A stretch of DNA of 64,000 nt from Singulisphaera sp. GP187 (GCA_945861245.1 CAMAUE010000001.1:62001-126000); one strand, 5' to 3'. Shown: positions 1 to 64,000, counted from the stretch's first letter. Numbers and translations: made by a program. The notes: generated from the letters alone by a model not told the origin.

Positions 1-1
1 C

Positions 2-3124
<3,123 letters not shown>

Positions 3125-3136
3125 GCGGCGATTCTT

Positions 3137-3220
3137 CAGAGCCGCGCACGCAGTAAGCGGCTTTAACGATCCGCGATTACCAATCCAAACCACTTACACT
3201 TACTTCGTGCGTGGCTCTGA
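3137..3220. repeat. Imperfect inverted repeat downstream of uvrA
   Basis: tcagagccgcgcacg at about 3136-3150 pairs with cgtgcgtggctctga at 3206-3220 (one mismatch). The arms resemble a decayed member of the gagccggaagcgtaagcg family (family C). It sits between the uvrA stop and the next gene and may end transcription, though no T-run follows. Confidence 0.5.
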
Positions 3221-3310
3221 TAATTCGAAAGATCGCACTCGCGATTGAATCTGCACATACGCCGCGTATGATAAATCTCCAAATCGTATGAAACACGCCA
3301 GGGAGGCATC

Positions 3311-4102
3311 ATGCTTCGCGTCATCGTATCCGCCATCACATTAGCGATTCTTGCGTCGGCCGGTTCCGCGCATTACAACATGCTGCTGCCGTCGAAACCG
3401 TGGGCGGAGAAGGGCGAGAAGGTCACGTTTACCTACCAGTTCGGGCATCCGTTTGAGCATGAGCTTGTGGATGCGCCAAAGCCCGTCGCGATCCGTGTGT
3501 TCAAGCCGAGCGGTAGGACCGACGAAATCGATCTTGTCAAGGTGCTCTCGGCGATAAAAAAGGACGGCCCCGATGGCAAGAAAGTCGTCACCTGGCAGTT
3601 CGATTACTCGCCGAGCGAACGCGGCGACTTCACCTTCGCGCTCAAAACGCCGGTCATCAAGCATGGCGATGATGTCGCGGTCGAGGACATCGTTCGCGTC
3701 GTCCTTCACGTGCAAACGCAAAATGGCTGGGATGTGCCCTATCGCGCGTTTGACGCCGGCCTCGACCTTTGGCCTTACACTCGGCCCTACGGCCTATTGC
3801 CCGGTATGGTGTTCAAGGGGCGCGTGGTTCGGTTGCCATTCAAGGATGAGTTTGACATGAGCGATCTGAACTTCGTCAATGGGCTGCAGGTCGAAGTCGA
3901 GAAGTACAATCCCATATCGCCGAAGAAACTGCCGAAGGATGAATTAGTCACGTTCAAAACGAAAGCCGACCCGTACGGGTTCTTCGTGACGACGCTGCCG
4001 GACTCGGGATGGTGGGGTATCACGGCGCTGACGCATCGGGGCGGCAAGTCCAAAACGATCCAACGCGCCACGCTCTGGGTTCACGTGGATGAGAAGAAGT
4101 AA
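3311..4102 (+). CDS. DUF4198-type periplasmic metal-uptake component (NikK-like)
   Basis: Exported protein of 263 residues. A signal peptide (MLRVIVSAITLAILASAGSA) is followed by a predicted mature N-terminus beginning with His (HYNMLLPSKPWAEKG), a pattern usual for DUF4198 proteins that accompany nickel or cobalt transporters. The rest is predicted beta-rich, with GDDVAVEDIVRVVLHVQ and DSGWWGITAL typical of the family. A strong ribosome site (agggaggc) lies 5-6 bases before the ATG. The stop codon overlaps the upstream ATG candidate of the next gene (CbiM) by one base, so the two are almost certainly co-transcribed and act in one uptake system. Role inferred from family and neighbour. Confidence 0.8.
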   Translation: MLRVIVSAITLAILASAGSAHYNMLLPSKPWAEKGEKVTFTYQFGHPFEHELVDAPKPVAIRVFKPSGRTDEIDLVKVLSAIKKDGPDGKKVVTWQFDYSPSERGDFTFALKTPVIKHGDDVAVEDIVRVVLHVQTQNGWDVPYRAFDAGLDLWPYTRPYGLLPGMVFKGRVVRLPFKDEFDMSDLNFVNGLQVEVEKYNPISPKKLPKDELVTFKTKADPYGFFVTTLPDSGWWGITALTHRGGKSKTIQRATLWVHVDEKK

Positions 4103-4113
4103 TGCTATTCGCG

Positions 4114-4959
4114 GTGCATATTAGCGATGGCGTGCTGTCGTGGCCCTGGCTTGCGGGCGGATTCGTCGTGGCTGGAATCCTGCTCGCGCTGAGCGTACGC
4201 CGCATCCGCGACGAGGAGATACCGCGCGTCGCCCTGCTCACCGCGGCGTTCTTCGTGGCGTCGCTGATTCACGTCAAAGCCGGCCCGACATCGATCCATC
4301 TTTTGCTCAATGGCCTCATCGGCGTCTTTCTCGGCAGGCGAGCGGCGCTGGCGGTTTTCGTCGGTCTATTGTTGCAAGCGGTGCTCATGCAGCACGGGGG
4401 ATTTCTGGTGCTCGGCGTCAACGTGTGCATCATGACCGCCCCTGCCCTGCTCTCTTTTGCGCTGTATCGTTTGCTGCATCGAATTCCGTGGATCAAGTCG
4501 CCGACCGCGCGGATGCTGCTTGTCGGCATTGGCGCGTTCTTGTGGGCGCTAAGCGCGATCTATAGCATCACGCTTCTTTGTAACACATCACTTACGAGTA
4601 TCGACGAATCGGCCTTCGCGATCGCCAATGAGCGAATCACGAATGTGTGGTTGTTCCTCGTCCCCTCGGTCCTTTTCGCCATCGTTGCGATCGTGATTGA
4701 ACGCCGATTAGAGAACGCGCCGGAGTTTCCGCTGGGTTTTCTCATTGGCAAGCTTTCGGTGCTGATGACGGCTGCGTTGAATTGCGTGGTCCTGGTGCTC
4801 GGCGGCGTCGAGCACTGGCCCGTGGCGCCACTCTTGCTCGTAATCGCGCATTTGCCGTTCGCCGTTGTCGAAGGCGTCGTGCTCGGTTTTTTGGTCGGAT
4901 TCCTGGCCAAAGTGAAGCCGGAGATGCTCGGCCCGATCGACGCTTACGCCCCGAAGTAG
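4114..4959 (+). CDS. cbiM: CbiM/NikM-family cobalt/nickel ECF transporter substrate-binding membrane subunit
   Basis: Polytopic membrane protein with about 7 hydrophobic segments. It has the CbiM N-terminal signature HISDGVLS and the loop HVKAGPTSIHLLLNGLIG, whose His residues match the metal ligands of NikM/CbiM. I chose the GTG at 4114 because it gives MHISDGVLS, placing His at position 2 as the metal site requires; an ATG at 4102 adds four residues (MLFA) before it and has the better-spaced ribosome site (gagaagaag). Couples with the DUF4198 gene just upstream. No CbiQ or CbiO (transmembrane coupler and ATPase) is seen here, so energising parts must be elsewhere or absent. Its 3' end overlaps the convergent sigma-like gene by 16 bases. 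Confidence 0.85.
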   Translation: MHISDGVLSWPWLAGGFVVAGILLALSVRRIRDEEIPRVALLTAAFFVASLIHVKAGPTSIHLLLNGLIGVFLGRRAALAVFVGLLLQAVLMQHGGFLVLGVNVCIMTAPALLSFALYRLLHRIPWIKSPTARMLLVGIGAFLWALSAIYSITLLCNTSLTSIDESAFAIANERITNVWLFLVPSVLFAIVAIVIERRLENAPEFPLGFLIGKLSVLMTAALNCVVLVLGGVEHWPVAPLLLVIAHLPFAVVEGVVLGFLVGFLAKVKPEMLGPIDAYAPK

Positions 4960-5534
4960 CCGCGAAGGCGTTGGATGGCTTTGTACTTGTCGTCGCTGAC
5001 ACGCTCCGGGGCGACGCCGAGTTCGCTGGCGATTTCAGCCACGTCGTAGCCGTCGCACAGGAGATTCAGGATGCGTTGCTGGCGTGGGCTGAGGACGCGG
5101 TCGGCGGCGATGCGGATGGCTTCACGGTCGTTGGTTCGCTCGGCTTCCTGCTGATCGCGGAAGTCGGCGACGAGATCGGGCGCCAGCGGTGAACGGGTTC
5201 GATTGCGCTGGAAACGCTTCTTGACGGCGTCGATCGCCCGCACGAACTCGCGGCGTTCCTCGGTCTCATGCTTCAGCAGATCGCTCCACGCCCGCGGCGG
5301 CACGGTCTTCAACAGCCGACACAGCACTTCTTGCGTGCAATCGTTCCAGTCGTCCTGTGGCAAGCGAGCATTGCGCCAACACGCGGTGCAGTAGCGCGTA
5401 ACATTGTTGATCGCCGTCGGCGAAATCTCAGCCGCGCCGGCGGGCGCGTCCGCACCCATCGTCGCCAGGGCCGTGCCTAGCACGACGGCAATGAAGTAGG
5501 GTTTACGAATGGTGTTGGTGATCGAGCTTTTCAT
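4944..5534 (-). CDS. Atypical sigma-70-like / HTH protein with N-terminal hydrophobic segment
   Basis: 196 residues. Residues about 10-35 (KPYFIAVVLGTALATMGADA) look like a signal peptide or membrane anchor. Residues 44-75 (CTACWRNARLPQDDWNDCTQ) resemble sigma region 2 of planctomycete ECF-like factors. Residues 147-193 (LSPRQQRILNLL...VAEIASELGVAPERV) form a clear sigma region 4 / LuxR-like helix-turn-helix. A hydrophobic N-terminus on a DNA-binding protein is odd: it may be membrane tethered, or the true start may be internal, although no better start codon with a ribosome site is apparent. A GAGG ribosome site and a TATAAT box precede this start. Target genes unknown. Confidence 0.75.
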   Translation of the reverse strand: MKSSITNTIRKPYFIAVVLGTALATMGADAPAGAAEISPTAINNVTRYCTACWRNARLPQDDWNDCTQEVLCRLLKTVPPRAWSDLLKHETEERREFVRAIDAVKKRFQRNRTRSPLAPDLVADFRDQQEAERTNDREAIRIAADRVLSPRQQRILNLLCDGYDVAEIASELGVAPERVSDDKYKAIQRLRGYFGA

Positions 5535-5566
5535 GAGATCCTCGCACGAAAGAACATCGCAACTTT

Positions 5567-5593
5567 ATTATATCGGACATTGGTCTCGTGCAA
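5567..5593 (-). promoter_or_regulatory. Putative promoter of the sigma-like gene
   Basis: On the minus strand a perfect TATAAT (5572-5567) lies 32 bases before the ATG. A TTGCAC (5593-5588) stands upstream with a 15-base spacer, shorter than ideal. Together with the GAGG before the start this supports transcription from here. Confidence 0.45.
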
Positions 5594-5647
5594 TCTCGCG
5601 ATTATTTATTTGCAAATTGAAAAAAAATGTCTAACCTCACATTTATT

Positions 5648-5711
5648 GTATCCCGCTTGCGGCTTAGCGCTCGCGCGACATGTTCCGAGCGCTAAGCCGC
5701 AAGCGGAATAC
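5648..5711. repeat. Palindromic element, family A (gcttgcggcttagcgctcg)
   Basis: 26-bp arms 5648-5673 and 5686-5711 pair with one mismatch around a 12-base spacer. Near-identical arms recur at 9053-9116, 22179-22237 and 32744-32803. It lies in the divergent gap between the sigma-like gene and the isomerase-like gene and extends the apparent open frame of the latter upstream. Confidence 0.9.
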
Positions 5712-5745
5712 AACAATGCTGACAAATTATTTTGAGGTATCAAAC

Positions 5746-6615
5746 ATGGACACAACCCGTCGTGATTTTCTGGCCGCCACCGGCGTAGGCGTGATCGCCG
5801 CCAATCTTGCCGATGCGAAACCACCGCAGGTCGTGCATCCGTTGCGATATCGGCTCGGTATCGTGACGTACAATATCGCCGCGAATTGGGACCAAGCGGC
5901 GCTTATCCGCATTTGCCGGGCCGTTGGCTTGGGGCCAGTCGAACTGCGCACCACGCATCGACATGGCGTGGAACCGTCGCTCACCGCAGTGCAACGGCGT
6001 GAAGTCCGGCAACGCTTCCAGGACGCTGGTGTCGAGATTTGGGGCAGCGGGTCGGTGTGCGAATTTCACTCGCCCGATGCCGCTGTCGTGCGCCGAAATA
6101 TCGACACCTGCCGACAGTTCTGCGAACTCGTCCGCGACATCGGCGGGCGCGGCGTCAAAGTCCGGCCCAACGATCTGCCCGCCAACGTGCCGACCGAACG
6201 CACCCTCGCCCAGATCGGCCGAGCGCTCAACGAATGCGGTCGCATCGCGGCAGACTGCGGCGTCGAGATTTGGGTGGAAGTGCATGGCCGAGGCACGGCC
6301 CATCCGCCCCACATGCGAACGATCATGCAAGCGGCGGACCACCGCAGCGTCGGCGTGACCTGGAACTCGAACCCGACCGATGTCGTCAATGGCTCCGTCG
6401 CCGAGTATTTCCGCATGTTGCAGCCGTGGATCAAATCGTGCCACATTAACGAACTGCACAACGGCTATCCATATCGCGAACTGTTCCGCCTGCTACGTGA
6501 AATGAACTACGACCGCTGCACTCTCGCTGAGATTCAGGGCATGCCCGATGAAGCGACGGGCGAACGCCTGATGCGCTTCTACAAGGCGCTGTGGACCGAG
6601 CTGGCGCGGGCGTGA
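5746..6615 (+). CDS. Tat-exported sugar phosphate isomerase/epimerase-like TIM-barrel protein
   Basis: 289 residues. The N-terminus MDTTRRDFLAATGVGVIAA is a twin-arginine signal, so the folded protein is probably exported. The body (LGIVTYNIAANWDQAAL, VELRTTHRHGVEP, WVEVHGRGTAH, VGVTWNSNPTD, SCHINEL) follows the xylose-isomerase-like AP_endonuc_2 TIM barrel, with Glu/His/Asp candidates for metal binding. Substrate unknown. The start at 5746 is favoured over 5680 because it begins the Tat signal and has GAGG 8-10 bases upstream; the extra 22 codons upstream come from the palindrome. A stem-loop separates it from the acylase gene 84 bases downstream. Confidence 0.85.
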   Translation: MDTTRRDFLAATGVGVIAANLADAKPPQVVHPLRYRLGIVTYNIAANWDQAALIRICRAVGLGPVELRTTHRHGVEPSLTAVQRREVRQRFQDAGVEIWGSGSVCEFHSPDAAVVRRNIDTCRQFCELVRDIGGRGVKVRPNDLPANVPTERTLAQIGRALNECGRIAADCGVEIWVEVHGRGTAHPPHMRTIMQAADHRSVGVTWNSNPTDVVNGSVAEYFRMLQPWIKSCHINELHNGYPYRELFRLLREMNYDRCTLAEIQGMPDEATGERLMRFYKALWTELARA

Positions 6616-6636
6616 ACCTAAACTTGCACTTGTTTA

Positions 6637-6664
6637 CGTTTAGCGCTCGCGAGAGCGCTAAACG
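6637..6664. repeat. Perfect 28-bp palindrome between isomerase-like and acylase genes
   Basis: 12-bp arms cgtttagcgctc / gagcgctaaacg around gcga, exact complements. The core tagcgctcg is shared with family A and the outer cgttta with family B, so it may be a minimal or hybrid relative. It lies 22 bases after the isomerase-like stop. Confidence 0.75.
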
Positions 6665-6698
6665 ACAGGCATGGGAACTCCATCTCCTCGGTGAAATC

Positions 6699-9038
6699 AT
6701 GCGCAAAACCCTAGCCGTTTTCCTGCTCGTCAGCCTTACAACGCCGACCTTCGCACAGGGAAATTTCCTCCAACAAGCGAAAGCGGTGCTCGCTGACATC
6801 GACGGCGAGATCGTCGTTGCCGGTCTGAAGACGCCGGTCGAGGTGTTGCGTGATCGCTGGGGTGTGCCGCATATTTATGCGAAAAACTCCGACGATCTGT
6901 TCTTCGCACAGGGTTTCGTCGCCGCTCAGGATCGGCTATTTCAGATCGACCTTTGGCGACGCATCGCGCTCGGCGAAACCGCCGACATTCTCGGCCCCAG
7001 CGGCATCGAGGGCGATACCTTCGCCCGGCTCATCCGCTATCGGGGCGACATGGATGCGGAATGGCGCAGTTACTCGGCTGACACCAAACAAATCGCGACA
7101 GCGTTCACCAACGGCATCAACGCCTACATCAAGCTCTCCGCCAAGAAGCTGCCGATCGAGTTTCAGATTCTCGGCCATCGGCCCAAGCTTTGGCAGCCAG
7201 AGGATGTGCTTGGCCGCATGTCCGGCATCATCATGTCACGCAATTTTACCGATGAAGTGCTGCGAGCGCATCTCGTCGACAAGCTAGGCCTGGACAAGGC
7301 ACGCATGCTGATGCCGACCGATCCGCGCAAAGACACTGTGCCGGTGTTCGACCTGATGGGCATCGACGCGAAAATTTTGAAGGGACTCCATGCGGCATCG
7401 AAGAACATACAGTTCCCGGTGATTCAGACGGAGAGCAACAACTGGGCGATATCGGGCGAGAAATCGGCGTCGGGCAAGCCGATGCTGGCGAGCGATCCAC
7501 ATCGTGCCCTGGGCCTGCCGGCGTTGCGCTATCTGGTGCACCTGAACGCTCCGGGCTGGAACGTCATCGGTGCCGGCGAGCCGGGGCTGCCGGGCGTCGC
7601 ACTTGGACATAACGACAAGATCGCCTGGGGCATCACTATAGTCGGCACGGACCAGGCGGACATCTACGTTGAGGAAACCGACCCCGAGACGCCGACGAAC
7701 TACAAGGTCGCGGGCAAATGGGAGTCTATGAAGATCGTGCACGAGGAACTTCATGTGCGCGGGCAGAGCGCGTACCATTCCGCCGAGTTGCGTTTCACGC
7801 GGACCGGTCCCGTACTCTATCAGGATGCAAAGCTCAATCGCGCGTATGTACTGAAGTGGGCCGGCAGCGATCCCGGCGGGGCGGCGTATCTGCCGGCGTT
7901 GGCGGTGGCGCGGGCTAAGAACCACAAGGAGTTTTTGAACGCATTGGAGCGCTGGAAGATACCGAGTTTGAACTTCATGTACGCGGATGTGGAGGGGAAC
8001 ATCGCCTGGGTCGCCGCTGCCGCCACGCCGATCCGCCCAAAACACGACGGCCTGCTGCCCGTGCCTGCGAACGCCGGGTATGAGTGGAAGGGATACTTGA
8101 AGGTCAAGGATTTGCCCCAAGATTTGAACCCCGAATCGGGCTGGTTGGCGACGGCGAATCACAACATTGTTCCAAAAGGTTTTCCGAATCCGATCGCCTA
8201 CGAGTTCGCGCCGCCCTATCGTTATTTGCGATTGAAAGCGAATCTCGAAACGAAAAAAAAGTTTACCATCGAGGACTTTCAAAAAATCCAACACGACGAT
8301 GTCTCAATCCCCGGTCCCCGCCTCGCTCGGCTTCTCGGCCACGTCAAGTTTACCGATTCCGTCATGGAGAAGTTTGCGAAGATATTGCGATCATGGGACG
8401 GCAAATTGTCGCGCGATTCACAAGGCGGCGTATTGTACGCGCTTTGGCTAGCCGAGTTGCAGCCTGCGGTCTTTAGTCGTGTCGTGCCGAAAGAACTGGT
8501 AAAGGAGGTCGCGTCCAAGAGCGGCATCATCGTGCTATTGCAGGCACTGGAGCAACCCGATGCACGCTGGTTCGGCAAGGACGCGACGCCGACACGCAAT
8601 TCTGTTTTGGCGGCTACGTTTGAGCAGGCCGTCAAAAAGGCGACGACGCGATTCCCGAAGCTCGACGACATGCGCTGGGGCGCGTTGCACACGGCGACGT
8701 TTCGGCATCCGTTAACATCGGTAAATTCTCTGTACGAAAAACAACTTAACGTCGGCCCGTTCAAGCGCACCGGCGACGCGAACACTCCGAACAACACACG
8801 CTATGACGACGCCTATCGCCAAATCCACGGCGCGACCTATCGCCACGTCTTCGACCTCGCCGACTGGGACAAGGGCGTCGCGACCAGCGCTCCGGGCCAA
8901 TCAGGCCAATTCGGCAGCCCGCATTACGCCGACCTCGCGCCGCTCTGGGCGAACGGCGAATACTTCCCGCTCGCCTACTCGCGCAAGATGGTCGAATCGG
9001 TGACGAAGAACCGGTTATTGTTGCGGCCGGGGAATTGA
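6699..9038 (+). CDS. Penicillin acylase family (Ntn-hydrolase, S45) secreted amidase
   Basis: 779 residues with a signal peptide (MRKTLAVFLLVSLTTPTFAQ). The alpha-chain part includes VLRDRWGVPHIYAKNSDDLFFAQGF, typical of S45 enzymes. The catalytic N-terminal nucleophile of the beta chain is Ser246 in ESNNWAISGEKS, preceded by Glu245 at the predicted self-cleavage site. Downstream LASDPHRAL, GLPGVALGHNDKIAWGIT and a late IHGATYRHVFDL block agree with the family. It should mature into two chains and hydrolyse amides (beta-lactams, acyl-homoserine lactones or others; the substrate cannot be told). The start at 6699 is chosen because it begins the signal peptide; the open frame extends to 6591 over the preceding gene. 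Confidence 0.92.
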   Translation: MRKTLAVFLLVSLTTPTFAQGNFLQQAKAVLADIDGEIVVAGLKTPVEVLRDRWGVPHIYAKNSDDLFFAQGFVAAQDRLFQIDLWRRIALGETADILGPSGIEGDTFARLIRYRGDMDAEWRSYSADTKQIATAFTNGINAYIKLSAKKLPIEFQILGHRPKLWQPEDVLGRMSGIIMSRNFTDEVLRAHLVDKLGLDKARMLMPTDPRKDTVPVFDLMGIDAKILKGLHAASKNIQFPVIQTESNNWAISGEKSASGKPMLASDPHRALGLPALRYLVHLNAPGWNVIGAGEPGLPGVALGHNDKIAWGITIVGTDQADIYVEETDPETPTNYKVAGKWESMKIVHEELHVRGQSAYHSAELRFTRTGPVLYQDAKLNRAYVLKWAGSDPGGAAYLPALAVARAKNHKEFLNALERWKIPSLNFMYADVEGNIAWVAAAATPIRPKHDGLLPVPANAGYEWKGYLKVKDLPQDLNPESGWLATANHNIVPKGFPNPIAYEFAPPYRYLRLKANLETKKKFTIEDFQKIQHDDVSIPGPRLARLLGHVKFTDSVMEKFAKILRSWDGKLSRDSQGGVLYALWLAELQPAVFSRVVPKELVKEVASKSGIIVLLQALEQPDARWFGKDATPTRNSVLAATFEQAVKKATTRFPKLDDMRWGALHTATFRHPLTSVNSLYEKQLNVGPFKRTGDANTPNNTRYDDAYRQIHGATYRHVFDLADWDKGVATSAPGQSGQFGSPHYADLAPLWANGEYFPLAYSRKMVESVTKNRLLLRPGN

Positions 9039-9052
9039 GTTGTGGCTTTCCT

Positions 9053-9116
9053 GTATTCCGCTTGCGGCTTAGCGCTCACGTCGGATTATCCGAGCGCTAA
9101 GCCGCAAGCGGAATAC
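9053..9116. repeat. Palindromic element, family A
   Basis: Two exact 25-bp arms (9053-9077, 9092-9116) with a 14-base spacer, in the 97-base gap between the acylase and Nudix genes. No T-run follows, so an intrinsic terminator role is not proven. Confidence 0.92.
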
Positions 9117-9135
9117 GAAAACGGGGAAATGAGAC

Positions 9136-9636
9136 ATGAACCCCGCTGATGAATTTGTGGACGTCATCGACGACGCCGGTAACACCATCGCCGTCGTCAC
9201 TCGGCGAGAAATGCGCGCTCGCAAGCTGCCACATCGTTGCACCTACGTGCTTGTCTTCAATACGCGCGGCGAGTTGTTTATCCACCTACGCACCTCAACG
9301 AAGGACGTCTATCCGAGCCACTGGGATGTCTGCGTCGGAGGTGTATTGTCGGCGGGCGAGACGTTTGCGCAAGGCGTGCGACGTGAAATACGCGAGGAAA
9401 TCGGCGTGGATACCGAAGCGGAAGAATTGTTCCCGATCAACTATCAGGACGACGCCACGTTCGCTCACGGCATGGCGTATCGCGCGATCCACGACGGGCC
9501 GTTCACGCTGCAAGTCGAAGAAGTGGTACGCGGCGAGTTTGTGCCGTTGGCAGAGGTGTTGGAACGAGTGAAGCGTGAGCCATTCTGTCCCGATGGCATG
9601 CTGGTGCTGGAGCGGTATGTGCGGGAATTTGTTTAG
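9136..9636 (+). CDS. Nudix hydrolase (IDI/YfcD-like)
   Basis: 166 residues. The complete Nudix box GX5EX7REUXEEXGU is at about 69-91 (GGVLSAGETFAQGVRREIRE followed by EIGV), giving the Mg-binding Glu residues. The flanking FVDVIDDAGNTI, VLVFNTRGELFIHLRTSTKD and YPSHWDVCVGG match the isopentenyl-diphosphate-isomerase-like Nudix branch, whose bacterial members have unsettled substrates. A GGGGAAA ribosome site precedes the ATG. The last residues and the TAG stop (9631-9636) are the first bases of a family B palindrome, so the C-terminus was probably set by insertion of that repeat. Confidence 0.9.
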   Translation: MNPADEFVDVIDDAGNTIAVVTRREMRARKLPHRCTYVLVFNTRGELFIHLRTSTKDVYPSHWDVCVGGVLSAGETFAQGVRREIREEIGVDTEAEELFPINYQDDATFAHGMAYRAIHDGPFTLQVEEVVRGEFVPLAEVLERVKREPFCPDGMLVLERYVREFV

Positions 9637-9723
9637 CCGCTCGCCTCTGGCGAGCGCGGGCGTGACGTTTTGCAATTATGGCGAATCGCCGCGCACGCGC
9701 TCGCCAGAGGCGAGCGGCTAAAC
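9631..9723. repeat. Palindromic element, family B, at convergent gene ends
   Basis: Exact 28-bp arms at 9631-9658 and 9696-9723 with a 37-base spacer. It lies between the converging Nudix gene and the minus-strand gene ending at 9732. The left arm begins gtttag, giving the Nudix gene its stop. Confidence 0.93.
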
Positions 9724-9731
9724 GATTTCGA

Positions 9732-11255
9732 TCATTTCGCCGGCACATATCCCGGCGGCGCGACGACGACCTCGAAGTCCGAGCCGCGCACTCGGCGAAG
9801 CTCCTCGTGAAGCACCGGAATGCGCGGATCGGGCGCGACGGAGATCGCCCAGTCGATGCCGTTGTCCGCGCACAACATGCCGTACTTCTGCAAGCCCTTC
9901 AAGATCGCTTGCACCTCGGGTGAGAATTCTTTCGTATCGAAGTCTTTTCGCAGGCGAAAGCGTTCACCCATCCTCGGCAGGTTTTCGTCCTTCCACTTGC
10001 TGGCGTAGTGCGTCGCAGGATGGACATACGCGCGGCGAGTCTTTACGAATGTGACACGCAGAGCGTGTTCGACGATGCCGCGCTTGAGTTCGTCGTAGCG
10101 CACGACTGAGGGAAAGATCGGGAGGCCGGCGGCGTCGGCGCTGGTCCAGGTGTCGGGCCGGAACTTGTTCGATGCCAGGTCGAAAATCGACGACTGGGCC
10201 GCCGTCCAGCCGGCGTCGGTCTTTTTCATGACGAAGAACTCGTAGAGCTTCCGGTTAATCGGATCGACGATGATGGCATGTCGATCGCCGCCGTTCTTGG
10301 GATTGTCGCGTTGCACGTCATCGAGCGATAGTTTCTTGAGCAACGGATTACGCATATAGTGGATCGGCCAACCTTCGATTGGCGTGTTGTCGGGCACGGG
10401 GAACGGGCCGGGATCCGATTCGCCGGGGTAGCCGACGATTTTCACGTCAACCTTCTTCTGGTCGGGCGGCACGATGAGAAAGCCCATATCGGGGTTGTAG
10501 CGCAGCACCTTTTTGCCGCCGATCGTGTTGACAATGTTTTTTGAATTTGGATGCGCTGGCCAATCTTCGATAACGAGGTTCCAGGCGTTGTTTTCCGGGT
10601 AGACTTCAAGAGCCGAGCAGATCGCGTCGGCTTCGGGCGTGTTGAACATGATCGGCTTGTCGAACTTCGGCATCGTGGCGGCGCGGAGACGGTTGAGGCG
10701 GGCTGGGTCGCTGCCGCTGACGATCGCCTTACCCGCGGCGCCTTCCAGCCAAACATCGCCGAGAAAGAGTGTGACGGGTTGATCGGTCGCGAGATACCAG
10801 TGTTTGATGTCGGACAGATCGGGCGCGGAATCGTTAGTGTTCTTGAGATCGGCGATGGCGAGCCGAATTTCGTTTCGGCCCGGTTTGACGATCACGGGAA
10901 TGTCGATGCGAGTGGCGTAGTTCTTGGTCTGGGCGTGCTTGATGTTAAGCTTGAGCGACAGGTTGCCCATGTCGCGTTTGCCGAGTTGGAGCACGAGCGT
11001 TGAGAAGCCGGCCCAGTTTTTGACGGTCGGCTTGGATTGCCCGATGCTGTCGGCGAGCGCGACGTTGAACACCGTGCCGAACTGGGCATCGTTGATCTTC
11101 GTGAACGTTGTCTTCGGACTACCGGTGTCATTGGGTTGTTGGACCGCCACGGCATTGACGAGGTAGGTTCGCGAGGATTGAGGTTGGCCAAAGGAGTTGA
11201 CGGTAAAGTAGCCGAGCAACACGAATCCGATGTAGGCGAGACGAAATTTCAGCAT
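9732..11255 (-). CDS. Secreted protein of unknown function, conserved C-terminal domain
   Basis: 507 residues, signal peptide MLKFRLAYIGFVLLGYFTVNSFGQ. The N-terminal 180 residues look like a beta-sandwich binding module (VLQLGKRDMGNLSLKLNI, GDVWLEG). The C-terminal part (HAIIVDPINRKLYEFF, HALRVTFVKTRRAYVHPATH, RMGERFRLRKDFD, ILKGLQKYGMLCADNG) is a block I recognise from secreted proteins of acidobacteria and planctomycetes without a settled function. The start at 11255 has a GGGAG ribosome site and begins the signal peptide; the open frame runs on to 11405 over the end of the next gene and that part should be ignored. Confidence 0.8.
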   Translation of the reverse strand: MLKFRLAYIGFVLLGYFTVNSFGQPQSSRTYLVNAVAVQQPNDTGSPKTTFTKINDAQFGTVFNVALADSIGQSKPTVKNWAGFSTLVLQLGKRDMGNLSLKLNIKHAQTKNYATRIDIPVIVKPGRNEIRLAIADLKNTNDSAPDLSDIKHWYLATDQPVTLFLGDVWLEGAAGKAIVSGSDPARLNRLRAATMPKFDKPIMFNTPEADAICSALEVYPENNAWNLVIEDWPAHPNSKNIVNTIGGKKVLRYNPDMGFLIVPPDQKKVDVKIVGYPGESDPGPFPVPDNTPIEGWPIHYMRNPLLKKLSLDDVQRDNPKNGGDRHAIIVDPINRKLYEFFVMKKTDAGWTAAQSSIFDLASNKFRPDTWTSADAAGLPIFPSVVRYDELKRGIVEHALRVTFVKTRRAYVHPATHYASKWKDENLPRMGERFRLRKDFDTKEFSPEVQAILKGLQKYGMLCADNGIDWAISVAPDPRIPVLHEELRRVRGSDFEVVVAPPGYVPAK

Positions 11256-11313
11256 AAAAATCTCCCAGAGAGGCAACAACGTCGCTGTCAATAGGCAATG
11301 CAGATCGCTTGGT

Positions 11314-12240
11314 TCAATCCAGCTTCCGTAGCTCGATTCCACGGAAGTTGGCCGCGGCGCCGGGCGGGCGCCAGTGCATCGTATTTCCAGTGCGTGTGAC
11401 TTCATATTTGATCTGCAGGAAAAAGTTCAATGTCAATTCGCTGCCGTTCTGCGTGTAGGTAAAGTTCTGCGTCATGAGATTCATGCCACCAAACCCGCGT
11501 GGCGTCTGTGTCGCCGAGCCGTTGGCGCGAAACTCTTAGACCATCAGGCCCGGCACCTGCTCCCAGCGTCCGACGATATCGGGCTTTGAGTTTCCGAACC
11601 ATAGCATCGCAACGATGCCCGTTACGCAACACAGCAGCAATACAATGACCGCTCCGCCGATACCTGCAATGAGCAGGATCGGCGGGCCTTTTTTCTTGTC
11701 TTTCTTGTGGTCGGATGAGGATTCATCGCCATCATCATCATCGGCATCGCGGCGCCGACTTTTTCGTCGTGGCCTATCGTCATTGCCTTCGTTATCGTCA
11801 TCGTGTGGTTTTTTTCGCGAACGTGGTTCGTCTTCGCCCTCATCGTTACGGCGATTCTTTCGTGTACGCGACACATCGTCAGCGACTTCGATGTCGATCG
11901 CGGCGAATTCGCCCGCGCCCTCGGTTTCTTCCACTTCATCGACTTCGTCAACTTCATCGACATCGTCCACAGCGTCGTCGGCATCCGTCGCATCGGGTAC
12001 TTCGTAAGCGGGCGGCTCCGGTTCAGGCTGCGGCGGTTCAGGCGGTTGCTCGGCTTCATCCGACGGCAGCGAATCAGGAACCTGGGCGGCGAGCGAGGTC
12101 TTCGCCGAGGCGGCACGCGATGCCGCCGGCGTCGTGAAGCTTTCCTTGCACTTCGGGCACTTCACGTTCCGGCCCGCGGGAATGGGCGTCGGCGATTTTA
12201 ACACCGCTTGGCAATGAACGCACTGGATCGAGTAGCTCAT
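11314..12240 (-). pseudogene. Zinc-ribbon, acidic-linker, single-TM protein interrupted by an in-frame TAA
   Basis: From ATG 12240 the protein starts MSYSIQCVHCQAVLK and has a CxxC...CPKC zinc ribbon, a long Asp/Glu/Arg/Lys-rich linker (about residues 60-185), one membrane helix (ILLIAGIGGAVIVLLLCCVT) and then KPDIVGRWEQVPGLMV followed by TAA (11538-11536). The same frame continues after that stop for 73 codons (EFRANGSATQTPRG, FTYTQNGSELTLNFFLQ, YEVTRTGNTMHW, GIELRKLD) to TGA at 11314. GRWE...EFRANG...YEVTRTG is a coherent small beta-barrel-like domain split by the stop. Likely a nonsense mutation or sequencing error; the upstream part (11536-12240, 234 residues) could still be made. A GTG at 12270 is an alternative start. 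Confidence 0.75.
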
Positions 12241-12519
12241 GTGTGCGAGACTCTTGACCGATTCCGACACGCGCGGGAGCGAAGTGCGTGTGAAAAAAAA
12301 ACACTACGAATTTATTCGTGGTTCACAGATCGTTCTATGCCTCGTCGATGTAATGGTTAAAATCGATTCAGATTGATCTGGATTGAACCCACCTGTTTGC
12401 AGTAGGATTAACCTTATGGCAATTCGCTGCCGATAATACTTTCTTGGACCGCGGAATGACATTCATCCCGACCAGATCGTAGGTTGTTGTAAGTCGGACT
12501 TTCATCACGGAGAGAAATT

Positions 12520-12990
12520 ATGATCCGCAAAACCACCGCATTCGCGTGTCTCACGATTGCCCTATCCACGCTCACGCTGGCGTCCCAGGCCGGCGCGCCA
12601 AAGTCGGCGGACCAGGTCAAGGCGGTTGCAACGGCGACAAAAACTGACGCCAAGGGCACACAGACCGTGACCATCACCCTCGACATCGTTAAAGGCTGGC
12701 ATCTCTACGCCAACCCAGTTAATCACAACAACGACTTCCTCGACGGCGCCCAGACTCGCGTCAAAGTTGCTGCGAAGGAAAAAGTAAAAGCGAGCGTAAA
12801 ATATCCGGTCGGCAAAACGCACGTTGACGGGAAAGAAAAGTATGACATCTACGAAGGCAAGGTCACGATCCAGGTCGGTGTCCAACGTACTGCTGGCGAC
12901 GTAAGTCCGCTTGAAATTGTCATCGACGTTCAAGCGTGCGACAGCAAGTTCTGCCTGATGCCGAGCAAGATCAAACTGCAAATTCCCTAA
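12520..12990 (+). CDS. Secreted DsbD-alpha-like (thiol:disulfide interchange N-terminal domain) protein
   Basis: 156 residues with a signal peptide (MIRKTTAFACLTIALSTLTL). The mature part (TITLDIVKGWHLYANPVNHN, VKYPVGKTHVDGKEKYDIYEGKV) follows the immunoglobulin-like N-terminal domain of DsbD. The Cys pair C140 and C145 in QACDSKFCLMP lies where DsbD-alpha has its redox pair. The membrane and thioredoxin domains of DsbD are absent, so this is a stand-alone domain that may pass electrons from, or to, an unlinked partner. A ggagag ribosome site precedes the ATG. No neighbour suggests the partner. Confidence 0.8.
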   Translation: MIRKTTAFACLTIALSTLTLASQAGAPKSADQVKAVATATKTDAKGTQTVTITLDIVKGWHLYANPVNHNNDFLDGAQTRVKVAAKEKVKASVKYPVGKTHVDGKEKYDIYEGKVTIQVGVQRTAGDVSPLEIVIDVQACDSKFCLMPSKIKLQIP

Positions 12991-13079
12991 GTGGCATCTC
13001 CGCGATTATCCGAGCCAGAGCGCCAGCGATGGACCAAGCGGCAGGATTGGCGCTGTCGACAGAATTCGATTTTTCTAGT

Positions 13080-13134
13080 GAGCCGGAAGCGCAAGAGACG
13101 GTTATTACCTGACCGTCGCTTATGCTTTCGGCTC
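13080..13134. repeat. Palindromic element, family C (gagccggaagcgtaagcgacgg)
   Basis: Arms 13080-13101 and 13113-13134 pair with three mismatches. It lies between the converging DsbD-like and ACT-domain genes. Better copies are at 16286-16346 and 19584-19642. Confidence 0.8.
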
Positions 13135-13184
13135 GAAAAACGACTCGAGTCGGGCGTCTCATCCTTCTCGGACTATGAATTCAA

Positions 13185-13646
13185 TCACTTCACGCTTTGT
13201 TTCACTTCGTTGGCGGCGGCGAGTCCCAAGTCGGCGAGAATCTGAGCCGCGCGGTTGGCATCGTCGACGGTGTCGAATGCCGCGTAACCGATGAATTTCA
13301 TACCGATGACGGCCATCGTGAGGCCCTGAAGCGTGATGCCGGCGATCGCCCATTTCTGCGTCAAATGATGCGCCAATCCCGCTTCGTTGTCGCCCTCGAT
13401 TCGCCTCAACACGGGGAAATCGGTTTCTTGCATGCCTGCGTCCTTGGCGGCACGCGTCTGCGCTGGGCCGGTGACGGGTGCAACGTAAAGAACACCGAAG
13501 CCGGGTTTGCTCAGTAGGCGTTTGGTGAAGACATACTCAAGGTTTGCCTCGGCCTGAGCGAGATGGGCCAGTTTGCTCGATACGCCGCCAATGGCGTCGG
13601 CCACTTCGCAACTCCACACATGTACGCGGTCCCATTTGAAGCTCAT
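13185..13646 (-). CDS. ACT-domain-like small protein
   Basis: 153 residues, no signal peptide, so cytoplasmic. VHVWSCEVADAIGGVSSKLAHLAQAEANLEYVF reads as an ACT fold first strand and helix, and a second similar half follows (KWAIAGITLQGLTMAVIGMKFIGYAAFDTVDDANRAAQIL). ACT domains bind amino acids and regulate enzymes; here no catalytic partner is fused. The ATG at 13646 is preceded by ggtgg (aggtggtggg), a usable ribosome site. Convergent with the DsbD-like gene. The family is known to me from planctomycetes as an uncharacterised amino-acid-binding-like protein. Confidence 0.75.
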   Translation of the reverse strand: MSFKWDRVHVWSCEVADAIGGVSSKLAHLAQAEANLEYVFTKRLLSKPGFGVLYVAPVTGPAQTRAAKDAGMQETDFPVLRRIEGDNEAGLAHHLTQKWAIAGITLQGLTMAVIGMKFIGYAAFDTVDDANRAAQILADLGLAAANEVKQSVK

Positions 13647-14026
13647 CTCCCACCACCTTTCGCTAAAGGATTGCGGAATTTGCGTCCGGAATCAGGATAT
13701 GGTACCGACAATAAACCCATCGGCAGCATATCCCGCACAACGATGTATGCCAACTATAATTATGGTTCTCTGCCAGCAATTAGGAAAAAAGCGCACGCCA
13801 CGGCGAAAAGACCCTTAAGAAGAGGAAGCGATAAACGAACGCCTTCATCGTTTTGAATTCTTGCTTTGCGTCTTTGCGTGAGGTTGCATTTCTTGATTCG
13901 AGAGTGAAATTATTGAAAGGGGAGGATTTCGGTGTTGCATCTCTTCGTTTTTTTCAGGACAATAGGGGAATGGAATAAAGGAATCAGATCGTTCGGGCCA
14001 ACTCTGCGAATAATAAAGGGGATCCC
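13647..14026. other. 380-base divergent intergenic region
   Basis: Lies between the minus-strand ACT gene and the plus-strand DUF1570-like gene and should hold promoters for both. It is relatively A/T-rich. No open frame with a plausible start and composition was found. A stretch near 13855-13885 (cttgctttgcgtctttgcgtgaggt) looks like the kind of scattered repeat common in these genomes, but has no partner arm here. Confidence 0.5.
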
Positions 14027-16171
14027 ATGCTCCAACGAATGCTATTGCTCCTGGCGATGCTGCTGGGAGCTTCGACAGCACACGCGGATTATGTTATTGT
14101 GCGGATCAATGTCAATCAGATGAACTTCATTCCGATGGCACCGCCTGGATTTGCTGGCGGTGTTCCCGGTGCGAATGTCGGTGCCATTCCTGGCGCAAAC
14201 GTCGGCGGCCTCCCTGGCGCGAATGTCGGTGGCGTTCCCGGCGCTCTCCTTGGAGGGCTCCCGGGAAATATCGCCGGCGGGGCGCTTGGTACGCCCGCAG
14301 CTGCGTTTATCGGCCTCTTCCCAGGCGGCGGAATTGGTTTCGGCGGCGTGCAGCCCCAACCTGGCGAGCCCAACCCAATGCCCGGCGGCCTGCCAGGCAT
14401 CATGGCTGAAGATCCCAATGCTAAGTACATCACCGCTGTCCTCGAGATGCGCAACTATTCCAAACCTGTGCCTACGCCGTTCGGCCTGGTCTTCAAGTAC
14501 GATCACGAATGGGGCACGAACAACTGGCTGTTGCTCTCGCCCCTCGCGCCGATGTTCGTCGGCCAATTCGAAGCGAAGACTTTCTGGGCGGAGCTGAATC
14601 CCGAACTCAGCAAGGCCAAGGCAGCCAAGAACGTCGACGACCTACTCCACCTCGCGCGTCGCTGTATCGCGCATGGCAAATTGTCGACGTTCCATCGCGT
14701 AATGGAAGATGTGGTCAAGCTCGATCCGAGGCATCTCAACGTCAAAAACTACCTGAAGGTCCAGCGGGATTTGGCAAAGGCGCCGACTGCCGAGGATCCT
14801 GCCCAACGAGAATTAATCGACCGCTGGCGCGAGGATAAATATCGCACGCACACGAGCAAGAAAGGCCGCTACCGAATCTACGCCCAGATCGTTGGATCCG
14901 ACCGGGCCACGGAAAAAAACATCGAAACTCGATTGGCGATGTTCGACGATGTTTTGGAGACGTTCTACTACTTTTTCGCAGCCCAACGGGACAACACGAT
15001 GTTACCCGCGATGCCTAAATACATTCTGCCTGTGTTATTGACGGGTTCAAAGACCGAATTGGCCAATCGTCGGCTCCATTGGGGCAACGAGCCGATGACC
15101 ACTGAAGGATTTACACCTCGGCGTGATAATGTGATTATTATGCCCGCCAAGGTTCGAGAAAACGACGCCATATTCATGGATTTTGAGAGAATTCTCGACG
15201 AGAAGATTCGCAGTGCGAATGAGCAATTCGCGGAATTTGGCATCCGTGTCACGATGACCAAAGAGAACCTGCTTTCGGGCAAGATCAACGAATCCAAGGA
15301 AGCAGGCAGGGCGGCGGCTTTCATCGCCATCGCTCAGACTGCCGTCGCGCTTTGGTATTCCCAGATACTTGAGGCGGAACGCCATGCCGTCACCCACGAA
15401 GGCGTTCGTCAGCTGTTGACCGCCTCTAACATGTTCCCGCGCAATGTGCAAACGCCCGATTGGCTCGTCGTCGGTCTGGCGACGCTCCTCGAAACGCCTG
15501 CGGGCGCGGTGCATTCGACGATTGGCACGCCGAGTTGGACGCATTTGGTCAACTTCAAGCACTACCGCAACGCCAAGGTATTGGAGAATCCCTCTCAAGT
15601 GATGCAGGCCGTTGTCAGCGACAAATATTTCCATGAAGCACGTCGGCTGGCGAAATTGGCAGACGGTAGTCCGAACGAAAAATCGATAATCGCCGCTCGG
15701 GAATCCTGGGAATTGGCGTCTTCGACTTCGTGGGCGTTGGTTTATTACCTGTCACAGAGCAATCGCCTGGACCATTTCTTCAAATATGGCAAGGAGCTCG
15801 ACAAGCTGCCTCGCGATCTTGATTTGTCCAGTGCGATTATGGAAGGGTGCCTTGCCAAGGCATTCGACATCGCCGACGCTCGTGATCCCCGGCGGATCAA
15901 TCGCACGCGGTTTGACGCCTTGGCCGCCAATTGGTTCGATGTGATGCAAGGTGCCAACTTGGCTCATCCGAAGTTGCAGGGCCATTTCGAGCGAATGCGG
16001 GCGATGCGGGCCGGTACGACGATACCCGGCGGCGTGATCTCGATGCCCGCTCCGGGTGGCGTTGTTCCGCCGAATCCGGCAATCGTGCCTCCGGTTCCTG
16101 GACAACCGGTTAATCCTGGCGGACCTGCTCCGCCGCGCGTTCCCGCACCTCCCGGCTCCGGCGCGGGGTGA
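14027..16171 (+). CDS. Secreted DUF1570-like protein with Gly-rich repeats and a degenerate zinc site
   Basis: 714 residues. Signal peptide MLQRMLLLLAMLLGASTAHA. Residues about 43-110 are Gly/Pro/Ala-rich with GANVGG(V/I/L)P repeats. After an alpha-helical middle comes a peptidase-like region: EAERHAVTHEGVRQLLTASN and TPDWLVVGLATLLETP align with the DUF1570 pattern HExTHQL...PxWxxEGLAxYFE, but the second zinc His is Arg461 (H457-E458-G-V-R461) and the downstream Glu is Val, so catalysis is unlikely. The C-terminus is Pro/Gly-rich (about residues 665-714). A strong AAGGGG ribosome site precedes the ATG. The intact relative in this window is at 61821-62702. Function unknown. Confidence 0.8.
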   Translation: MLQRMLLLLAMLLGASTAHADYVIVRINVNQMNFIPMAPPGFAGGVPGANVGAIPGANVGGLPGANVGGVPGALLGGLPGNIAGGALGTPAAAFIGLFPGGGIGFGGVQPQPGEPNPMPGGLPGIMAEDPNAKYITAVLEMRNYSKPVPTPFGLVFKYDHEWGTNNWLLLSPLAPMFVGQFEAKTFWAELNPELSKAKAAKNVDDLLHLARRCIAHGKLSTFHRVMEDVVKLDPRHLNVKNYLKVQRDLAKAPTAEDPAQRELIDRWREDKYRTHTSKKGRYRIYAQIVGSDRATEKNIETRLAMFDDVLETFYYFFAAQRDNTMLPAMPKYILPVLLTGSKTELANRRLHWGNEPMTTEGFTPRRDNVIIMPAKVRENDAIFMDFERILDEKIRSANEQFAEFGIRVTMTKENLLSGKINESKEAGRAAAFIAIAQTAVALWYSQILEAERHAVTHEGVRQLLTASNMFPRNVQTPDWLVVGLATLLETPAGAVHSTIGTPSWTHLVNFKHYRNAKVLENPSQVMQAVVSDKYFHEARRLAKLADGSPNEKSIIAARESWELASSTSWALVYYLSQSNRLDHFFKYGKELDKLPRDLDLSSAIMEGCLAKAFDIADARDPRRINRTRFDALAANWFDVMQGANLAHPKLQGHFERMRAMRAGTTIPGGVISMPAPGGVVPPNPAIVPPVPGQPVNPGGPAPPRVPAPPGSGAG
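14155..14260 (+). repeat. In-gene 30-base repeat coding for GANVGG(V/I/L)P
   Basis: Three to four tandem imperfect units of 30 bases reading P-G-A-N-V-G-(G/A)-(I/L/V). Coding repeat, not a CRISPR array: units are adjacent without spacers and keep the frame. Confidence 0.8.
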
Positions 16172-16285
16172 GTGTGATCGATCCGTTCACTTTTTGCACC
16201 CTAAAACTTCCAAAACGCTCACAGTCCATCGGCGGTGGGCGTTTCTTGTTTTCGCTTCCGGCGATGCCTTTGACATAATTCGTGT

Positions 16286-16346
16286 TACGAGCCGGAAGCG
16301 TAAGCGACGGTTTTCACGAATCCGTTGCTTACGCTTCCGACTCGTA
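16286..16346. repeat. Palindromic element, family C, in the 416-base gap 16172-16587
   Basis: 25-bp arms 16286-16310 and 16322-16346 with two mismatches. The rest of the gap (16172-16587) has no gene-like frame; it must contain the promoter of the BBP7 gene, and an AAGGA ribosome site stands just before 16588. Confidence 0.85.
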
Positions 16347-16587
16347 CTTTCGAGGGGTCGCGTCAAAGTTGGCAAACCTTGCCGATTGTTCCGCCGCTAA
16401 CGATTTTGCCGTTGGTAGCGAAAATGCACGCCCCTTCGTGTCAAATTGCGTACACTTTGGCGGATAGCTGCGTTCTGCGGGGCCGATCTATTCGATGGTA
16501 TCGGTATCACCGCTTCACGTGGTTTTACGTGATCACATAGTGCGGAACGAATAACCAGGACGAGCCCCGTCAATTCAAGGATGTCCC

Positions 16588-17820
16588 ATGAGACGCACTC
16601 TGCTCTCCGTCGTCTGCTTGCTTCTTGGCACGCCGATGTTGTTCGGCCAGCCGACGTTCTTGCCTCCGCCGCGAATCACGACACTTCCTGCCGAGATAAC
16701 GCCGATGCGGGAAAGCGTGGCGCCCGTCAATTTCAACGAACCCAGCCAGGACACGCCTCGCTGGTCGTTGACGGCGGAATACCTGCTCTGGTCGACGTCG
16801 CGCAGCCCGGTCCCGGTGCCCTTGGTCACGACCGGCGACACCAGCCGGACGGCCGGCGGTTTCATCGGCGACCAGAGTACCCGCGTTCTGGTCGGCAATT
16901 CCAACATCGACTTTGGTGGGATTTCCGGCGGACGAATCGGCTTAACACGCTGGCTGGACTGCGACCGCGTCCTCGGCATCGAAGGCAGCGCGTTCGTGTT
17001 GGGACGCCAAGAGACGAGCAACCTCACCGCGTCCGATGCGGCCGGCAGCCCTCTGCTCGTTTTTCCCTATCAAACACCAGCCGGCGTAGAGACGGGACTC
17101 GTAATCTCCGATCCCAATCCAAAGGCGAGAGGCAATGTGCGTGTAAACATTTCGAACCGCTTTTGGGGCGCGGATGCCAACGGCGTCTACAACATTTACC
17201 AGCAACAATGGCTCGCCGTTGACGCCCTGCTCGGCTTCCGATACTTCGATCTCGGCGATAGCCTTGAGATTGTCTCCAACTCGGAAAACCCGATTACTCT
17301 CAACAACTACTCCGCCGTGGAAACATTCCGCACCCGCAATCAGTTTTTCGGCGGTCAACTCGGTTCGCGCGTCGGCCTCCAACAAGGCCGTGTTTCGGCC
17401 GACTTCACCAGCTTCATCGCGCTAGGCTCGACGGAGCAAGTCGTGAGTATCGTCGGCACGAGCAACTTCTCCGGCGCCAACGCCACCCCGGCAGGCACGC
17501 GGTCCGGCTTCCTCTATACGCAACAGTCGAACATCGGCAACCGCCGACACCGCGCATTCTCCGCCATCCCGCAGATGCAAGCCAAGCTTGGCTTCGATCT
17601 TACCTGCAAGCTTCGCGCGACGGTCGGCTACGATGCAATCTGGTGGAACAACGTCGTCCGCCCCGGCGACCAGATCGACCGCGTCATTAACATCACGCAG
17701 GCATCGCCGAACATCGGCGGCATAGGCGTTCTCAGCGGCGCCGCTCGCCCGGCGCCACTCAACACGACCAGCGATTTCTGGGCCCAGGGCGTCAGCTTCG
17801 GTTTGGAATATCGCTGGTAA
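16588..17820 (+). CDS. BBP7-family outer-membrane beta-barrel protein
   Basis: 410 residues, signal peptide MRRTLLSVVCLLLGTPMLFGQ, then a Pro-rich start of the mature chain (PTFLPPPR). WSLTAEYLLWSTSRSP, GRIGLTRWLDCDRVLGIEGSAFVL, FWGADANGVYN, VDALLGFRYFDLGDSLEIVS and the late ATVGYDAIWWNNVVRPGDQID are hallmarks of the planctomycete BBP7 barrel (first defined in Blastopirellula/Rhodopirellula). The chain ends with an aromatic residue (GLEYRW), as needed for BAM-dependent insertion. Likely a porin-like or structural protein of the outer membrane. Confidence 0.92.
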   Translation: MRRTLLSVVCLLLGTPMLFGQPTFLPPPRITTLPAEITPMRESVAPVNFNEPSQDTPRWSLTAEYLLWSTSRSPVPVPLVTTGDTSRTAGGFIGDQSTRVLVGNSNIDFGGISGGRIGLTRWLDCDRVLGIEGSAFVLGRQETSNLTASDAAGSPLLVFPYQTPAGVETGLVISDPNPKARGNVRVNISNRFWGADANGVYNIYQQQWLAVDALLGFRYFDLGDSLEIVSNSENPITLNNYSAVETFRTRNQFFGGQLGSRVGLQQGRVSADFTSFIALGSTEQVVSIVGTSNFSGANATPAGTRSGFLYTQQSNIGNRRHRAFSAIPQMQAKLGFDLTCKLRATVGYDAIWWNNVVRPGDQIDRVINITQASPNIGGIGVLSGAARPAPLNTTSDFWAQGVSFGLEYRW

Positions 17821-17839
17821 TGCGAATGAATTCGATTTT

Positions 17840-17922
17840 CGTTTAGCCATTTGCTTTTGGCGAGCGCGAGCCATGTATCGTGCAATACACGTTCGCGCTC
17901 GCCAAAGGCAAATGGCTAAACG
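17840..17922. repeat. Palindromic element, family B
   Basis: 30-bp arms 17840-17869 and 17893-17922, one mismatch. The arms carry atttgc where other copies have ctcgc, so this copy has diverged on both sides in a compensating way. It sits between convergent BBP7 and rsmA genes, 13 bases from the rsmA stop. Confidence 0.9.
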
Positions 17923-17934
17923 AACACGAGACCA

Positions 17935-18846
17935 TCACTCGTTGAACGCCTCGCAGAGTTGGAGGTGCTGATCGATCGATAGCGTCTCGGCTCGCTCGGT
18001 TCCCGAATAGCCCAATTCGGCCAACTTACGATCGACGACTTCCTTGGAGTGCTGATTGCCTGTCGCGCTGATTAAGCCACCGCGAAGATTCTTGCGGCGA
18101 TGGGAGTAAAGATCGCGCAAAAAGTAGCGAAGCTTTTGCACGTCTTTCACTTTGGCACGCTTCTCAGCGTTCGGCCGCACGCAGACGATTCCGGAATCAA
18201 CCTTGGGGCGAGGCCAAAAGACGTCCGGCGGCAGTCGGCGTAGGATTTCCACATCCGCCAGGCTCTGCACCATGACCGCCAGGGCGCCATATTCTTTCGT
18301 GTGAGGCTTGGAGATCAGCTTCTCCGCGATCTCCCATTGCACCATCACCACCATGCGCTCGAGTTCCACGCCCGCGATCAGCAGGTTGGAAATCACCGGC
18401 GTGGCAACCGCATACGGCAGGTTTGCGACGAGCTTGCGCTTCTGCGGTTTGTAGGTTCGCGATAAATCTTCGAAGTGTTCGAGAATCTCAGGATTGAGTT
18501 GGTTCTTGTTCTTCAGAATGTCGGCCTTCACCATGCGTGCGTGGCTGAACGCATGCACCGTTTCGCACGCCAGGTCGTAGAACGCGGGATCGATCTCAAC
18601 GCTCAGCACCGCGCCGGCCTGCTCGGCAAGGTGCGCTGTGAGGCTGCCAGTACCCGAGCCTACTTCCAGCACAAGATCGGCACGTGTCAACTCCGCGGCG
18701 GCGACGACGAAATCGATCAGATTCAAATCGATCAGGAAGTTCTGCCCGAGGCTACTCTTCGGATGCAGCCGATGCGATCCGAAGAGGTTTCGTAAGTAGG
18801 ATTGCGTCTGCCGCGGCGCGGGATGTTCGTTTGATGTTGTCTGCAT
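17935..18846 (-). CDS. rsmA: 16S rRNA (adenine(1518)-N6/adenine(1519)-N6)-dimethyltransferase RsmA/KsgA
   Basis: 303 residues. Dimethylates two adjacent adenines in the 3'-terminal hairpin of 16S rRNA using SAM during 30S maturation. Visible: HPKSSLGQNFLID near the N-terminus, SAM-binding motif I VLEVGSGTGSLTAHLA (59-74), acidic loop VEIDPAF (83-89), catalytic motif IV NLPYAVATP (142-150), and VWPRPKVDSG-like FWPRPKVDSGIV further on. Start at ATG 18846; the open frame extends upstream into a repeat. It is the last gene of a minus-strand group after pssA and ribE. Confidence 0.95.
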   Translation of the reverse strand: MQTTSNEHPAPRQTQSYLRNLFGSHRLHPKSSLGQNFLIDLNLIDFVVAAAELTRADLVLEVGSGTGSLTAHLAEQAGAVLSVEIDPAFYDLACETVHAFSHARMVKADILKNKNQLNPEILEHFEDLSRTYKPQKRKLVANLPYAVATPVISNLLIAGVELERMVVMVQWEIAEKLISKPHTKEYGALAVMVQSLADVEILRRLPPDVFWPRPKVDSGIVCVRPNAEKRAKVKDVQKLRYFLRDLYSHRRKNLRGGLISATGNQHSKEVVDRKLAELGYSGTERAETLSIDQHLQLCEAFNE

Positions 18847-18874
18847 CGGGATATTGTATGGGTACTTGAGCCTA

Positions 18875-18929
18875 CTTGCATGCGGCTTAGCGCTCGCAAG
18901 GCACCACATGAGCGCTAGGTCGCAAGCGC
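18875..18929. repeat. Decayed palindromic element, family A
   Basis: cttgcatgcggcttagcgct (18875-18894) pairs imperfectly with agcgctaggtcgcaagcg (18911-18928). It occupies the 99-base gap between ribE and rsmA. Confidence 0.7.
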
Positions 18930-18945
18930 AATCGCTAACACAAGT

Positions 18946-19548
18946 TCAAATCGGCCTCTCCATTTGTTCGATGCACTTGAAGACATACTTCGCGAACATA
19001 TCGATTTCGAGATTCACTTTATCGCCGGGTTGTTTGAAGCCGAGCGTGGTGACAGCCAAGGTGTGCGGAATGAGCGCGACGCTGAACTGGGTTGGCGTGA
19101 CATCGACGAGCGTCAAGCTCACGCCATCGACGGTGATCGAGCCTTTGCGGATCATCTGCCGGGCGAGGTCGGGCGGGCAGTCGAACCAGATCGTTTCCCA
19201 TTCGCCTTGTCGTTCCCGGCGAGCGATGGTCGCGACGCCATCGACATGGCCTTGTACGATATGTCCGCCGAGCCGATCGCCGACGCGCAACGCACGCTCG
19301 AGATTCACGCGAGCGCCGGCACGCAATTCGCTAAGGTTTGTGAGCCGCAACGTCTCCGGCCCGGCCTGGAATAAGAACGCCCAATCATCGCATGCAACGA
19401 CTGTCAGGCAAACGCCGTTGATTGCCACACTCGCGCCGATGGGTAGGTCGGCAGCGATCGTTGGCTCTTCGATGTGCAGCAACGTTCCTGTGCCATCCGT
19501 CGTGACGCTGCGAACCGTGCCGAGTCTCTCAACTAAACCGGTGAACAT
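18946..19548 (-). CDS. ribE: Riboflavin synthase, alpha chain
   Basis: 200 residues, cytoplasmic. Converts two 6,7-dimethyl-8-ribityllumazines to riboflavin. The N-terminus MFTGLVERLGTV and the block SVAINGVCLTVV belong to the first lumazine-binding barrel; the second begins near residue 98 (GHIVQGHVDGVATI, ITVDGVSLTLVDV). Length is usual for the family (about 200-215). The C-terminus ERPI follows the trimerisation helix region. Start ATG at 19548 is the conserved MFTG. Lies between pssA and rsmA on the same strand, with a palindrome in each gap. Confidence 0.95.
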   Translation of the reverse strand: MFTGLVERLGTVRSVTTDGTGTLLHIEEPTIAADLPIGASVAINGVCLTVVACDDWAFLFQAGPETLRLTNLSELRAGARVNLERALRVGDRLGGHIVQGHVDGVATIARRERQGEWETIWFDCPPDLARQMIRKGSITVDGVSLTLVDVTPTQFSVALIPHTLAVTTLGFKQPGDKVNLEIDMFAKYVFKCIEQMERPI

Positions 19549-19583
19549 GCATCACCCCATCCAGCACTTTCAATAGTCGTTTC

Positions 19584-19642
19584 ACGAGCCGGAAGCGTAA
19601 GCGACGTATAGGAGAAAACCGTCGCTTACGCTTCCGGCTCGT
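19584..19642. repeat. Palindromic element, family C
   Basis: Exact 23-bp arms 19584-19606 and 19620-19642, the best copy of family C in the window, in the 116-base gap between pssA and ribE. Confidence 0.92.
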
Positions 19643-19664
19643 TAATTTTCGGGGCACGGCAGGT

Positions 19665-20513
19665 TTACAACTTATGCGGAGCGTGTTCGTCTATTGGTGC
19701 GGGTTCGGGCCGAGTGCCGCTCGCCACGAGAGCACGTAGCGGGAAGATGAACGCGTAGATCCAGAACACAAGCAGTGGGGTGGCGGAGCGGAACATCACC
19801 AAGATGAATCCCACCAGCAGCACCTGGATGAGATGCCCGATATACTTCTTGCCGCGAAAAACTTTTCCTGTGAAATGCGGATACGGCACGTTCGATACCA
19901 TCAACAAGGCGACGACGAGAGTGCCCACTGGTGCGGCAATTTCGACGGCACGTTCAACGATTGGCCGCCACGCTTCGATATCGATATTCACGCTCGGCAT
20001 GCGGATCTTCAGCGAATTCAAGAACTCGCCGCGGAAGATCGCGAGGCCCGCTAAACAGCCGGCGGCACCAGGCGAGGGCAGGCCTTTGAATCGCTTATGA
20101 CTCGACGGATCGGGATCGTTTTCGACGTTGAAGCGTGCCAGTCGCAGTGCCGCGCAGGAAAAGTACAACGCTGCGATGCCCGCTACGAGCTGATGGAGGA
20201 ATGGGCTAGGCTCCCAGCCGGGACCGAGCTTGAGCAGTAAAAACGCCGGTGCCACGCCGAAACTGACGACATCGCACAGGCTATCGAGTTCGCCGCCGAA
20301 ATCGCTCGCGGTTTTGGATAGACGTGCGACATAGCCGTCGAGCATGTCGAACAGCATCGCGAGAAGTATGAACCAGCCAGTCCACGCGAAGTAGATATCG
20401 TTGTTGGCGGGCGTTTCCCAAGGGCCGATTTTGCTGATGAACGTGATGGCAACGAACCCGCAAATGCCGTTGCCCAGCGTCAACAGTGTTGGCACGATAG
20501 CGATCTTTTTCAC
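19665..20513 (-). CDS. pssA: CDP-diacylglycerol--serine O-phosphatidyltransferase
   Basis: 282 residues with several membrane helices. Makes phosphatidylserine from CDP-diacylglycerol and serine at the inner membrane. The CDP-alcohol phosphotransferase motif DGX2ARX8GX3DX3D is complete: D59-G60, A63-R64, G73, D77, D81. The N-terminus KKIAIVPTLLTLGNGICGF and the following helices are typical. ATG at 20513 follows an aaggaatctcgct ribosome site. Divergent from lysA. Confidence 0.93.
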   Translation of the reverse strand: MKKIAIVPTLLTLGNGICGFVAITFISKIGPWETPANNDIYFAWTGWFILLAMLFDMLDGYVARLSKTASDFGGELDSLCDVVSFGVAPAFLLLKLGPGWEPSPFLHQLVAGIAALYFSCAALRLARFNVENDPDPSSHKRFKGLPSPGAAGCLAGLAIFRGEFLNSLKIRMPSVNIDIEAWRPIVERAVEIAAPVGTLVVALLMVSNVPYPHFTGKVFRGKKYIGHLIQVLLVGFILVMFRSATPLLVFWIYAFIFPLRALVASGTRPEPAPIDEHAPHKL

Positions 20514-20722
20514 AGCGAGATTCCTTCGATCAAATCAGCTGGTTGGGAAGCCTCCACTCCTATTATACGTTACCCGCACGAGAAACGATTTGCCAACGAA
20601 AATTCCGATTTCTTTTCACGGTCAGCAGAATATGTCGAAATCGTACGGTGTGTCAAGCGTCAGCGCCGACGCACCACGAACCCGCGGGCATCAGGAGAGA
20701 CCGTTAGTGCTCGGACCAGCTG

Positions 20723-20799
20723 GTGGGGCCAGGCTTTTCAGCCTGGCCAGGCTGTGGAAAGCCTGGCCCCACGGACCTGTCAACTCTGCCTTTTCGCAC
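20723..20799. repeat. Dispersed repeat with hairpin (family D), second copy at 59211
   Basis: gtggggccaggctttt (20723-20738) pairs with gaaagcctggccccac (20757-20772). Bases 20765-20799 reappear in reverse complement at 59211-59245 with two mismatches, and similarity continues through the hairpin. The gap 20514-20881 otherwise shows no gene. Confidence 0.8.
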
Positions 20800-20831
20800 C
20801 ACGAGAGGTGTAACTTGAACAACTGCCTGCG

Positions 20832-20837
20832 TATAAT
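20832..20837 (+). promoter_or_regulatory. Putative -10 box of lysA
   Basis: Perfect TATAAT 45 bases before the lysA ATG. A weak TGTAAC 17 bases upstream (20809-20814) could be the -35. Position suits a short 5' leader. Confidence 0.45.
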
Positions 20838-20881
20838 ATGAGAGCGCCCAACTACCGCACTCTTAACACCGGAAAACCTTC

Positions 20882-22165
20882 ATGGACCATTTTTCTTACC
20901 GCAATCGAATCCTCCACTGCGATGACGTGCCCGTGCCAGCCTTGGCGGAAAAATATGGCACGCCGCTTTATGTATACAGCAAGAAAACGCTGACACATCA
21001 TCTCAAACAGATACAGACGGCGTTTCTAGCCGTGAATCCGCTCGTCTGTTATAGCATCAAAACCAATGGCAACATCCACATCGCCAAGCTGATGGTCGAT
21101 GGCGGCGCGGGCTGCGATGTCACAAGCGGCGGCGAACTGTTTCGCGCTCTCAAAGCGGGCTGCCCCGGCGAGAAGATCGTCTTCGCTGGCGTGGGCAAGA
21201 CCGATGCCGAGCTTCGCATGGCGTTCGAGGCGGGCGTCTTTCTCTTCAACGTCGAAAGCGAGGGTGAACTGTTCGCCATCGCCGACGTCGCCAAATCAAT
21301 GAACCGCGTGGCCAAGGTCGCCCTGCGTGTGAACCCCGATCTGCCGCCCAAGACCCATGCGAAAACCGATACCAGCGTCAAAGGCGTCAAGTTCGGGCTG
21401 GATATCGACACCGTCCTCGAATTCGCAGCGAAAGTCGTCAAAAATCCGCACGTCAAGGTGGTAGGATTGCATATGCACCTTGGCTCGCCGATCCTCTCCG
21501 CCGATCCGTATCGGCAAGGGATCGAGAAGGGCTTGATCCTGATCGATAAGCTGCGCGCTCAGGGACATCAGATCAACGTGTGGAATATGGGCGGCGGGTT
21601 TGGCATTCATTATCGCAAGCAAGAAGCGCTGCCGGCTAGCGCCTTCGCCGAGGTCATCGTGCCGGGCATCCAGAAATCGGGATGCCAACTCGTGTTGGAA
21701 CCAGGGCGATTTATCGTGGGCAACGCCGGGCTGCTCGTGAGCCGAGTGATCTACACGAAGGATTCGGGCGGCAAGCATTTCGTCATCCAAGATGCGGCGA
21801 TGAACGACCTGGTCCGGCCAACGCTGTACGATTCGTTCCACCGCATTTGGCCTGTCGCACCAGCGGCTGACTTCGCGGCACCGCCTAGCGATTACGAAAT
21901 CGCCAACCCCGGCACGCGGAAGGTCGATGTCGTCGGCCCGGTATGCGAGTCCGGCGACTTCCTCGCCAAGGATCGCTACCTCCCGCCCGTCCAGAGCGGC
22001 GACCTGTTGGCGACGTTCAGCGCTGGTGCCTACGGCATGTCGATGTCGTCCAACTACAACGGACGACCGCGTGCGGCGGAGGTCCTCGTCGATGGCGGCG
22101 AGCATCATCTGATTCGACGCCGTGAGACATTTGACGATCTGATTCGGCCTGAGGTGGAGTGTTAG
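20882..22165 (+). CDS. lysA: Diaminopimelate decarboxylase
   Basis: 427 residues. PLP enzyme that makes L-lysine from meso-diaminopimelate. The PLP-binding Lys is K60 in CYSIKTNGN. Other landmarks: GGELFRALKAG, FNVESEGEL, LRVNPDLPPKTH, KFGLDIDT, HMHLGSP, NMGGGFGIHY, LEPGRFIVGNAG, and the substrate-binding VGPVCESGDFLAKDR near 351-365. Length is usual. ATG at 20882 follows ggaaaacc. Transcribed away from pssA from a likely promoter at 20832. Confidence 0.95.
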   Translation: MDHFSYRNRILHCDDVPVPALAEKYGTPLYVYSKKTLTHHLKQIQTAFLAVNPLVCYSIKTNGNIHIAKLMVDGGAGCDVTSGGELFRALKAGCPGEKIVFAGVGKTDAELRMAFEAGVFLFNVESEGELFAIADVAKSMNRVAKVALRVNPDLPPKTHAKTDTSVKGVKFGLDIDTVLEFAAKVVKNPHVKVVGLHMHLGSPILSADPYRQGIEKGLILIDKLRAQGHQINVWNMGGGFGIHYRKQEALPASAFAEVIVPGIQKSGCQLVLEPGRFIVGNAGLLVSRVIYTKDSGGKHFVIQDAAMNDLVRPTLYDSFHRIWPVAPAADFAAPPSDYEIANPGTRKVDVVGPVCESGDFLAKDRYLPPVQSGDLLATFSAGAYGMSMSSNYNGRPRAAEVLVDGGEHHLIRRRETFDDLIRPEVEC

Positions 22166-22178
22166 AATTAATCCCTGA

Positions 22179-22237
22179 TTCCCGCTTGCGGCTTAGCGCT
22201 CGGATAATCCCGCGCGAGCGCTAAGCCGCAAGCGGAA
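22179..22237. repeat. Palindromic element, family A
   Basis: Arms 22179-22202 and 22215-22237, almost exact, 12-base spacer, in the 91-base gap between lysA and the next plus-strand gene. Confidence 0.9.
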
Positions 22238-22256
22238 TACAGGAAAGGTAACGTTT

Positions 22257-25043
22257 ATGACAATCCCTCGCGTAATTCCGTTATTCCTAATCGGGATATT
22301 GGTATCGGGGTCGCCGGCCGTCGCTCAACCAAAACCGATGCGCGATGAACGCGAGGTCACGAAGGATCTGCTGCGCAAAGCTGAGGACGAATACCGCACC
22401 TTTTTCGAGCGGCCCGACAAAGCACCGAACAAAACGCTCGCCTATTGGGCCGCCATCAAGATCGAGATGGAACTCGGCAAATTCGACTTGGCTGGCCTAC
22501 ATCTCAAACGTCTGCTCGGAAAAGACCCCCATCCCGATCTCAAGGTCGATCCGCCCGAGGTTGTCGATTTCGATCTTGTCAAGATCGAAGCCGCGGAGGG
22601 GCTCTCTGCATTTCTTCGGCTCAAGCAAGTTCGGCCCGAATTCTGGTCGGAGCTTCCGAAAACTCAGAAAGAAACGGTCGGCGACATTGATGACCTCATC
22701 GACCGCATCGGTAAAGCAGTCGAGAAACACCTGAGTGATCCGGTACGCATCCGCAAATTCATCGGTCGGCTGGGCGCGTTCACGGAAGAAGAACGCGCCT
22801 TCGCCTACGTGCAGATCGCTCGCTCCCGTGAGCGTGCCGTTCCATACCTGATCGAGGCGTTGCGGACAAATATCGACAAACCGCTCCTTGGCCGAATCCG
22901 CGAAATGCTGCTGCGTATCGGTCCCGAATCGGTGCCAGTCTATCTCGAAGTATTCAAGGCTGTGGACGCCAAGGACGCCCGCGATGTCGAAATGCGCTTG
23001 GAGATGCTCAACATCGTTCAACGCCGAGACGACAAGCGTGCCGTGCCTTACCTTTGGCATCTGTCGGCGGCGAAACAGTACCCCGATGTCGTTCGTAAGA
23101 AAGCCAAGTCGGTGCTGTCGTCCTTGTTGCGAACGCGCGAAGAGGATCTCGTTCCCGCGAAGGAAGTCCTCACAGCGATGGCAGAGAAACACTACCAGGG
23201 AAGAGTGAAATACGACCGCGAGGAGACCATCATCTGGCCCTGGGACGGCGAGGCGATCTCGCTCAAACCCGTGAAATTGAAGCCCGTGTTCGCCGAGGAG
23301 TATTTCGGCGAACGCTATGCTCGCGAAGCGTTGGACATTGACCCGCGCTATCAGCCTGCTCAAGTCGTGTTCCTGAGCATGATGCTCGACCGGCAGTATG
23401 GCAAGGAGTTGGATCAAGCCCTGATTCGACCGATGGCCCCGAAAACCCACGAATTGCTGACATCGCTTGAGTCGGACTTGATAACGCGCACGCTGGAGAA
23501 GGCGATGCTAGAGCGCCGCCTGCCGGTCATCCTACCGTTGATCCAGTCGCTCGGAGCACGTGGCGAGATTCGGGCGGCCCTGACGTCAAATGGCTCGATT
23601 GCGAGAGCCTTATATTATCCCGATCGCCGCGTGCAATTTGCCGCCATGCAAGCGATGCTGAAGATGCCGACCTCGGGCAATCCACCCGTCGCGTCGGATC
23701 GAATCGTCGATCTCTCGCGCCGATTCCTGTCGAATTCACTGACGCCGAAAGCGCTGATCGTTCACCCGATCGAGGGCGAAGAAGCGGCGCTGACGCAAAT
23801 TGTCAAAGGCATGGGCTACGAGGCGGTGTTTGCGCGAACCATCAAGGGGGCGGTGCAAAAAGCTCGCGACAGCGCCGACTTCGATCTTGTCGTGCTGCAT
23901 CGCGGCATACCGGCTGTTGATTTCTCGTTTTTCTACGAACAACTGCGCCAGAACTACGACATCGGCGGCTTGCCGATGGTCATCGTCGTTGACAAGAAAG
24001 CCAGGCCCACACCGAAGGCGCTCATCGTCTACACGCCCGACGGCGACGAGGCCAAGACGCGGTTGCTCGTTCAGGAACTCGGCTACACGCCAACGCTGGT
24101 GCCGTCGCTTCGGCAGATTTCGGACATTAACCGAGTCAATCTTGCAGAGTTTGAACTTGTGATCCTCCATCACGGCGTAACCGACAAGGAGTTCGGCGAT
24201 GTCTACGTGAAACTTCGTAGGCATGATCCGCTCGGCCTGGCTCCGCTCTTGATCGTTACGAAGGAGGATCGCGAAGTGGAAGTTCAGAAAATGATCGCCG
24301 ACAATCCACGCGAGTTTCTTGTGGGGGACGATCGCTTCAAGGCCAACGAAGCCCTTAAGAATCTCGTCGAAACCCGCATCAAGGCCGTACAGGTCATCAA
24401 AGTCACGCCCAACGAATTGCAGCAAATGTCGCGCGAAAAACTTTTGAAGCGCATGACGGCGTCGAATCCAAGCGCACTCATCGTGCTCGACGATCGTTTT
24501 CGCTCAGGCGAAGAGAAGGATCGCATCGAGGCCCACATCCGCGCTATCCAGGGTGCCAAGTTCTCGCCGGCCGAGCACAAAGCGTTCGCCAGGACATCGA
24601 TGGATACGCTGTATCGCATTGCCAAGGGAGAGTACACCGGCTACGATCTCCGTGCCGCTTATCCTGCAATCTACGATCAACTGCTGAAGCCGGAGTTCGC
24701 GGCGGAGGCGGTCGAGATTCTCGGACTGCAGAGCGGCAAGGAGTTTCAGATCAAACTCGCCGGTTTGGCGACTGATCCCAACGGCGGCAAGCTGCGAATC
24801 ACCGCGACACAAGAGCTGAACCGCCATTTGCAGAAGAACGGTGTACAGATCGACAAGAACCTGCAAGCTTCACTCCGTGATGCGCATCAGGCTGCGGGCG
24901 ATCCGGTTCTGCGAGCACAACTGACGGTTACGGTGAGTCTGTTTAGCCGTTCGACGGGTGCCCGAGCCGGTGCCGATTTGTTGAAGTTTCAACCCGATCA
25001 GCCGGCGGCACCGAAAGAGAAGGCAGAGAAGAAGGATAATTAA
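22257..25043 (+). CDS. Secreted alpha-solenoid protein with two degenerate receiver-like domains
   Basis: 928 residues, signal peptide MTIPRVIPLFLIGILVSGSPAVAQ. Residues about 30-480 are helical and HEAT-like (RAVPYLIEALR, GRIREMLLRIGPESVPVYLEVF). Two similar flavodoxin-like modules follow at about 498-585 (KALIVHPIEGEEAALTQIV, FDLVVLHRGIP) and 588-675 (KALIVYTPDGDEAKTRLLV, FELVILHHGVT). They read as CheY-like receivers in which the phospho-acceptor Asp is His (H548, H638), so no phosphorelay role is expected; a signal peptide also puts them outside the cytoplasm. The C-terminal 150 residues are helical, ending in a charged tail. Function unknown. AGGAAAGG ribosome site. Confidence 0.8.
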   Translation: MTIPRVIPLFLIGILVSGSPAVAQPKPMRDEREVTKDLLRKAEDEYRTFFERPDKAPNKTLAYWAAIKIEMELGKFDLAGLHLKRLLGKDPHPDLKVDPPEVVDFDLVKIEAAEGLSAFLRLKQVRPEFWSELPKTQKETVGDIDDLIDRIGKAVEKHLSDPVRIRKFIGRLGAFTEEERAFAYVQIARSRERAVPYLIEALRTNIDKPLLGRIREMLLRIGPESVPVYLEVFKAVDAKDARDVEMRLEMLNIVQRRDDKRAVPYLWHLSAAKQYPDVVRKKAKSVLSSLLRTREEDLVPAKEVLTAMAEKHYQGRVKYDREETIIWPWDGEAISLKPVKLKPVFAEEYFGERYAREALDIDPRYQPAQVVFLSMMLDRQYGKELDQALIRPMAPKTHELLTSLESDLITRTLEKAMLERRLPVILPLIQSLGARGEIRAALTSNGSIARALYYPDRRVQFAAMQAMLKMPTSGNPPVASDRIVDLSRRFLSNSLTPKALIVHPIEGEEAALTQIVKGMGYEAVFARTIKGAVQKARDSADFDLVVLHRGIPAVDFSFFYEQLRQNYDIGGLPMVIVVDKKARPTPKALIVYTPDGDEAKTRLLVQELGYTPTLVPSLRQISDINRVNLAEFELVILHHGVTDKEFGDVYVKLRRHDPLGLAPLLIVTKEDREVEVQKMIADNPREFLVGDDRFKANEALKNLVETRIKAVQVIKVTPNELQQMSREKLLKRMTASNPSALIVLDDRFRSGEEKDRIEAHIRAIQGAKFSPAEHKAFARTSMDTLYRIAKGEYTGYDLRAAYPAIYDQLLKPEFAAEAVEILGLQSGKEFQIKLAGLATDPNGGKLRITATQELNRHLQKNGVQIDKNLQASLRDAHQAAGDPVLRAQLTVTVSLFSRSTGARAGADLLKFQPDQPAAPKEKAEKKDN

Positions 25044-25054
25044 GCAAACCCAAG

Positions 25055-25350
25055 GGTTCGGAGCTCCTCACCCCATAGGCACCAACTTAAGGAACTCAAG
25101 CCAGGCAATCAAATTTGAACCACAGAGGCACAAAGAAAATACGCGGAACAGTGAACTGGAATTCTCACGATTCTGCGTGCCTTGTTCTTTTTCCATTCTT
25201 TGTATTTTCTCTGTGTCCTCTGTGCCTCTGTAGTTCAATTGTGTTTTTCCGATGCGCGTTCCTTAAGTTGGTGCCTATGGGGTGAGGAACTCCGAACCAT
25301 TGGGATCAGCGCCAAGAAGCCCAACGGTTCGGAGTACCTCACCCTTGGGC
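25055..25350. repeat. Composite nested inverted repeat
   Basis: Outer arms 25055-25095 and 25258-25298 match 40 of 41 bases. Nested inside are 25117-25142 and 25202-25236, built on the cacagaggcacaaagaaaat sequence. A further copy of the ggttcggag(t/c)..cctcaccc unit at 25326-25344 is itself framed by gcccaa / ttgggc. It fills the 324-base gap between two convergent genes; no gene-like frame is present. Confidence 0.88.
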
Positions 25351-25367
25351 TTGCCTCAAATCCACAA

Positions 25368-28154
25368 TCACTTCCGCGTCAACGGCACGCGCAACACCTT
25401 GCCCTGTTGCGAGCGCAGAATTTGCAGCATCTGCTCGCGTGGCATCTTACCGGTGAGCATCGCAGCAGTTGTGCCGGCGGCGAAAGCGGCCGATACGCTC
25501 GTACCGAACGCGCCGCCAGGTGCCAATTCTAACTCGTCATAGGCATACAGCCATGGCCGAGACGCCATTTCCATTCCCGCCGGTGAGCCGAATGCGCTAT
25601 ACGACTGCGGCTTGTTATTGAAGTTCGCCGCTCCGACCGAGATGACGTTCCGTGCATCGGCGGGCATTCCGATTGTGCCCGCGTCGGTTGGAAAATCCGC
25701 AAACACCACACGCCCCTGCACGCGATTCGGCTCGTCAAGCACATCCGCGAACACGCGAGGACGCAGGTCCCAGTCTTTTTCCAATGCCGGTAACGTCGGC
25801 ACGCCAATGGGCCGAATGCCTGTTGGCGTCAAACCGCGCAGCAACTTAAAAGTTTGCGTGCGTCTCACGTCATGCGGCGCCAGCACCCATTGTTCACTCA
25901 CCGGTTTCTCTATGCGAATTGCAAAGACGCCGGCCTGATCGAGCGAGGTCTCCAAAACTTGCTCATACAGCGAACCGTTTGGTAAATGCTCGATCCGCTC
26001 CGCCCAGTTGCCTGTCCGCGCAACTGACTCGAAGACGTCGGCAGGCCACGTTTTACCTCCGGGATCGCGCTGCCTCAGTACATGCAAACGCACCCCGGCG
26101 AGTGGCTTTACGTAAAGGTCGTCTTCGCCGCCACGCGCGAAATAATCAGGATCGTGCGGTTCACGCCATTGTACCGTGAGCCGGACCCGCAGCTTGTTGG
26201 GGAGGTCCGCCGCCGACTTGCCTTGATAGGGATGCCAGGCCAGAAATTGCACCTCATTCGACCAGCGTTCCTTTGGCAACGGAGCACCATCGGGTACGAA
26301 TTTCATCACAGGATCGCCGATTGTGTGGCGGAAAGGCCCATGCCAAACCTGTCCACGCGTGTTGCCGACTGCTTGAAACCACAGCGGGCCAGTCGGATCG
26401 TCGAGCGCCCTGGCAAGTGGACTGCCCGCACCGAGCGGATACCCCGAGTTCCAGCTCAACGCATTGACAAGGATCGGGATGCCTTCGAGCGAGCGGACCG
26501 TTTTCATGAATTGGCGGAAACGCTCGTCGCGTGCTCGCTGTTCGGCTTCAAGCTTGCGGTGGTAGTCCATACGCTTGTAATGCCATTCGCGATCGCTGTA
26601 CAGCCAGCCGAAGAACGGACCGAGAAACTCGAGGTGCGCGCGCAGATCGGTCTCGTCGGTGAAATCGTCGAGGATGATTTTGCGTTCTTTGAGCAAATGC
26701 TCACGGCGGTTTTGTAGCTGCGTGCCACGCGATAGCAGTTCGCTGTGACGGTACTCGATCATGGCGGAAAATCGCCCGCCCTGGACATAGCGAAGAATGT
26801 CGTGAAGTTGATGCGGATCGCCGATCTCGGCGCGGATAAGGACGATGTTCGCCTGTGGCGCGGCGAGGGCGGCGGCCTGCGCCAGCGCGGCTCCATGCCC
26901 GATACCCGCGGGATCGCTGGCGTATTTGGCGGGTTCGACCTCAGCATCAAATTCGGTCGTCAGATCTACGATCGTCGTTGTCGCGGGCAGTTGCTTCTTT
27001 TTGACGAGTTCCTCCCAGCCACGAAAATTGGCATCGATGATGCCGATGCGTACGCCCTCGCCGGTGTAGCCACGTGCGTGCAGTTCATTCAGACCGGTGA
27101 GATTGAGCGCCTTGCCATTGTCGCCTTTGCCGACCAACTTTGGATCGATGTCCACGCTCGGCACTCGCGGCATGCGAATCAACGACACGCTCGGCGAAGC
27201 CGCGATGCGCCGCACCTGCTCGATCAGCACCATCGCCGTCACGTAGGAGCCAAAATAACCTTCTACGATATGGCCCGGGGCGGCGTCGCGGAGCATCTGC
27301 TTCCACTCGCGATCCTCGGGTTGCAGCGTGCCGGCAAAGCCGATCTGCACGCGAATCGGCGTCGGCGGCAGGCCTTTCGCATTGACCAGATTCCACAGAT
27401 CGGCACTGATCTTTTCGAGATACATCGTCTCACGCGGTAGCGGATCGGCCAGCTCTTTGATCGGCGTCTTGTCGCGCAGCACCTCGATGACGCGGATCGG
27501 ATTCATGTCACGCAATGGCAGCGGTATCTCGTCGCGCGGAATGATCGGCCCGAGCCAACCTGCAGGGTGTGAGCGCATGTCGCGGTTGAGAAGGTCGAAT
27601 TTGCCGCGCGGAATCGTGCCGACGATGCGTGTGTAGGGCTTGCGCGTGTAGCCGAAATGATCGTAGCCAGGCGCTTCCTTGAAGCCATTCTCGCGCAGAA
27701 GGACGCGAGCTTGATTTTGCAGTTCGCGCTGCCGATCGGTAGACAGCCCGCCCGGTAGTTCGAGCCTCACATGGACGGGTTCGTCGGGGTTTTCGGGCAG
27801 CGAGAATTCGTTCGGGGCCGCGGGGATCAGCGAGATCGATTGCACGCTCGTCGCATCCAGAATGCGCGTTGCATTGTCCGAGGCGATGAAGCCGTGGATG
27901 TAGTTCTTGGCGCGATCCTCGCGATCGGTTTCGGGATGCCGTTCGAGCGGCGGATCGAACTCGAAACCGATGCGAACGAGATGCCGAATCATCGCGTCGT
28001 AATGGCGAACATGTTCATCGCGAGGCGCCGGGATGAAGTAGCGCAGCGTGCATTTGAATTTCGCCGGTGGCGGCGGCCCCGGTGGTTGCGATTGAAGCAA
28101 CGTAACCGAGACGCCCACCGACAGCACCACCAGTAGAAATGCGCGGAGTATCAT
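25368..28154 (-). CDS. Secreted subtilase (S8-like) with large insertion
   Basis: 928 residues, signal peptide MILRAFLLVVLSVGVSVTLLQS. The N-terminal 330 residues are a non-catalytic region. The subtilisin fold is recognisable from GYTGEGVRIGIIDANFRGW with Asp374, GIGHGAALAQAAALA with His420, an oxyanion-type Asn near 616 (FQAVGN), and GTSVSAAFAAGTTAAML with Ser886. So the triad is retained although the DTG and HGTH surroundings are changed to DAN and HGAA. About 460 residues separate His from Ser, including a charged helical stretch and a beta-rich module. Last in a run of minus-strand genes; 3 bases after the small Cys-rich gene. Substrate unknown. Confidence 0.82.
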   Translation of the reverse strand: MILRAFLLVVLSVGVSVTLLQSQPPGPPPPAKFKCTLRYFIPAPRDEHVRHYDAMIRHLVRIGFEFDPPLERHPETDREDRAKNYIHGFIASDNATRILDATSVQSISLIPAAPNEFSLPENPDEPVHVRLELPGGLSTDRQRELQNQARVLLRENGFKEAPGYDHFGYTRKPYTRIVGTIPRGKFDLLNRDMRSHPAGWLGPIIPRDEIPLPLRDMNPIRVIEVLRDKTPIKELADPLPRETMYLEKISADLWNLVNAKGLPPTPIRVQIGFAGTLQPEDREWKQMLRDAAPGHIVEGYFGSYVTAMVLIEQVRRIAASPSVSLIRMPRVPSVDIDPKLVGKGDNGKALNLTGLNELHARGYTGEGVRIGIIDANFRGWEELVKKKQLPATTTIVDLTTEFDAEVEPAKYASDPAGIGHGAALAQAAALAAPQANIVLIRAEIGDPHQLHDILRYVQGGRFSAMIEYRHSELLSRGTQLQNRREHLLKERKIILDDFTDETDLRAHLEFLGPFFGWLYSDREWHYKRMDYHRKLEAEQRARDERFRQFMKTVRSLEGIPILVNALSWNSGYPLGAGSPLARALDDPTGPLWFQAVGNTRGQVWHGPFRHTIGDPVMKFVPDGAPLPKERWSNEVQFLAWHPYQGKSAADLPNKLRVRLTVQWREPHDPDYFARGGEDDLYVKPLAGVRLHVLRQRDPGGKTWPADVFESVARTGNWAERIEHLPNGSLYEQVLETSLDQAGVFAIRIEKPVSEQWVLAPHDVRRTQTFKLLRGLTPTGIRPIGVPTLPALEKDWDLRPRVFADVLDEPNRVQGRVVFADFPTDAGTIGMPADARNVISVGAANFNNKPQSYSAFGSPAGMEMASRPWLYAYDELELAPGGAFGTSVSAAFAAGTTAAMLTGKMPREQMLQILRSQQGKVLRVPLTRK

Positions 28155-28157
28155 AGT

Positions 28158-28436
28158 TTAAGTATGACACAAACTCGGCCCGAACCCAAGCAATTTCTTG
28201 CGGCATATACTCTCACGCCCGTAGCACGATCGGCAAAGGTGGTAGGGTTCGCCGTCGACCACCGTAGCCATCATCCTTCGCGTGATGGTACGGTACAATT
28301 CTTCGGAATTCGCATCGTCCATGGCAAATTCGGCGTAGTGCCATCGCGAGGCGCGCGGTGGCAGGACATATGTCTCGCTGTATTCACAAGCCCATTGGCA
28401 GGCGAGGCATCGCGAGAACTCCAAATAGGGAATCAC
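28158..28436 (-). CDS. Small Cys-rich (zinc-ribbon-like) protein
   Basis: 92 residues from a GTG at 28436. Cys motifs CLACQWAC near the start and CRSCYGRESIC near the end could bind zinc or another cofactor. It fits tightly between two larger genes on the same strand (5 bases after the upstream stop, 3 bases before the downstream start), which argues that it is real. There is no clear ribosome site, and I do not recognise a family. Codon third positions are G/C-biased like its neighbours. Confidence 0.5.
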   Translation of the reverse strand: MIPYLEFSRCLACQWACEYSETYVLPPRASRWHYAEFAMDDANSEELYRTITRRMMATVVDGEPYHLCRSCYGRESICRKKLLGFGPSLCHT

Positions 28437-28441
28437 GTATA

Positions 28442-29281
28442 CTACAGCACTCGCCGTTTGATCTCAGCCACTTTTTGCACCGTAAGCCAACCGCGTAGTT
28501 GATACCCGCTCTTGCGTAGGTTTTCGGGCGTCGGTTCCGCGCTGGGGCTGCCGCCGGTTTCGCTTGCGGTGAGGTGGATGCGTTTCATGAGCGTGCCGAA
28601 CCAGTCGTTCGGACGGCGGGTGAGAATCTCGCGTTCCAGGTCGAGGACGGGCGTGCCGCGCTCCTTGGCGATGGCTCGCAGAACATCGTTGAATTGTTTT
28701 GTTTTCTCAAACTGTGCCTTGAACGGCGGGATCGTATTAAGAATCGGAATCGATCCACGGTCAAGGATCATGTCAAGCGCTTTGGCCATATCCTTGCGAT
28801 AGGCGTCGATTGGGGTTCCATCCTCGATGTCGTAGATGCCGCACTCGATGGCTACGATGCGTGGTTTCGTCTCATCGAGTATTTTTTCAAGTGTCGGCAG
28901 GCCGCGTTTCCCGCCGGCGAAGAGCATCGCCGCCTTCAATCCGCTTTCCGACGTGTGAGCACGATAGGAAACGATCTCGGTTCGACACAGCCACCAGCCG
29001 TCGGTTTTGTCCTTCTTGTCGGTGTGCATCCACTTGAGGATCGCCTCGTCGTCGCGAGTCTTACCCTTGCCGCTACGAGCCCAGGTTCCGTACGGATTGG
29101 CGATGGTCATCGAGCCGCCGACGTGGATGACGACGCCATCCGTGCCGCGAAACTTGGCCGCGACCTTCTTCATCGGTGCGACGTAATCCCAGTCCTCGGC
29201 GATCGGCTTGACCGAAGGCGATTGCCCAAGGCTGATGCTCGCCAAGAACAAGAACGCGAGAACGGTAAGACGTAATTGCAT
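28442..29281 (-). CDS. Secreted SGNH/GDSL-like hydrolase
   Basis: 279 residues, signal peptide MQLRLTVLAFLFLASISLGQ. IHVGGSMTIANPYG is a GDS-like block I with the nucleophile Ser; AIECGIYDIEDGTPIDAYRKD fits the block III region; RIHLTASETGG near the end carries the candidate catalytic His. The usual Asp three residues before that His is Lys here, so activity is uncertain. It lies 25 bases downstream of the HtrA/hydrolase fusion and 5 bases upstream of the Cys-rich gene, which suggests one transcript. Possible substrate: carbohydrate or acyl esters in the periplasm. Confidence 0.75.
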   Translation of the reverse strand: MQLRLTVLAFLFLASISLGQSPSVKPIAEDWDYVAPMKKVAAKFRGTDGVVIHVGGSMTIANPYGTWARSGKGKTRDDEAILKWMHTDKKDKTDGWWLCRTEIVSYRAHTSESGLKAAMLFAGGKRGLPTLEKILDETKPRIVAIECGIYDIEDGTPIDAYRKDMAKALDMILDRGSIPILNTIPPFKAQFEKTKQFNDVLRAIAKERGTPVLDLEREILTRRPNDWFGTLMKRIHLTASETGGSPSAEPTPENLRKSGYQLRGWLTVQKVAEIKRRVL

Positions 29282-29306
29282 CGCGGTGCCTCGTGAACCA
29301 CAAACC

Positions 29307-31406
29307 TTACTGCTGATCCAGCGAATCGATCCAGCGTATGACTTCGCGGAGTTGCTTGTCGTTCAGGTAATCGCGACCACGCTCGGGATGCTGACGGTAA
29401 AAGGCCGGGTAACGGCGTTCCGCCAGGCGGGTGCGACCTTCGGCGATGCTCTTGGCGAGCGGGTCGAGTTCGCCCGTCGTCAGGTAGAACGACAGCCGTT
29501 GCCCGGCGATGTTGTCCTTGAACTGAATCGGAGCAGCACCGACGGCGCAAACGCCACGGAAGAGGTCGCGATGACTGAACCCAAGGTGAATCGCCATATT
29601 CCCGCCCACGCCCCAGCCATGTGCGATCACACGCTGCCGATCGACCGTGTAACGGGTCATCGCATCGCGCGTCGCAGCCGTCACGAAATCCGAGAAGCTG
29701 GGAATCCACTCGTCCTTGTCCATCACCGGCATTACGAGAATTAGGTGATTGGCCTTGCAATAGTCTTCCCACACTTCTTGAAACGCTTCAAAATCTTCTT
29801 TGTTCTTCTTGCCAGCAGGGTGAAGCCAAACGAGCACCGCATGGGCAACGTTCGGATCGTAGTCTTCGTGCACGAAAAGCCAATATTTGTGCTCGCCATC
29901 GGGCGTGTTGCGAAGCATCAATCCCGTTTCGGGCATCGGCGGCTTTTCTTCGATAATCTTCGGCGGCTTAACGTTCGGATTGCCCGATTCCAACGGTGCC
30001 AACGCTTTCTTCACCGACGCGATCTCCGGCAGTTTATCAAGCACATCCACCGGCGCCCCGGGCAAGGCACCCGGCAGATTATCGAGCACAAGCGTGATGA
30101 CTTCTGCCTTGTCGGCTCCCTTGCGTTTCACCTCAAGCTTCGCTTCCGTCCCCGGCGTAACCGTGGCCAGCCACTCGAACAACTGGGCCCGCCCTCGCTT
30201 CGTGTCCCCGATGAAGGCGGTGAGTTGCTTCTCGTCCACGCCAAATTTCACGATGCGGTCGCCTACTTTGAGACCGGCCTTATCGGCAGGGCTTTTGTCG
30301 AAGACATGGCGAATTTCGACGCCGAGCTTCGGGTCGTCTCGTAACGGCAGGATGCCAAGGAACGGCTGCGCGATGACCTGGATTTTTCCGACCAGTTCGA
30401 GCGATTTGATTTCCTTGACTTCGCCGCCGCGTTTGTACTTGAGCGAAATCTTGTCGCCTTCGTATTTCACGCCAAGGGCGTGAAGCACCTGGGCCATGCG
30501 ATCGACCGGCTTGCCATCGATTTCGGTGATAATGTCGCCCAGCTTCAGGCCGGATTTGGAAGCGGCCGAGTTCGGCTGCACGAGACCAATCTCGGGCAGA
30601 ACGCCGTACATATCCTGACTCTTCATGGCCACGCCGAGCAGGCCTTTTTGCAGGTCCTTGCCATCCTTCAAGCGAGGCAACACCGTGAGAATGTCTTCCA
30701 TTGGAATGGCGAAACCAATGCCTGAATCGTACCATTCGAACCCGGCCGTCTCATCGTCCCCTTTGGGAGAGGCGGGAATGAGCACACCCTGCACCCGGCC
30801 CTGCATGTCAACAATTGGGCCGCCGTAGTTGATCGGCGAGACCTTGGCGTCGGTCTGAATCGCCTTGCCCCAAACCCGATTCGTCGCGCTGATGATGCCA
30901 ACGCAAATTGTCGGAGTCTTGTCAAGTTTCACGTCGAGCGCCCGGCCCAGAGCGATAGACCATTGCCCTTCCTTGATGTCCTTCTTCGGAACGAAATCCG
31001 GAACCACCAAGCCTTTCGCCTCTACTTTGAGCAACGTCAGCATGCGCGATTTGTCGGTCGCCACGCGAGTGGCAACCAACGGCTCGTTCGCCTTGCCGGG
31101 AAATCGCACGAGGATGGTGGTCGGATTATTAAGAAAGTTAAACGCGCTGGAAATGATGTAGCCATCGGCGGCCACGATGACGCCAGTGGTTGGCCCTAAT
31201 GCCGTACGAAACACCTGCCCCTTAGGCCCGGCGACGACGAGGTCGGTGCCGCCGCGCGTTTCGATCTGCACCACGCTCTCGCCGGCTTTCTTGGCTGCGT
31301 CCTTCGTCAACTTCTCGAGTTGATCGTTCAGGTCCTCCTGAGCAGACACCGAACGAACGCTCAGAACCAATACCACCGCCGCCAATATGCTTATGCGTCG
31401 AAACAT
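29307..31406 (-). CDS. HtrA-like pseudoprotease with two PDZ domains fused to an alpha/beta-hydrolase lacking its nucleophile
   Basis: 699 residues; signal peptide MFRRISILAAVVLVLSVRSVSAQ. Residues about 30-245 follow the HtrA (S1C) fold, but all three catalytic positions are changed: His to Phe89 (GYIISSAFNF), Asp to Met122 (RMLTLLKV), Ser to Tyr194 (PINYGGP). Two PDZ domains follow (about 255-340, NSAASKSGLKLGDIITEIDG; and 349-440, KSPADKAGLKVGDRIVKFG). The C-terminal 200 residues are an alpha/beta-hydrolase (HAVLVWLHPAG, ANHLILVMPV) whose G-x-S-x-G elbow reads GWGVG, Gly599 in place of Ser. It probably works as a binding or scaffold protein. ATG 31406 has an AAGGTG ribosome site. Confidence 0.88.
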   Translation of the reverse strand: MFRRISILAAVVLVLSVRSVSAQEDLNDQLEKLTKDAAKKAGESVVQIETRGGTDLVVAGPKGQVFRTALGPTTGVIVAADGYIISSAFNFLNNPTTILVRFPGKANEPLVATRVATDKSRMLTLLKVEAKGLVVPDFVPKKDIKEGQWSIALGRALDVKLDKTPTICVGIISATNRVWGKAIQTDAKVSPINYGGPIVDMQGRVQGVLIPASPKGDDETAGFEWYDSGIGFAIPMEDILTVLPRLKDGKDLQKGLLGVAMKSQDMYGVLPEIGLVQPNSAASKSGLKLGDIITEIDGKPVDRMAQVLHALGVKYEGDKISLKYKRGGEVKEIKSLELVGKIQVIAQPFLGILPLRDDPKLGVEIRHVFDKSPADKAGLKVGDRIVKFGVDEKQLTAFIGDTKRGRAQLFEWLATVTPGTEAKLEVKRKGADKAEVITLVLDNLPGALPGAPVDVLDKLPEIASVKKALAPLESGNPNVKPPKIIEEKPPMPETGLMLRNTPDGEHKYWLFVHEDYDPNVAHAVLVWLHPAGKKNKEDFEAFQEVWEDYCKANHLILVMPVMDKDEWIPSFSDFVTAATRDAMTRYTVDRQRVIAHGWGVGGNMAIHLGFSHRDLFRGVCAVGAAPIQFKDNIAGQRLSFYLTTGELDPLAKSIAEGRTRLAERRYPAFYRQHPERGRDYLNDKQLREVIRWIDSLDQQ

Positions 31407-31420
31407 GGAAAACACCTTGT

Positions 31421-31455
31421 CATTAGTCATTGGTCATTAGTCATTGGTCATTAGT
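31421..31455. repeat. Short tandem repeat, 14-base unit
   Basis: Two and a half copies of cattagtcattggt, directly upstream of the HtrA/hydrolase fusion gene start. Confidence 0.85.
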
Positions 31456-31481
31456 GCCGTTGTTACTTGGCAAGTTTCGTA

Positions 31482-31557
31482 TTTTCGTGTTCGTAGTGCG
31501 GGCTTTAGCCAGTTCTCGGCAGGAAACGGGCTAAAGCCCGCACTACGAACGCGAAAA
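31482..31557. repeat. Palindromic element, family E (gggctttagcc)
   Basis: 29-bp arms 31482-31510 and 31529-31557, one mismatch, between two minus-strand HtrA-like genes. A single copy in this window. Confidence 0.9.
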
Positions 31558-31604
31558 ATGCCAACTGCAAACGGCACTAGCCACTAGCCACTGCCTCGAC
31601 ACCA

Positions 31605-32696
31605 CTAATTCACGGTTTTCGGCGGGTTGGCGAGTTTCAGCTTCACGTTTTCGAGCTTGTTGCCTCGCTGAAGTTGCACGCTGATCTCGCGGCCTGGCTC
31701 GTATTGCTTTAGGGTCTCTCGCCAAATCTTGATCGTGGGCACCGAGAAGCCTTCGACATACAGGATCAGATCGTCCGGCCTCAAGCCAGCGATGGCGGCC
31801 GGCGAACCGCTGACGATTTCCTCAACGTACGGCGGCGTCGAACTCACCGCATTGACGACGAGGATGATGCCGTGGTAACCGCCCTTGTCTTCACGCCTGA
31901 TCTTGACGGTTTCCTGGTAATTGCCCAGTAGCGCCTTGTGGACGAAGGTGATGACGCTTTCCTTCTCCATGATCGATTTCCCGGTCTTCTTGTCTTCACG
32001 CTGCACCTCGATTTTGAACTGAATCGGCACGGCATAGTTGATCCAGGTATCGATGCGGTTGTCCTTCAATTCACGCCCAATGATGCCGAGCAACTCACCC
32101 TTGCGTGTTGTGATCGCCCCGCCGGCGGCGCCGGGGTTGCACACGATATTGTCGAGGAAATAAACATCGCCCGAATATGGCGCATCGAAGATGCCGCGTC
32201 GGCCTTTGAGGTCGGCAACGGTGAGGATCGCGCCGCGCTGCACCGACATCGGCTCGTCGCCCTGGGCGATCTTGAATTGGTTGGAAAACGCCAGCACCCA
32301 GTCGCCGGTCTCCGCCATCGCCTTTTCCGCAGCCTTGTCAAAAACAAAGTGTGGCAGGAAATCGACATCCTCGTCGATCTTGAGCAAGGCGACATCCAAC
32401 TCCGGTTCACGGATCAACACCTTGGCTTGATAACGCCGGCCGTCGTAAAGATGCACGACAATGCCGGGCGTATTCAAAATGTGGTTGTTGACGGTGAGAA
32501 TATGCCCCTTCGCCGACACGAGCAATCCGGTCCCGTACGACGGCAGGCCCTTGAAGCCGCCGATGCCGAACAGCTTGACCATCTTCCGGTTGACTTGCTC
32601 CGATGCTGCCGTGACGGAATTCTGGGCACGCAATTCCCCCACGGCCAAGAGCATCATCGCTATTCCGAGCAAGCGATAAGTAATTTTATAGTTCAT
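31605..32696 (-). CDS. HtrA-like protein with one PDZ domain, catalytic Ser replaced by Ala
   Basis: 363 residues, signal peptide MNYKITYRLLGIAMMLLAVGELRAQ. His72 (TVNNHIL) and Asp101 (ELDVALLKID) of the HtrA triad are present, but the GNSGGP motif reads PGAAGGA, giving Ala191 at the Ser position. A PDZ domain lies near 270-350 (SGSPAAIAGLRPDDLILYVEG). Predicted to bind but not cut substrates, possibly assisting the intact HtrA encoded just upstream (32814-34580). The ATG at 32696 is preceded by a weak site (aacgacaccg). Confidence 0.85.
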   Translation of the reverse strand: MNYKITYRLLGIAMMLLAVGELRAQNSVTAASEQVNRKMVKLFGIGGFKGLPSYGTGLLVSAKGHILTVNNHILNTPGIVVHLYDGRRYQAKVLIREPELDVALLKIDEDVDFLPHFVFDKAAEKAMAETGDWVLAFSNQFKIAQGDEPMSVQRGAILTVADLKGRRGIFDAPYSGDVYFLDNIVCNPGAAGGAITTRKGELLGIIGRELKDNRIDTWINYAVPIQFKIEVQREDKKTGKSIMEKESVITFVHKALLGNYQETVKIRREDKGGYHGIILVVNAVSSTPPYVEEIVSGSPAAIAGLRPDDLILYVEGFSVPTIKIWRETLKQYEPGREISVQLQRGNKLENVKLKLANPPKTVN

Positions 32697-32743
32697 CGGT
32701 GTCGTTCCCTGTGGTGTGTCGCGATCGGTTCTTGGGTGCGTTC

Positions 32744-32803
32744 TTCCCGCTTGCGGCTTAGCGCTCGCGTGGGCCCTTGCGAGCGCTAAGCCGCAAGCGG
32801 GAA
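32744..32803. repeat. Palindromic element, family A
   Basis: Exact 25-bp arms 32744-32768 and 32779-32803 around a 10-base spacer; ends 10 bases before the stop of the intact HtrA gene on the minus strand. Confidence 0.92.
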
Positions 32804-32813
32804 TTGCAAACTT

Positions 32814-34580
32814 CTAATTTCCTGCCACCTTGTAACTGCCGACCGTGAATGTTCCGTAGTGGACATCCTTGTAATAGACCTGCATGCGGTGAGGCAACTG
32901 TCGGCCGTCGACGACGCGATAATCCGAGAAGTACACTTCGCAGGGATCCTCGTTCGCTTCTTGCAATCGAAGCTCCATGCCGATCAGCTTCTGGTCCGAT
33001 TTCGCGAAAAAGAACTTGGTCAGGTAGATGCCTGTGCGAGCATTCAGCACCTCGGCATCGACCCGTTGGGCAAGCCAATTCTTGACGGTGGAATTATCCG
33101 TCGGCGGCATATAGATCGGCTCCATGCCACCGTGATGGCATTCCGACGTGAAGCCTTTGTCGCCTTCCAGCAGCAGGTGACGCCAAACATAAAGGGCGGG
33201 CAGGAATCCGCCGCTGCCGTTCGGCTTTCGCAATTCGTTAACATTCGCGTTGTTGGGATCGACCATGTCGGGGAACGCGCCAATCTTGAGCGTGACCAAC
33301 GGCTTCTCGCTCTTGCCGATCTTTTCGTCTTTGATCTCCGCTGTGAACGGGCTATCGGTGCGAGCCTTCAGTAGCGTCACGCGGCCTTCAAACGACCAGG
33401 TTCCGCCCTTACCCGCGAAGTCGCCTTGTTTCTTGAACGCCGTCATCAAGCGGGCTTTCTCCTGACGGTTGAAGTAATAATTCGCAAACCCCGCCTTGGC
33501 CTCGTAATACTTTGCGGCCGGCCCTTGCGGACCTTTGACCGGTGGGCCTTTCGGTTGCTTCTTCGGATCGGGTTCGTCGAGTTCCTTGCGCTGCACGCCC
33601 ATCAGGCGGACGAGGATTTCCTTGCGGTCGTCGCCACGGCGATATTCCAACGGCACACGCCAATCTCGCGGATACAAACCGACGACGTTCTTGTAGTGAT
33701 TGTCGCTCGTCACCTGCCGCCCAGCGAACGAGAATATCTCGTCCTCTTGATCCAGCCCGCGGCGATAGGCATCGGACTCGACGAGAATCGACGTGATGCG
33801 CGTCTTGCCCAGGCCAAAATTTTCAACATCGGTGCGGATCAACGCGCCCAGGCTGGCGTGATCGGCATCCAGTCCCGCGTGCAGATGACCCATGAAGTTT
33901 TTGATCTGGTTGATCGAGATCGCATAGCCGACGCCCGAATTGATGCGTGCACGCTTATCGAACGAACCACGACCGTTGATGCCGATGACCTCACCCTTGA
34001 GGTTGAACAACGGCCCACCGGAGTTGCCTGGGTTGATCGACGTATCGATCTGGATGCAATCGGTGTACTCAAGAAATAGGCCCGCAGGCGGCTGATACCG
34101 ATTAACCCCGGAGACCAAACCGAAGGTGACGGTCGGCGTAAAATCGGTCGCCAGGAGAAACGGATTGCCCATCGCGATCGACCAATCGCCTTCACGCACC
34201 TTGCCCGAATCGCCCATGACGGCAAACGGGAATTTGTCGCCGTCCTTCTTGGGCAGCAATTTGATCAACGCGACATCGCCGACTTTGTCCCAGCCGACGA
34301 GTACGCCTTCATAGAGCACGCCGTCGGCCAAGCCGCACTGCATCGTCGGGCCGGTCGGTTGGACGACGTGGAAATTCGTGAGGGCGTAGCCGTCGTCGGA
34401 GATCAAAACCCCCGTGCCGCCGCCCTGTCCGCCGCGTGCGAAAATCGCGACGACCGACGGCTTGACCTTCTCGATTACCGCCACGCGATCGCTCTCTGAC
34501 TTAAACGCCGCCGGCGATTGCGCAAACCCTAGCGAAGCGAATAGTACCAGCGATGCCAGCGACGAGATGAGTATTTTCAC
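32814..34580 (-). CDS. HtrA/DegP-like serine protease with intact triad, PDZ domain and LolA-like tail
   Basis: 588 residues from a GTG at 34580, which begins a normal signal peptide (VKILISSLASLVLFASLGFA). Triad in that numbering: His71 (LTNFHVV), Asp102 (GDVALIKL), Ser187 (NPGNSGGPLFN). A PDZ domain is near 250-330. The last 230 residues are beta-rich and end VDGRQLPHRMQVYYKDVHYG, recalling the lipoprotein-sorting (LolA/LolB-like) pattern; this part is inference. An ATG at 34625 is possible and would add MVLFTLSILLALGCS. Degrades or refolds misfolded periplasmic proteins by analogy. Followed on the same strand by two HtrA-like proteins without full triads. Confidence 0.87.
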   Translation of the reverse strand: MKILISSLASLVLFASLGFAQSPAAFKSESDRVAVIEKVKPSVVAIFARGGQGGGTGVLISDDGYALTNFHVVQPTGPTMQCGLADGVLYEGVLVGWDKVGDVALIKLLPKKDGDKFPFAVMGDSGKVREGDWSIAMGNPFLLATDFTPTVTFGLVSGVNRYQPPAGLFLEYTDCIQIDTSINPGNSGGPLFNLKGEVIGINGRGSFDKRARINSGVGYAISINQIKNFMGHLHAGLDADHASLGALIRTDVENFGLGKTRITSILVESDAYRRGLDQEDEIFSFAGRQVTSDNHYKNVVGLYPRDWRVPLEYRRGDDRKEILVRLMGVQRKELDEPDPKKQPKGPPVKGPQGPAAKYYEAKAGFANYYFNRQEKARLMTAFKKQGDFAGKGGTWSFEGRVTLLKARTDSPFTAEIKDEKIGKSEKPLVTLKIGAFPDMVDPNNANVNELRKPNGSGGFLPALYVWRHLLLEGDKGFTSECHHGGMEPIYMPPTDNSTVKNWLAQRVDAEVLNARTGIYLTKFFFAKSDQKLIGMELRLQEANEDPCEVYFSDYRVVDGRQLPHRMQVYYKDVHYGTFTVGSYKVAGN

Positions 34581-34667
34581 GGAACACCCGAGAGCAAGTA
34601 AAATGGACAAAGTAAAAAGGACCAACTGCTGGCCGACAATTCCTGATACCCGACCACGGACTAAGGA

Positions 34668-35852
34668 CTACTGACTAACATGAGCATTCGCTAGCGTCGC
34701 ATGGCCGGAGAAGTTCGTGAAGTTCGATCCGGACACCACGACACGAAGCGATGTAACGTCCTTGACGTTGATGGAGATCGGCTGCGGATTCATTACCGAG
34801 ACGATGTAGGTCTGCCGTTTCTCGCGGTCGCAATAGATGGTGACGGTGACTTTGCCCTGCCCTTCCTCGGCAATGCGGGCGTCGGCGCCGACCACGGCCT
34901 TGAACTCCTTGTACTTCCCGCCAAGGTTGTATTCCAGATCGGCGCCGGCGTAGATCGATAGCCCTTTGTCGTATTTCTTGTTTTGCAGCATGATCGGATC
35001 GCCGTCGAGATTAACATCCCGGCGGACCGGATTGAAGCCACCCAATAAGATCGCGACCGGCGATTTCGGTTCGAGATCGGAGAGGTATGTCAGTCGGCCA
35101 AAATTGAAATCGAACCGTGCGATTGTCTTGCCATCCAGCGCGATCTTATGCCCGAACGGCGTCGTCAAATTCACTGTCGTCCCATCGTAGCTGAGTTTCG
35201 AGACCACCAGCATGTTGCCGTCCACGTCGTAGACCCGACATAGATTCGCCTCGGAGGCAGTGTCGGTACGAGCGAATTGCAGGCCTTGCAGTTTTTCGAT
35301 TTGCGGCTCGATATCGCCGGCGCCGTCCACTTTGAACTTGATGGTCTGCTTGGCGTCATCGACGGTGCCGAGTGTTCCGGGGATCGGGTTTAAGTCGCCC
35401 TGGCGAAGCGTAAAAATGCGATCCTTGCGGCTCTTGTCGCGAATCAGTTTCTCCCACTGCTTGCGGATATTATCATCCTGGGCGTCGCGAAGGATTGTCA
35501 ACAAAGCGGAGATCGGGACCTTCACGCTTGCGCCGGTTGTCAGATCGATCTTCGCGTCCTGCCCGGCGAATGCGATCTTGGTGCAGCGCAGCAGCGATTC
35601 ATCGGCAAGTTGGACTTCGATGTATTTGTCAACTGTCGGCTTCGCGTTCGCTGTGCGGAAATGAATGTCGAGCACCTGGGCCAACGGCGTCGAGACCGGA
35701 GCCGTCGGCGTCTTGACGACGATTTCGCTGTCGGTGATTTTTTCAATCTTGCCGGAGATCGTCTTGCCGGTGAGCGTCTTCACATCGTCAGCAAGGACGG
35801 GGAACGCCAGGACAAGAACAGCGAGAAGCGAAACGGATTTAGGCCGAAACAT
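34668..35852 (-). CDS. Secreted NPCBM-domain protein
   Basis: 394 residues, signal peptide MFRPKSVSLLAVLVLAFPVLA. The N-terminus has the small beta module LTGKTISGKIEKITDSEIVV, common in planctomycete NPCBM proteins. The C-terminal 150 residues (ILLGGFNPVRRDVNLDGDP, KYDKGLSIYAGADLEYNLGGKYKEFKAVVGAD, KDVTSLRVVVSG) are an NPCBM/NEW2 carbohydrate-binding domain. Likely binds surface or periplasmic polysaccharide. ATG 35852 has a GAGG ribosome site; the frame extends four codons further to 35864. About 90 bases upstream of the HtrA gene on the same strand. Confidence 0.85.
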   Translation of the reverse strand: MFRPKSVSLLAVLVLAFPVLADDVKTLTGKTISGKIEKITDSEIVVKTPTAPVSTPLAQVLDIHFRTANAKPTVDKYIEVQLADESLLRCTKIAFAGQDAKIDLTTGASVKVPISALLTILRDAQDDNIRKQWEKLIRDKSRKDRIFTLRQGDLNPIPGTLGTVDDAKQTIKFKVDGAGDIEPQIEKLQGLQFARTDTASEANLCRVYDVDGNMLVVSKLSYDGTTVNLTTPFGHKIALDGKTIARFDFNFGRLTYLSDLEPKSPVAILLGGFNPVRRDVNLDGDPIMLQNKKYDKGLSIYAGADLEYNLGGKYKEFKAVVGADARIAEEGQGKVTVTIYCDREKRQTYIVSVMNPQPISINVKDVTSLRVVVSGSNFTNFSGHATLANAHVSQ

Positions 35853-35895
35853 GACAAGCCTCAAGCCAATAGGTGTGCATCATGAAGTTTATTCA

Positions 35896-36061
35896 GAGCC
35901 GGAAGCGTAAGTGACGAAATATTCAAACCGTCTCTGCGGCATCGACAAATCACGAAAGGCCGAGGGCCACGGCGAATCCGGGGAACCACGACCTTGGTGC
36001 GAAGTATCCTTCGCAGGGATAAGATTGTCGTAGCCACAAGCTGGCAGCCTTTGGCTACGAC
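35896..36061. repeat. Solo family C arm and a second hairpin
   Basis: 35896-35916 matches one arm of family C without a good partner. 36027-36061 is a separate imperfect palindrome (gtcgtagccacaag...ctttggctacgac). Both lie in the 233-base gap before the NPCBM gene. Confidence 0.65.
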
Positions 36062-36085
36062 TGTCCCACCCCGCCTGCGATATTT

Positions 36086-37222
36086 TTACTTACGATTCAG
36101 GGCGGGGTTATTCAGGTTGCGGAAGTACGCTTCGATGGCCTCGCGGTGGCGAGGCGACAGACCGTTGGTTAGTTCTTGCAAAGCCCGTTCCCGTTCACGC
36201 GGGGGCAGGCGGCCGAATTCGGAAACCATTTTCTTGAACTTGGTAGGATCAACGGTGCCTTTAGAGCTTCCGGTTGGATCGAAGACGTCCTGACCGGGAG
36301 CTTGCGGAGGCGAGGTGTCGCCCTTATTGCCCGGCTTGCTGCCAGGACCAGGCTTGCCGCCATCGGGGCATTCATCCTCACCGTTGCCATCTTTCGGCGG
36401 GCCATCTTTCGGATCGCCCTCTTTCGGGTCGCCGTCTTTCTTCTTCTTGTCTTTGTTTTCGAGCTTCTTAATCAGCTCGTCGAGACGGTTGAGAACTTCC
36501 TTCTGCTGGCGTTGCGTTTCCGGGCCGCCGCGGGCGATTTCGAGTCGGCGTTCGATGTTGTCCATTTTGCGAGCGATATCGCCGAGGTCTTTGTCGCGCC
36601 AGGTGTGCATGTCGAGCAGGATGAGCGTCGCGACAGTCTTGTAGCGTTCCGGTGCGATCGCTGAACCTTCCTCGAGCAATCGCGTGATCGACTTGGTCGC
36701 CTCGGGCTTGCGTTGCAGGGCATGCTCGCAAACCGCACGATGGAAGAGATACGCAGCCGGGTCGAGCGTTTCGTCGGCCCCGAACTGTTTCAGCGTGTCC
36801 AGCGCTTCTTCATACACGCGGCGATTGGCCAAGGCGCGGGCATAAACCAGGCCGAGGTTCGCGCGATAAAAGGCTGCCGACTTCGTGTTCTTGAAAACAT
36901 CAGGCAACACGATCGGAGCAGCAGCCTGCGGATCGCGTGCGTCGCTGATGAGCTTGGCAGCGACGGCGTCGCCCAGGGCCAGCGAATCAGCCACCCGGTC
37001 AAGCACACTGCGGGTTTCGTCTTTCCAGATCGCGTCGGCTTTCTGAGCCGTGGCGGCGTCGGACTTACCGACTTCTTTCAGCCAAGCCAGGACGCGCGGC
37101 TTGGCGATCTCGGCGGTCACCGATTCAAACGTCCCGAAGGACGGTTTTCGGTCGTTACCGATGGCCGTGCTGCTGGTCGCAAACACGATAAACAGCACAG
37201 CGGTGATGAGGAAGCGTTTCAC
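36086..37222 (-). CDS. Secreted helical-repeat protein, last gene of the MoxR/Bat-like cluster
   Basis: 378 residues, signal peptide MKRFLITAVLFIVFATSSTA. Residues about 60-220 are TPR-like helices (YRANLGLVYARALANRRVYEEALDTL, AYLFHRAVCEHALQRK). A Lys/Asp/Gly/Pro-rich linker (about 240-310) leads to a conserved end, FGRLPPRERERALQELTNGL...AIEAYFRNL, seen in many planctomycete proteins of this kind. Its ATG overlaps the stop of the upstream gene by 4 bases (ATGA), indicating translational coupling. Function unknown; the context suggests envelope work with the VWA proteins. Confidence 0.8.
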   Translation of the reverse strand: MKRFLITAVLFIVFATSSTAIGNDRKPSFGTFESVTAEIAKPRVLAWLKEVGKSDAATAQKADAIWKDETRSVLDRVADSLALGDAVAAKLISDARDPQAAAPIVLPDVFKNTKSAAFYRANLGLVYARALANRRVYEEALDTLKQFGADETLDPAAYLFHRAVCEHALQRKPEATKSITRLLEEGSAIAPERYKTVATLILLDMHTWRDKDLGDIARKMDNIERRLEIARGGPETQRQQKEVLNRLDELIKKLENKDKKKKDGDPKEGDPKDGPPKDGNGEDECPDGGKPGPGSKPGNKGDTSPPQAPGQDVFDPTGSSKGTVDPTKFKKMVSEFGRLPPRERERALQELTNGLSPRHREAIEAYFRNLNNPALNRK

Positions 37223-39408
37223 TTGTTGTCTCCCTTTGCAATTCGGCTGACGATTTCCTGGATACGCAATTGACGCTCGGCCAAGTTCCGCAGTTCCGTA
37301 ACCGTCTGCGGATCGCGGGTCTGTTCCTCGCCAGGGAACCGTTTCGCATAACCGACGGTACGGTCATTGACGCGTTTCTGGAGCGAACGAACCATCTTCA
37401 ATTCCTGGATCAACTCAAGCAGCTTCTTGTCGCCTTGTCCTCCCTTGCCCGCTTTGCCAGCTTTTCCCGGCTTACTATCGGATTTATTGTCTTCTTGGGC
37501 TTTCTTGAGGGCGTCGATCATTTCCTTGAGTGTGTCGATAATGTCGCGTTCGATACCTTGCGTAACGCCGGCGACATCAGTCAATTCGAGCCGCTTCTGC
37601 ACATGAATCATGTCCTGGCGAATTTGCTGGAATACTTCAGGGAAGGCGACGGCGGACCCTTCGGATTCCAGTATCGTGATGCATTTGTTGCATTCCTGCA
37701 CGATGTCCTTCTGCTTGTCGGCCAAGCCGAGCGATGCGAGCTTGTTGTCGCGGTTGGGTTTCTTGTCGGCGTTCTTGAGAATCGACCTGTCGGTGTCTTC
37801 CGTGCCGAGGAGAACCTGTTTCTGCATCTCAAGCATCTTTACGCAACGATTTTCGAGGGCGGCGAGGACGCGTTCGATTTCTTCTTCACGCAACTGCTGA
37901 AGGAGCTTTTCGAGGCGTTTCTTCGCGGCCTCAAGCTCCTTGATCGCGTTGGCCTGCTTGTCGCTCGCCTGCTTGTTGTCGCCCTTATTGATATTGTCGG
38001 TGGCGGCCTTCTGCTCGTAGCCAGCTTCTTCGATCTTCTTCTTGGTTTGCTGCACTTCCTGATCTTGCTTGTCGCCGCTCGGCGGGTTGTTGGCCTGGGG
38101 TGGTTCGCCACCCTTTTGCTGGGGCTGCTGAGCCTGCTGGCCCGGCATTGGCGGCGCACCACCGTCTTTAGCCTCGCCCTGACCGGACTTGGAATCGCCA
38201 GGCTTGGCATCGCCTTGCTTGGCTTCGCCGCCCTTGTCGCTCGGCTTGGCGTCGCCGGGCTTGGCCTGAGCAGCTTCTTTGCCGCCGGCTTTAGCTTCTT
38301 TGGCGCCGCCTTGCTTGGCATCTGGCTGACCGGGCTTGGCCTGGCTGTCGGGCTTACCCTGAGCTTTTTCGCCGCCCGCTTTCTTGTCCTCGCCTGGCTT
38401 CGCGGCTCCTTGCGGGCCGTCTTTTTTATCGCCGTCGGCTTTGGCGCTGCCTTCTTGGCCCTTCATCGGAGATTTCTCGCCTGCATTGGGCTTGGCGGAA
38501 CCTTCCTGGCCTTTGCCAGCATTCTTATCGTCTTTGGCACCGGGCTTGGCGTCGCCCTCTTTACCGGATTTGTCGCCAGGCTTCGCGTCGGACTTTTTGC
38601 CTTCGCCAGCCTTCGGATCCTGGCCGGGCTTTGCTTCGCCTTTGGCGCCCTTGGCTTCTGGACCGGCTTGCTTGGCCTCGCCTCGTTTGGTTTCTTTTTG
38701 CTCCCGGCCATCGTTCTTCGATTCGCCCTTGCTGCCTTCTTCTTTGCCGGGGTCTTTGTTCTCGCCCTTCAGGTTAGCCGCCTCGCCGGCTTTGCTGTCC
38801 TTTTTCAGGAATTGATCGATACTCTTGCCGATCTCGGCGGTCTTCTTGTTGACTCCTTCTTGAATCTGCTTCAACTCATCTTTGTCGGTCTTGTTGCGAT
38901 CGGTCTGTCCCTGGGCCGCACGTTGGGCGTCGATGGCCTTCTGAATCTGCAGAACGATCTTCGCAAGGTCTTCGCGATCTTTGGAGAAATCGAGCGAACG
39001 ATCCTGCAGCATGTCGTAGATCTTTTTCAGCCGTTCAGCGAGCAAGGCGCTTTGTTCCTTGGCCTTGATCGCGTCGGTCGTTGTCGTGAACTTGGCCAAG
39101 CGCAGGATCTCGATCATCTTTGAAAATTCCTGGTTGATCGCCAGGTTCTTGCATTCGTCGATGACCTTGTCGAGCACTTCCGCGCGGCGTTTTTCTTCGG
39201 GCGTGCCACGCGAGAGACGCTGTTTCAAGCGTAACAGCGCGTCCTGAAAGTCCGCGAACCCGCGGGCCAGTTGTTGTTCGGTCGTGATGATTTCGCCGGT
39301 GTCTGGGCCGGTGTTGCCCTTATTCGGCTGAGTGGTGGATTGCTGGGCCAACGCAAATAGCGTGATCGCCATGAAGCCAATGCTGGCCAACAAAAGACGC
39401 GCTTTCAT
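37219..39408 (-). CDS. Secreted coiled-coil protein with long Lys/Gly/Pro-rich low-complexity region
   Basis: 729 residues; signal peptide MKARLLLASIGFMAITLFALAQ; a strong ggaggac ribosome site precedes ATG 39408. Residues about 45-210 and 450-700 are helical and charged. Between them about 230 residues repeat KPGDAK, GEAKPG, KGGEAK-type units. The C-terminal block (LLELIQELKMVRSLQKRVNDRT, ELRNLAERQLRIQEIVSRI) recurs in planctomycete genes at this position in such clusters. Probably spans or crosslinks within the periplasm. It precedes and is coupled to the helical-repeat gene. The opposite strand shows a 617-codon open frame that is a by-product of the composition. Confidence 0.82.
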   Translation of the reverse strand: MKARLLLASIGFMAITLFALAQQSTTQPNKGNTGPDTGEIITTEQQLARGFADFQDALLRLKQRLSRGTPEEKRRAEVLDKVIDECKNLAINQEFSKMIEILRLAKFTTTTDAIKAKEQSALLAERLKKIYDMLQDRSLDFSKDREDLAKIVLQIQKAIDAQRAAQGQTDRNKTDKDELKQIQEGVNKKTAEIGKSIDQFLKKDSKAGEAANLKGENKDPGKEEGSKGESKNDGREQKETKRGEAKQAGPEAKGAKGEAKPGQDPKAGEGKKSDAKPGDKSGKEGDAKPGAKDDKNAGKGQEGSAKPNAGEKSPMKGQEGSAKADGDKKDGPQGAAKPGEDKKAGGEKAQGKPDSQAKPGQPDAKQGGAKEAKAGGKEAAQAKPGDAKPSDKGGEAKQGDAKPGDSKSGQGEAKDGGAPPMPGQQAQQPQQKGGEPPQANNPPSGDKQDQEVQQTKKKIEEAGYEQKAATDNINKGDNKQASDKQANAIKELEAAKKRLEKLLQQLREEEIERVLAALENRCVKMLEMQKQVLLGTEDTDRSILKNADKKPNRDNKLASLGLADKQKDIVQECNKCITILESEGSAVAFPEVFQQIRQDMIHVQKRLELTDVAGVTQGIERDIIDTLKEMIDALKKAQEDNKSDSKPGKAGKAGKGGQGDKKLLELIQELKMVRSLQKRVNDRTVGYAKRFPGEEQTRDPQTVTELRNLAERQLRIQEIVSRIAKGDNK
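38090..38780 (-). repeat. Low-complexity coding repeat (GEAKPG-like)
   Basis: Irregular short repeats built from gcc/ggc/aag/gac codons coding for Lys, Gly, Pro, Ala, Asp and Glu. No spacer-repeat structure. Confidence 0.8.
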
Positions 39409-39460
39409 AGAACAAGTCCTCCCCATGCTTGGGTGACAAACCTTAGCGGTTTCGCGTTGC

Positions 39461-39487
39461 CTCACCCATGTTTCTTACATGAGTGAG
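39461..39487. promoter_or_regulatory. Small inverted repeat in the leader of the coiled-coil gene
   Basis: ctcacccatg (39461-39470) pairs with catgagtgag (39478-39487), one mismatch, 7-base loop, 53 bases before the ATG on the minus strand. It could be an operator or leader hairpin; no function shown. Confidence 0.3.
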
Positions 39488-39642
39488 ACGATTTTGGACA
39501 CGGTGTGCTCGTCAACGGCGATATTATGACGAACTGAATTCAATCTCCCAACAAAATTCACAAAAAAACGCATAAGGCTCATTGGCAAATAGTCGTAGTA
39601 GCCAGCCCAACGCATCTTTGTCTAATTTACCATAAATGGCCA

Positions 39643-42600
39643 TCAAGTAATAGGTTGGAAATCGGTATTATCGACAAATTCCGCCGATTCCACCAGTCGA
39701 TCCCTGGCCATTCGCTTTCGCCAGGCAACATCCAACTGTGAGCTTTGGATACTGCACGTGGATCGACTTGGTTGGTTCGAGCTTGAGTGCCGGCCAAGGG
39801 CCGCTTGATGCCCGTGCCCTTCGCCGGCGCTAAGGCTCGGAAAGAGCGTTCCGTTCAGCTGGCTCGTTTTCTCTGGAGGTAGCTTAGGCTGTTCCTTTTT
39901 TGGCGTCAGGTCGTCCTTCAGGAGGTTCTCCAGCTCTTTCTGGACGATATCGAGGTAAATCTGGTTGAACAAGCGCGTCTTGTCACGCTGAATGCGTTCG
40001 AGCTCGGCGATCAGGGCGATTAATTTGCTCTCGACGATGCCTTCGCTCATCGCATCGAGCACGAGTCTGATTTCAAAGCTCAGCTTTCGCATCTGCCTGT
40101 CAGCATCATTGATATTGAGCGCGTGCTGCTTGCCGTCCGGCTTTCGCTTGAACCCGTGCTCCTCTTCGATCAGCGATATGACCTTTCCAAACGCGTCCTC
40201 GGCACGCGGGGAACTGCCGCTGCCCGCTTCTGCCGGGTTGGCGACGAGGATGCTATCGAGCGGCCAAAAGATACTGTCTTGAATTCTGGACATACGACTC
40301 GATTTCACGCGGTTCACTTTCATTTCGCGAACGATGTTCTCGTAGGCCTTGTGCACGTCGCGAACCTTATTGCCCGATGTGCCCAGCGCCGTTCGGATTT
40401 CGTTCATGCGGATGAGCAGGTTGTCCATGTCGGTGTTCGGATCGCGCGTCTTGACGGATTGCTCGCTCAGGCTGAGGACGGCATTATCGACGAGATCCTT
40501 GGCGGATTCAAGTTTCTCGAATAACGTCTCCTCTTCAAGGGCGATTTGCGAGAGAAGTTCGTTCTCGCTGACGACGATGAATTTCACGTAGCCGTTCTTG
40601 TTGCGGCGCAGGCTGCCGCGGATCGCCTTGCGAACTTGTTTGCCGGTCTCGGGATCGCGATATTCCAAGTCGTGGGCCTGGCCAGTCTCGACGTTGTTAT
40701 CGGTCGCCTGCACGCCGATTTCGAGGGCGAAGTGCAGCTGGCCGCCTTTTTCGATATCGACCGACTTGAGTTCATTGAGATACTTCTGCACATCGAAGCC
40801 CTCGTCGCCGCTAAACTCAAATTCCCAGCTCTGGGCGGTTCGGCGTTTCGTCAGCATCTCGGCAATCTGGTTTGGGAAGATCATGCCCGCCTCGCGATTG
40901 CGGACGTTCTCCTCGAAGCGTTCCGCCATCACAAAGCCTTCCTTGAAGCCTTGCGATTGACGCACATCGGCGGCGATATGGTCAGCGGATTGGGCGACCC
41001 ATAACGGCCCGAAATGCCAGGACTGTGGGTTCCCAGGCCAATACTGAAAATTACTTACCGCCCAGGCGGCGTGGTAACGGCGAGCCGCCTGATCGATTTC
41101 CAGCGACGGCAGCTTCTTGTTCGACCCACCGCCGGCGACAAGTTCAAAGTCCACCTTGCGAACCTTATAGTGATAGCCGACGGCGACCAGGCCGTAATCG
41201 TCCTTCACCGGGCACTCGAACGGGAGGCGGGCATCGGGCGTGATGAGGAACGAATTCGCAAGCTCCGCCTGTTCGCGGAAGTCGCGGGCCGGACCGTCTT
41301 TGTCTTTCTCCGAAGGCGTCGGCGCCTTGAATTTGGGTTTGCGAAGAATCGCATTGTAGACGTTCAAGTTGCCAATCTGCGGTTCAACGTCGAACGTGGA
41401 TTGCACGCGGAAGCGCCGTTTTCCTCGGATGTTGTCCACGTCGTGGAACTTGACGGTGAATTCGTGTTTGCGGGTAACGTTCGGCATTTCGATGCTGAAC
41501 CCCGAACCGTCCTTGTTGCGCGTCACTTTGCCTTTGAAGATATCGAAGCCCGCTTCGAGAACGGCTGGCTCTTCGACGGACAACGACTGGTCCTTTCGCA
41601 GAGGGCGGTCGGTGGCGACGCGAATTACCAAGTCGGCGCCGGTCGGCACGTCGATGGAGTTGACGTCGCCGCTCGTCGGTAGGTCGTAATCGCGCGTGAG
41701 ATGGCGATGGCCTCGCAGCGGCGTCTGGTCCGGTCCGCGCAAGCGGTGGTAGATGTAGGCCGGTTCGTCTTTGTCGATTTTGATCGTCGCCGGCGTGGGC
41801 GACGACACGAGTTCGAGATAGCGGTTCGGCGTCGCAAAATCACGCCCGAACACGCGGAACCGGAAGAACGTGGAATCCTTGACCGAATCGAGCGGAATGC
41901 TGTATTTGTTTCCCGTGTCAAGGTCGAACGAATCAAGATAGTTGACGCCTGTGAGTTCGATGCGTGCTTGCTCGATGTCTTGCTCCTCCAGCCGCATTCG
42001 CTCTGCCTTGCTGGCATTTTCGTCGATGATCCGTTCAAGCCCATACATGCGCACATTGATCGCTGTCGGAATGTCCAGCTTGCGGAACGTGCGATACATA
42101 CTTGGCGCGTCGGCCAACTCGTCAAGCTGTTTATAAACCTCTTCGAGATACGAGTAGTTGTCCTGGCCATTGGCCAAGTCGCGCAACATCGGCCTGGCCG
42201 ACTCGTTCTCCATTTGCAGCAGAAGTTTGTCCATGGTCCACTGGCGCCAGTCGAGCCATTTTTCGAGAGTAGCCTTGGCGTCGAGATCGCGGATCGCCCG
42301 TAGCGCCCGCGCACGCTGGCCGTCCAGCTTTACGTCAGGTTGTTTCGTCAGCATATCCAATTCGGCGAGGTAAGCGCGAATCTCCCGCGCCGGCCGCACG
42401 CGAACGTCCGTACCAAACACCGCATCGACCAAGTTCGGCTCCAGCTCATCTGGATCGACCTGCCAATGTTCAAAGGTTTCCGGCAGACGCACACGATCGA
42501 GCATCGCCTGATCGACAAAGCGATGCAAATCCTGCCAGTACAGCGGCCGCCAACCGTACGCCTTGGTGCGATCGGCAACGACGTATTGATACGCTCGAAC

Positions 42601-43467
42601 CTGCAGATCCTTGCGTTCCTTCGGCTCATCGCCCGGGATACGCATGATGCGAGGCTGCTTCTCCGACGGCTGAAAACGTTCGATTTCCAGGTAGGTACGG
42701 CGAGGCCAATAGCTGCTTTGCAAAAGTAGATTCCGCTCCGCCCAGATCGAGCCGACGTGGAAAAACCGCCAGCCGAACCCGATCGGCGATAGCCCCTTGT
42801 CCGCGAACGCGTAGGTCCCCGCGCAGACGAACAGCATACTTGCGAGCAGCAGACCGACGGTGCTGACGCCGACGAGTATCCACAACGTGACCAATCGGCT
42901 CCAGTTGAACACGCCGGACACGGGGAGCTTTTTCAGGGCAGCCACGGCTTCGAGAATTGTCCTTTCAACCATCGCTTGCGAGAAACCGTACTTCTTGGAA
43001 AGCATCGGATCGGCGAGCTCGATCGCCGTAATCAGGCGGTCGCCAAGTTGCTTCGGGAATCGGCGTTCGAGCACAAGGGCAACGGCGCGGTCGTTGAAAT
43101 CGCGCAGCCAGCGCAGGACGACCTTCGTGAATCCTAGTGCGGACAAACCGACCAGTACCACGACGAGCAACACCAACCGGATACCGACGCTAGTCACGCC
43201 GCTCGGGTCGAAATCGTTGAGTTCCTGCACCCAATCGACGCCGTGGAAGCCGATGCCTTCAAAGTAAAGTTGGTAGAGCCCGAAATCGAGCGCCAGCCCA
43301 AGCCAAAAAAGCGTCGAGATACACAGAATGATGAGGGCGACGCCTTCGAGGATGATATAGCGGCGAATATAAGCACGCACGGTTTGCAGCGGGCTGCGCA
43401 CCTTCCGCTGCGTGGAGTCGTGATCGAATGATTCCGTTTGTGTTGCCGTTGCCGATGCCGATGACAT
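39643..43467 (-). CDS. Large membrane-anchored DUF4175-like protein
   Basis: 1,274 residues from ATG 43467, preceded by a GGGAGGG ribosome site. Two membrane helices near residues 40-60 and 95-120 and a third near 195-225, with the intervening VLERRFPKQLGDRLITAIELADP typical of DUF4175-like membrane proteins, then a very large periplasmic region of beta domains (about 260-950) and a helical part (about 1000-1180, ALEEETLFEKLESAKDLVDNAV). The final 60 residues (Ser/His/Gln-rich) look unlike the rest and may reflect a late frameshift. Between the VWA protein and the coiled-coil protein in the Bat-like cluster. Function unknown. Confidence 0.8.
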   Translation of the reverse strand: MSSASATATQTESFDHDSTQRKVRSPLQTVRAYIRRYIILEGVALIILCISTLFWLGLALDFGLYQLYFEGIGFHGVDWVQELNDFDPSGVTSVGIRLVLLVVVLVGLSALGFTKVVLRWLRDFNDRAVALVLERRFPKQLGDRLITAIELADPMLSKKYGFSQAMVERTILEAVAALKKLPVSGVFNWSRLVTLWILVGVSTVGLLLASMLFVCAGTYAFADKGLSPIGFGWRFFHVGSIWAERNLLLQSSYWPRRTYLEIERFQPSEKQPRIMRIPGDEPKERKDLQVRAYQYVVADRTKAYGWRPLYWQDLHRFVDQAMLDRVRLPETFEHWQVDPDELEPNLVDAVFGTDVRVRPAREIRAYLAELDMLTKQPDVKLDGQRARALRAIRDLDAKATLEKWLDWRQWTMDKLLLQMENESARPMLRDLANGQDNYSYLEEVYKQLDELADAPSMYRTFRKLDIPTAINVRMYGLERIIDENASKAERMRLEEQDIEQARIELTGVNYLDSFDLDTGNKYSIPLDSVKDSTFFRFRVFGRDFATPNRYLELVSSPTPATIKIDKDEPAYIYHRLRGPDQTPLRGHRHLTRDYDLPTSGDVNSIDVPTGADLVIRVATDRPLRKDQSLSVEEPAVLEAGFDIFKGKVTRNKDGSGFSIEMPNVTRKHEFTVKFHDVDNIRGKRRFRVQSTFDVEPQIGNLNVYNAILRKPKFKAPTPSEKDKDGPARDFREQAELANSFLITPDARLPFECPVKDDYGLVAVGYHYKVRKVDFELVAGGGSNKKLPSLEIDQAARRYHAAWAVSNFQYWPGNPQSWHFGPLWVAQSADHIAADVRQSQGFKEGFVMAERFEENVRNREAGMIFPNQIAEMLTKRRTAQSWEFEFSGDEGFDVQKYLNELKSVDIEKGGQLHFALEIGVQATDNNVETGQAHDLEYRDPETGKQVRKAIRGSLRRNKNGYVKFIVVSENELLSQIALEEETLFEKLESAKDLVDNAVLSLSEQSVKTRDPNTDMDNLLIRMNEIRTALGTSGNKVRDVHKAYENIVREMKVNRVKSSRMSRIQDSIFWPLDSILVANPAEAGSGSSPRAEDAFGKVISLIEEEHGFKRKPDGKQHALNINDADRQMRKLSFEIRLVLDAMSEGIVESKLIALIAELERIQRDKTRLFNQIYLDIVQKELENLLKDDLTPKKEQPKLPPEKTSQLNGTLFPSLSAGEGHGHQAALGRHSSSNQPSRSTCSIQSSQLDVAWRKRMARDRLVESAEFVDNTDFQPIT

Positions 43468-43520
43468 TTTCAACGCCCTCCCGGGGGCTTTCGATTAAAC
43501 TTTGTCCGGAACATTTCTGC

Positions 43521-43596
43521 CCAAGCCCCAGGATGAGCGCAGCGCTTCCTGGGGGTTCGGACCCCCGCGAATCGCTACGCTCATCACGGGGCTTGG
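43521..43596. repeat. Palindromic element, family F
   Basis: ccaagccccaggatgagcgc (43521-43540) pairs with the mirror stretch ending at 43596 (three mismatches over 24 bases); inside is a second palindrome (gggggttcggaccccc). In the 142-base gap between two cluster genes. Confidence 0.8.
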
Positions 43597-43609
43597 ACAA
43601 AACCTAACA

Positions 43610-46600
43610 TCACGCCAGCCGTAGTAATTTGCGTGCCAGCCATTCGATACCGAGCAGGCTGACAAGCGTCATCATCACAAAAGAAAGCTGCACGGGCAGA
43701 TACTCGCTGAGCAGGTCGCTGAAGAAAAAATCGACGCCGACGATGCCCATCGAAATCGCGAAACAGATGCCGAAAAAAGCGAGCGCGTTGAGCGGTTGCC
43801 TCAGGATGAGGAGAAGTGCCACGCCAATCAATCCGATGACGAGGGGCATCAGGATTGCCAGCCATTTCGCGGACATCTCGGGCAGGCCGGTGTCGCCGCC
43901 CTGGTCCCACAAGCGTTCAAACTTGCCTTTGGTCGTTTCCATTTTCGGCGGCACGGGCTGAATGCACTTCGCCACCGCGCCAGCGTTTTGCAGTGGGAAG
44001 AACATTCGCTTTACGCCGCGATCACCGACGCCCGGCGCATCGACGGGAATCTGAATCGCCGACTCGATTTCCTTGCGCACCGCAGCGGGCAGCTTTTGTA
44101 GGAACGGCCCGGCATCGCTTGAAAGCTGATAGAGGTAGCCGAAGTTGGTACGGACGTTATCCATTTCCGGGTTCGGTTTGCGTACGATGACGTTTTGTCG
44201 CAGTGTCTCGTTAGTTCCCGGAACCGGCAGGCGGAATTCGTACTCGCCCGGTTCCGTTAGGCGGAACGTCTCCTGAAAGTAACCACGCCAGTCGTCGTCG
44301 CTGGGTTTCGGTTTCAAGTCGAACTTGCCGGTTTCGCCCTTGTCTTCTTGGAGCTTGTCGATCTTCTTGACAAACACCGTCGGCGTGAGGTCACGCGACA
44401 AAGCGAGCAGATCCTTGCCCTTCAAATGGGCTTCCACCAAGATTGGCCCAACGGGCACAGATCGCGCAATCAGCAGTCGGCCGTATTTCTTTTGTTGCGT
44501 GGCCCCAGCGGCGACGTAGCGGGCCATCTTGATCCATAGGCGTTCGTGGTAGCCGTCTTTAAACGACCGCAGCCGCCAGAACTCGCCTGAACCGACATAG
44601 AGCGTCTTGCCCGAACCGACGCGCATTGACACGAGGAACGGCTGCTCGTCCTTGCCCGAATTGATGCGTGCCTCCTTCGGCCCCGCAAACGCTGCGATCA
44701 CGGATGAATCGGGCTTCAATCGTTCGACAGGGTAGAAGGTGTAGACACCACGTCTCGGCCGTGCGGTTCCATCGGTTGGGCCTTTATAGTTTTCTTCGTT
44801 CCAGAAGAAAGCGTTCCAGCCTGCCGTCGGCGACTCGCCGGCCTCGTCGAGTTTGAGAAAGTCGAACTGTTTCGCCGCCGGCGAGAAATTCAACGCATAA
44901 GGCCTACTCGAATCATGGCCAAGTCCCGATCCGGGCAAACCCAGCGCGTGCAGGCGGCTATCCTTCAGGACGACGGGATAGATCGCCAGCAGGGCATTGA
45001 TGTCACGACCGGCAGGTCGTGCGAGCTGGAACGAATGCACCGGCCCAGCGACAAATATGACGCCGCCCGAATGTGTCTCCACCCATTCCTTGAGGTTCTT
45101 GAGTTGCTTGTCGCTCAGCTTCGACCAGTCGGGATCGAAGGCGATGATGATGTCATGATCCGTCAAGCTCATATGCTTTTGGCCGAGGTTCACACCGATC
45201 GTATTTGGGAAATCGCTGAGCATGCGCTCGGCTTCGACGTCCTGATCGACATGGTCCTCGCGGCCATTTTGCAGGCAGACGCACATCTCCATGCGTTTCT
45301 CGCTCATCTCCCGGAAGATAACGGTGCGGAGGAACTGATACTCGCGAGTCGCCCCGCTAGCGAACAGAAGCACGCGCAACGCCCGCTTTTGAATCTGCAC
45401 CTTTACCGGTTCGGTGACGTGGAATTTCTCCTTGAACGATTCTTTCGCATTCTTCGGCACGCGCGCCTTGAGATGCCATTCGCCTTCGAGTTGGCTGTCC
45501 TTGTCGTCCTTGGCGACGATCTTTTTTAGCTCTTGCACGTCGATCTCGAACTCGACGATTCCTTGCGGATGATCGCCCTGCCCTTTGAATGTGCCTTTAC
45601 GCGGCTCGAGATGGAACGGTTCTTCCTCAACCGGTTTGCCGGTGACGTCTTTCACGCGGCGTATCTCCAAAAGGACGTTGAAGTCCTCGCCGTGCAAACC
45701 CGTGCCGACGACAGTAACGCGGGCTGGGAACTTGTCATCGGGCCGCGTTTCCTCGGGCGCCTGAATATCGTCGATACGAATGGATGCCGGCAGACGGAAC
45801 TGGCCGACGCCGATCGTAATGACGGGAACCGATCGCCGCGAACCGCTGACGCGATTGATGAAATCGCTGCGCGCCTCGTCGCTGCCGATGTTCGATTGGC
45901 CATCGGAGATGACGACAATCGCCTGGAGCAGGCCATTACCTTCGAGCTTGTGCATTTGCAAGCAGGCGCCGGCGACGTTCGTGCCTGACTTCAGCCCGTC
46001 GATCAGATCGAGCCGGCGCTGGTATTCCGCCTGCTTCTCCTCGCGCAATTTCTCGTCCTTGATTTCGTCGAGCAGCGGATCTTTAACATGCTTTTTGTCG
46101 GGACTCAGCCATTTGGCCAAATCCTCGGACTTGATATTGTTCTTGCTGGTGAGTTGCAGGGCCTCGCCTTCATCGAGCACATGCCCAAAGCGATAGGCAG
46201 TCACCGGGGATTTCTGCAGAATCTGATCAATGAACGTGGACTCTTTGCCTTGCGTGTCCCTTTGGACTGCCGTCAGAAGCGAGACGATCTTATCCTGGCG
46301 TGTCGGCAGTTTATCGGGGTCCTGTCCTTCCTCGGGGAGATCGTCGCGCACGAACATGCTGCCCGATACGTCGAACAGAAAAATCACCTTGGCGTGATAT
46401 TCCTGTTGTTCAAAGTATTGGCAACCCGGCAACAGGAAGACGATGGCGAGAATGCCATACACGCAGAGACGCAGCGTGCCGAGGAAGATCGCCCACAGCC
46501 AATGCACGGAACGCGAATCGCGAATGTACATGAGCACGACGTACACCAACGCCACGCTGAGCAACGGCACGAGGATGACCAGCCAGGCGATGTCCTTGAC

Positions 46601-46828
46601 GTTGGTTACCAGTAGGAACGCGATCGGCAAATAGATGAGCGTCAGCGCCCCGACGATGCCGCCGCCGATGATCGCCGCGAGCCACTTGCGTTCCTGCCGA
46701 AAGAACACGATCAAAGACACGACGACGAAACCGAACATGACCGGCACAAAGATCGCCCAGATCGGGCATTCTTCGCTGAGCCGTTGCCAGAGGAACGTAT
46801 TCGTCGGTTGAATATTTTCAGGGTTCAT
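43610..46828 (-). CDS. VWA-domain membrane protein, BatB/BatA-like with C-terminal helices
   Basis: 1,072 residues. Four N-terminal membrane helices (IWAIFVPVMFGFVVVSLIVFF to about residue 135), then a von Willebrand A domain with intact MIDAS (FLFDVSGSMFV near 152; VVISDGQSN near 310), with a charged insertion. A middle region (450-850) has ALRVLLFASGATREYQFLRTV and a Gln-amidotransferase-like fold (SGGVIFVAGPVHSF). The chain ends with about three helices. Such proteins pair with MoxR ATPases. ATG at 46828; the ribosome site is weak (ggacctaacc). No sign of truncation. Confidence 0.85.
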   Translation of the reverse strand: MNPENIQPTNTFLWQRLSEECPIWAIFVPVMFGFVVVSLIVFFRQERKWLAAIIGGGIVGALTLIYLPIAFLLVTNVKDIAWLVILVPLLSVALVYVVLMYIRDSRSVHWLWAIFLGTLRLCVYGILAIVFLLPGCQYFEQQEYHAKVIFLFDVSGSMFVRDDLPEEGQDPDKLPTRQDKIVSLLTAVQRDTQGKESTFIDQILQKSPVTAYRFGHVLDEGEALQLTSKNNIKSEDLAKWLSPDKKHVKDPLLDEIKDEKLREEKQAEYQRRLDLIDGLKSGTNVAGACLQMHKLEGNGLLQAIVVISDGQSNIGSDEARSDFINRVSGSRRSVPVITIGVGQFRLPASIRIDDIQAPEETRPDDKFPARVTVVGTGLHGEDFNVLLEIRRVKDVTGKPVEEEPFHLEPRKGTFKGQGDHPQGIVEFEIDVQELKKIVAKDDKDSQLEGEWHLKARVPKNAKESFKEKFHVTEPVKVQIQKRALRVLLFASGATREYQFLRTVIFREMSEKRMEMCVCLQNGREDHVDQDVEAERMLSDFPNTIGVNLGQKHMSLTDHDIIIAFDPDWSKLSDKQLKNLKEWVETHSGGVIFVAGPVHSFQLARPAGRDINALLAIYPVVLKDSRLHALGLPGSGLGHDSSRPYALNFSPAAKQFDFLKLDEAGESPTAGWNAFFWNEENYKGPTDGTARPRRGVYTFYPVERLKPDSSVIAAFAGPKEARINSGKDEQPFLVSMRVGSGKTLYVGSGEFWRLRSFKDGYHERLWIKMARYVAAGATQQKKYGRLLIARSVPVGPILVEAHLKGKDLLALSRDLTPTVFVKKIDKLQEDKGETGKFDLKPKPSDDDWRGYFQETFRLTEPGEYEFRLPVPGTNETLRQNVIVRKPNPEMDNVRTNFGYLYQLSSDAGPFLQKLPAAVRKEIESAIQIPVDAPGVGDRGVKRMFFPLQNAGAVAKCIQPVPPKMETTKGKFERLWDQGGDTGLPEMSAKWLAILMPLVIGLIGVALLLILRQPLNALAFFGICFAISMGIVGVDFFFSDLLSEYLPVQLSFVMMTLVSLLGIEWLARKLLRLA

Positions 46829-46868
46829 GAGGTTAGGTCCGTTGCGATCATCGTCAAATAACGCGCCA

Positions 46869-46901
46869 ATGATGGCGGGTTCACAGGGTCTCCGCCATCA
46901 T
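46869..46901. repeat. Short perfect inverted repeat between two cluster genes
   Basis: atgatggcgg (46869-46878) and ccgccatcat (46892-46901) in the 92-base gap between the BatA-like and VWA genes. Could be a processing or attenuation hairpin. Confidence 0.55.
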
Positions 46902-46920
46902 CGGCGGGCTATTTTGCATG

Positions 46921-49701
46921 CTAGGAGCGTGCCCGCGGCATGGCGCCGTCGTCATCGTTTTTCTTCATGTGGAAGCTCAGATGGACTGCCAACGCTTGCT
47001 CTGCTACCAAGACGAGCAGCAGGATCAGAAACAACCACGGCGACTCGGAAAACTCACTTTTGCGAACCAAAAGGTCGTCGGACATGCGAATCGTGTCCTT
47101 GGCCGGCTCGATAAGTGTTTGCTTCATCTCGTCGTTACTTAGACGCTTGAGATCGCCTTCACGTGCGGTATCGACGTTAAACACATGGGCAAACGTCGCG
47201 ATTGGCGCCTTGTCTGGTGCGTTCTGATCGACGAGATGCGAGAGATACAGTCCAGGCTGGACGTTGCGTTCCAGAGGAAAAATCAACGTGTTTTCTTGGG
47301 TCGTCGGGAAGACATCGCCGAGCTTGATGTCCTCCGCGGGTTTGCCGCCGGCTTTCTTGAAGTGGCGAACAATTTTGGGCTGGATACCTTTCATCGCGTC
47401 GGCGTCGAGTTCGATTTTCACGTCTTCGGCGCCGACGACGAGATTGGCATCGGTGCCCGCACTGGAGAGGTAGTTTTGCAGTTCCCAGATAAACGGCGCG
47501 TAAAGAATGCTCGCCGCCGAACCGCCGCCCCAATCGTTCCAGTCTTTGCCTGCGGTTGACATCATGGCAACGACCTTGCCCTTGCCGAACGATTGCGACA
47601 GAACGAAGGGATCGCCATAGTTGACCTGGAAACGCAGCCGTTCTAGCGAGCCTTTGAGTGCGAGCACTTTGTCGTCACTGTTGGCCCAGAATTCGGTCAT
47701 GTCGGGGAAGGTATCGCGCAATTTCGCCTGGGGCGAGCCACGATCCGTGAGGAGGGCCTGAATCCGGTTCGCAAGTTGGAACGCCCGCGCATCCGAATCG
47801 TTCTTGACAAGTTGCACGATCTCATCCAAATGCGTCCTAAGTCGAGCGTGGTATTTCTTCAGATCGGCATTCGCCAGAATCGCGCGACCGTGGGTATCGA
47901 CCAATTCCTTGACCTCATTGTCAGAGTTCCTCGCTAGGGCGTCATTTGGCAAGGTCGCCAACTCGAAGACTTTGCCTGGAACCTTTTTCCACAAGGCGCG
48001 ATTCACTTGGAAGAAACGTTTGATCGGCAAGTTATTCAATGGTGCCCGAAACTGTGGATCGGGGAACATCTTGCCAAAGATCGGCACATCGCGGTCAGCG
48101 CCGAACTCGTCGTCGCGGATCAGCAACTGTGGCGAATCGCTCGGCTTGGATTCCAACTCCGATTCATTGGGCGGCGGGAAAAAGTTGTCCCTGATCGGCG
48201 CGGGGAATAGTCCCTTGCCTTCGCGATAAAACGATTTGTTGTACCACGCGGCATTGACGAGCGGGCCCATAAAGATCGCCACGCCGCCGCCGTCGTTGGT
48301 GTAATTTTCGAGATTCGCTAGTTGCTTCGGCGTCAGGTCGCGGACGTTGGCGAGGATGATCGTTGGATACTGGTTCAGGTCGGGCCGTTCGAGCACCTTG
48401 GCCGGGTTGCCCGGATGCATTTCATCACCGAATACGACGTTGTAGCTGCCTGGCACGGAGATGAGACTGGTGCGCAGGAAGAAGCTGTCTTTGCCTTCAT
48501 CACGGCCTTTCGGATCGCCATCGATGATGAGCACGGGCACGCGTTCGCGCACCTCGACCGATGCCCAGCGGATGTTGTCGGCGGCGAGGGCGTCGTTTTC
48601 CAGCGCACCGAGCTGCGGGCTTTGCATACGCACACTCAGATGGGCGTGATTGTTCTCGCCGGCCTTGACCTCGGTGAAGCGATGTTCGAAGGTGACGACG
48701 GTGATTTTTCCCGGAACGAGCTTAATTGGGTTATGCGGGTTGAAGTTAATGTCGAACATGTCCTTCCCGGTCGTCTCGTCGCGGGCCATCAGGCTCATCT
48801 CGATCTGTTTGCTACCGAAGTTCATGATGGTGACGTTGAACTGAACCGGCATGTTCTTGCCGACAATGCGCGTATTGGGCCGAAAGTCGATGATACCGAC
48901 GTTATCACGTGAGGCCGGGATGCCGCCCAGCTTGATTTCTCGCCTCGGCGAAACAGTATCGGCTGGGATGATCTTCAGTTTGTCCTTGTTCTTGTTCGCC
49001 AATTCAACGAGCTCCTTGACCAGCACATCGCCCTCGGCTCCCGTCCAATCCCGATGCCGAAAGTCGCCAATGATGTGCAGTGTCGCCGGGGTGTCGGCGT
49101 ATTTGGTGAGGAATTCCTTGGCCAGCTTCAGGGCGCGCAGCGTGCTGACGTGTGTCAGACTCGGCTCGATGTCGCCGATGTCGCGTTCCACTGCCTTTCG
49201 GCGTTCGTCGTCGCTAAGCTTTTCGTACACTTTCGGCTGATAGTCTTTCTCAAGCAGTTTGGAGAGCTGAATCAGCACGAGCCGATCGTTCGGATGGCCT
49301 TGAGCGATGCCTTTGACGATCTTCTTGATGTCGTTGCGAGCATTATCGAGACTGTTCCGCGGAGCGCCTTCTTGCTTCCAGGTGTCTTGCGTGCTGAGTG
49401 TGTCATCAAGGATGACGATATGAAGATTCGGCTTGCCGAGGTTGTTGTCCGAGCAACCGACGAAACGAGCGACCAAGAGACCGACGAGGGCGATCAACAG
49501 GCAGCGCAGCGCCAGGAGCATCAATTGCTCGATGATGAGCCGACGGCGGGTACGCTTTTGGGCTTTGAGCAAAAACTCCATCGCCGCCCACTGTATGCGC
49601 TTGAAGCGCATCCGATTGATCAAATGAATGATGATCGGCACGCTGATGAGCGCGGCAGCAATGAATAGAAAGCCCGGATTCGCAAATATTAGCGACAGCA
49701 T
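46921..49701 (-). CDS. BatA/VWA-like membrane protein
   Basis: 926 residues. N-terminal BatA region: FANPGFLFIAAALISVPIIIHLINRMRFKRIQWAAMEF and a second helix LLALRCLLIALVGLLVARFV. A VWA-like domain follows (LHIVILDDTLSTQDTW, MIDAS D-x-T-x-S instead of D-x-S-x-S). Later comes a glutamine-amidotransferase-like part (YPTIILANVRDLTPKQLANLENYTNDGGGVAIFMG) and a C-terminal membrane helix (SPWLFLILLLVLVAEQALAVHL). It lies 63 bases downstream of the DUF58 gene. Expected to act with MoxR and DUF58 in an envelope complex. Confidence 0.87.
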   Translation of the reverse strand: MLSLIFANPGFLFIAAALISVPIIIHLINRMRFKRIQWAAMEFLLKAQKRTRRRLIIEQLMLLALRCLLIALVGLLVARFVGCSDNNLGKPNLHIVILDDTLSTQDTWKQEGAPRNSLDNARNDIKKIVKGIAQGHPNDRLVLIQLSKLLEKDYQPKVYEKLSDDERRKAVERDIGDIEPSLTHVSTLRALKLAKEFLTKYADTPATLHIIGDFRHRDWTGAEGDVLVKELVELANKNKDKLKIIPADTVSPRREIKLGGIPASRDNVGIIDFRPNTRIVGKNMPVQFNVTIMNFGSKQIEMSLMARDETTGKDMFDINFNPHNPIKLVPGKITVVTFEHRFTEVKAGENNHAHLSVRMQSPQLGALENDALAADNIRWASVEVRERVPVLIIDGDPKGRDEGKDSFFLRTSLISVPGSYNVVFGDEMHPGNPAKVLERPDLNQYPTIILANVRDLTPKQLANLENYTNDGGGVAIFMGPLVNAAWYNKSFYREGKGLFPAPIRDNFFPPPNESELESKPSDSPQLLIRDDEFGADRDVPIFGKMFPDPQFRAPLNNLPIKRFFQVNRALWKKVPGKVFELATLPNDALARNSDNEVKELVDTHGRAILANADLKKYHARLRTHLDEIVQLVKNDSDARAFQLANRIQALLTDRGSPQAKLRDTFPDMTEFWANSDDKVLALKGSLERLRFQVNYGDPFVLSQSFGKGKVVAMMSTAGKDWNDWGGGSAASILYAPFIWELQNYLSSAGTDANLVVGAEDVKIELDADAMKGIQPKIVRHFKKAGGKPAEDIKLGDVFPTTQENTLIFPLERNVQPGLYLSHLVDQNAPDKAPIATFAHVFNVDTAREGDLKRLSNDEMKQTLIEPAKDTIRMSDDLLVRKSEFSESPWLFLILLLVLVAEQALAVHLSFHMKKNDDDGAMPRARS

Positions 49702-49764
49702 GACCGTTGATTTCCCATGTTATCCGTGATGCGTTTGAGCGACGCCAACTGGTTGACGGCTGGC

Positions 49765-50706
49765 TCACCCAGGCGATTGCGACTTGGCCGGCGCTTTCGC
49801 CATCGCCTCGCGGTGATGGAGAAATTTCGACAAAGCCGCGTCGAGGTAATCTTTCGTGCTGATGAGTTGATAGTCGATGCCTTTGCGTGAACAACCGCGG
49901 CGGACTTCCGTGAGATATTCCTCGACGACTTCGACATACCCCTGCCGAAGGGCACGCGGATCGCACACAACGGCATCGGGGCCTTCGAGGTCTTCAAATC
50001 GCGTTGTGCCGGCAAACGGGAATGTCAGTTCGTCTTCATCCATGATGTGGAACATCAGAATATCGTGCCGGCCATGACGCAACATTTCGATGCCGCGAAA
50101 GAACTCCTCGCGATTGACGAAGACATCGGAGATCATCACGACCATGCTGCGGTTGGGGATATTTTCCGCGACTCGCCGGATAATGCGTTCGATATTCGTT
50201 TTCTCGCGAGGCCGACTGACATCGAGCGCTTTCAGGATCGCGTCGAGATGATTATGTGCGCTGCGTGAGGGCACGACCTGGCGCACGTCGTCGTCAAAAG
50301 TGATCAGGCCGACGGCGTCCTGTTGATGCAGCAGCATGTAGGCCAGGCTCGCCGCCACCGTGCTGGCATAACTGTACTTGTTCAACGGCCCGGTTCCGTA
50401 CTGCATCGATGCGGACACATCGACGACTAATTGGCAGCGCAGGTTCGTCTCGGCTTCGTACTGCTTGATGTAGAACTTGTCGGTTTTCGACCAGACCTTC
50501 CAATCGAGATGGCGAACATCATCGCCTGGCGTGTAGTCGCGGTGCTGCACGAACTCGACGGAATGCCCGAAGAACGGACTGCGGTGCATGCCGGAGATGA
50601 ACCCCGTGACCGCCTGCTTCGCGCGGAGATCGAGCTGCGAGATGCGCGCGATCGTCTCGGGGTGAAGGAACCGCTTCGGATCATCTTGCGTTTTCGCTTT
50701 TGCCAC
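49765..50706 (-). CDS. DUF58 protein (VWA fold)
   Basis: 313 residues from a GTG at 50706, which gives MAKAKTQDDPKRFLHPETIA, the usual N-terminus. The open frame reaches 50769 only by reading through a palindrome (MSSFPRAAWERV), so I reject that start. DUF58 signature RDYTPGDDVRHLDWKVWSKTDKFYIKQYEAETNL, and a MIDAS (VVDVSASMQYG, near 96-100) followed by VGLITFDDDV and MVVMISDVF. Cytoplasmic partner of the MoxR ATPase encoded 74 bases upstream; typical of MoxR-DUF58-VWA operons. Confidence 0.9.
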   Translation of the reverse strand: MAKAKTQDDPKRFLHPETIARISQLDLRAKQAVTGFISGMHRSPFFGHSVEFVQHRDYTPGDDVRHLDWKVWSKTDKFYIKQYEAETNLRCQLVVDVSASMQYGTGPLNKYSYASTVAASLAYMLLHQQDAVGLITFDDDVRQVVPSRSAHNHLDAILKALDVSRPREKTNIERIIRRVAENIPNRSMVVMISDVFVNREEFFRGIEMLRHGRHDILMFHIMDEDELTFPFAGTTRFEDLEGPDAVVCDPRALRQGYVEVVEEYLTEVRRGCSRKGIDYQLISTKDYLDAALSKFLHHREAMAKAPAKSQSPG

Positions 50707-50735
50707 GGTTGCGTTCTCGGTGAGAGCAATTATTA

Positions 50736-50764
50736 CTCGTTCCCACGCAGCGCGTGGAAACGAG
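50736..50764. repeat. Palindrome ctcgttcccacgc / gcgtggaaacgag
   Basis: 13-bp arms with one mismatch and a 3-base loop, between the MoxR and DUF58 genes. Translated in one frame it gives SFPRAAWERV-type peptides often seen as false N-termini in planctomycete annotations. Confidence 0.85.
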
Positions 50765-50780
50765 GACATTACGTCAGCAT

Positions 50781-51878
50781 TTATGCCGCGAAGATCTTCT
50801 TGAACCGTTCGTCCTTCGTGAGTTCGCCTTCCTTCGATGGCGTTTCCTGAAGCAGTCGTTCGATGACTTTGTCCGTCGTAATGCCTTCCGACGCAGCCGT
50901 GAAGTTCGTCAGAATGCGGTGACGCAACACGGGCAGCGCGAGTGCCTGGATGTCCTCGGTTTGCACATGGGTGCGACCAAACAGCAGCGCCCGAGCCTTA
51001 CCACCAAGCACCAGGTTCTGCACGGCACGCGGACCGGCGCCCCACGACAGCCATTCCTTGATGAATTTCGGCGCACCCGGCTGATTCAGACGTGTCTGGC
51101 GCACCAAGGCCAGCGTGTAGTGCAGGACATGATCGGTGACCGGCACGCGGCGGACGAGCCGTTGCAACTCGAGAATCTGGTCTCCCGTCAGTACCGGCGA
51201 GATCTCCGCCGACGTGGATGTCGTCGTGCGGCGAGCGATCTCGAATTCGTCTTTGAACGTCGGGTAGTTGACGAAAATCTTGAACATGAAACGATCTTGT
51301 TGGGCTTCGGGCAACGGGTACGTGCCTTCTTGCTCGATCGGGTTCTGCGTGGCGAGCACGAAGAACGGATCGGAAAGCTTGTGCCTAATGCGACCGACGG
51401 TGACTTGGCGTTCCTGCATGGCTTCGAGCAGAGCGGCCTGCGTCTTCGGCGGAGTACGGTTGATTTCGTCGGCGAGGATCATGTTTGCGAACAGCGGGCC
51501 GTTGATGAACTTGAATTCACGCATACCGGTCGAGCGGTTCTCTTCGATAACTTCCGTGCCGGTTATGTCCGACGGCATCAAGTCAGGCGTGAACTGAATG
51601 CGGCTGAAGTCGAGCGACAAGCAGCGCGACAGCGAACTGATCATCAACGTCTTCGCCAAGCCCGGCACGCCTTCCAGGATGCAATGGCCTCGACTGAAGA
51701 GGGCGATCAGAAGCTCTTCGATCACCTGCTCTTGGCCGACGATCACGCGGCCGAGCTGATCGCAAAGGCTCTTGTAGGCCGATTTCAACTTTTCGGCGGC
51801 ATGAAGATCATCGCGTGTCAATTCGCTCGTTGACGATAGTGCGGGTACCACGGTTCCTAATGCTTTGATGTCGGTCAT
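50781..51878 (-). CDS. MoxR-family AAA+ ATPase
   Basis: 365 residues. Walker A GVPGLAKT (70-77), Walker [10 protein letters not shown] (about 132-140), sensor-1 [24 protein letters not shown], and C-terminal lid with [13 protein letters not shown]. MoxR ATPases act as chaperones that activate or insert metals into partner enzymes together with VWA proteins. It heads the DUF58, BatA and VWA genes on the minus strand. ATG 51878 has only a weak upstream site (gagtaacga). Cytoplasmic. Confidence 0.94.
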
Positions 51879-52254
51879 TCGTTACTCAGTATGTTGTCGG
51901 GAAAAAAAAGTACACCCGATTTGTCGCCCGGCGCGGCAAATCGCTAAAGACAATCCTTTCAGGACGCTCGCTGGTGGAATCACGTTAATTTCATGAAGTT
52001 GGCGGCATACGGCAGCCGATGCTACCGATACGGCTTTTTCCTTACCCCACGGCGTTGTGTCAAAATACGATCTCGGCACCGGGTTTCAATGGGCGAAACG
52101 CGGCACTGGCAATCGTTTGAAATCCACCGCAGGCGGGAACGGACCGGCACGAGAAGAGGGAGCTGGGTGGCTCCAATCATGCGAGAAGGTCAAAATCCCG
52201 TCAGGATGCGTTCGGCCTTCGTTGGTAGGTCAAACGCATCCTGGCGTAGCGGCA
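51879..52254. other. 376-base gap upstream of the MoxR gene, with an 11-bp inverted repeat
   Basis: caggatgcgtt (52202-52212) and aacgcatcctg (52233-52243) are exact complements just after the toroid-protein stop and may end its transcript. The remainder has no gene-like frame; the MoxR promoter should be here, but I see no convincing -10/-35 pair. Confidence 0.5.
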
Positions 52255-53391
52255 TTACCTCGTGAACACAGGCAGGCAGTTGTTATCCAACTGCATAATC
52301 ACGCAATAGACGGCGGTCGAGTAGATGGGGCCTGCACCCCAGCTGCCGGTTCCGGTCCAGCCGCCGTCGGCGCCTTGGGCACGGCAGGCACCTTCAAAGA
52401 ACGATTCCTTGTATTTCTTCCATGTGATGCTGGCGATCTCGGTTTTGAACATCTTCTTCCAGCCATCCTCGCCGAGGAAGTAGATGGACGGTGCGTAGTA
52501 GAAATGGGTGTACTCATCGAAGCCAAGCCGAACCCCGCCGCCACCGGGGCCGGTGATGGGGATTGATTTCTCACAGAACTTGAACCATTTCTTGACGTTT
52601 TCATCATTGTAATTACCCGACGCAAAGAAGCAGGCGATCGCCGCTGCCGTCAATGCCGGTCGCCCGCCGCCCGCTGGCGCGCCCATGCCGCCGCGGCCTA
52701 GGCTATAAACCACGCCGCCGTCCACGGTGGTCGATTTTTTCAGGTAGTCGTAGCCCTTGGTTACGATTTCCTTGGGAACCGGGATACCCGCATCGCGGCA
52801 AGCTCGCAACGCCTGCATTTGGGTTACGGTTACGGACCCTTCATCGCTGTCATGGCCTTCGGTCTTTGACGTGTAGAACCAGCCGCCTTGCGTTGATTGC
52901 GCGGAGCCGGCATACTCGACGGCTCGTTTGAGCACTTCACGCAGCTTTTCGCGACTTTCTTTGTCTTGATCTTCGCCGTATGCCGACGCAAGGAACAACA
53001 GCGCGAAGCCGTGCCCGTACATGTAGCGACCGGTTTCGCCGGGGTTATCGGGATTGCCGATGAGGCCGTTGCGTCCGCCGCCCTTTTGTGCACGGCTGAC
53101 GAGGAAATCGACAGCCTTGCGGATATTATCGCGGTATTTTCCTTGGGCCACCGTACTGCCTTCACAGAGAAGCGCGAGGCCGGCCATGCCTGTCATCGAC
53201 ATCGGGTTCTGCCCGTTGGCGCTCCAGCTTCCGTCTTTGGCCTGATTCTTTTTGAGCCATTCCAGGCCCAAATCGATATGTTTCTGATATTTTTCCGGAA
53301 TCGGCTCCGCAGACGCTTGCGAAGCGAACGCCGTGACGATGCCAAATCCCAAGATAACGCCCAACCAACGATAACGATGCAGCCGACTCAT
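52255..53391 (-). CDS. Secreted alpha/alpha-toroid (prenyltransferase/squalene-cyclase-like repeat) protein
   Basis: 378 residues from ATG 53391 with an AAGGAGC ribosome site and a signal peptide (MSRLHRYRWLGVILGFGIVTAFASQASA). Repeats of the QW/terpenoid-cyclase type are visible: KDGSWSANG, STQGGWFY, TVDGGVVYS, GADGGWTG, each after a helical pair (LEWLKKNQ, DYLKKS). There is no DXDD catalytic motif, so it is unlikely to be a cyclase; planctomycete homologues are secreted proteins of unknown role often found beside MoxR clusters. It lies between the PQQ and MoxR genes. Confidence 0.83.
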   Translation of the reverse strand: MSRLHRYRWLGVILGFGIVTAFASQASAEPIPEKYQKHIDLGLEWLKKNQAKDGSWSANGQNPMSMTGMAGLALLCEGSTVAQGKYRDNIRKAVDFLVSRAQKGGGRNGLIGNPDNPGETGRYMYGHGFALLFLASAYGEDQDKESREKLREVLKRAVEYAGSAQSTQGGWFYTSKTEGHDSDEGSVTVTQMQALRACRDAGIPVPKEIVTKGYDYLKKSTTVDGGVVYSLGRGGMGAPAGGGRPALTAAAIACFFASGNYNDENVKKWFKFCEKSIPITGPGGGGVRLGFDEYTHFYYAPSIYFLGEDGWKKMFKTEIASITWKKYKESFFEGACRAQGADGGWTGTGSWGAGPIYSTAVYCVIMQLDNNCLPVFTR

Positions 53392-53512
53392 GGAAGCTCC
53401 TTGCAAAAAGGAGAGGTACTCTCGGTATTTCGGACACTCGCTAATTAATCGACGAACCAATCCCTATTTTATCACCAATTTCGGGCAAATCGCCCATATT
53501 GACTTATTATTC

Positions 53513-53562
53513 GTAAGTTCTCAATAACCCGTCAGCGATTCAACGGGTTATTGAGAACTTAC
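53513..53562. repeat. Exact 20-bp inverted repeat
   Basis: gtaagttctcaataacccgt (53513-53532) and its exact complement (53543-53562). It lies downstream of the PQQ gene and upstream of the toroid gene; a terminator or processing site is possible. Confidence 0.8.
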
Positions 53563-53598
53563 TATTATTCCCAACTTTCATGTGTCTCGTTCTGATTT

Positions 53599-53647
53599 TC
53601 CGCATGCGATTAGCGTTCGCGTGAACACGAAGCCGCATGCGTCATTC
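53599..53647. repeat. Decayed family A element next to the PQQ gene stop
   Basis: ccgcatgcgattagcgttcg pairs imperfectly with cacgaagccgcatgcg. The pattern follows family A with several substitutions on both arms. It abuts the stop at 53648-53650. Confidence 0.6.
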
Positions 53648-56600
53648 TTACTTTGGCCTCACCGGCAATGGGGCCGCCTTGCGTATTGGAACGCGAATGA
53701 CCGGCTGAACAATGCCCGGGAACACTGGGTTCGCAATGAGTTTCGGATCGTCAGGCGGGAATGCTGGATTCCCGGCGAATCCACCTGGCGCGTTGAGCAT
53801 CGCGCCTTGCAACGGCGGCGGGGCTTTGCCATCATCAATGTAGTGCTGAACGGCGCCGCCGAGCCCGATCAGGTTCACCGAACGTGTTTTCAGATCGATC
53901 TGAAACGTCGAGAACATTGGCGCCGCACCGTTGAAATTCCGAGGCCCTGAGTCGTATACCCATTTGCCATTGGTCTTGCTGATACTCTGCGTTACCGACA
54001 CCCAAGTGTTGCCCGTTTTGGGGTTTATTTGGATGTAACGAGTCGTGAAAATCAGCGCGGGCGATACGTCAAAATTATCCACGACCAACAGCTGATTCGC
54101 GATCGGCGTTTGCGAATGCCAGGCCAGGTCACCCTTCTTCCAGGTAATCACCCGATCTTGGGCTTTGCGTTGGCCATCGTTTTTGTGAACGGCAACCACC
54201 CAACCGTTGACCGGTAGGCATCGCGTGGCGTTGTTGAAGTTGTTGAATATCTGCCCCTGGTTCACTTTGCCAAAATCGACCGGGCGATTCAACGCGACAT
54301 AAAACCGATCGCTGTCTTGCAACAGCAACGGATTGCGAAGGTTACGCAAATCCTCGACGTTCACGCGGCCGCCAATTGCGATGTTGGTCGCGACCAATTC
54401 TTTTCCGGTTCGCGAGTCAAGGACGGTGAGTTTGCCATCCGGCTCGATGACACCTGTGATAGCCGAGTCCTCGGTCTGAAGCACAAAGGAGTTTGCTGCA
54501 AAGTTTTTCGTCCAGGCGTCTTTACCTTTGACGATATCGTAGAGCCGCAGCGTGAAGTCATTGCGGCTCGATTGGGCGGAGAGGATTTGGCGATCGATGA
54601 CGCGCACGCGGTTGGAGAAAGCCGCGCTGAAGTCAGGAATCTGCATAATTTGTCCGTCGTTGGCGCGGAAAACTCGGCCAACGCCGACCGCCCCGCCTTC
54701 GTTGGCGTCGGCGATGAACAGATACTGGTCGTCGCCGAATACATGGGAGTTGAGGCCAACGTCGTTCCGCTTCCACATGGTCTTGCCGGTGAGCGGCTCG
54801 ACGACCGTCATGCCTTTTTGCGAAAGCACTGCCACGTACGAACTCTGAACTGTGCCAATGCGACCAATTTGCACGCGGAACCGCTGGTTGTTGAGCTGAT
54901 TCCAGTACATGAATTCGGGGTTGCCCTCGGCATCGGTGACGACCTGTTGGAGGTGGACGAAACCGTTATTCTGGACGATCTCCGTGGTCTGCATTTCCCA
55001 CAGTTTCTTACCGGTATCGCCCTCAAAGCAATAGATCATCACGCCAACCTGGCAGACGACCAAGTGGCCCTTGGAATGGTAGAATCGATGCCGAGCGTTA
55101 GGCAGGTAGGCTGCCGGTTGGCCGGTATTCGGGTTCGTTGGACCGTAAAGGTGCGGGAAGATCATCTGGTTCATTTGAACGTTGCCCAGCGTGATGTCCC
55201 AACGGTTTTTGTCGGCGCCGATTTCGCGCATGATAAGCTTTGGATTAAAGGCATTTGCCTCCAGCATTAGGCGATTCTGCTTTGCAAATCCATTCGGTTC
55301 GCGAGCGGGCAACAGCACAATGCTGGCAGACGCCAGTGGTTGGTATTGGCCCGGCACCAAGTCGCGTGCGGCGATCTTGGCGGTGCCGAACGGATTGCGG
55401 ATTTCCTCAAGGAAGGGCAGGAACCGTTTGTCCGCCGCCAATTCGCTAACAAGATCGGCGCCGGTCTTGTCGCCGCGGACGGGTGCATTTGCGAAATGCT
55501 GGCCAAGTTCGCGATAATACGAAGCAGCCAAGCGCATCGATTCAACGGTGGTCTTTTTCTCTTCGAGCCTTGCAAGCGAGGCCAAGGCGCGACCGCCGCT
55601 CGCCGGCTCGGCGCGGAATTCGCTGCCGAGAACCTGGTGCAGATATAGCTCGGCTTCCAAGAATGCCGTACGGTCGCTGCCATCCATCAACGATTCCGCC
55701 AAACGGATACGTGCTTCACGCCCAACGCGGAACGGCACGTCGAACATGCCGACGAAACTGCGATACTGTTCGACATCTTTTTTCGCTTCGACTGCCTTCC
55801 ACTCGTCAGCGATTTTCACTTCGAGCGGTTCGCGTTGTTGCGGTGTCGCCTTGGCGAGCATGCCGCCGATACGACCTCGCAACCAAACGCCCACGGGAAC
55901 CTTGACCGTCGAATCCTCAGGCGCCGAAATGCCGCCTTGTGTGCGGTGCAAAGGTAACGCGCCGAATTCCTTGTAATGCTGAAACGCCTCGACGAGATTG
56001 CCCTGCTTTTCGCGGCCCTCGCCCATCAAACGGTGGAAGGTGGACTTGCGCCGTTGTTCCTCGGCATTATCCGCAGGGACCACGCAAAGCGATTGATAGA
56101 CCGTGAGGTGCTCTTTGGCGGCGGCTTCGAAATCGACCTGCATCAGATCGGTGATCGCTTCGAAAAGCCGTTCTTTCACGCGTTTCGCCAGCGGGTCGGC
56201 AGGAGTGCGTTGATATGCCTTCAGCAGGCGTTCCACAGCCGAGCCAACCTGGCCGTCCTTGAGCAGCAACTCGCCGTAGTCGGTCAGCTTCGTCAGGTTT
56301 TCGGGATCGCTGGTGGAATCGGTTTTGGCGAGATCGAGTTTCATACTGAGCTGCGGATAGGCGACGATTTCCGTTGCGGTTTGGCTGAGCACCATGTCTT
56401 CATAGAACACGAGGTTGCCTGGCGCGCTGCCCTGAACCGCGGCGCGATTGCGCGCTTTGATTTGGCCACGCTCGATATCGAACGCCATGATTTCGCCGCG
56501 TTTGAGCGGGAGATAGTAGATGCCTTTGCTCGCCACGCCCTGCCCTGACGGGAAATCGCCGGTGTGGATCGACCAGACCTGGCTGCCCGTTTTCACGTCC

Positions 56601-58819
56601 AACGCGCGGACCGCATTGCGGCCGACGATGATCGCCCGGCCCTGGAATACGCCCGCGAAGTAGAGGTCGCCCTCGTCTTGTTTGCGTTTCCATTGCGGCT
56701 TGCCATCGCGGAGATTGACGCAATGGATCGAGTCGGCATCGGGCGCGGTGAAGACGATACGCCCGTCATGAATCGCCGGCGGCGACGACTTCCATTTCGA
56801 CACCAGTGTCGTCGTAGCAGGCATTACCATTCCCGGCCGGATGCCAATATTGGGATTATTGGGCGTGAGCTGAATCATTTGATGGGCCGTATCGCGGTAC
56901 GGGTACGACCAGACCAGACTGCGCGTCATCAGGTCGATGCCGAACACTTCACCGGCGTTCGTCGGACACACGAGCACACCTTCGCCATAGGCAAGTTGTA
57001 TGCCATTGACGCGACGTGGAATGTCCTGGAAATACCGCGTGTCTTGCGTGACGGTTCCCAACGACTGGACTGCGACGATGGTTGGCTTTTGCGACCTTGG
57101 ATCACCGCCGGCTTTTTCTAATTTGGTCGGATCGATACACACCAGACGAAGGTCCGCTTCGCCCGGATACTGATTCATCTGTCGGCCCATGAAGGGGTTA
57201 TTGATGTTGGCCCCGCCCGGCTGCGGGATTTGCTTTTCGTTCAAGACGTACAGCTTGCCGCCAATTGAAATCGGCAGGCTGATAAAATGACTATCCGTGA
57301 ATGCCGAATCCTTCTCGTTCAGGTCCCAAACCAACCGACCCGTATGCAGGTCATAGGCGCCCAGGACGTTCTGATCGACGTATTCTTTCTTGATGTCCTG
57401 GCCGTTGAATTGCTGCTGAGGCTGATTGAACATCATACCCGAAAACATCTGTGGGTGTGGCGGCACAGCCATATCGTCGATCGCGTAAACGAGGCGATGA
57501 TCGGTGGCCATGGTGCCGATCGCGGTATTATCAAAGAGGAAGCTGCCGAAGCCTGGAACCTGGATGTAGGAATCCAGCCACGACTCGATGCGTGGGCGCG
57601 TTTTCGTGTCCAACGTCAACTTTCCAAGACTGCGCTTCATTTCAAGCGTTTTCCAAACAATCTGGCCCGGCTCGAAGGTATAGGCAACGCCGTCATGTTC
57701 CTGTTTTATTTTCTTCAGAGCGACGCCAACCAGCCCGCGATGATTGCGATATACCATGATGCCCTGCGAGGCGATCGGGAAGAAGCCGGGCATGACGGGG
57801 ATATTGGCATCCGTCATCTGCTTTATTACCGTCGTCACCCGCTGTTCCATTGTTTGGTCGGGGTCTTCTTCGTTGACGCCCTCGATCTTATCCCGGAACA
57901 TGGGCCGACGGAAGAGCGTCGCATCGAGCAATGGCGGGCTGCCGTTGGCCTGAGCGGCGTTCTTGTTGTTGCCTCGCCAGGAGGGCCAGTCGAAAACATT
58001 GACATCGCTGACGACGACCGTCTCCTTCAACGTGTCTTCGAGCTTCGCCATCGGGACCACGTCTTCGCCGACTTGCAGGCCAGGCTTGCCCTGGAGATTG
58101 GCTTGCAGGCGTTTCCACGTTTCGTCATAGTTTTTCTTGTTGCCCGCGCGATAGTAGGCAAGCGACGCTTTGAAAAGCGTGATATCGCTGACCTTCGCCC
58201 AGTCGGGATTCATGCTAAGAATTTGTTCGTACTTAAGCGCAGCTGTGAATACCTGGCCCCGTGCCAAATCCAGCGTGGCGAGGATTTCGTTCGCCTCGAT
58301 GCCAGCTTTCGTATGGCGGAAACGCTGGGCGACCTCTTTAAGGGCCTCATTATTGCCAGCCCGCTTCGCCTCGTCCAGAAGCCCCTTGGCTTCGGCACCG
58401 TAGGCGACCTCATAGGTCTGCAATCCTTCAATTAACATCGAACCGATCAGATTGTTCGCTTCGAATTTGACGCTTGTCCAGCGGGCATTCTCACGGCCCG
58501 ACGCATCGGTCTCTGTGATCTGAACAAAATTGTCCGTCTTTTCATTCAGCACCGCCTGCAACGCCTGCACGGCCTGGTTCCATTCCTTGTCCTTAATGCA
58601 ATCGCGGCCGACGTTGACGACTTGCCGAAAGCGAGAGTCCTCAAGGATTTTTATCGAGCTAAGCCCAGACGCACTGGCGTTGGTCTTGGCACCCTTGCCC
58701 GTCGGATCGACGGGCGGAAACCCAGGCTGCCCGACGGCAAAATCGCTCGCCCACGTGCCAATCGCGACTACCGCCATCCCGGCGCACACGGTGATTATCA
58801 ATCCGCGCTTCGTGAACAT
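53648..58819 (-). CDS. Giant secreted PQQ-like beta-propeller protein
   Basis: 1,723 residues from ATG 58819 (TAGGAA ribosome site; signal or anchor MFTKRGLIITVCAGMAVVAIGTWAS). Helical TPR-like segment about 55-270, then PQQ-type propeller blades (FDWPSWRGNNKNAAQ, GAYDLHTGRLVWDLNEKDS, ALDVKTGSQVWSIHTGDFP, AFDIERGQIKARN), a second helical block about 870-1130, and a second propeller (CFEGDTGKKLWEMQTT, VVEPLTGKTMWKRNDVG, VLDSRTGKELVATN). It has no recognisable quinone-dehydrogenase catalytic site, so binding or scaffolding is more likely. Upstream of the toroid and MoxR genes on the same strand and probably functionally tied to them. Confidence 0.85.
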   Translation of the reverse strand: MFTKRGLIITVCAGMAVVAIGTWASDFAVGQPGFPPVDPTGKGAKTNASASGLSSIKILEDSRFRQVVNVGRDCIKDKEWNQAVQALQAVLNEKTDNFVQITETDASGRENARWTSVKFEANNLIGSMLIEGLQTYEVAYGAEAKGLLDEAKRAGNNEALKEVAQRFRHTKAGIEANEILATLDLARGQVFTAALKYEQILSMNPDWAKVSDITLFKASLAYYRAGNKKNYDETWKRLQANLQGKPGLQVGEDVVPMAKLEDTLKETVVVSDVNVFDWPSWRGNNKNAAQANGSPPLLDATLFRRPMFRDKIEGVNEEDPDQTMEQRVTTVIKQMTDANIPVMPGFFPIASQGIMVYRNHRGLVGVALKKIKQEHDGVAYTFEPGQIVWKTLEMKRSLGKLTLDTKTRPRIESWLDSYIQVPGFGSFLFDNTAIGTMATDHRLVYAIDDMAVPPHPQMFSGMMFNQPQQQFNGQDIKKEYVDQNVLGAYDLHTGRLVWDLNEKDSAFTDSHFISLPISIGGKLYVLNEKQIPQPGGANINNPFMGRQMNQYPGEADLRLVCIDPTKLEKAGGDPRSQKPTIVAVQSLGTVTQDTRYFQDIPRRVNGIQLAYGEGVLVCPTNAGEVFGIDLMTRSLVWSYPYRDTAHQMIQLTPNNPNIGIRPGMVMPATTTLVSKWKSSPPAIHDGRIVFTAPDADSIHCVNLRDGKPQWKRKQDEGDLYFAGVFQGRAIIVGRNAVRALDVKTGSQVWSIHTGDFPSGQGVASKGIYYLPLKRGEIMAFDIERGQIKARNRAAVQGSAPGNLVFYEDMVLSQTATEIVAYPQLSMKLDLAKTDSTSDPENLTKLTDYGELLLKDGQVGSAVERLLKAYQRTPADPLAKRVKERLFEAITDLMQVDFEAAAKEHLTVYQSLCVVPADNAEEQRRKSTFHRLMGEGREKQGNLVEAFQHYKEFGALPLHRTQGGISAPEDSTVKVPVGVWLRGRIGGMLAKATPQQREPLEVKIADEWKAVEAKKDVEQYRSFVGMFDVPFRVGREARIRLAESLMDGSDRTAFLEAELYLHQVLGSEFRAEPASGGRALASLARLEEKKTTVESMRLAASYYRELGQHFANAPVRGDKTGADLVSELAADKRFLPFLEEIRNPFGTAKIAARDLVPGQYQPLASASIVLLPAREPNGFAKQNRLMLEANAFNPKLIMREIGADKNRWDITLGNVQMNQMIFPHLYGPTNPNTGQPAAYLPNARHRFYHSKGHLVVCQVGVMIYCFEGDTGKKLWEMQTTEIVQNNGFVHLQQVVTDAEGNPEFMYWNQLNNQRFRVQIGRIGTVQSSYVAVLSQKGMTVVEPLTGKTMWKRNDVGLNSHVFGDDQYLFIADANEGGAVGVGRVFRANDGQIMQIPDFSAAFSNRVRVIDRQILSAQSSRNDFTLRLYDIVKGKDAWTKNFAANSFVLQTEDSAITGVIEPDGKLTVLDSRTGKELVATNIAIGGRVNVEDLRNLRNPLLLQDSDRFYVALNRPVDFGKVNQGQIFNNFNNATRCLPVNGWVVAVHKNDGQRKAQDRVITWKKGDLAWHSQTPIANQLLVVDNFDVSPALIFTTRYIQINPKTGNTWVSVTQSISKTNGKWVYDSGPRNFNGAAPMFSTFQIDLKTRSVNLIGLGGAVQHYIDDGKAPPPLQGAMLNAPGGFAGNPAFPPDDPKLIANPVFPGIVQPVIRVPIRKAAPLPVRPK

Positions 58820-59123
58820 AATTCCTACCCCCGGCATCATCCTGGGTTTATTTCGCTCAGCTTACATTAGAGAAAAAGGGATTGTCGCACAGCTTCCCTA
58901 TCTTCGCAATAACAATCCTGCCGTAATTCCACGAATAATCGCGAAATCTTCCGTATCCTCCTAAGGACGATGATCCTTGTGGTTTCTAACACTTGGACGA
59001 TGGATCAGAACCGTTCTCAGGTTAACGAAGCGCGTTGGCGTCGGATATTTCGAGCTCAAAGCCGCGAGCGGAAGGAATGGATTCGCCCGGTGCTATACTT
59101 TACGCGGTTTGAATTGTCGCGTC

Positions 59124-59184
59124 GGTGGCAAAGACATTCCTGTCTGTGTGAGCCCCAAGCACAGACAGGAATGTCTTTGCCACC
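59124..59184. repeat. Perfect 25-bp palindrome (family G)
   Basis: Arms 59124-59148 and 59160-59184 are exact complements around an 11-base spacer (ggtggcaaagacattcctgt...). Short outer arms ctatacttt (59091-59099) and aaaagtatag (about 59199-59208) frame it. Confidence 0.92.
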
Positions 59185-59210
59185 GTTCAATAAATCGGAA
59201 AAGTATAGTG

Positions 59211-59270
59211 GTGCGAAAAGACAGAGTTGACGGGTCCGTGGGGCCAGGATTTCCACAGCCTGGCCGCACC
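59211..59270. repeat. Dispersed repeat, family D, reverse copy of 20740-20799
   Basis: gtgcgaaaagacagagttga (59211-59230) and the following bases to 59245 match the reverse complement of 20765-20799 with two differences; similarity runs on into the gccagg(a/c)tttccacagcctggcc hairpin part. Confidence 0.8.
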
Positions 59271-59566
59271 TGTCAAATCAAGCTGGTCGGACCGCTAGTT
59301 TTGATTCTGTCGGCGCCGCTGGCCTCAGGGATTCCTTGACATCGGGCACCCTTGGCGGATCTGGCGGGATGGCGCCGCCGGCGGGATCTTTCGCGTATTC
59401 CAAATCGGCAAACGATTGGGCAAGACGGGCCAGACCAGTCCAACGGAATCGGCGTTCTTGCCCGGACTATCCTTTCAGCTTTGGCCCTGCGCCTGCGATG
59501 GCCTTGCTGGCTGTCAAAATATCGGCCAATTGGACGGACTCCTGGTGACGAAGCATCGTGACTTGG

Positions 59567-59595
59567 TTGACAAACCTCCGCGCACGTGATAACGT
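59567..59595 (+). promoter_or_regulatory. Possible rnc promoter
   Basis: TTGACA (59567-59572), 17-base spacer, TAACGT (59590-59595, weak match to TATAAT), about 55 bases before the rnc ATG. Confidence 0.4.
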
Positions 59596-59648
59596 CCTCA
59601 TTAGAAATATTTTCAGCAAATTAACGATCAACGATCGACACCACCATT

Positions 59649-60377
59649 ATGGCACAGGAACTGACCTCGTCGCGGGAATCCGAGATTCTGGAAGATTGCC
59701 AGAAAACGATCGGCTACCAATTCCGTTCCCTAGAGCTGCTTCGCTCGGCTCTGACGCACACCTCCGGCGCCGATACACGCCAGGACTCAAACGAACGCCT
59801 GGAATTCCTGGGTGACTCCGTTCTCGGCTTGGTTTGCTGCGAGCAACTCTACAAGCGGTTTCCCGAATATCAAGAAGGCGAGATGACCAAAGTCAAATCG
59901 GCAGTCGTCAGCCGACGGACCTGTGCGCATCTTAGTCAACAGCTGAATTTGGGAGATTATTTGTTTATCGGCAAAGGAATGCATTCGCATGCCTCGCTGC
60001 CGGCGAACCTGCTGGCGGATGTGTTTGAATCACTCGTCGGCGCGATGTATCTGGACGGTGGACTTGAACCAGTCAAGGAATTCATCCTTAAATATCTGAA
60101 TCCCGAAATTGAGCAGGTAGCCGAGGCGGAACACGCGGGCAACTACAAGTCGCTGTTGCAGCAAGTCGCGCAGCAGGAATTCAATGCCACCCCGGCGTAT
60201 CACCTACTAGACGAGGCTGGCCCGGATCATAGCAAATGCTTCAAGCTGTCTGCTGTCATCGGACGCTATCACTATCCGTCGGCATGGGGCCGCACGAAAA
60301 AAGAAGCCGAGCAGAAAGCGGCAATGAACGCCTTGGCGATGATCAACAACGAGCCGATTCCTTTTCAGGCGGATTGA
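59649..60377 (+). CDS. rnc: Ribonuclease III
   Basis: 242 residues. Cuts double-stranded RNA in rRNA and mRNA processing. The RNase III signature NERLEFLGDSVLG (48-60) and the second acidic motif DVFESLVGAMYLDGG (124-138, Glu127) are intact; a double-stranded-RNA-binding domain follows (NYKSLLQQVAQQEF, SAWGRTKKEAEQKAAMNAL). Length is usual. The ribosome site is weak (accaccatt). Followed after 2 bases by the coupled zinc-binding gene. Confidence 0.95.
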   Translation: MAQELTSSRESEILEDCQKTIGYQFRSLELLRSALTHTSGADTRQDSNERLEFLGDSVLGLVCCEQLYKRFPEYQEGEMTKVKSAVVSRRTCAHLSQQLNLGDYLFIGKGMHSHASLPANLLADVFESLVGAMYLDGGLEPVKEFILKYLNPEIEQVAEAEHAGNYKSLLQQVAQQEFNATPAYHLLDEAGPDHSKCFKLSAVIGRYHYPSAWGRTKKEAEQKAAMNALAMINNEPIPFQAD

Positions 60378-60379
60378 CC

Positions 60380-60679
60380 GTGCCGATGCCACCCTACCAA
60401 GTTTTCTGCCAGACTCCCGACTGCAAAAAGCCGGCGCAATACAAGATCGCGGCACGCTGGAGCGATGGCCAAGTTAGTGAGCTTAAAACGTATGGACTGT
60501 GTTGTGAGGCTTGCCTAACGAAATCGCTACTACGAGCGCGAGAACGCTATCGTGCCTGTCGCCTTCTACCCGGCGAGACCCCAGAAGAGCCGGGCATCTA
60601 CCTACTCCAACACGGTAAACGCGATCAAAGTCTGCAACGGTTGGTCGAAAAAGAGGCGACCGTGACGGCGAACATATAG
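60380..60679 (+). CDS. Small zinc-binding protein coupled to rnc
   Basis: 99 residues from GTG 60380 (or 97 from ATG 60386). Conserved Cys pattern CQTPDCKK and CCEAC suggests a treble-clef or zinc-ribbon site, with PAQYKIAARWSDG between and RACRLLPGETPEEPGIYLLQ after. I recognise it as a conserved planctomycete protein of unknown function. The start lies 2 bases after the rnc stop, so translation is probably coupled. The open frame extends upstream to 60236 inside rnc and is not real there. Confidence 0.75.
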   Translation: MPMPPYQVFCQTPDCKKPAQYKIAARWSDGQVSELKTYGLCCEACLTKSLLRARERYRACRLLPGETPEEPGIYLLQHGKRDQSLQRLVEKEATVTANI

Positions 60680-60697
60680 CCCGCCATAAGTAGCGAC

Positions 60698-61033
60698 CTA
60701 TGTGGGTGAGGGCGGAGACGCATCTTTCTTCTCATACCGTGGCGCAATAGCGACGTACGGCCACCCCAGAAATCGCTTGACGCCGGCCCATTCGCCCAGG
60801 TCGTTGCCTTCCACGAGATGACCAATCCATTGCAGTACATACCCGGCAAGAAACACAGCGACGCCCCAAATCCAGTCCGGCCAGTACCAAAAAAGCAATG
60901 CTATGCCGACCGTGGTCATCGGGATGCCAATATAGTGGATGCCGCGATTGAACGGATGCTGATGCCGTTCCAGCCAATTGGCGAGCGCGCGTCGAAACGG
61001 TCGGCGTTTGAAGTAGCCCTGCAATTTCGACAT
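60698..61033 (-). CDS. Mpo1-like (DUF962) membrane protein
   Basis: 111 residues from ATG 61033 (GGAG ribosome site). HQHPFNRGIHYIGIPM and GHLVEGNDLGEW carry the conserved His/Asn pattern of the Mpo1/YGL010w family, whose yeast member is an iron-dependent dioxygenase of 2-hydroxy fatty acids. Two to three membrane helices (TTVGIALLFWYWPDWIWG, AVFLAGYVLQWIG). The frame can start at 61060. Role in lipid turnover inferred from the family. Confidence 0.8.
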   Translation of the reverse strand: MSKLQGYFKRRPFRRALANWLERHQHPFNRGIHYIGIPMTTVGIALLFWYWPDWIWGVAVFLAGYVLQWIGHLVEGNDLGEWAGVKRFLGWPYVAIAPRYEKKDASPPSPT

Positions 61034-61223
61034 GAACGTATTCTCCGTCAGCGATGTCATTGCGGAAGTATCGACGTTATACTAACAGACCGATTGAATC
61101 CGGTATATAGCCCGCCATTGATGTTGGGCGATATACCGAACCGATACGTTGATAGGCCTTGGCATGGGTCAGTCGTTCTTTAAGATAGACATCACGGACG
61201 AACGACAGCATCGCAACAATCTA

Positions 61224-61247
61224 CCGTCTCTTACGCTTCTGGCTCTG
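61224..61247. repeat. Solo arm of family C
   Basis: ccgtctcttacgcttctggc and the next bases match the right arm of family C with two changes; no left arm is near. It is 30 bases before the PH-domain gene start. Confidence 0.6.
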
Positions 61248-61277
61248 AAGAATTGCTCACAACGTGAAAGTCATGCC

Positions 61278-61751
61278 ATGAAACCAGCGATTACGAATCC
61301 CCTCGGTACCCGCACCCGCCTCGTTTGGCCGACCGTCGCTCGCATGCCGACAGTTGCGAAACTTGGCAAGATGCTAACCAATACTATCGTCTTGGCTCCG
61401 CTGGGCTGGTTGGTTATGGCGGGGGCGTATTTTGGGAAGCTATTGCCGTATATCGCCATTCGCTATCAACTAACCGACAAACAGATCATGATTCAGCGTG
61501 GCTGGGCAGGCACGGTCAGCGCGTCGGTTGCCTTGGCGGACATCGACGACGTGAAACTCGATCCCGCGTCGATCGATCAGTTCTTCCGCTCAGCTGACCT
61601 GCTGGTCTATAGTGGCGGCAAGGTTGCCATGACGTTGACCGCCGTACCCGATGCGGAATCTTTTCGCCACGCGATTATCGCTTCAGTTCATGCGTGGGTT
61701 CCAGGAAAAGCAAAGCAGATGCCGTTTATCCCAGCGTCGGCGACGAAATAA
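61278..61751 (+). CDS. PH-domain (bPH2-like) membrane protein
   Basis: 157 residues from ATG 61278. Membrane helices around NTIVLAPLGWLVMAGAYFG are followed by the bacterial PH pattern YQLTDKQIMIQRGWAGTVSASVALADIDDVKL and RSADLLVYSGG. Such proteins are usually membrane associated with unknown ligand. The open frame extends upstream to 61149 through a repeat arm, so the start at 61278 is preferred; the upstream site (gtgaaag) is moderate. Confidence 0.75.
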   Translation: MKPAITNPLGTRTRLVWPTVARMPTVAKLGKMLTNTIVLAPLGWLVMAGAYFGKLLPYIAIRYQLTDKQIMIQRGWAGTVSASVALADIDDVKLDPASIDQFFRSADLLVYSGGKVAMTLTAVPDAESFRHAIIASVHAWVPGKAKQMPFIPASATK

Positions 61752-61776
61752 GATATCGACTTATCCGTGAAACCTC

Positions 61777-61820
61777 AGATCCGGAAGCGTTAGCGACGAA
61801 CGAAAACCGCTGTCGCTAAC
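61777..61820. repeat. Family C-like partial palindrome next to a gene stop
   Basis: agatccggaagcgttagcga resembles a family C left arm; gttagcgac (61789-61797) and gtcgctaac (61812-61820) are exact complements. It abuts the stop of the lipoprotein gene at 61821. Confidence 0.65.
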
Positions 61821-62702
61821 TTACCTCACGCTAGCGTTTCGCAGTGCTTGGCGTCCCAATTCGCCGAGATGTGACTGCACTGCCAACTCCGGCGAAACCG
61901 ACGGGATGGCGTTTACCAAGCGCGGACGCAACGCCGGCGGGTTCGGGTTGTTTCGTAAATCGTGCAGATAGTTCAACAGGGCTTGTTTCGCCTGGGGCGT
62001 CGTACGCAGCATCATATGCACCCAGGCCCACGACTCGCGATACTCCACAGACGTCATCTGATGAACGTCCTGCAACTTTTCTAGCCGAACCAAATCGAAC
62101 TTCGCGTTCATTTGATGCATATGCTCGACATGTTTCACATTGACGCCCTGCTGACTGGTGGGCAGCTCAAAATACTCCGCCAAACCTTCATCGAGCCAGA
62201 TCGGGACGTTCTTGAGCGAACAATGCAAAAGAGCGTGCGTCAACTCGTGCCGCAAGTCTTGGTGGATGTTGTCGCCGAGATACGTATAAACGTTGAGGTC
62301 TTCGGCTCCGCCCAACCGTCGCGGTTGAACGACGAAGAATGCACGTCGGATCGGTAGGTCGCGGTATTTTGTCTGCATAAATTTTTCGTAGCGAGCTTTG
62401 TCCTCGAACAGGTAGACCCAGACCTCGCGCTGGGACGAAGGCAGCCGCAACTCACGATTGACCTGTTCGCGCAGACTGCCCAAATCCTTGAAGAGCGGGT
62501 GGTCCTTGCGAATTTCAAAGTCGGCGAGAAAGATGAATTGGTCCAGGCGAAACGACTGCTTCCCCGGCGCGCCGGTGAGCGGTTCCTTCTCCGTGTGCTC
62601 CTGGTTGTTCCTGGTGAAATGCGACAGCAATTCGCATCCCGCAATCAACGGCAGCACGAAAACGATCAAACCAATCAGGTTTCGCCAACGACGCGAGAAC
62701 AC
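61821..62702 (-). CDS. DUF1570 metallopeptidase-like lipoprotein
   Basis: 293 residues. N-terminal lipoprotein signal with lipobox LIAGC (Cys23). The zincin site is intact: HELTH (152-156) and downstream Glu172 in WLDEGLAEYFE. VWVYLFEDKARYEKFMQ and RESWAWVHMML are typical of DUF1570. Predicted membrane-anchored periplasmic peptidase of unknown substrate. Compare the degenerate relative at 14027-16171. No clear partner gene; the kinase-like gene lies 73 bases upstream on the same strand. Confidence 0.87.
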   Translation of the reverse strand: MFSRRWRNLIGLIVFVLPLIAGCELLSHFTRNNQEHTEKEPLTGAPGKQSFRLDQFIFLADFEIRKDHPLFKDLGSLREQVNRELRLPSSQREVWVYLFEDKARYEKFMQTKYRDLPIRRAFFVVQPRRLGGAEDLNVYTYLGDNIHQDLRHELTHALLHCSLKNVPIWLDEGLAEYFELPTSQQGVNVKHVEHMHQMNAKFDLVRLEKLQDVHQMTSVEYRESWAWVHMMLRTTPQAKQALLNYLHDLRNNPNPPALRPRLVNAIPSVSPELAVQSHLGELGRQALRNASVR

Positions 62703-62775
62703 GAACTTATCCTCAAGTTACCAATGAACGAGCGGTATACCCATTCGGCCTTTTGCCGCAAGCGGAAATCCGATT

Positions 62776-64000
62776 TCACAGTAGCGGCTTGCCTCGGCGT
62801 CTGTTGTGCTCGACTTTCTTGCGGGTTGCGCGATCTATTTCTTTCCACCAGGTTTTCCATTCGCCTGTTGCGAACGCGCCGAAATTGAGATAGCGCATCA
62901 AGAACCGCAGACGATCGGTGCGCGAGATACGCCTGCCGCCGAGAAAGCTGGCGTTCAGTCGAGCCAGATTCTGCACCTTCCGCGAACGCGACAGCGTGCC
63001 GAAGCGATCGACGCCGACGAGATCGATAAGCCAAACGACGCTTTCCGGCACATAAAGAAGGTTTTCAACGTCCTGGGAATAGGACGATGGCTCGCCAGCC
63101 GGTGCGTCCCATTTGCGAACGAGGATATTGGCGGCTTTGAGATCGCGATGCGATAGTTGGCGTACATGCAGATCGCGGATCGTACGTGCAACGCGTTCGA
63201 TCATTTTGTGCCGCATCTTACTCTGTCGCTCAGGCGCGAGCGACGCCAGGCTATCTACGAAATCATGAAGGTCATAGGCGTGATCAATCTTTTCGGTCAG
63301 CAGGTAACCGCTATGAAGCATGCCGATACTGGACCTATGCAAGACGGCAAACGGTCGCGCCGTGGCCAGGCCGCGCTCACGAAAACCTTGACCGTGAACC
63401 CACGATCGCATCGCCGGCGTGGGTCGAAACAGCGAGGAGATCGGATCCTTCCAGGCGCATACATGGAAGCGTTTGTAAATCACCGGCCTCATCACGCCGT
63501 TGATCGGAAACTGCATCTCGATTACCGTGGACGAACTCGAGTCCTTGAGCACGCGGACATCGGTTCGCCGGAACGGCGCATCCGGGTCGCGCATTAATTC
63601 AGCAAGCTGATTCGCACCCACGTCGGTCAGCGCGTGTCCGACGACGCCCGGTGCTTTCACTTTGCGATAGTAGCGATTGTTGATGACGCAGCGTTTGTCC
63701 CGACGGAGCCAAAATCGCTGATTGCGAGTCCAGCTAGCTGCTTCGATTTCACGCAAGCCCTTCGTATAAGGCTTCGTGCCATAGGCGTCACGTTGCCAGG
63801 GCCCCATGCCGCGAGCGTCGTAGTATGCCTGCCAGAAACGCAATCGATCCGATCGATTGACGCGAATCGTAAACCAGCAGTTGATCATCACCAGATTGTC
63901 GCGACTTTGTTCCCAGTCGAGCGGCGGACCGGTTTCGACGGCGAGCAGATCGATGACGAAAAGTTGCACATTTCCATCCGCGCCGATGCGGGCTAACAAA
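62776..64000 (-). CDS. Tandem WaaP/Kdo-kinase-like protein, 5' part outside the window
   Basis: At least 407 residues; the frame is open at the right edge. Residues 120-400 form a complete protein-kinase-like domain of the lipopolysaccharide-kinase (WaaP) type: Lys176 in PVIYKRF, catalytic loop SHRDLKAAN (283-291), metal-binding Asp326 in WLIDLVGVDR. Before it, residues 1-60 repeat the end of a kinase domain (LFVIDLLAVETG, NRSDRLRFWQAYYDARG against WLIDLVGVDRFG, SRTDRLRFLMRYLNFG), so a second kinase unit precedes it. Such enzymes phosphorylate sugars of lipid A or core oligosaccharide. Ends 74 bases before the DUF1570 lipoprotein gene. Confidence 0.82.
   Translation of the reverse strand, partial: LLARIGADGNVQLFVIDLLAVETGPPLDWEQSRDNLVMINCWFTIRVNRSDRLRFWQAYYDARGMGPWQRDAYGTKPYTKGLREIEAASWTRNQRFWLRRDKRCVINNRYYRKVKAPGVVGHALTDVGANQLAELMRDPDAPFRRTDVRVLKDSSSSTVIEMQFPINGVMRPVIYKRFHVCAWKDPISSLFRPTPAMRSWVHGQGFRERGLATARPFAVLHRSSIGMLHSGYLLTEKIDHAYDLHDFVDSLASLAPERQSKMRHKMIERVARTIRDLHVRQLSHRDLKAANILVRKWDAPAGEPSSYSQDVENLLYVPESVVWLIDLVGVDRFGTLSRSRKVQNLARLNASFLGGRRISRTDRLRFLMRYLNFGAFATGEWKTWWKEIDRATRKKVEHNRRRGKPLL

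Follow-up and report, generated by a model that had tools for sequence, protein, structure and literature searches.

HtrA proteases assemble as trimers or larger complexes, and DegP-type proteins are able to act as chaperones without proteolysis. Mixed HtrA assemblies have a precedent in plants, where Deg5 and Deg8 are different HtrA paralogues in one compartment; both are treated as active proteases, and they are encoded by nuclear genes rather than in a bacterial array. To our knowledge, no canonical HtrA has two conserved, catalytically dead paralogues next door. We describe such an arrangement here, a planctomycete trio of genes, A, B and C, of which the first encodes an active HtrA-like protease and the other two encode pseudoproteases.

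The nearest homologous precedent is MamE/MamO, where, as in the trio, Trypsin_2/HtrA proteins of one gene cluster comprise one active member and one with a degenerate triad, and where the pseudo-HtrA MamO is needed, non-catalytically, for MamE proteolysis, with no physical contact detected between them (PMC4794232). MamE/MamO is nonetheless a set of two proteins rather than three, and MamO is distinguished by its metal site and by a transporter domain of the TauE type. The pairing of active and dead HtrA proteins known from magnetosomes is also restricted to magnetosome islands and represents repeated, separate events in three taxa, whereas B and C each have a single old origin. Neither the NCBIfam MamE model (A 95, B 41 and C 59 bits) nor the MamO model (A 35 and B 37 bits, C without a match) recognises the trio at its cut-off of 800 bits, and no magnetosome genes were recognised among the scanned neighbours. 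The nearest organisational precedent is that of the Csp proteins of C. difficile. As in the trio, a single locus (CspB/CspA/CspC) encodes one active protease together with two pseudoproteases from its own family, and the three serve one pathway; there CspC and CspA bind each other and not CspB (PMC12880746). The Csp proteins differ from the trio in having a subtilisin rather than an HtrA fold and in serving spore germination, and for their relatives in Clostridiaceae and Lachnospiraceae protease activity is predicted.

A survey of microbial PDZ proteins mentions planctomycetes only for having many of them (PMC6411480), and our literature searches, which left most subscription papers outside their reach, returned no description of a planctomycete HtrA trio. 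What is new is the fixation of two pseudo-HtrA proteins beside an active one, remarkable for its age, its spread and its two dead partners; it is found class-wide and recurs in other classes of a phylum with an unusual cell envelope, as part of a long-conserved cluster, MoxR-DUF58-BatA ... NPCBM-A-B-C. The trio thus offers a natural, widely conserved system for asking whether pseudoproteases control HtrA enzymes.

One active and two inactive HtrA-like genes

The stretch of Singulisphaera sp. GP187 DNA analysed here (the window, 64,000 nucleotides) carries the three genes in tandem, in the order A-B-C on one strand (Table 1). An earlier note on this DNA had described them as an intact HtrA-like gene, a second with serine replaced by alanine, and a third that was fully degenerate with a fusion. 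Its reading frames, coordinates and catalytic-site residues were correct, and all three proteins score above the curated Pfam Trypsin_2 cut-off of 27.6 bits (A 99.7, B 62.7, C 57.6). The genome (6.04 Mb) holds 20 Trypsin_2 matches; if it has some 5,000 genes, rough arithmetic puts the chance expectation for a run of three well below 0.001.

Table 1. Coordinates, within the window, of the trio, its catalytic positions and the conserved upstream genes.
Feature	Position	Strand	Remarks
Gene A, active HtrA-like serine protease	32814..34580	-	588 aa, GTG start
A His71 codon, catalytic	34368..34370	-	
A Asp102 codon, catalytic	34275..34277	-	
A Ser187 codon, catalytic	34020..34022	-	in GNSGGP
Gene B, pseudoprotease HtrA without catalytic Ser	31605..32696	-	363 aa
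B Ala191 codon, catalytic Ser position	32124..32126	-	in NPGAAGGA
Gene C, pseudoprotease HtrA	29307..31430	-	707 aa
C Ala96 codon, catalytic His position	31143..31145	-	
C Arg129 codon, catalytic Asp position	31044..31046	-	
C Tyr202 codon, catalytic Ser position	30825..30827	-	in NYGGP
C Gly607 codon, alpha/beta-hydrolase nucleophile position	29610..29612	-	GWGVG instead of GxSxG
NPCBM-domain gene, directly upstream	34668..35864	-	adjoins A in 105/120 loci
h378, upstream gene	36086..37222	-	conserved, co-oriented in 97/120 loci
h748, upstream gene	37219..39465	-	conserved, co-oriented in 93/120 loci
BatA-type, DUF58 and MoxR AAA+ genes, upstream	46921..51878	-	

All three proteins begin with a putative signal peptide, a hydrophobic N-terminal stretch judged by eye, and are predicted to be exported to the periplasm. 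In A this is followed by a trypsin-like domain (residues ~55-201), a degenerate PDZ domain (~264-325) and a beta-rich C-terminal domain (~354-588); in B by a trypsin-like domain and one PDZ domain; and in C by a dead trypsin-like domain (82-216), two PDZ domains and a C-terminal alpha/beta-hydrolase-like domain (~500-707). The architecture is that of the HtrA/Deg family (MEROPS S1C), a trypsin-like domain and then at least one PDZ domain. The PDZ domains of B and C exceed their cut-off; the sequence of A itself falls below it (17.8 against 27 bits), and a PDZ domain is found in 49 of 72 A homologues at E<=0.01. The S1C catalytic triad is present only in A, and B and C are HtrA-like pseudoproteases by descent. 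The NCBIfam model for Do/DegP-type proteases, TIGR02037, gives all three scores well short of its cut-off of 416 bits (A 196, B 105, C 153), which places them outside the curated DegP/DegQ/DegS subfamilies, and the three proteins have only distant similarity to one another.

AlphaFold2 models of A and C (pLDDT 92 for each) match DegP, DegQ, MucD and related HtrA structures in Foldseek (E 1e-24 to 1e-28), and by its model C is predicted to keep the DegP/DegQ fold (E ~1e-27). Canonical DegP, DegQ, DegS and MucD, which share this protease-PDZ fold with A and C, are active and lack the extra C-terminal domains that A and C bear. For A, the Foldseek matches come mostly from the HtrA part rather than from the beta-rich domain; a profile search of PDB sequences with that domain gave no match, and weak matches to DUF4292 were seen in three of 72 homologues. 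The C-terminal part of C resembles PHB-depolymerase/feruloyl esterases (PHB-depolymerase-family esterase match, E 5e-6). Its nucleophile is serine in only three of 84 aligned rows, and the nearest histidine, H681, which we ourselves assigned as the catalytic histidine position, is present in two of the 84, so that C lacks both the GxSxG nucleophile elbow and the catalytic histidine of such enzymes.

In the window A and B are separated by 118 bp and B and C by 175 bp. We infer that A-B-C is expressed as an operon; a single transcript is uncertain because of these gaps, which are partly occupied by palindromic repeats. Scans for promoters and terminators gave no signals above chance.

Conservation of the trio and of its inactivation

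The earlier note had named synteny in other Gemmataceae as a check on its reading, and genes found separately, with no co-occurrence, as evidence against it. What we find is a trio whose members sit side by side, their order unchanged, in nearly all Gemmataceae and in 13 other families of the class. Among 95 Gemmataceae genomes, A is present in 87, B in 88 and C in 91, and A-B-C occur in one order on one strand in 75 of 80 Gemmataceae stretches which, with the window, makes 76 loci. The other five stretches carry one or two of the genes; two of these are from Limnoglobus roseus (G052) and three are short contigs. When the class was searched with C, most families returned strong matches, and 35 of 40 class stretches around such matches have A-B-C in order, including those of the 13 families; the exceptions are two stretches at the ends of contigs and three in which C is alone. 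The trio can come apart: in L. roseus C lies elsewhere on the chromosome, a long way from the A-B pair, and a copy of C without A or B nearby occurs in at least three genomes of the class (L212, L213 and L219). Two metagenome-assembled genomes (L182 and L185) have about 5 kb inserted between A and B. In one large family (f3), all three genes are missing from each of the 18 sampled genomes, a joint loss of A, B and C. This joint absence, the co-occurrence elsewhere and the invariant pattern of one active and two dead proteins together support functional coupling. The earlier observation was not only right but understated.

Class-wide, 110 of 111 aligned rows of A have a complete triad, the remaining one being partial and misaligned, and so do all 72 full-length rows. 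The serine of B is missing from 112 of 113 homologues class-wide, the position being held by Ala in 85, Gly in 21, His in four, and Gln, Asn and Ser in one each; the lone copy with serine (L181) carries Gln in place of the catalytic His. B of Singulisphaera sp. GP187 retains His72 and Asp101, as do 47 and 94, respectively, of the 113 homologues. In C the serine position is Tyr in 115 of 116 homologues class-wide, His never stands at the His position and Asp never at the Asp position (where His occurs once), and N201, G203 and G204 are invariant. The earlier description of C holds for the lost triad and for the added hydrolase domain; its word "degenerate" misleads, given the conservation of C and the near-invariance of its tyrosine. 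In contrast to the catalytic residues, the glycines of the PDZ carboxylate loop, which we assigned in B and C by analogy with DegP, do not vary: G263 and G266 of the first PDZ domain of C are invariant in 84 of 84 rows, as is the equivalent G276 of B in 59 of 59, and peptide binding by B and C therefore appears to be preserved where catalysis is gone.

The trio probably predates the class, because it recurs in selected genomes of other planctomycete classes. These are 30 genomes from 16 families, picked for strong C-like matches from 392 sampled across the phylum; of those sampled from outside the class, the majority had generic HtrA matches only. In 28 of the 30 selected genomes a B-like protein directly precedes the C-like one, and in 28 the best A-like match lies 1-4 kb upstream on the same strand, while in the other two it is on a different contig. 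The C-like proteins have Tyr at the serine position in 29 of 30, and the B-like proteins, in the 22 with a readable motif, have Pro, Gln, Tyr, Phe or Asp there, and never Ser. In nearly all 30, G406 being the exception, the C-like match comprises the protease domain and one PDZ domain without the hydrolase domain, which is thus largely confined to the class.

In a tree of the protease-PDZ part, A, B and C form three separate, fully supported clades, in which outside-class copies of B group with B and those of C with C, and no copy of A, B or C groups with any of the ten further HtrA paralogues tested from the same genome. With one clade per gene, each distinct from those paralogues, loss of the serine is ancestral and retained, and falls on the stem leading to each of B and C. 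Rough pairwise dN/dS values among members of the genus (A 0.13-0.43, B 0.09-0.40, C 0.19-0.45) are only indicative, because dS is ~1 in many pairs, and they suggest that the dead genes B and C are under purifying selection like that on A; B evolves faster than A. Both B and C thus show what is expected of a pseudoprotease, namely clade-wide, fixed residue loss, purifying selection and a retained fold, the last judged from the model for C and from Pfam alone for B.

The conservation extends upstream, where the run from MoxR-DUF58-BatA to the NPCBM gene and A is kept in most genomes, with several large genes on the strand of the trio lying between the BatA-type and NPCBM genes. A check of 20 genomes placed a BatA homologue 10-14 kb upstream of A in 18, the positions in relatives being taken from coordinates only. 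Downstream, GDSL and S8 genes accompany the trio only in a near-identical genome (G063).

Possible roles of the inactive members

Since B and C have lost their catalytic residues and much of the phylum nevertheless retains them in an unchanged order, they have jobs other than proteolysis, and most likely they are helpers of A. Overall, we lean towards the explanation that B and C are true pseudoproteases that aid A, either by capturing clients and presenting them to it or by switching it on. A-B-C would then form a dedicated HtrA module of ancient origin in the planctomycete cell envelope, with A as its sole protease and B and C kept for their trypsin fold and PDZ domains, assisting A without catalysis, whether as regulators, adaptors or chaperones. 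Most likely, the intact peptide-binding loops of their PDZ domains and their blocked pockets would let B and C take up peptides or unfolded clients, to be handed to A, or B and C would switch A on as MamO does MamE. Several features argue for a non-catalytic service to the process in which A acts: the catalytic residues were lost ancestrally, the genes are strictly retained and fixed in their adjacency, the PDZ sites are intact, and one family has lost all three genes jointly.

At the same time, B and C might be independent envelope chaperones, or scaffolds in the form of PDZ adaptors, for the MoxR-DUF58-BatA-NPCBM cluster that do not act on A at all, the three proteins sharing a pathway and an operon and nothing more. 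The conservation of the entire upstream run together with the trio is consistent with this possibility, as are the chaperone activity of DegP-type proteins and the mutual pairing of the dead Csp proteins of C. difficile, which bypasses their active protease (PMC12880746). Nonetheless, the closest homologous precedent, MamE/MamO, is one of regulation in trans, and the trio is not strictly tied to the upstream genes: it is contiguous in two genomes (G087 and G096) whose best BatA match is not nearby, and in a few loci that keep A-B-C (L179, for example) the upstream genes are not recognised near A. On this balance we would favour regulation of A or client delivery to it, at somewhat better than even confidence, over independent adaptor roles, which we regard as a tentative alternative.

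Regulation or delivery could take the form of one fixed hetero-oligomer, such as A:B:C trimers, in which only A cuts, much as in ClpP/ClpR rings. Trimers or larger assemblies are the rule among HtrA proteases, and one-to-one-to-one presence and a fixed gene order speak for such a complex; on the other hand, A, B and C are only distantly alike, C stands alone in some genomes, and the published analogues do not demonstrate contact between active and dead members (PMC4794232, PMC12880746). We consider a fixed hetero-oligomer possible, if doubtful, and because it is one version of our main explanation, the likelihood we assign to it overlaps with that of the helper role. Physical mixed assemblies of A, B and C, as the earlier note proposed, are plausible as a hypothesis. 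With similarly limited confidence, A-B-C could be a single HtrA machine that needs all three parts, goes back to the ancestry of several planctomycete classes and is coupled to the MoxR/BatA/NPCBM envelope system. Such a machine would be for HtrA what ClpP and ClpR are among Clp proteins, its protease being inherited together with two dedicated subunits that do no catalysis.

Activity of B or C through some other chemistry, for example with Tyr202 or a relocated nucleophile, is very improbable. The near-invariance of the tyrosine in C and the frequent retention of His and Asp in B might invite such a reading; in C, however, that tyrosine has neither a His nor an Asp partner, apart from the one His at the Asp position, and the hydrolase domain lacks its nucleophile serine in 81 of 84 rows, so that we reject alternative catalysis in C as unlikely, while in B the nucleophile position is variable and the His is lost from most copies. 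Finally, a view of B and C as duplicates in decay, on their way to becoming pseudogenes, fits the loss of catalytic residues taken alone, and we reject it as scarcely credible in view of reading frames that are open across more than 100 genomes in many families, near-invariant replacement residues, dN/dS values like those of A, and a loss that is ancestral.

The C-terminal domain of A and odd copies of A and B

The active HtrA-like protein, A, carries a beta-rich C-terminal domain that is kept across the whole class and gives a confident structure model. A PDB sequence search with this domain returned no match, and its similarity to DUF4292 is weak, being found in 3 of 72 homologues. In three genomes gene A lies in two overlapping frames (loci L124, L127 and L154), reflecting either assembly frameshifts or real breaks. 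The only copy of the dead gene B with Ser at the nucleophile place is L181 (genome G071), where Gln replaces the His.

Surroundings of the trio and repeats in its gaps

A long conserved minus-strand run from MoxR to NPCBM, most of its genes without assigned function, leads up to the trio. Downstream, the S8-match gene and the GDSL gene accompany the trio in just one other genome, the near-identical G063. The inverted repeat CGCTAAGCCGCAAGCGGG, with four copies in the window and none expected by chance, is a REP-like element; in the gap between B and the dead gene C, a tandem of TTAGTCATTGG adjoins the inverted pair CGGGCTAAAGCCCGCACTACGAA.

Features around the trio and pseudo-HtrA copies elsewhere in the genome
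Feature	Position	Strand	Location
Large protein, weak C-terminal subtilase (S8) match	25368-28154	-	downstream of trio
GDSL gene	28442-29281		downstream of trio
Inverted pair CGGGCTAAAGCCCGCACTACGAA	31490-31549		B-C gap
Inverted repeat CGCTAAGCCGCAAGCGGG	32746-32801		A-B intergenic gap
CGCTAAGCCGCAAGCGGG, other copies	5652-5707, 9057-9112, 22181-22236		window
Beta-rich C-terminal domain of A (residues about 354-588)	32814-33521	-	gene A
MoxR, DUF58, BatA-type, large genes, h748, h378, NPCBM	36086-51878	-	conserved run
Pseudo-HtrA, Cys type	L015:1303-2298		contig C5
Pseudo-HtrA, Cys type	L017:535-1956		contig C6
Pseudo-HtrA, Cys type	L018:871-1917		contig C37

A second pseudo-HtrA family

Besides B and C, the genome that contains the window encodes three copies of a further pseudo-HtrA family. 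In these three, the copies in which both features were read, a PDZ domain is inserted inside the trypsin domain, splitting it, and Cys stands in place of the nucleophile Ser (motif KDCGGPLV). The L017 copy has homologues in 51 of 61 Gemmataceae; both the inserted PDZ and the Cys were read in the own-genome copies only. An active paralogue, L009, lies about 1.5 kb from L017 on the same strand.
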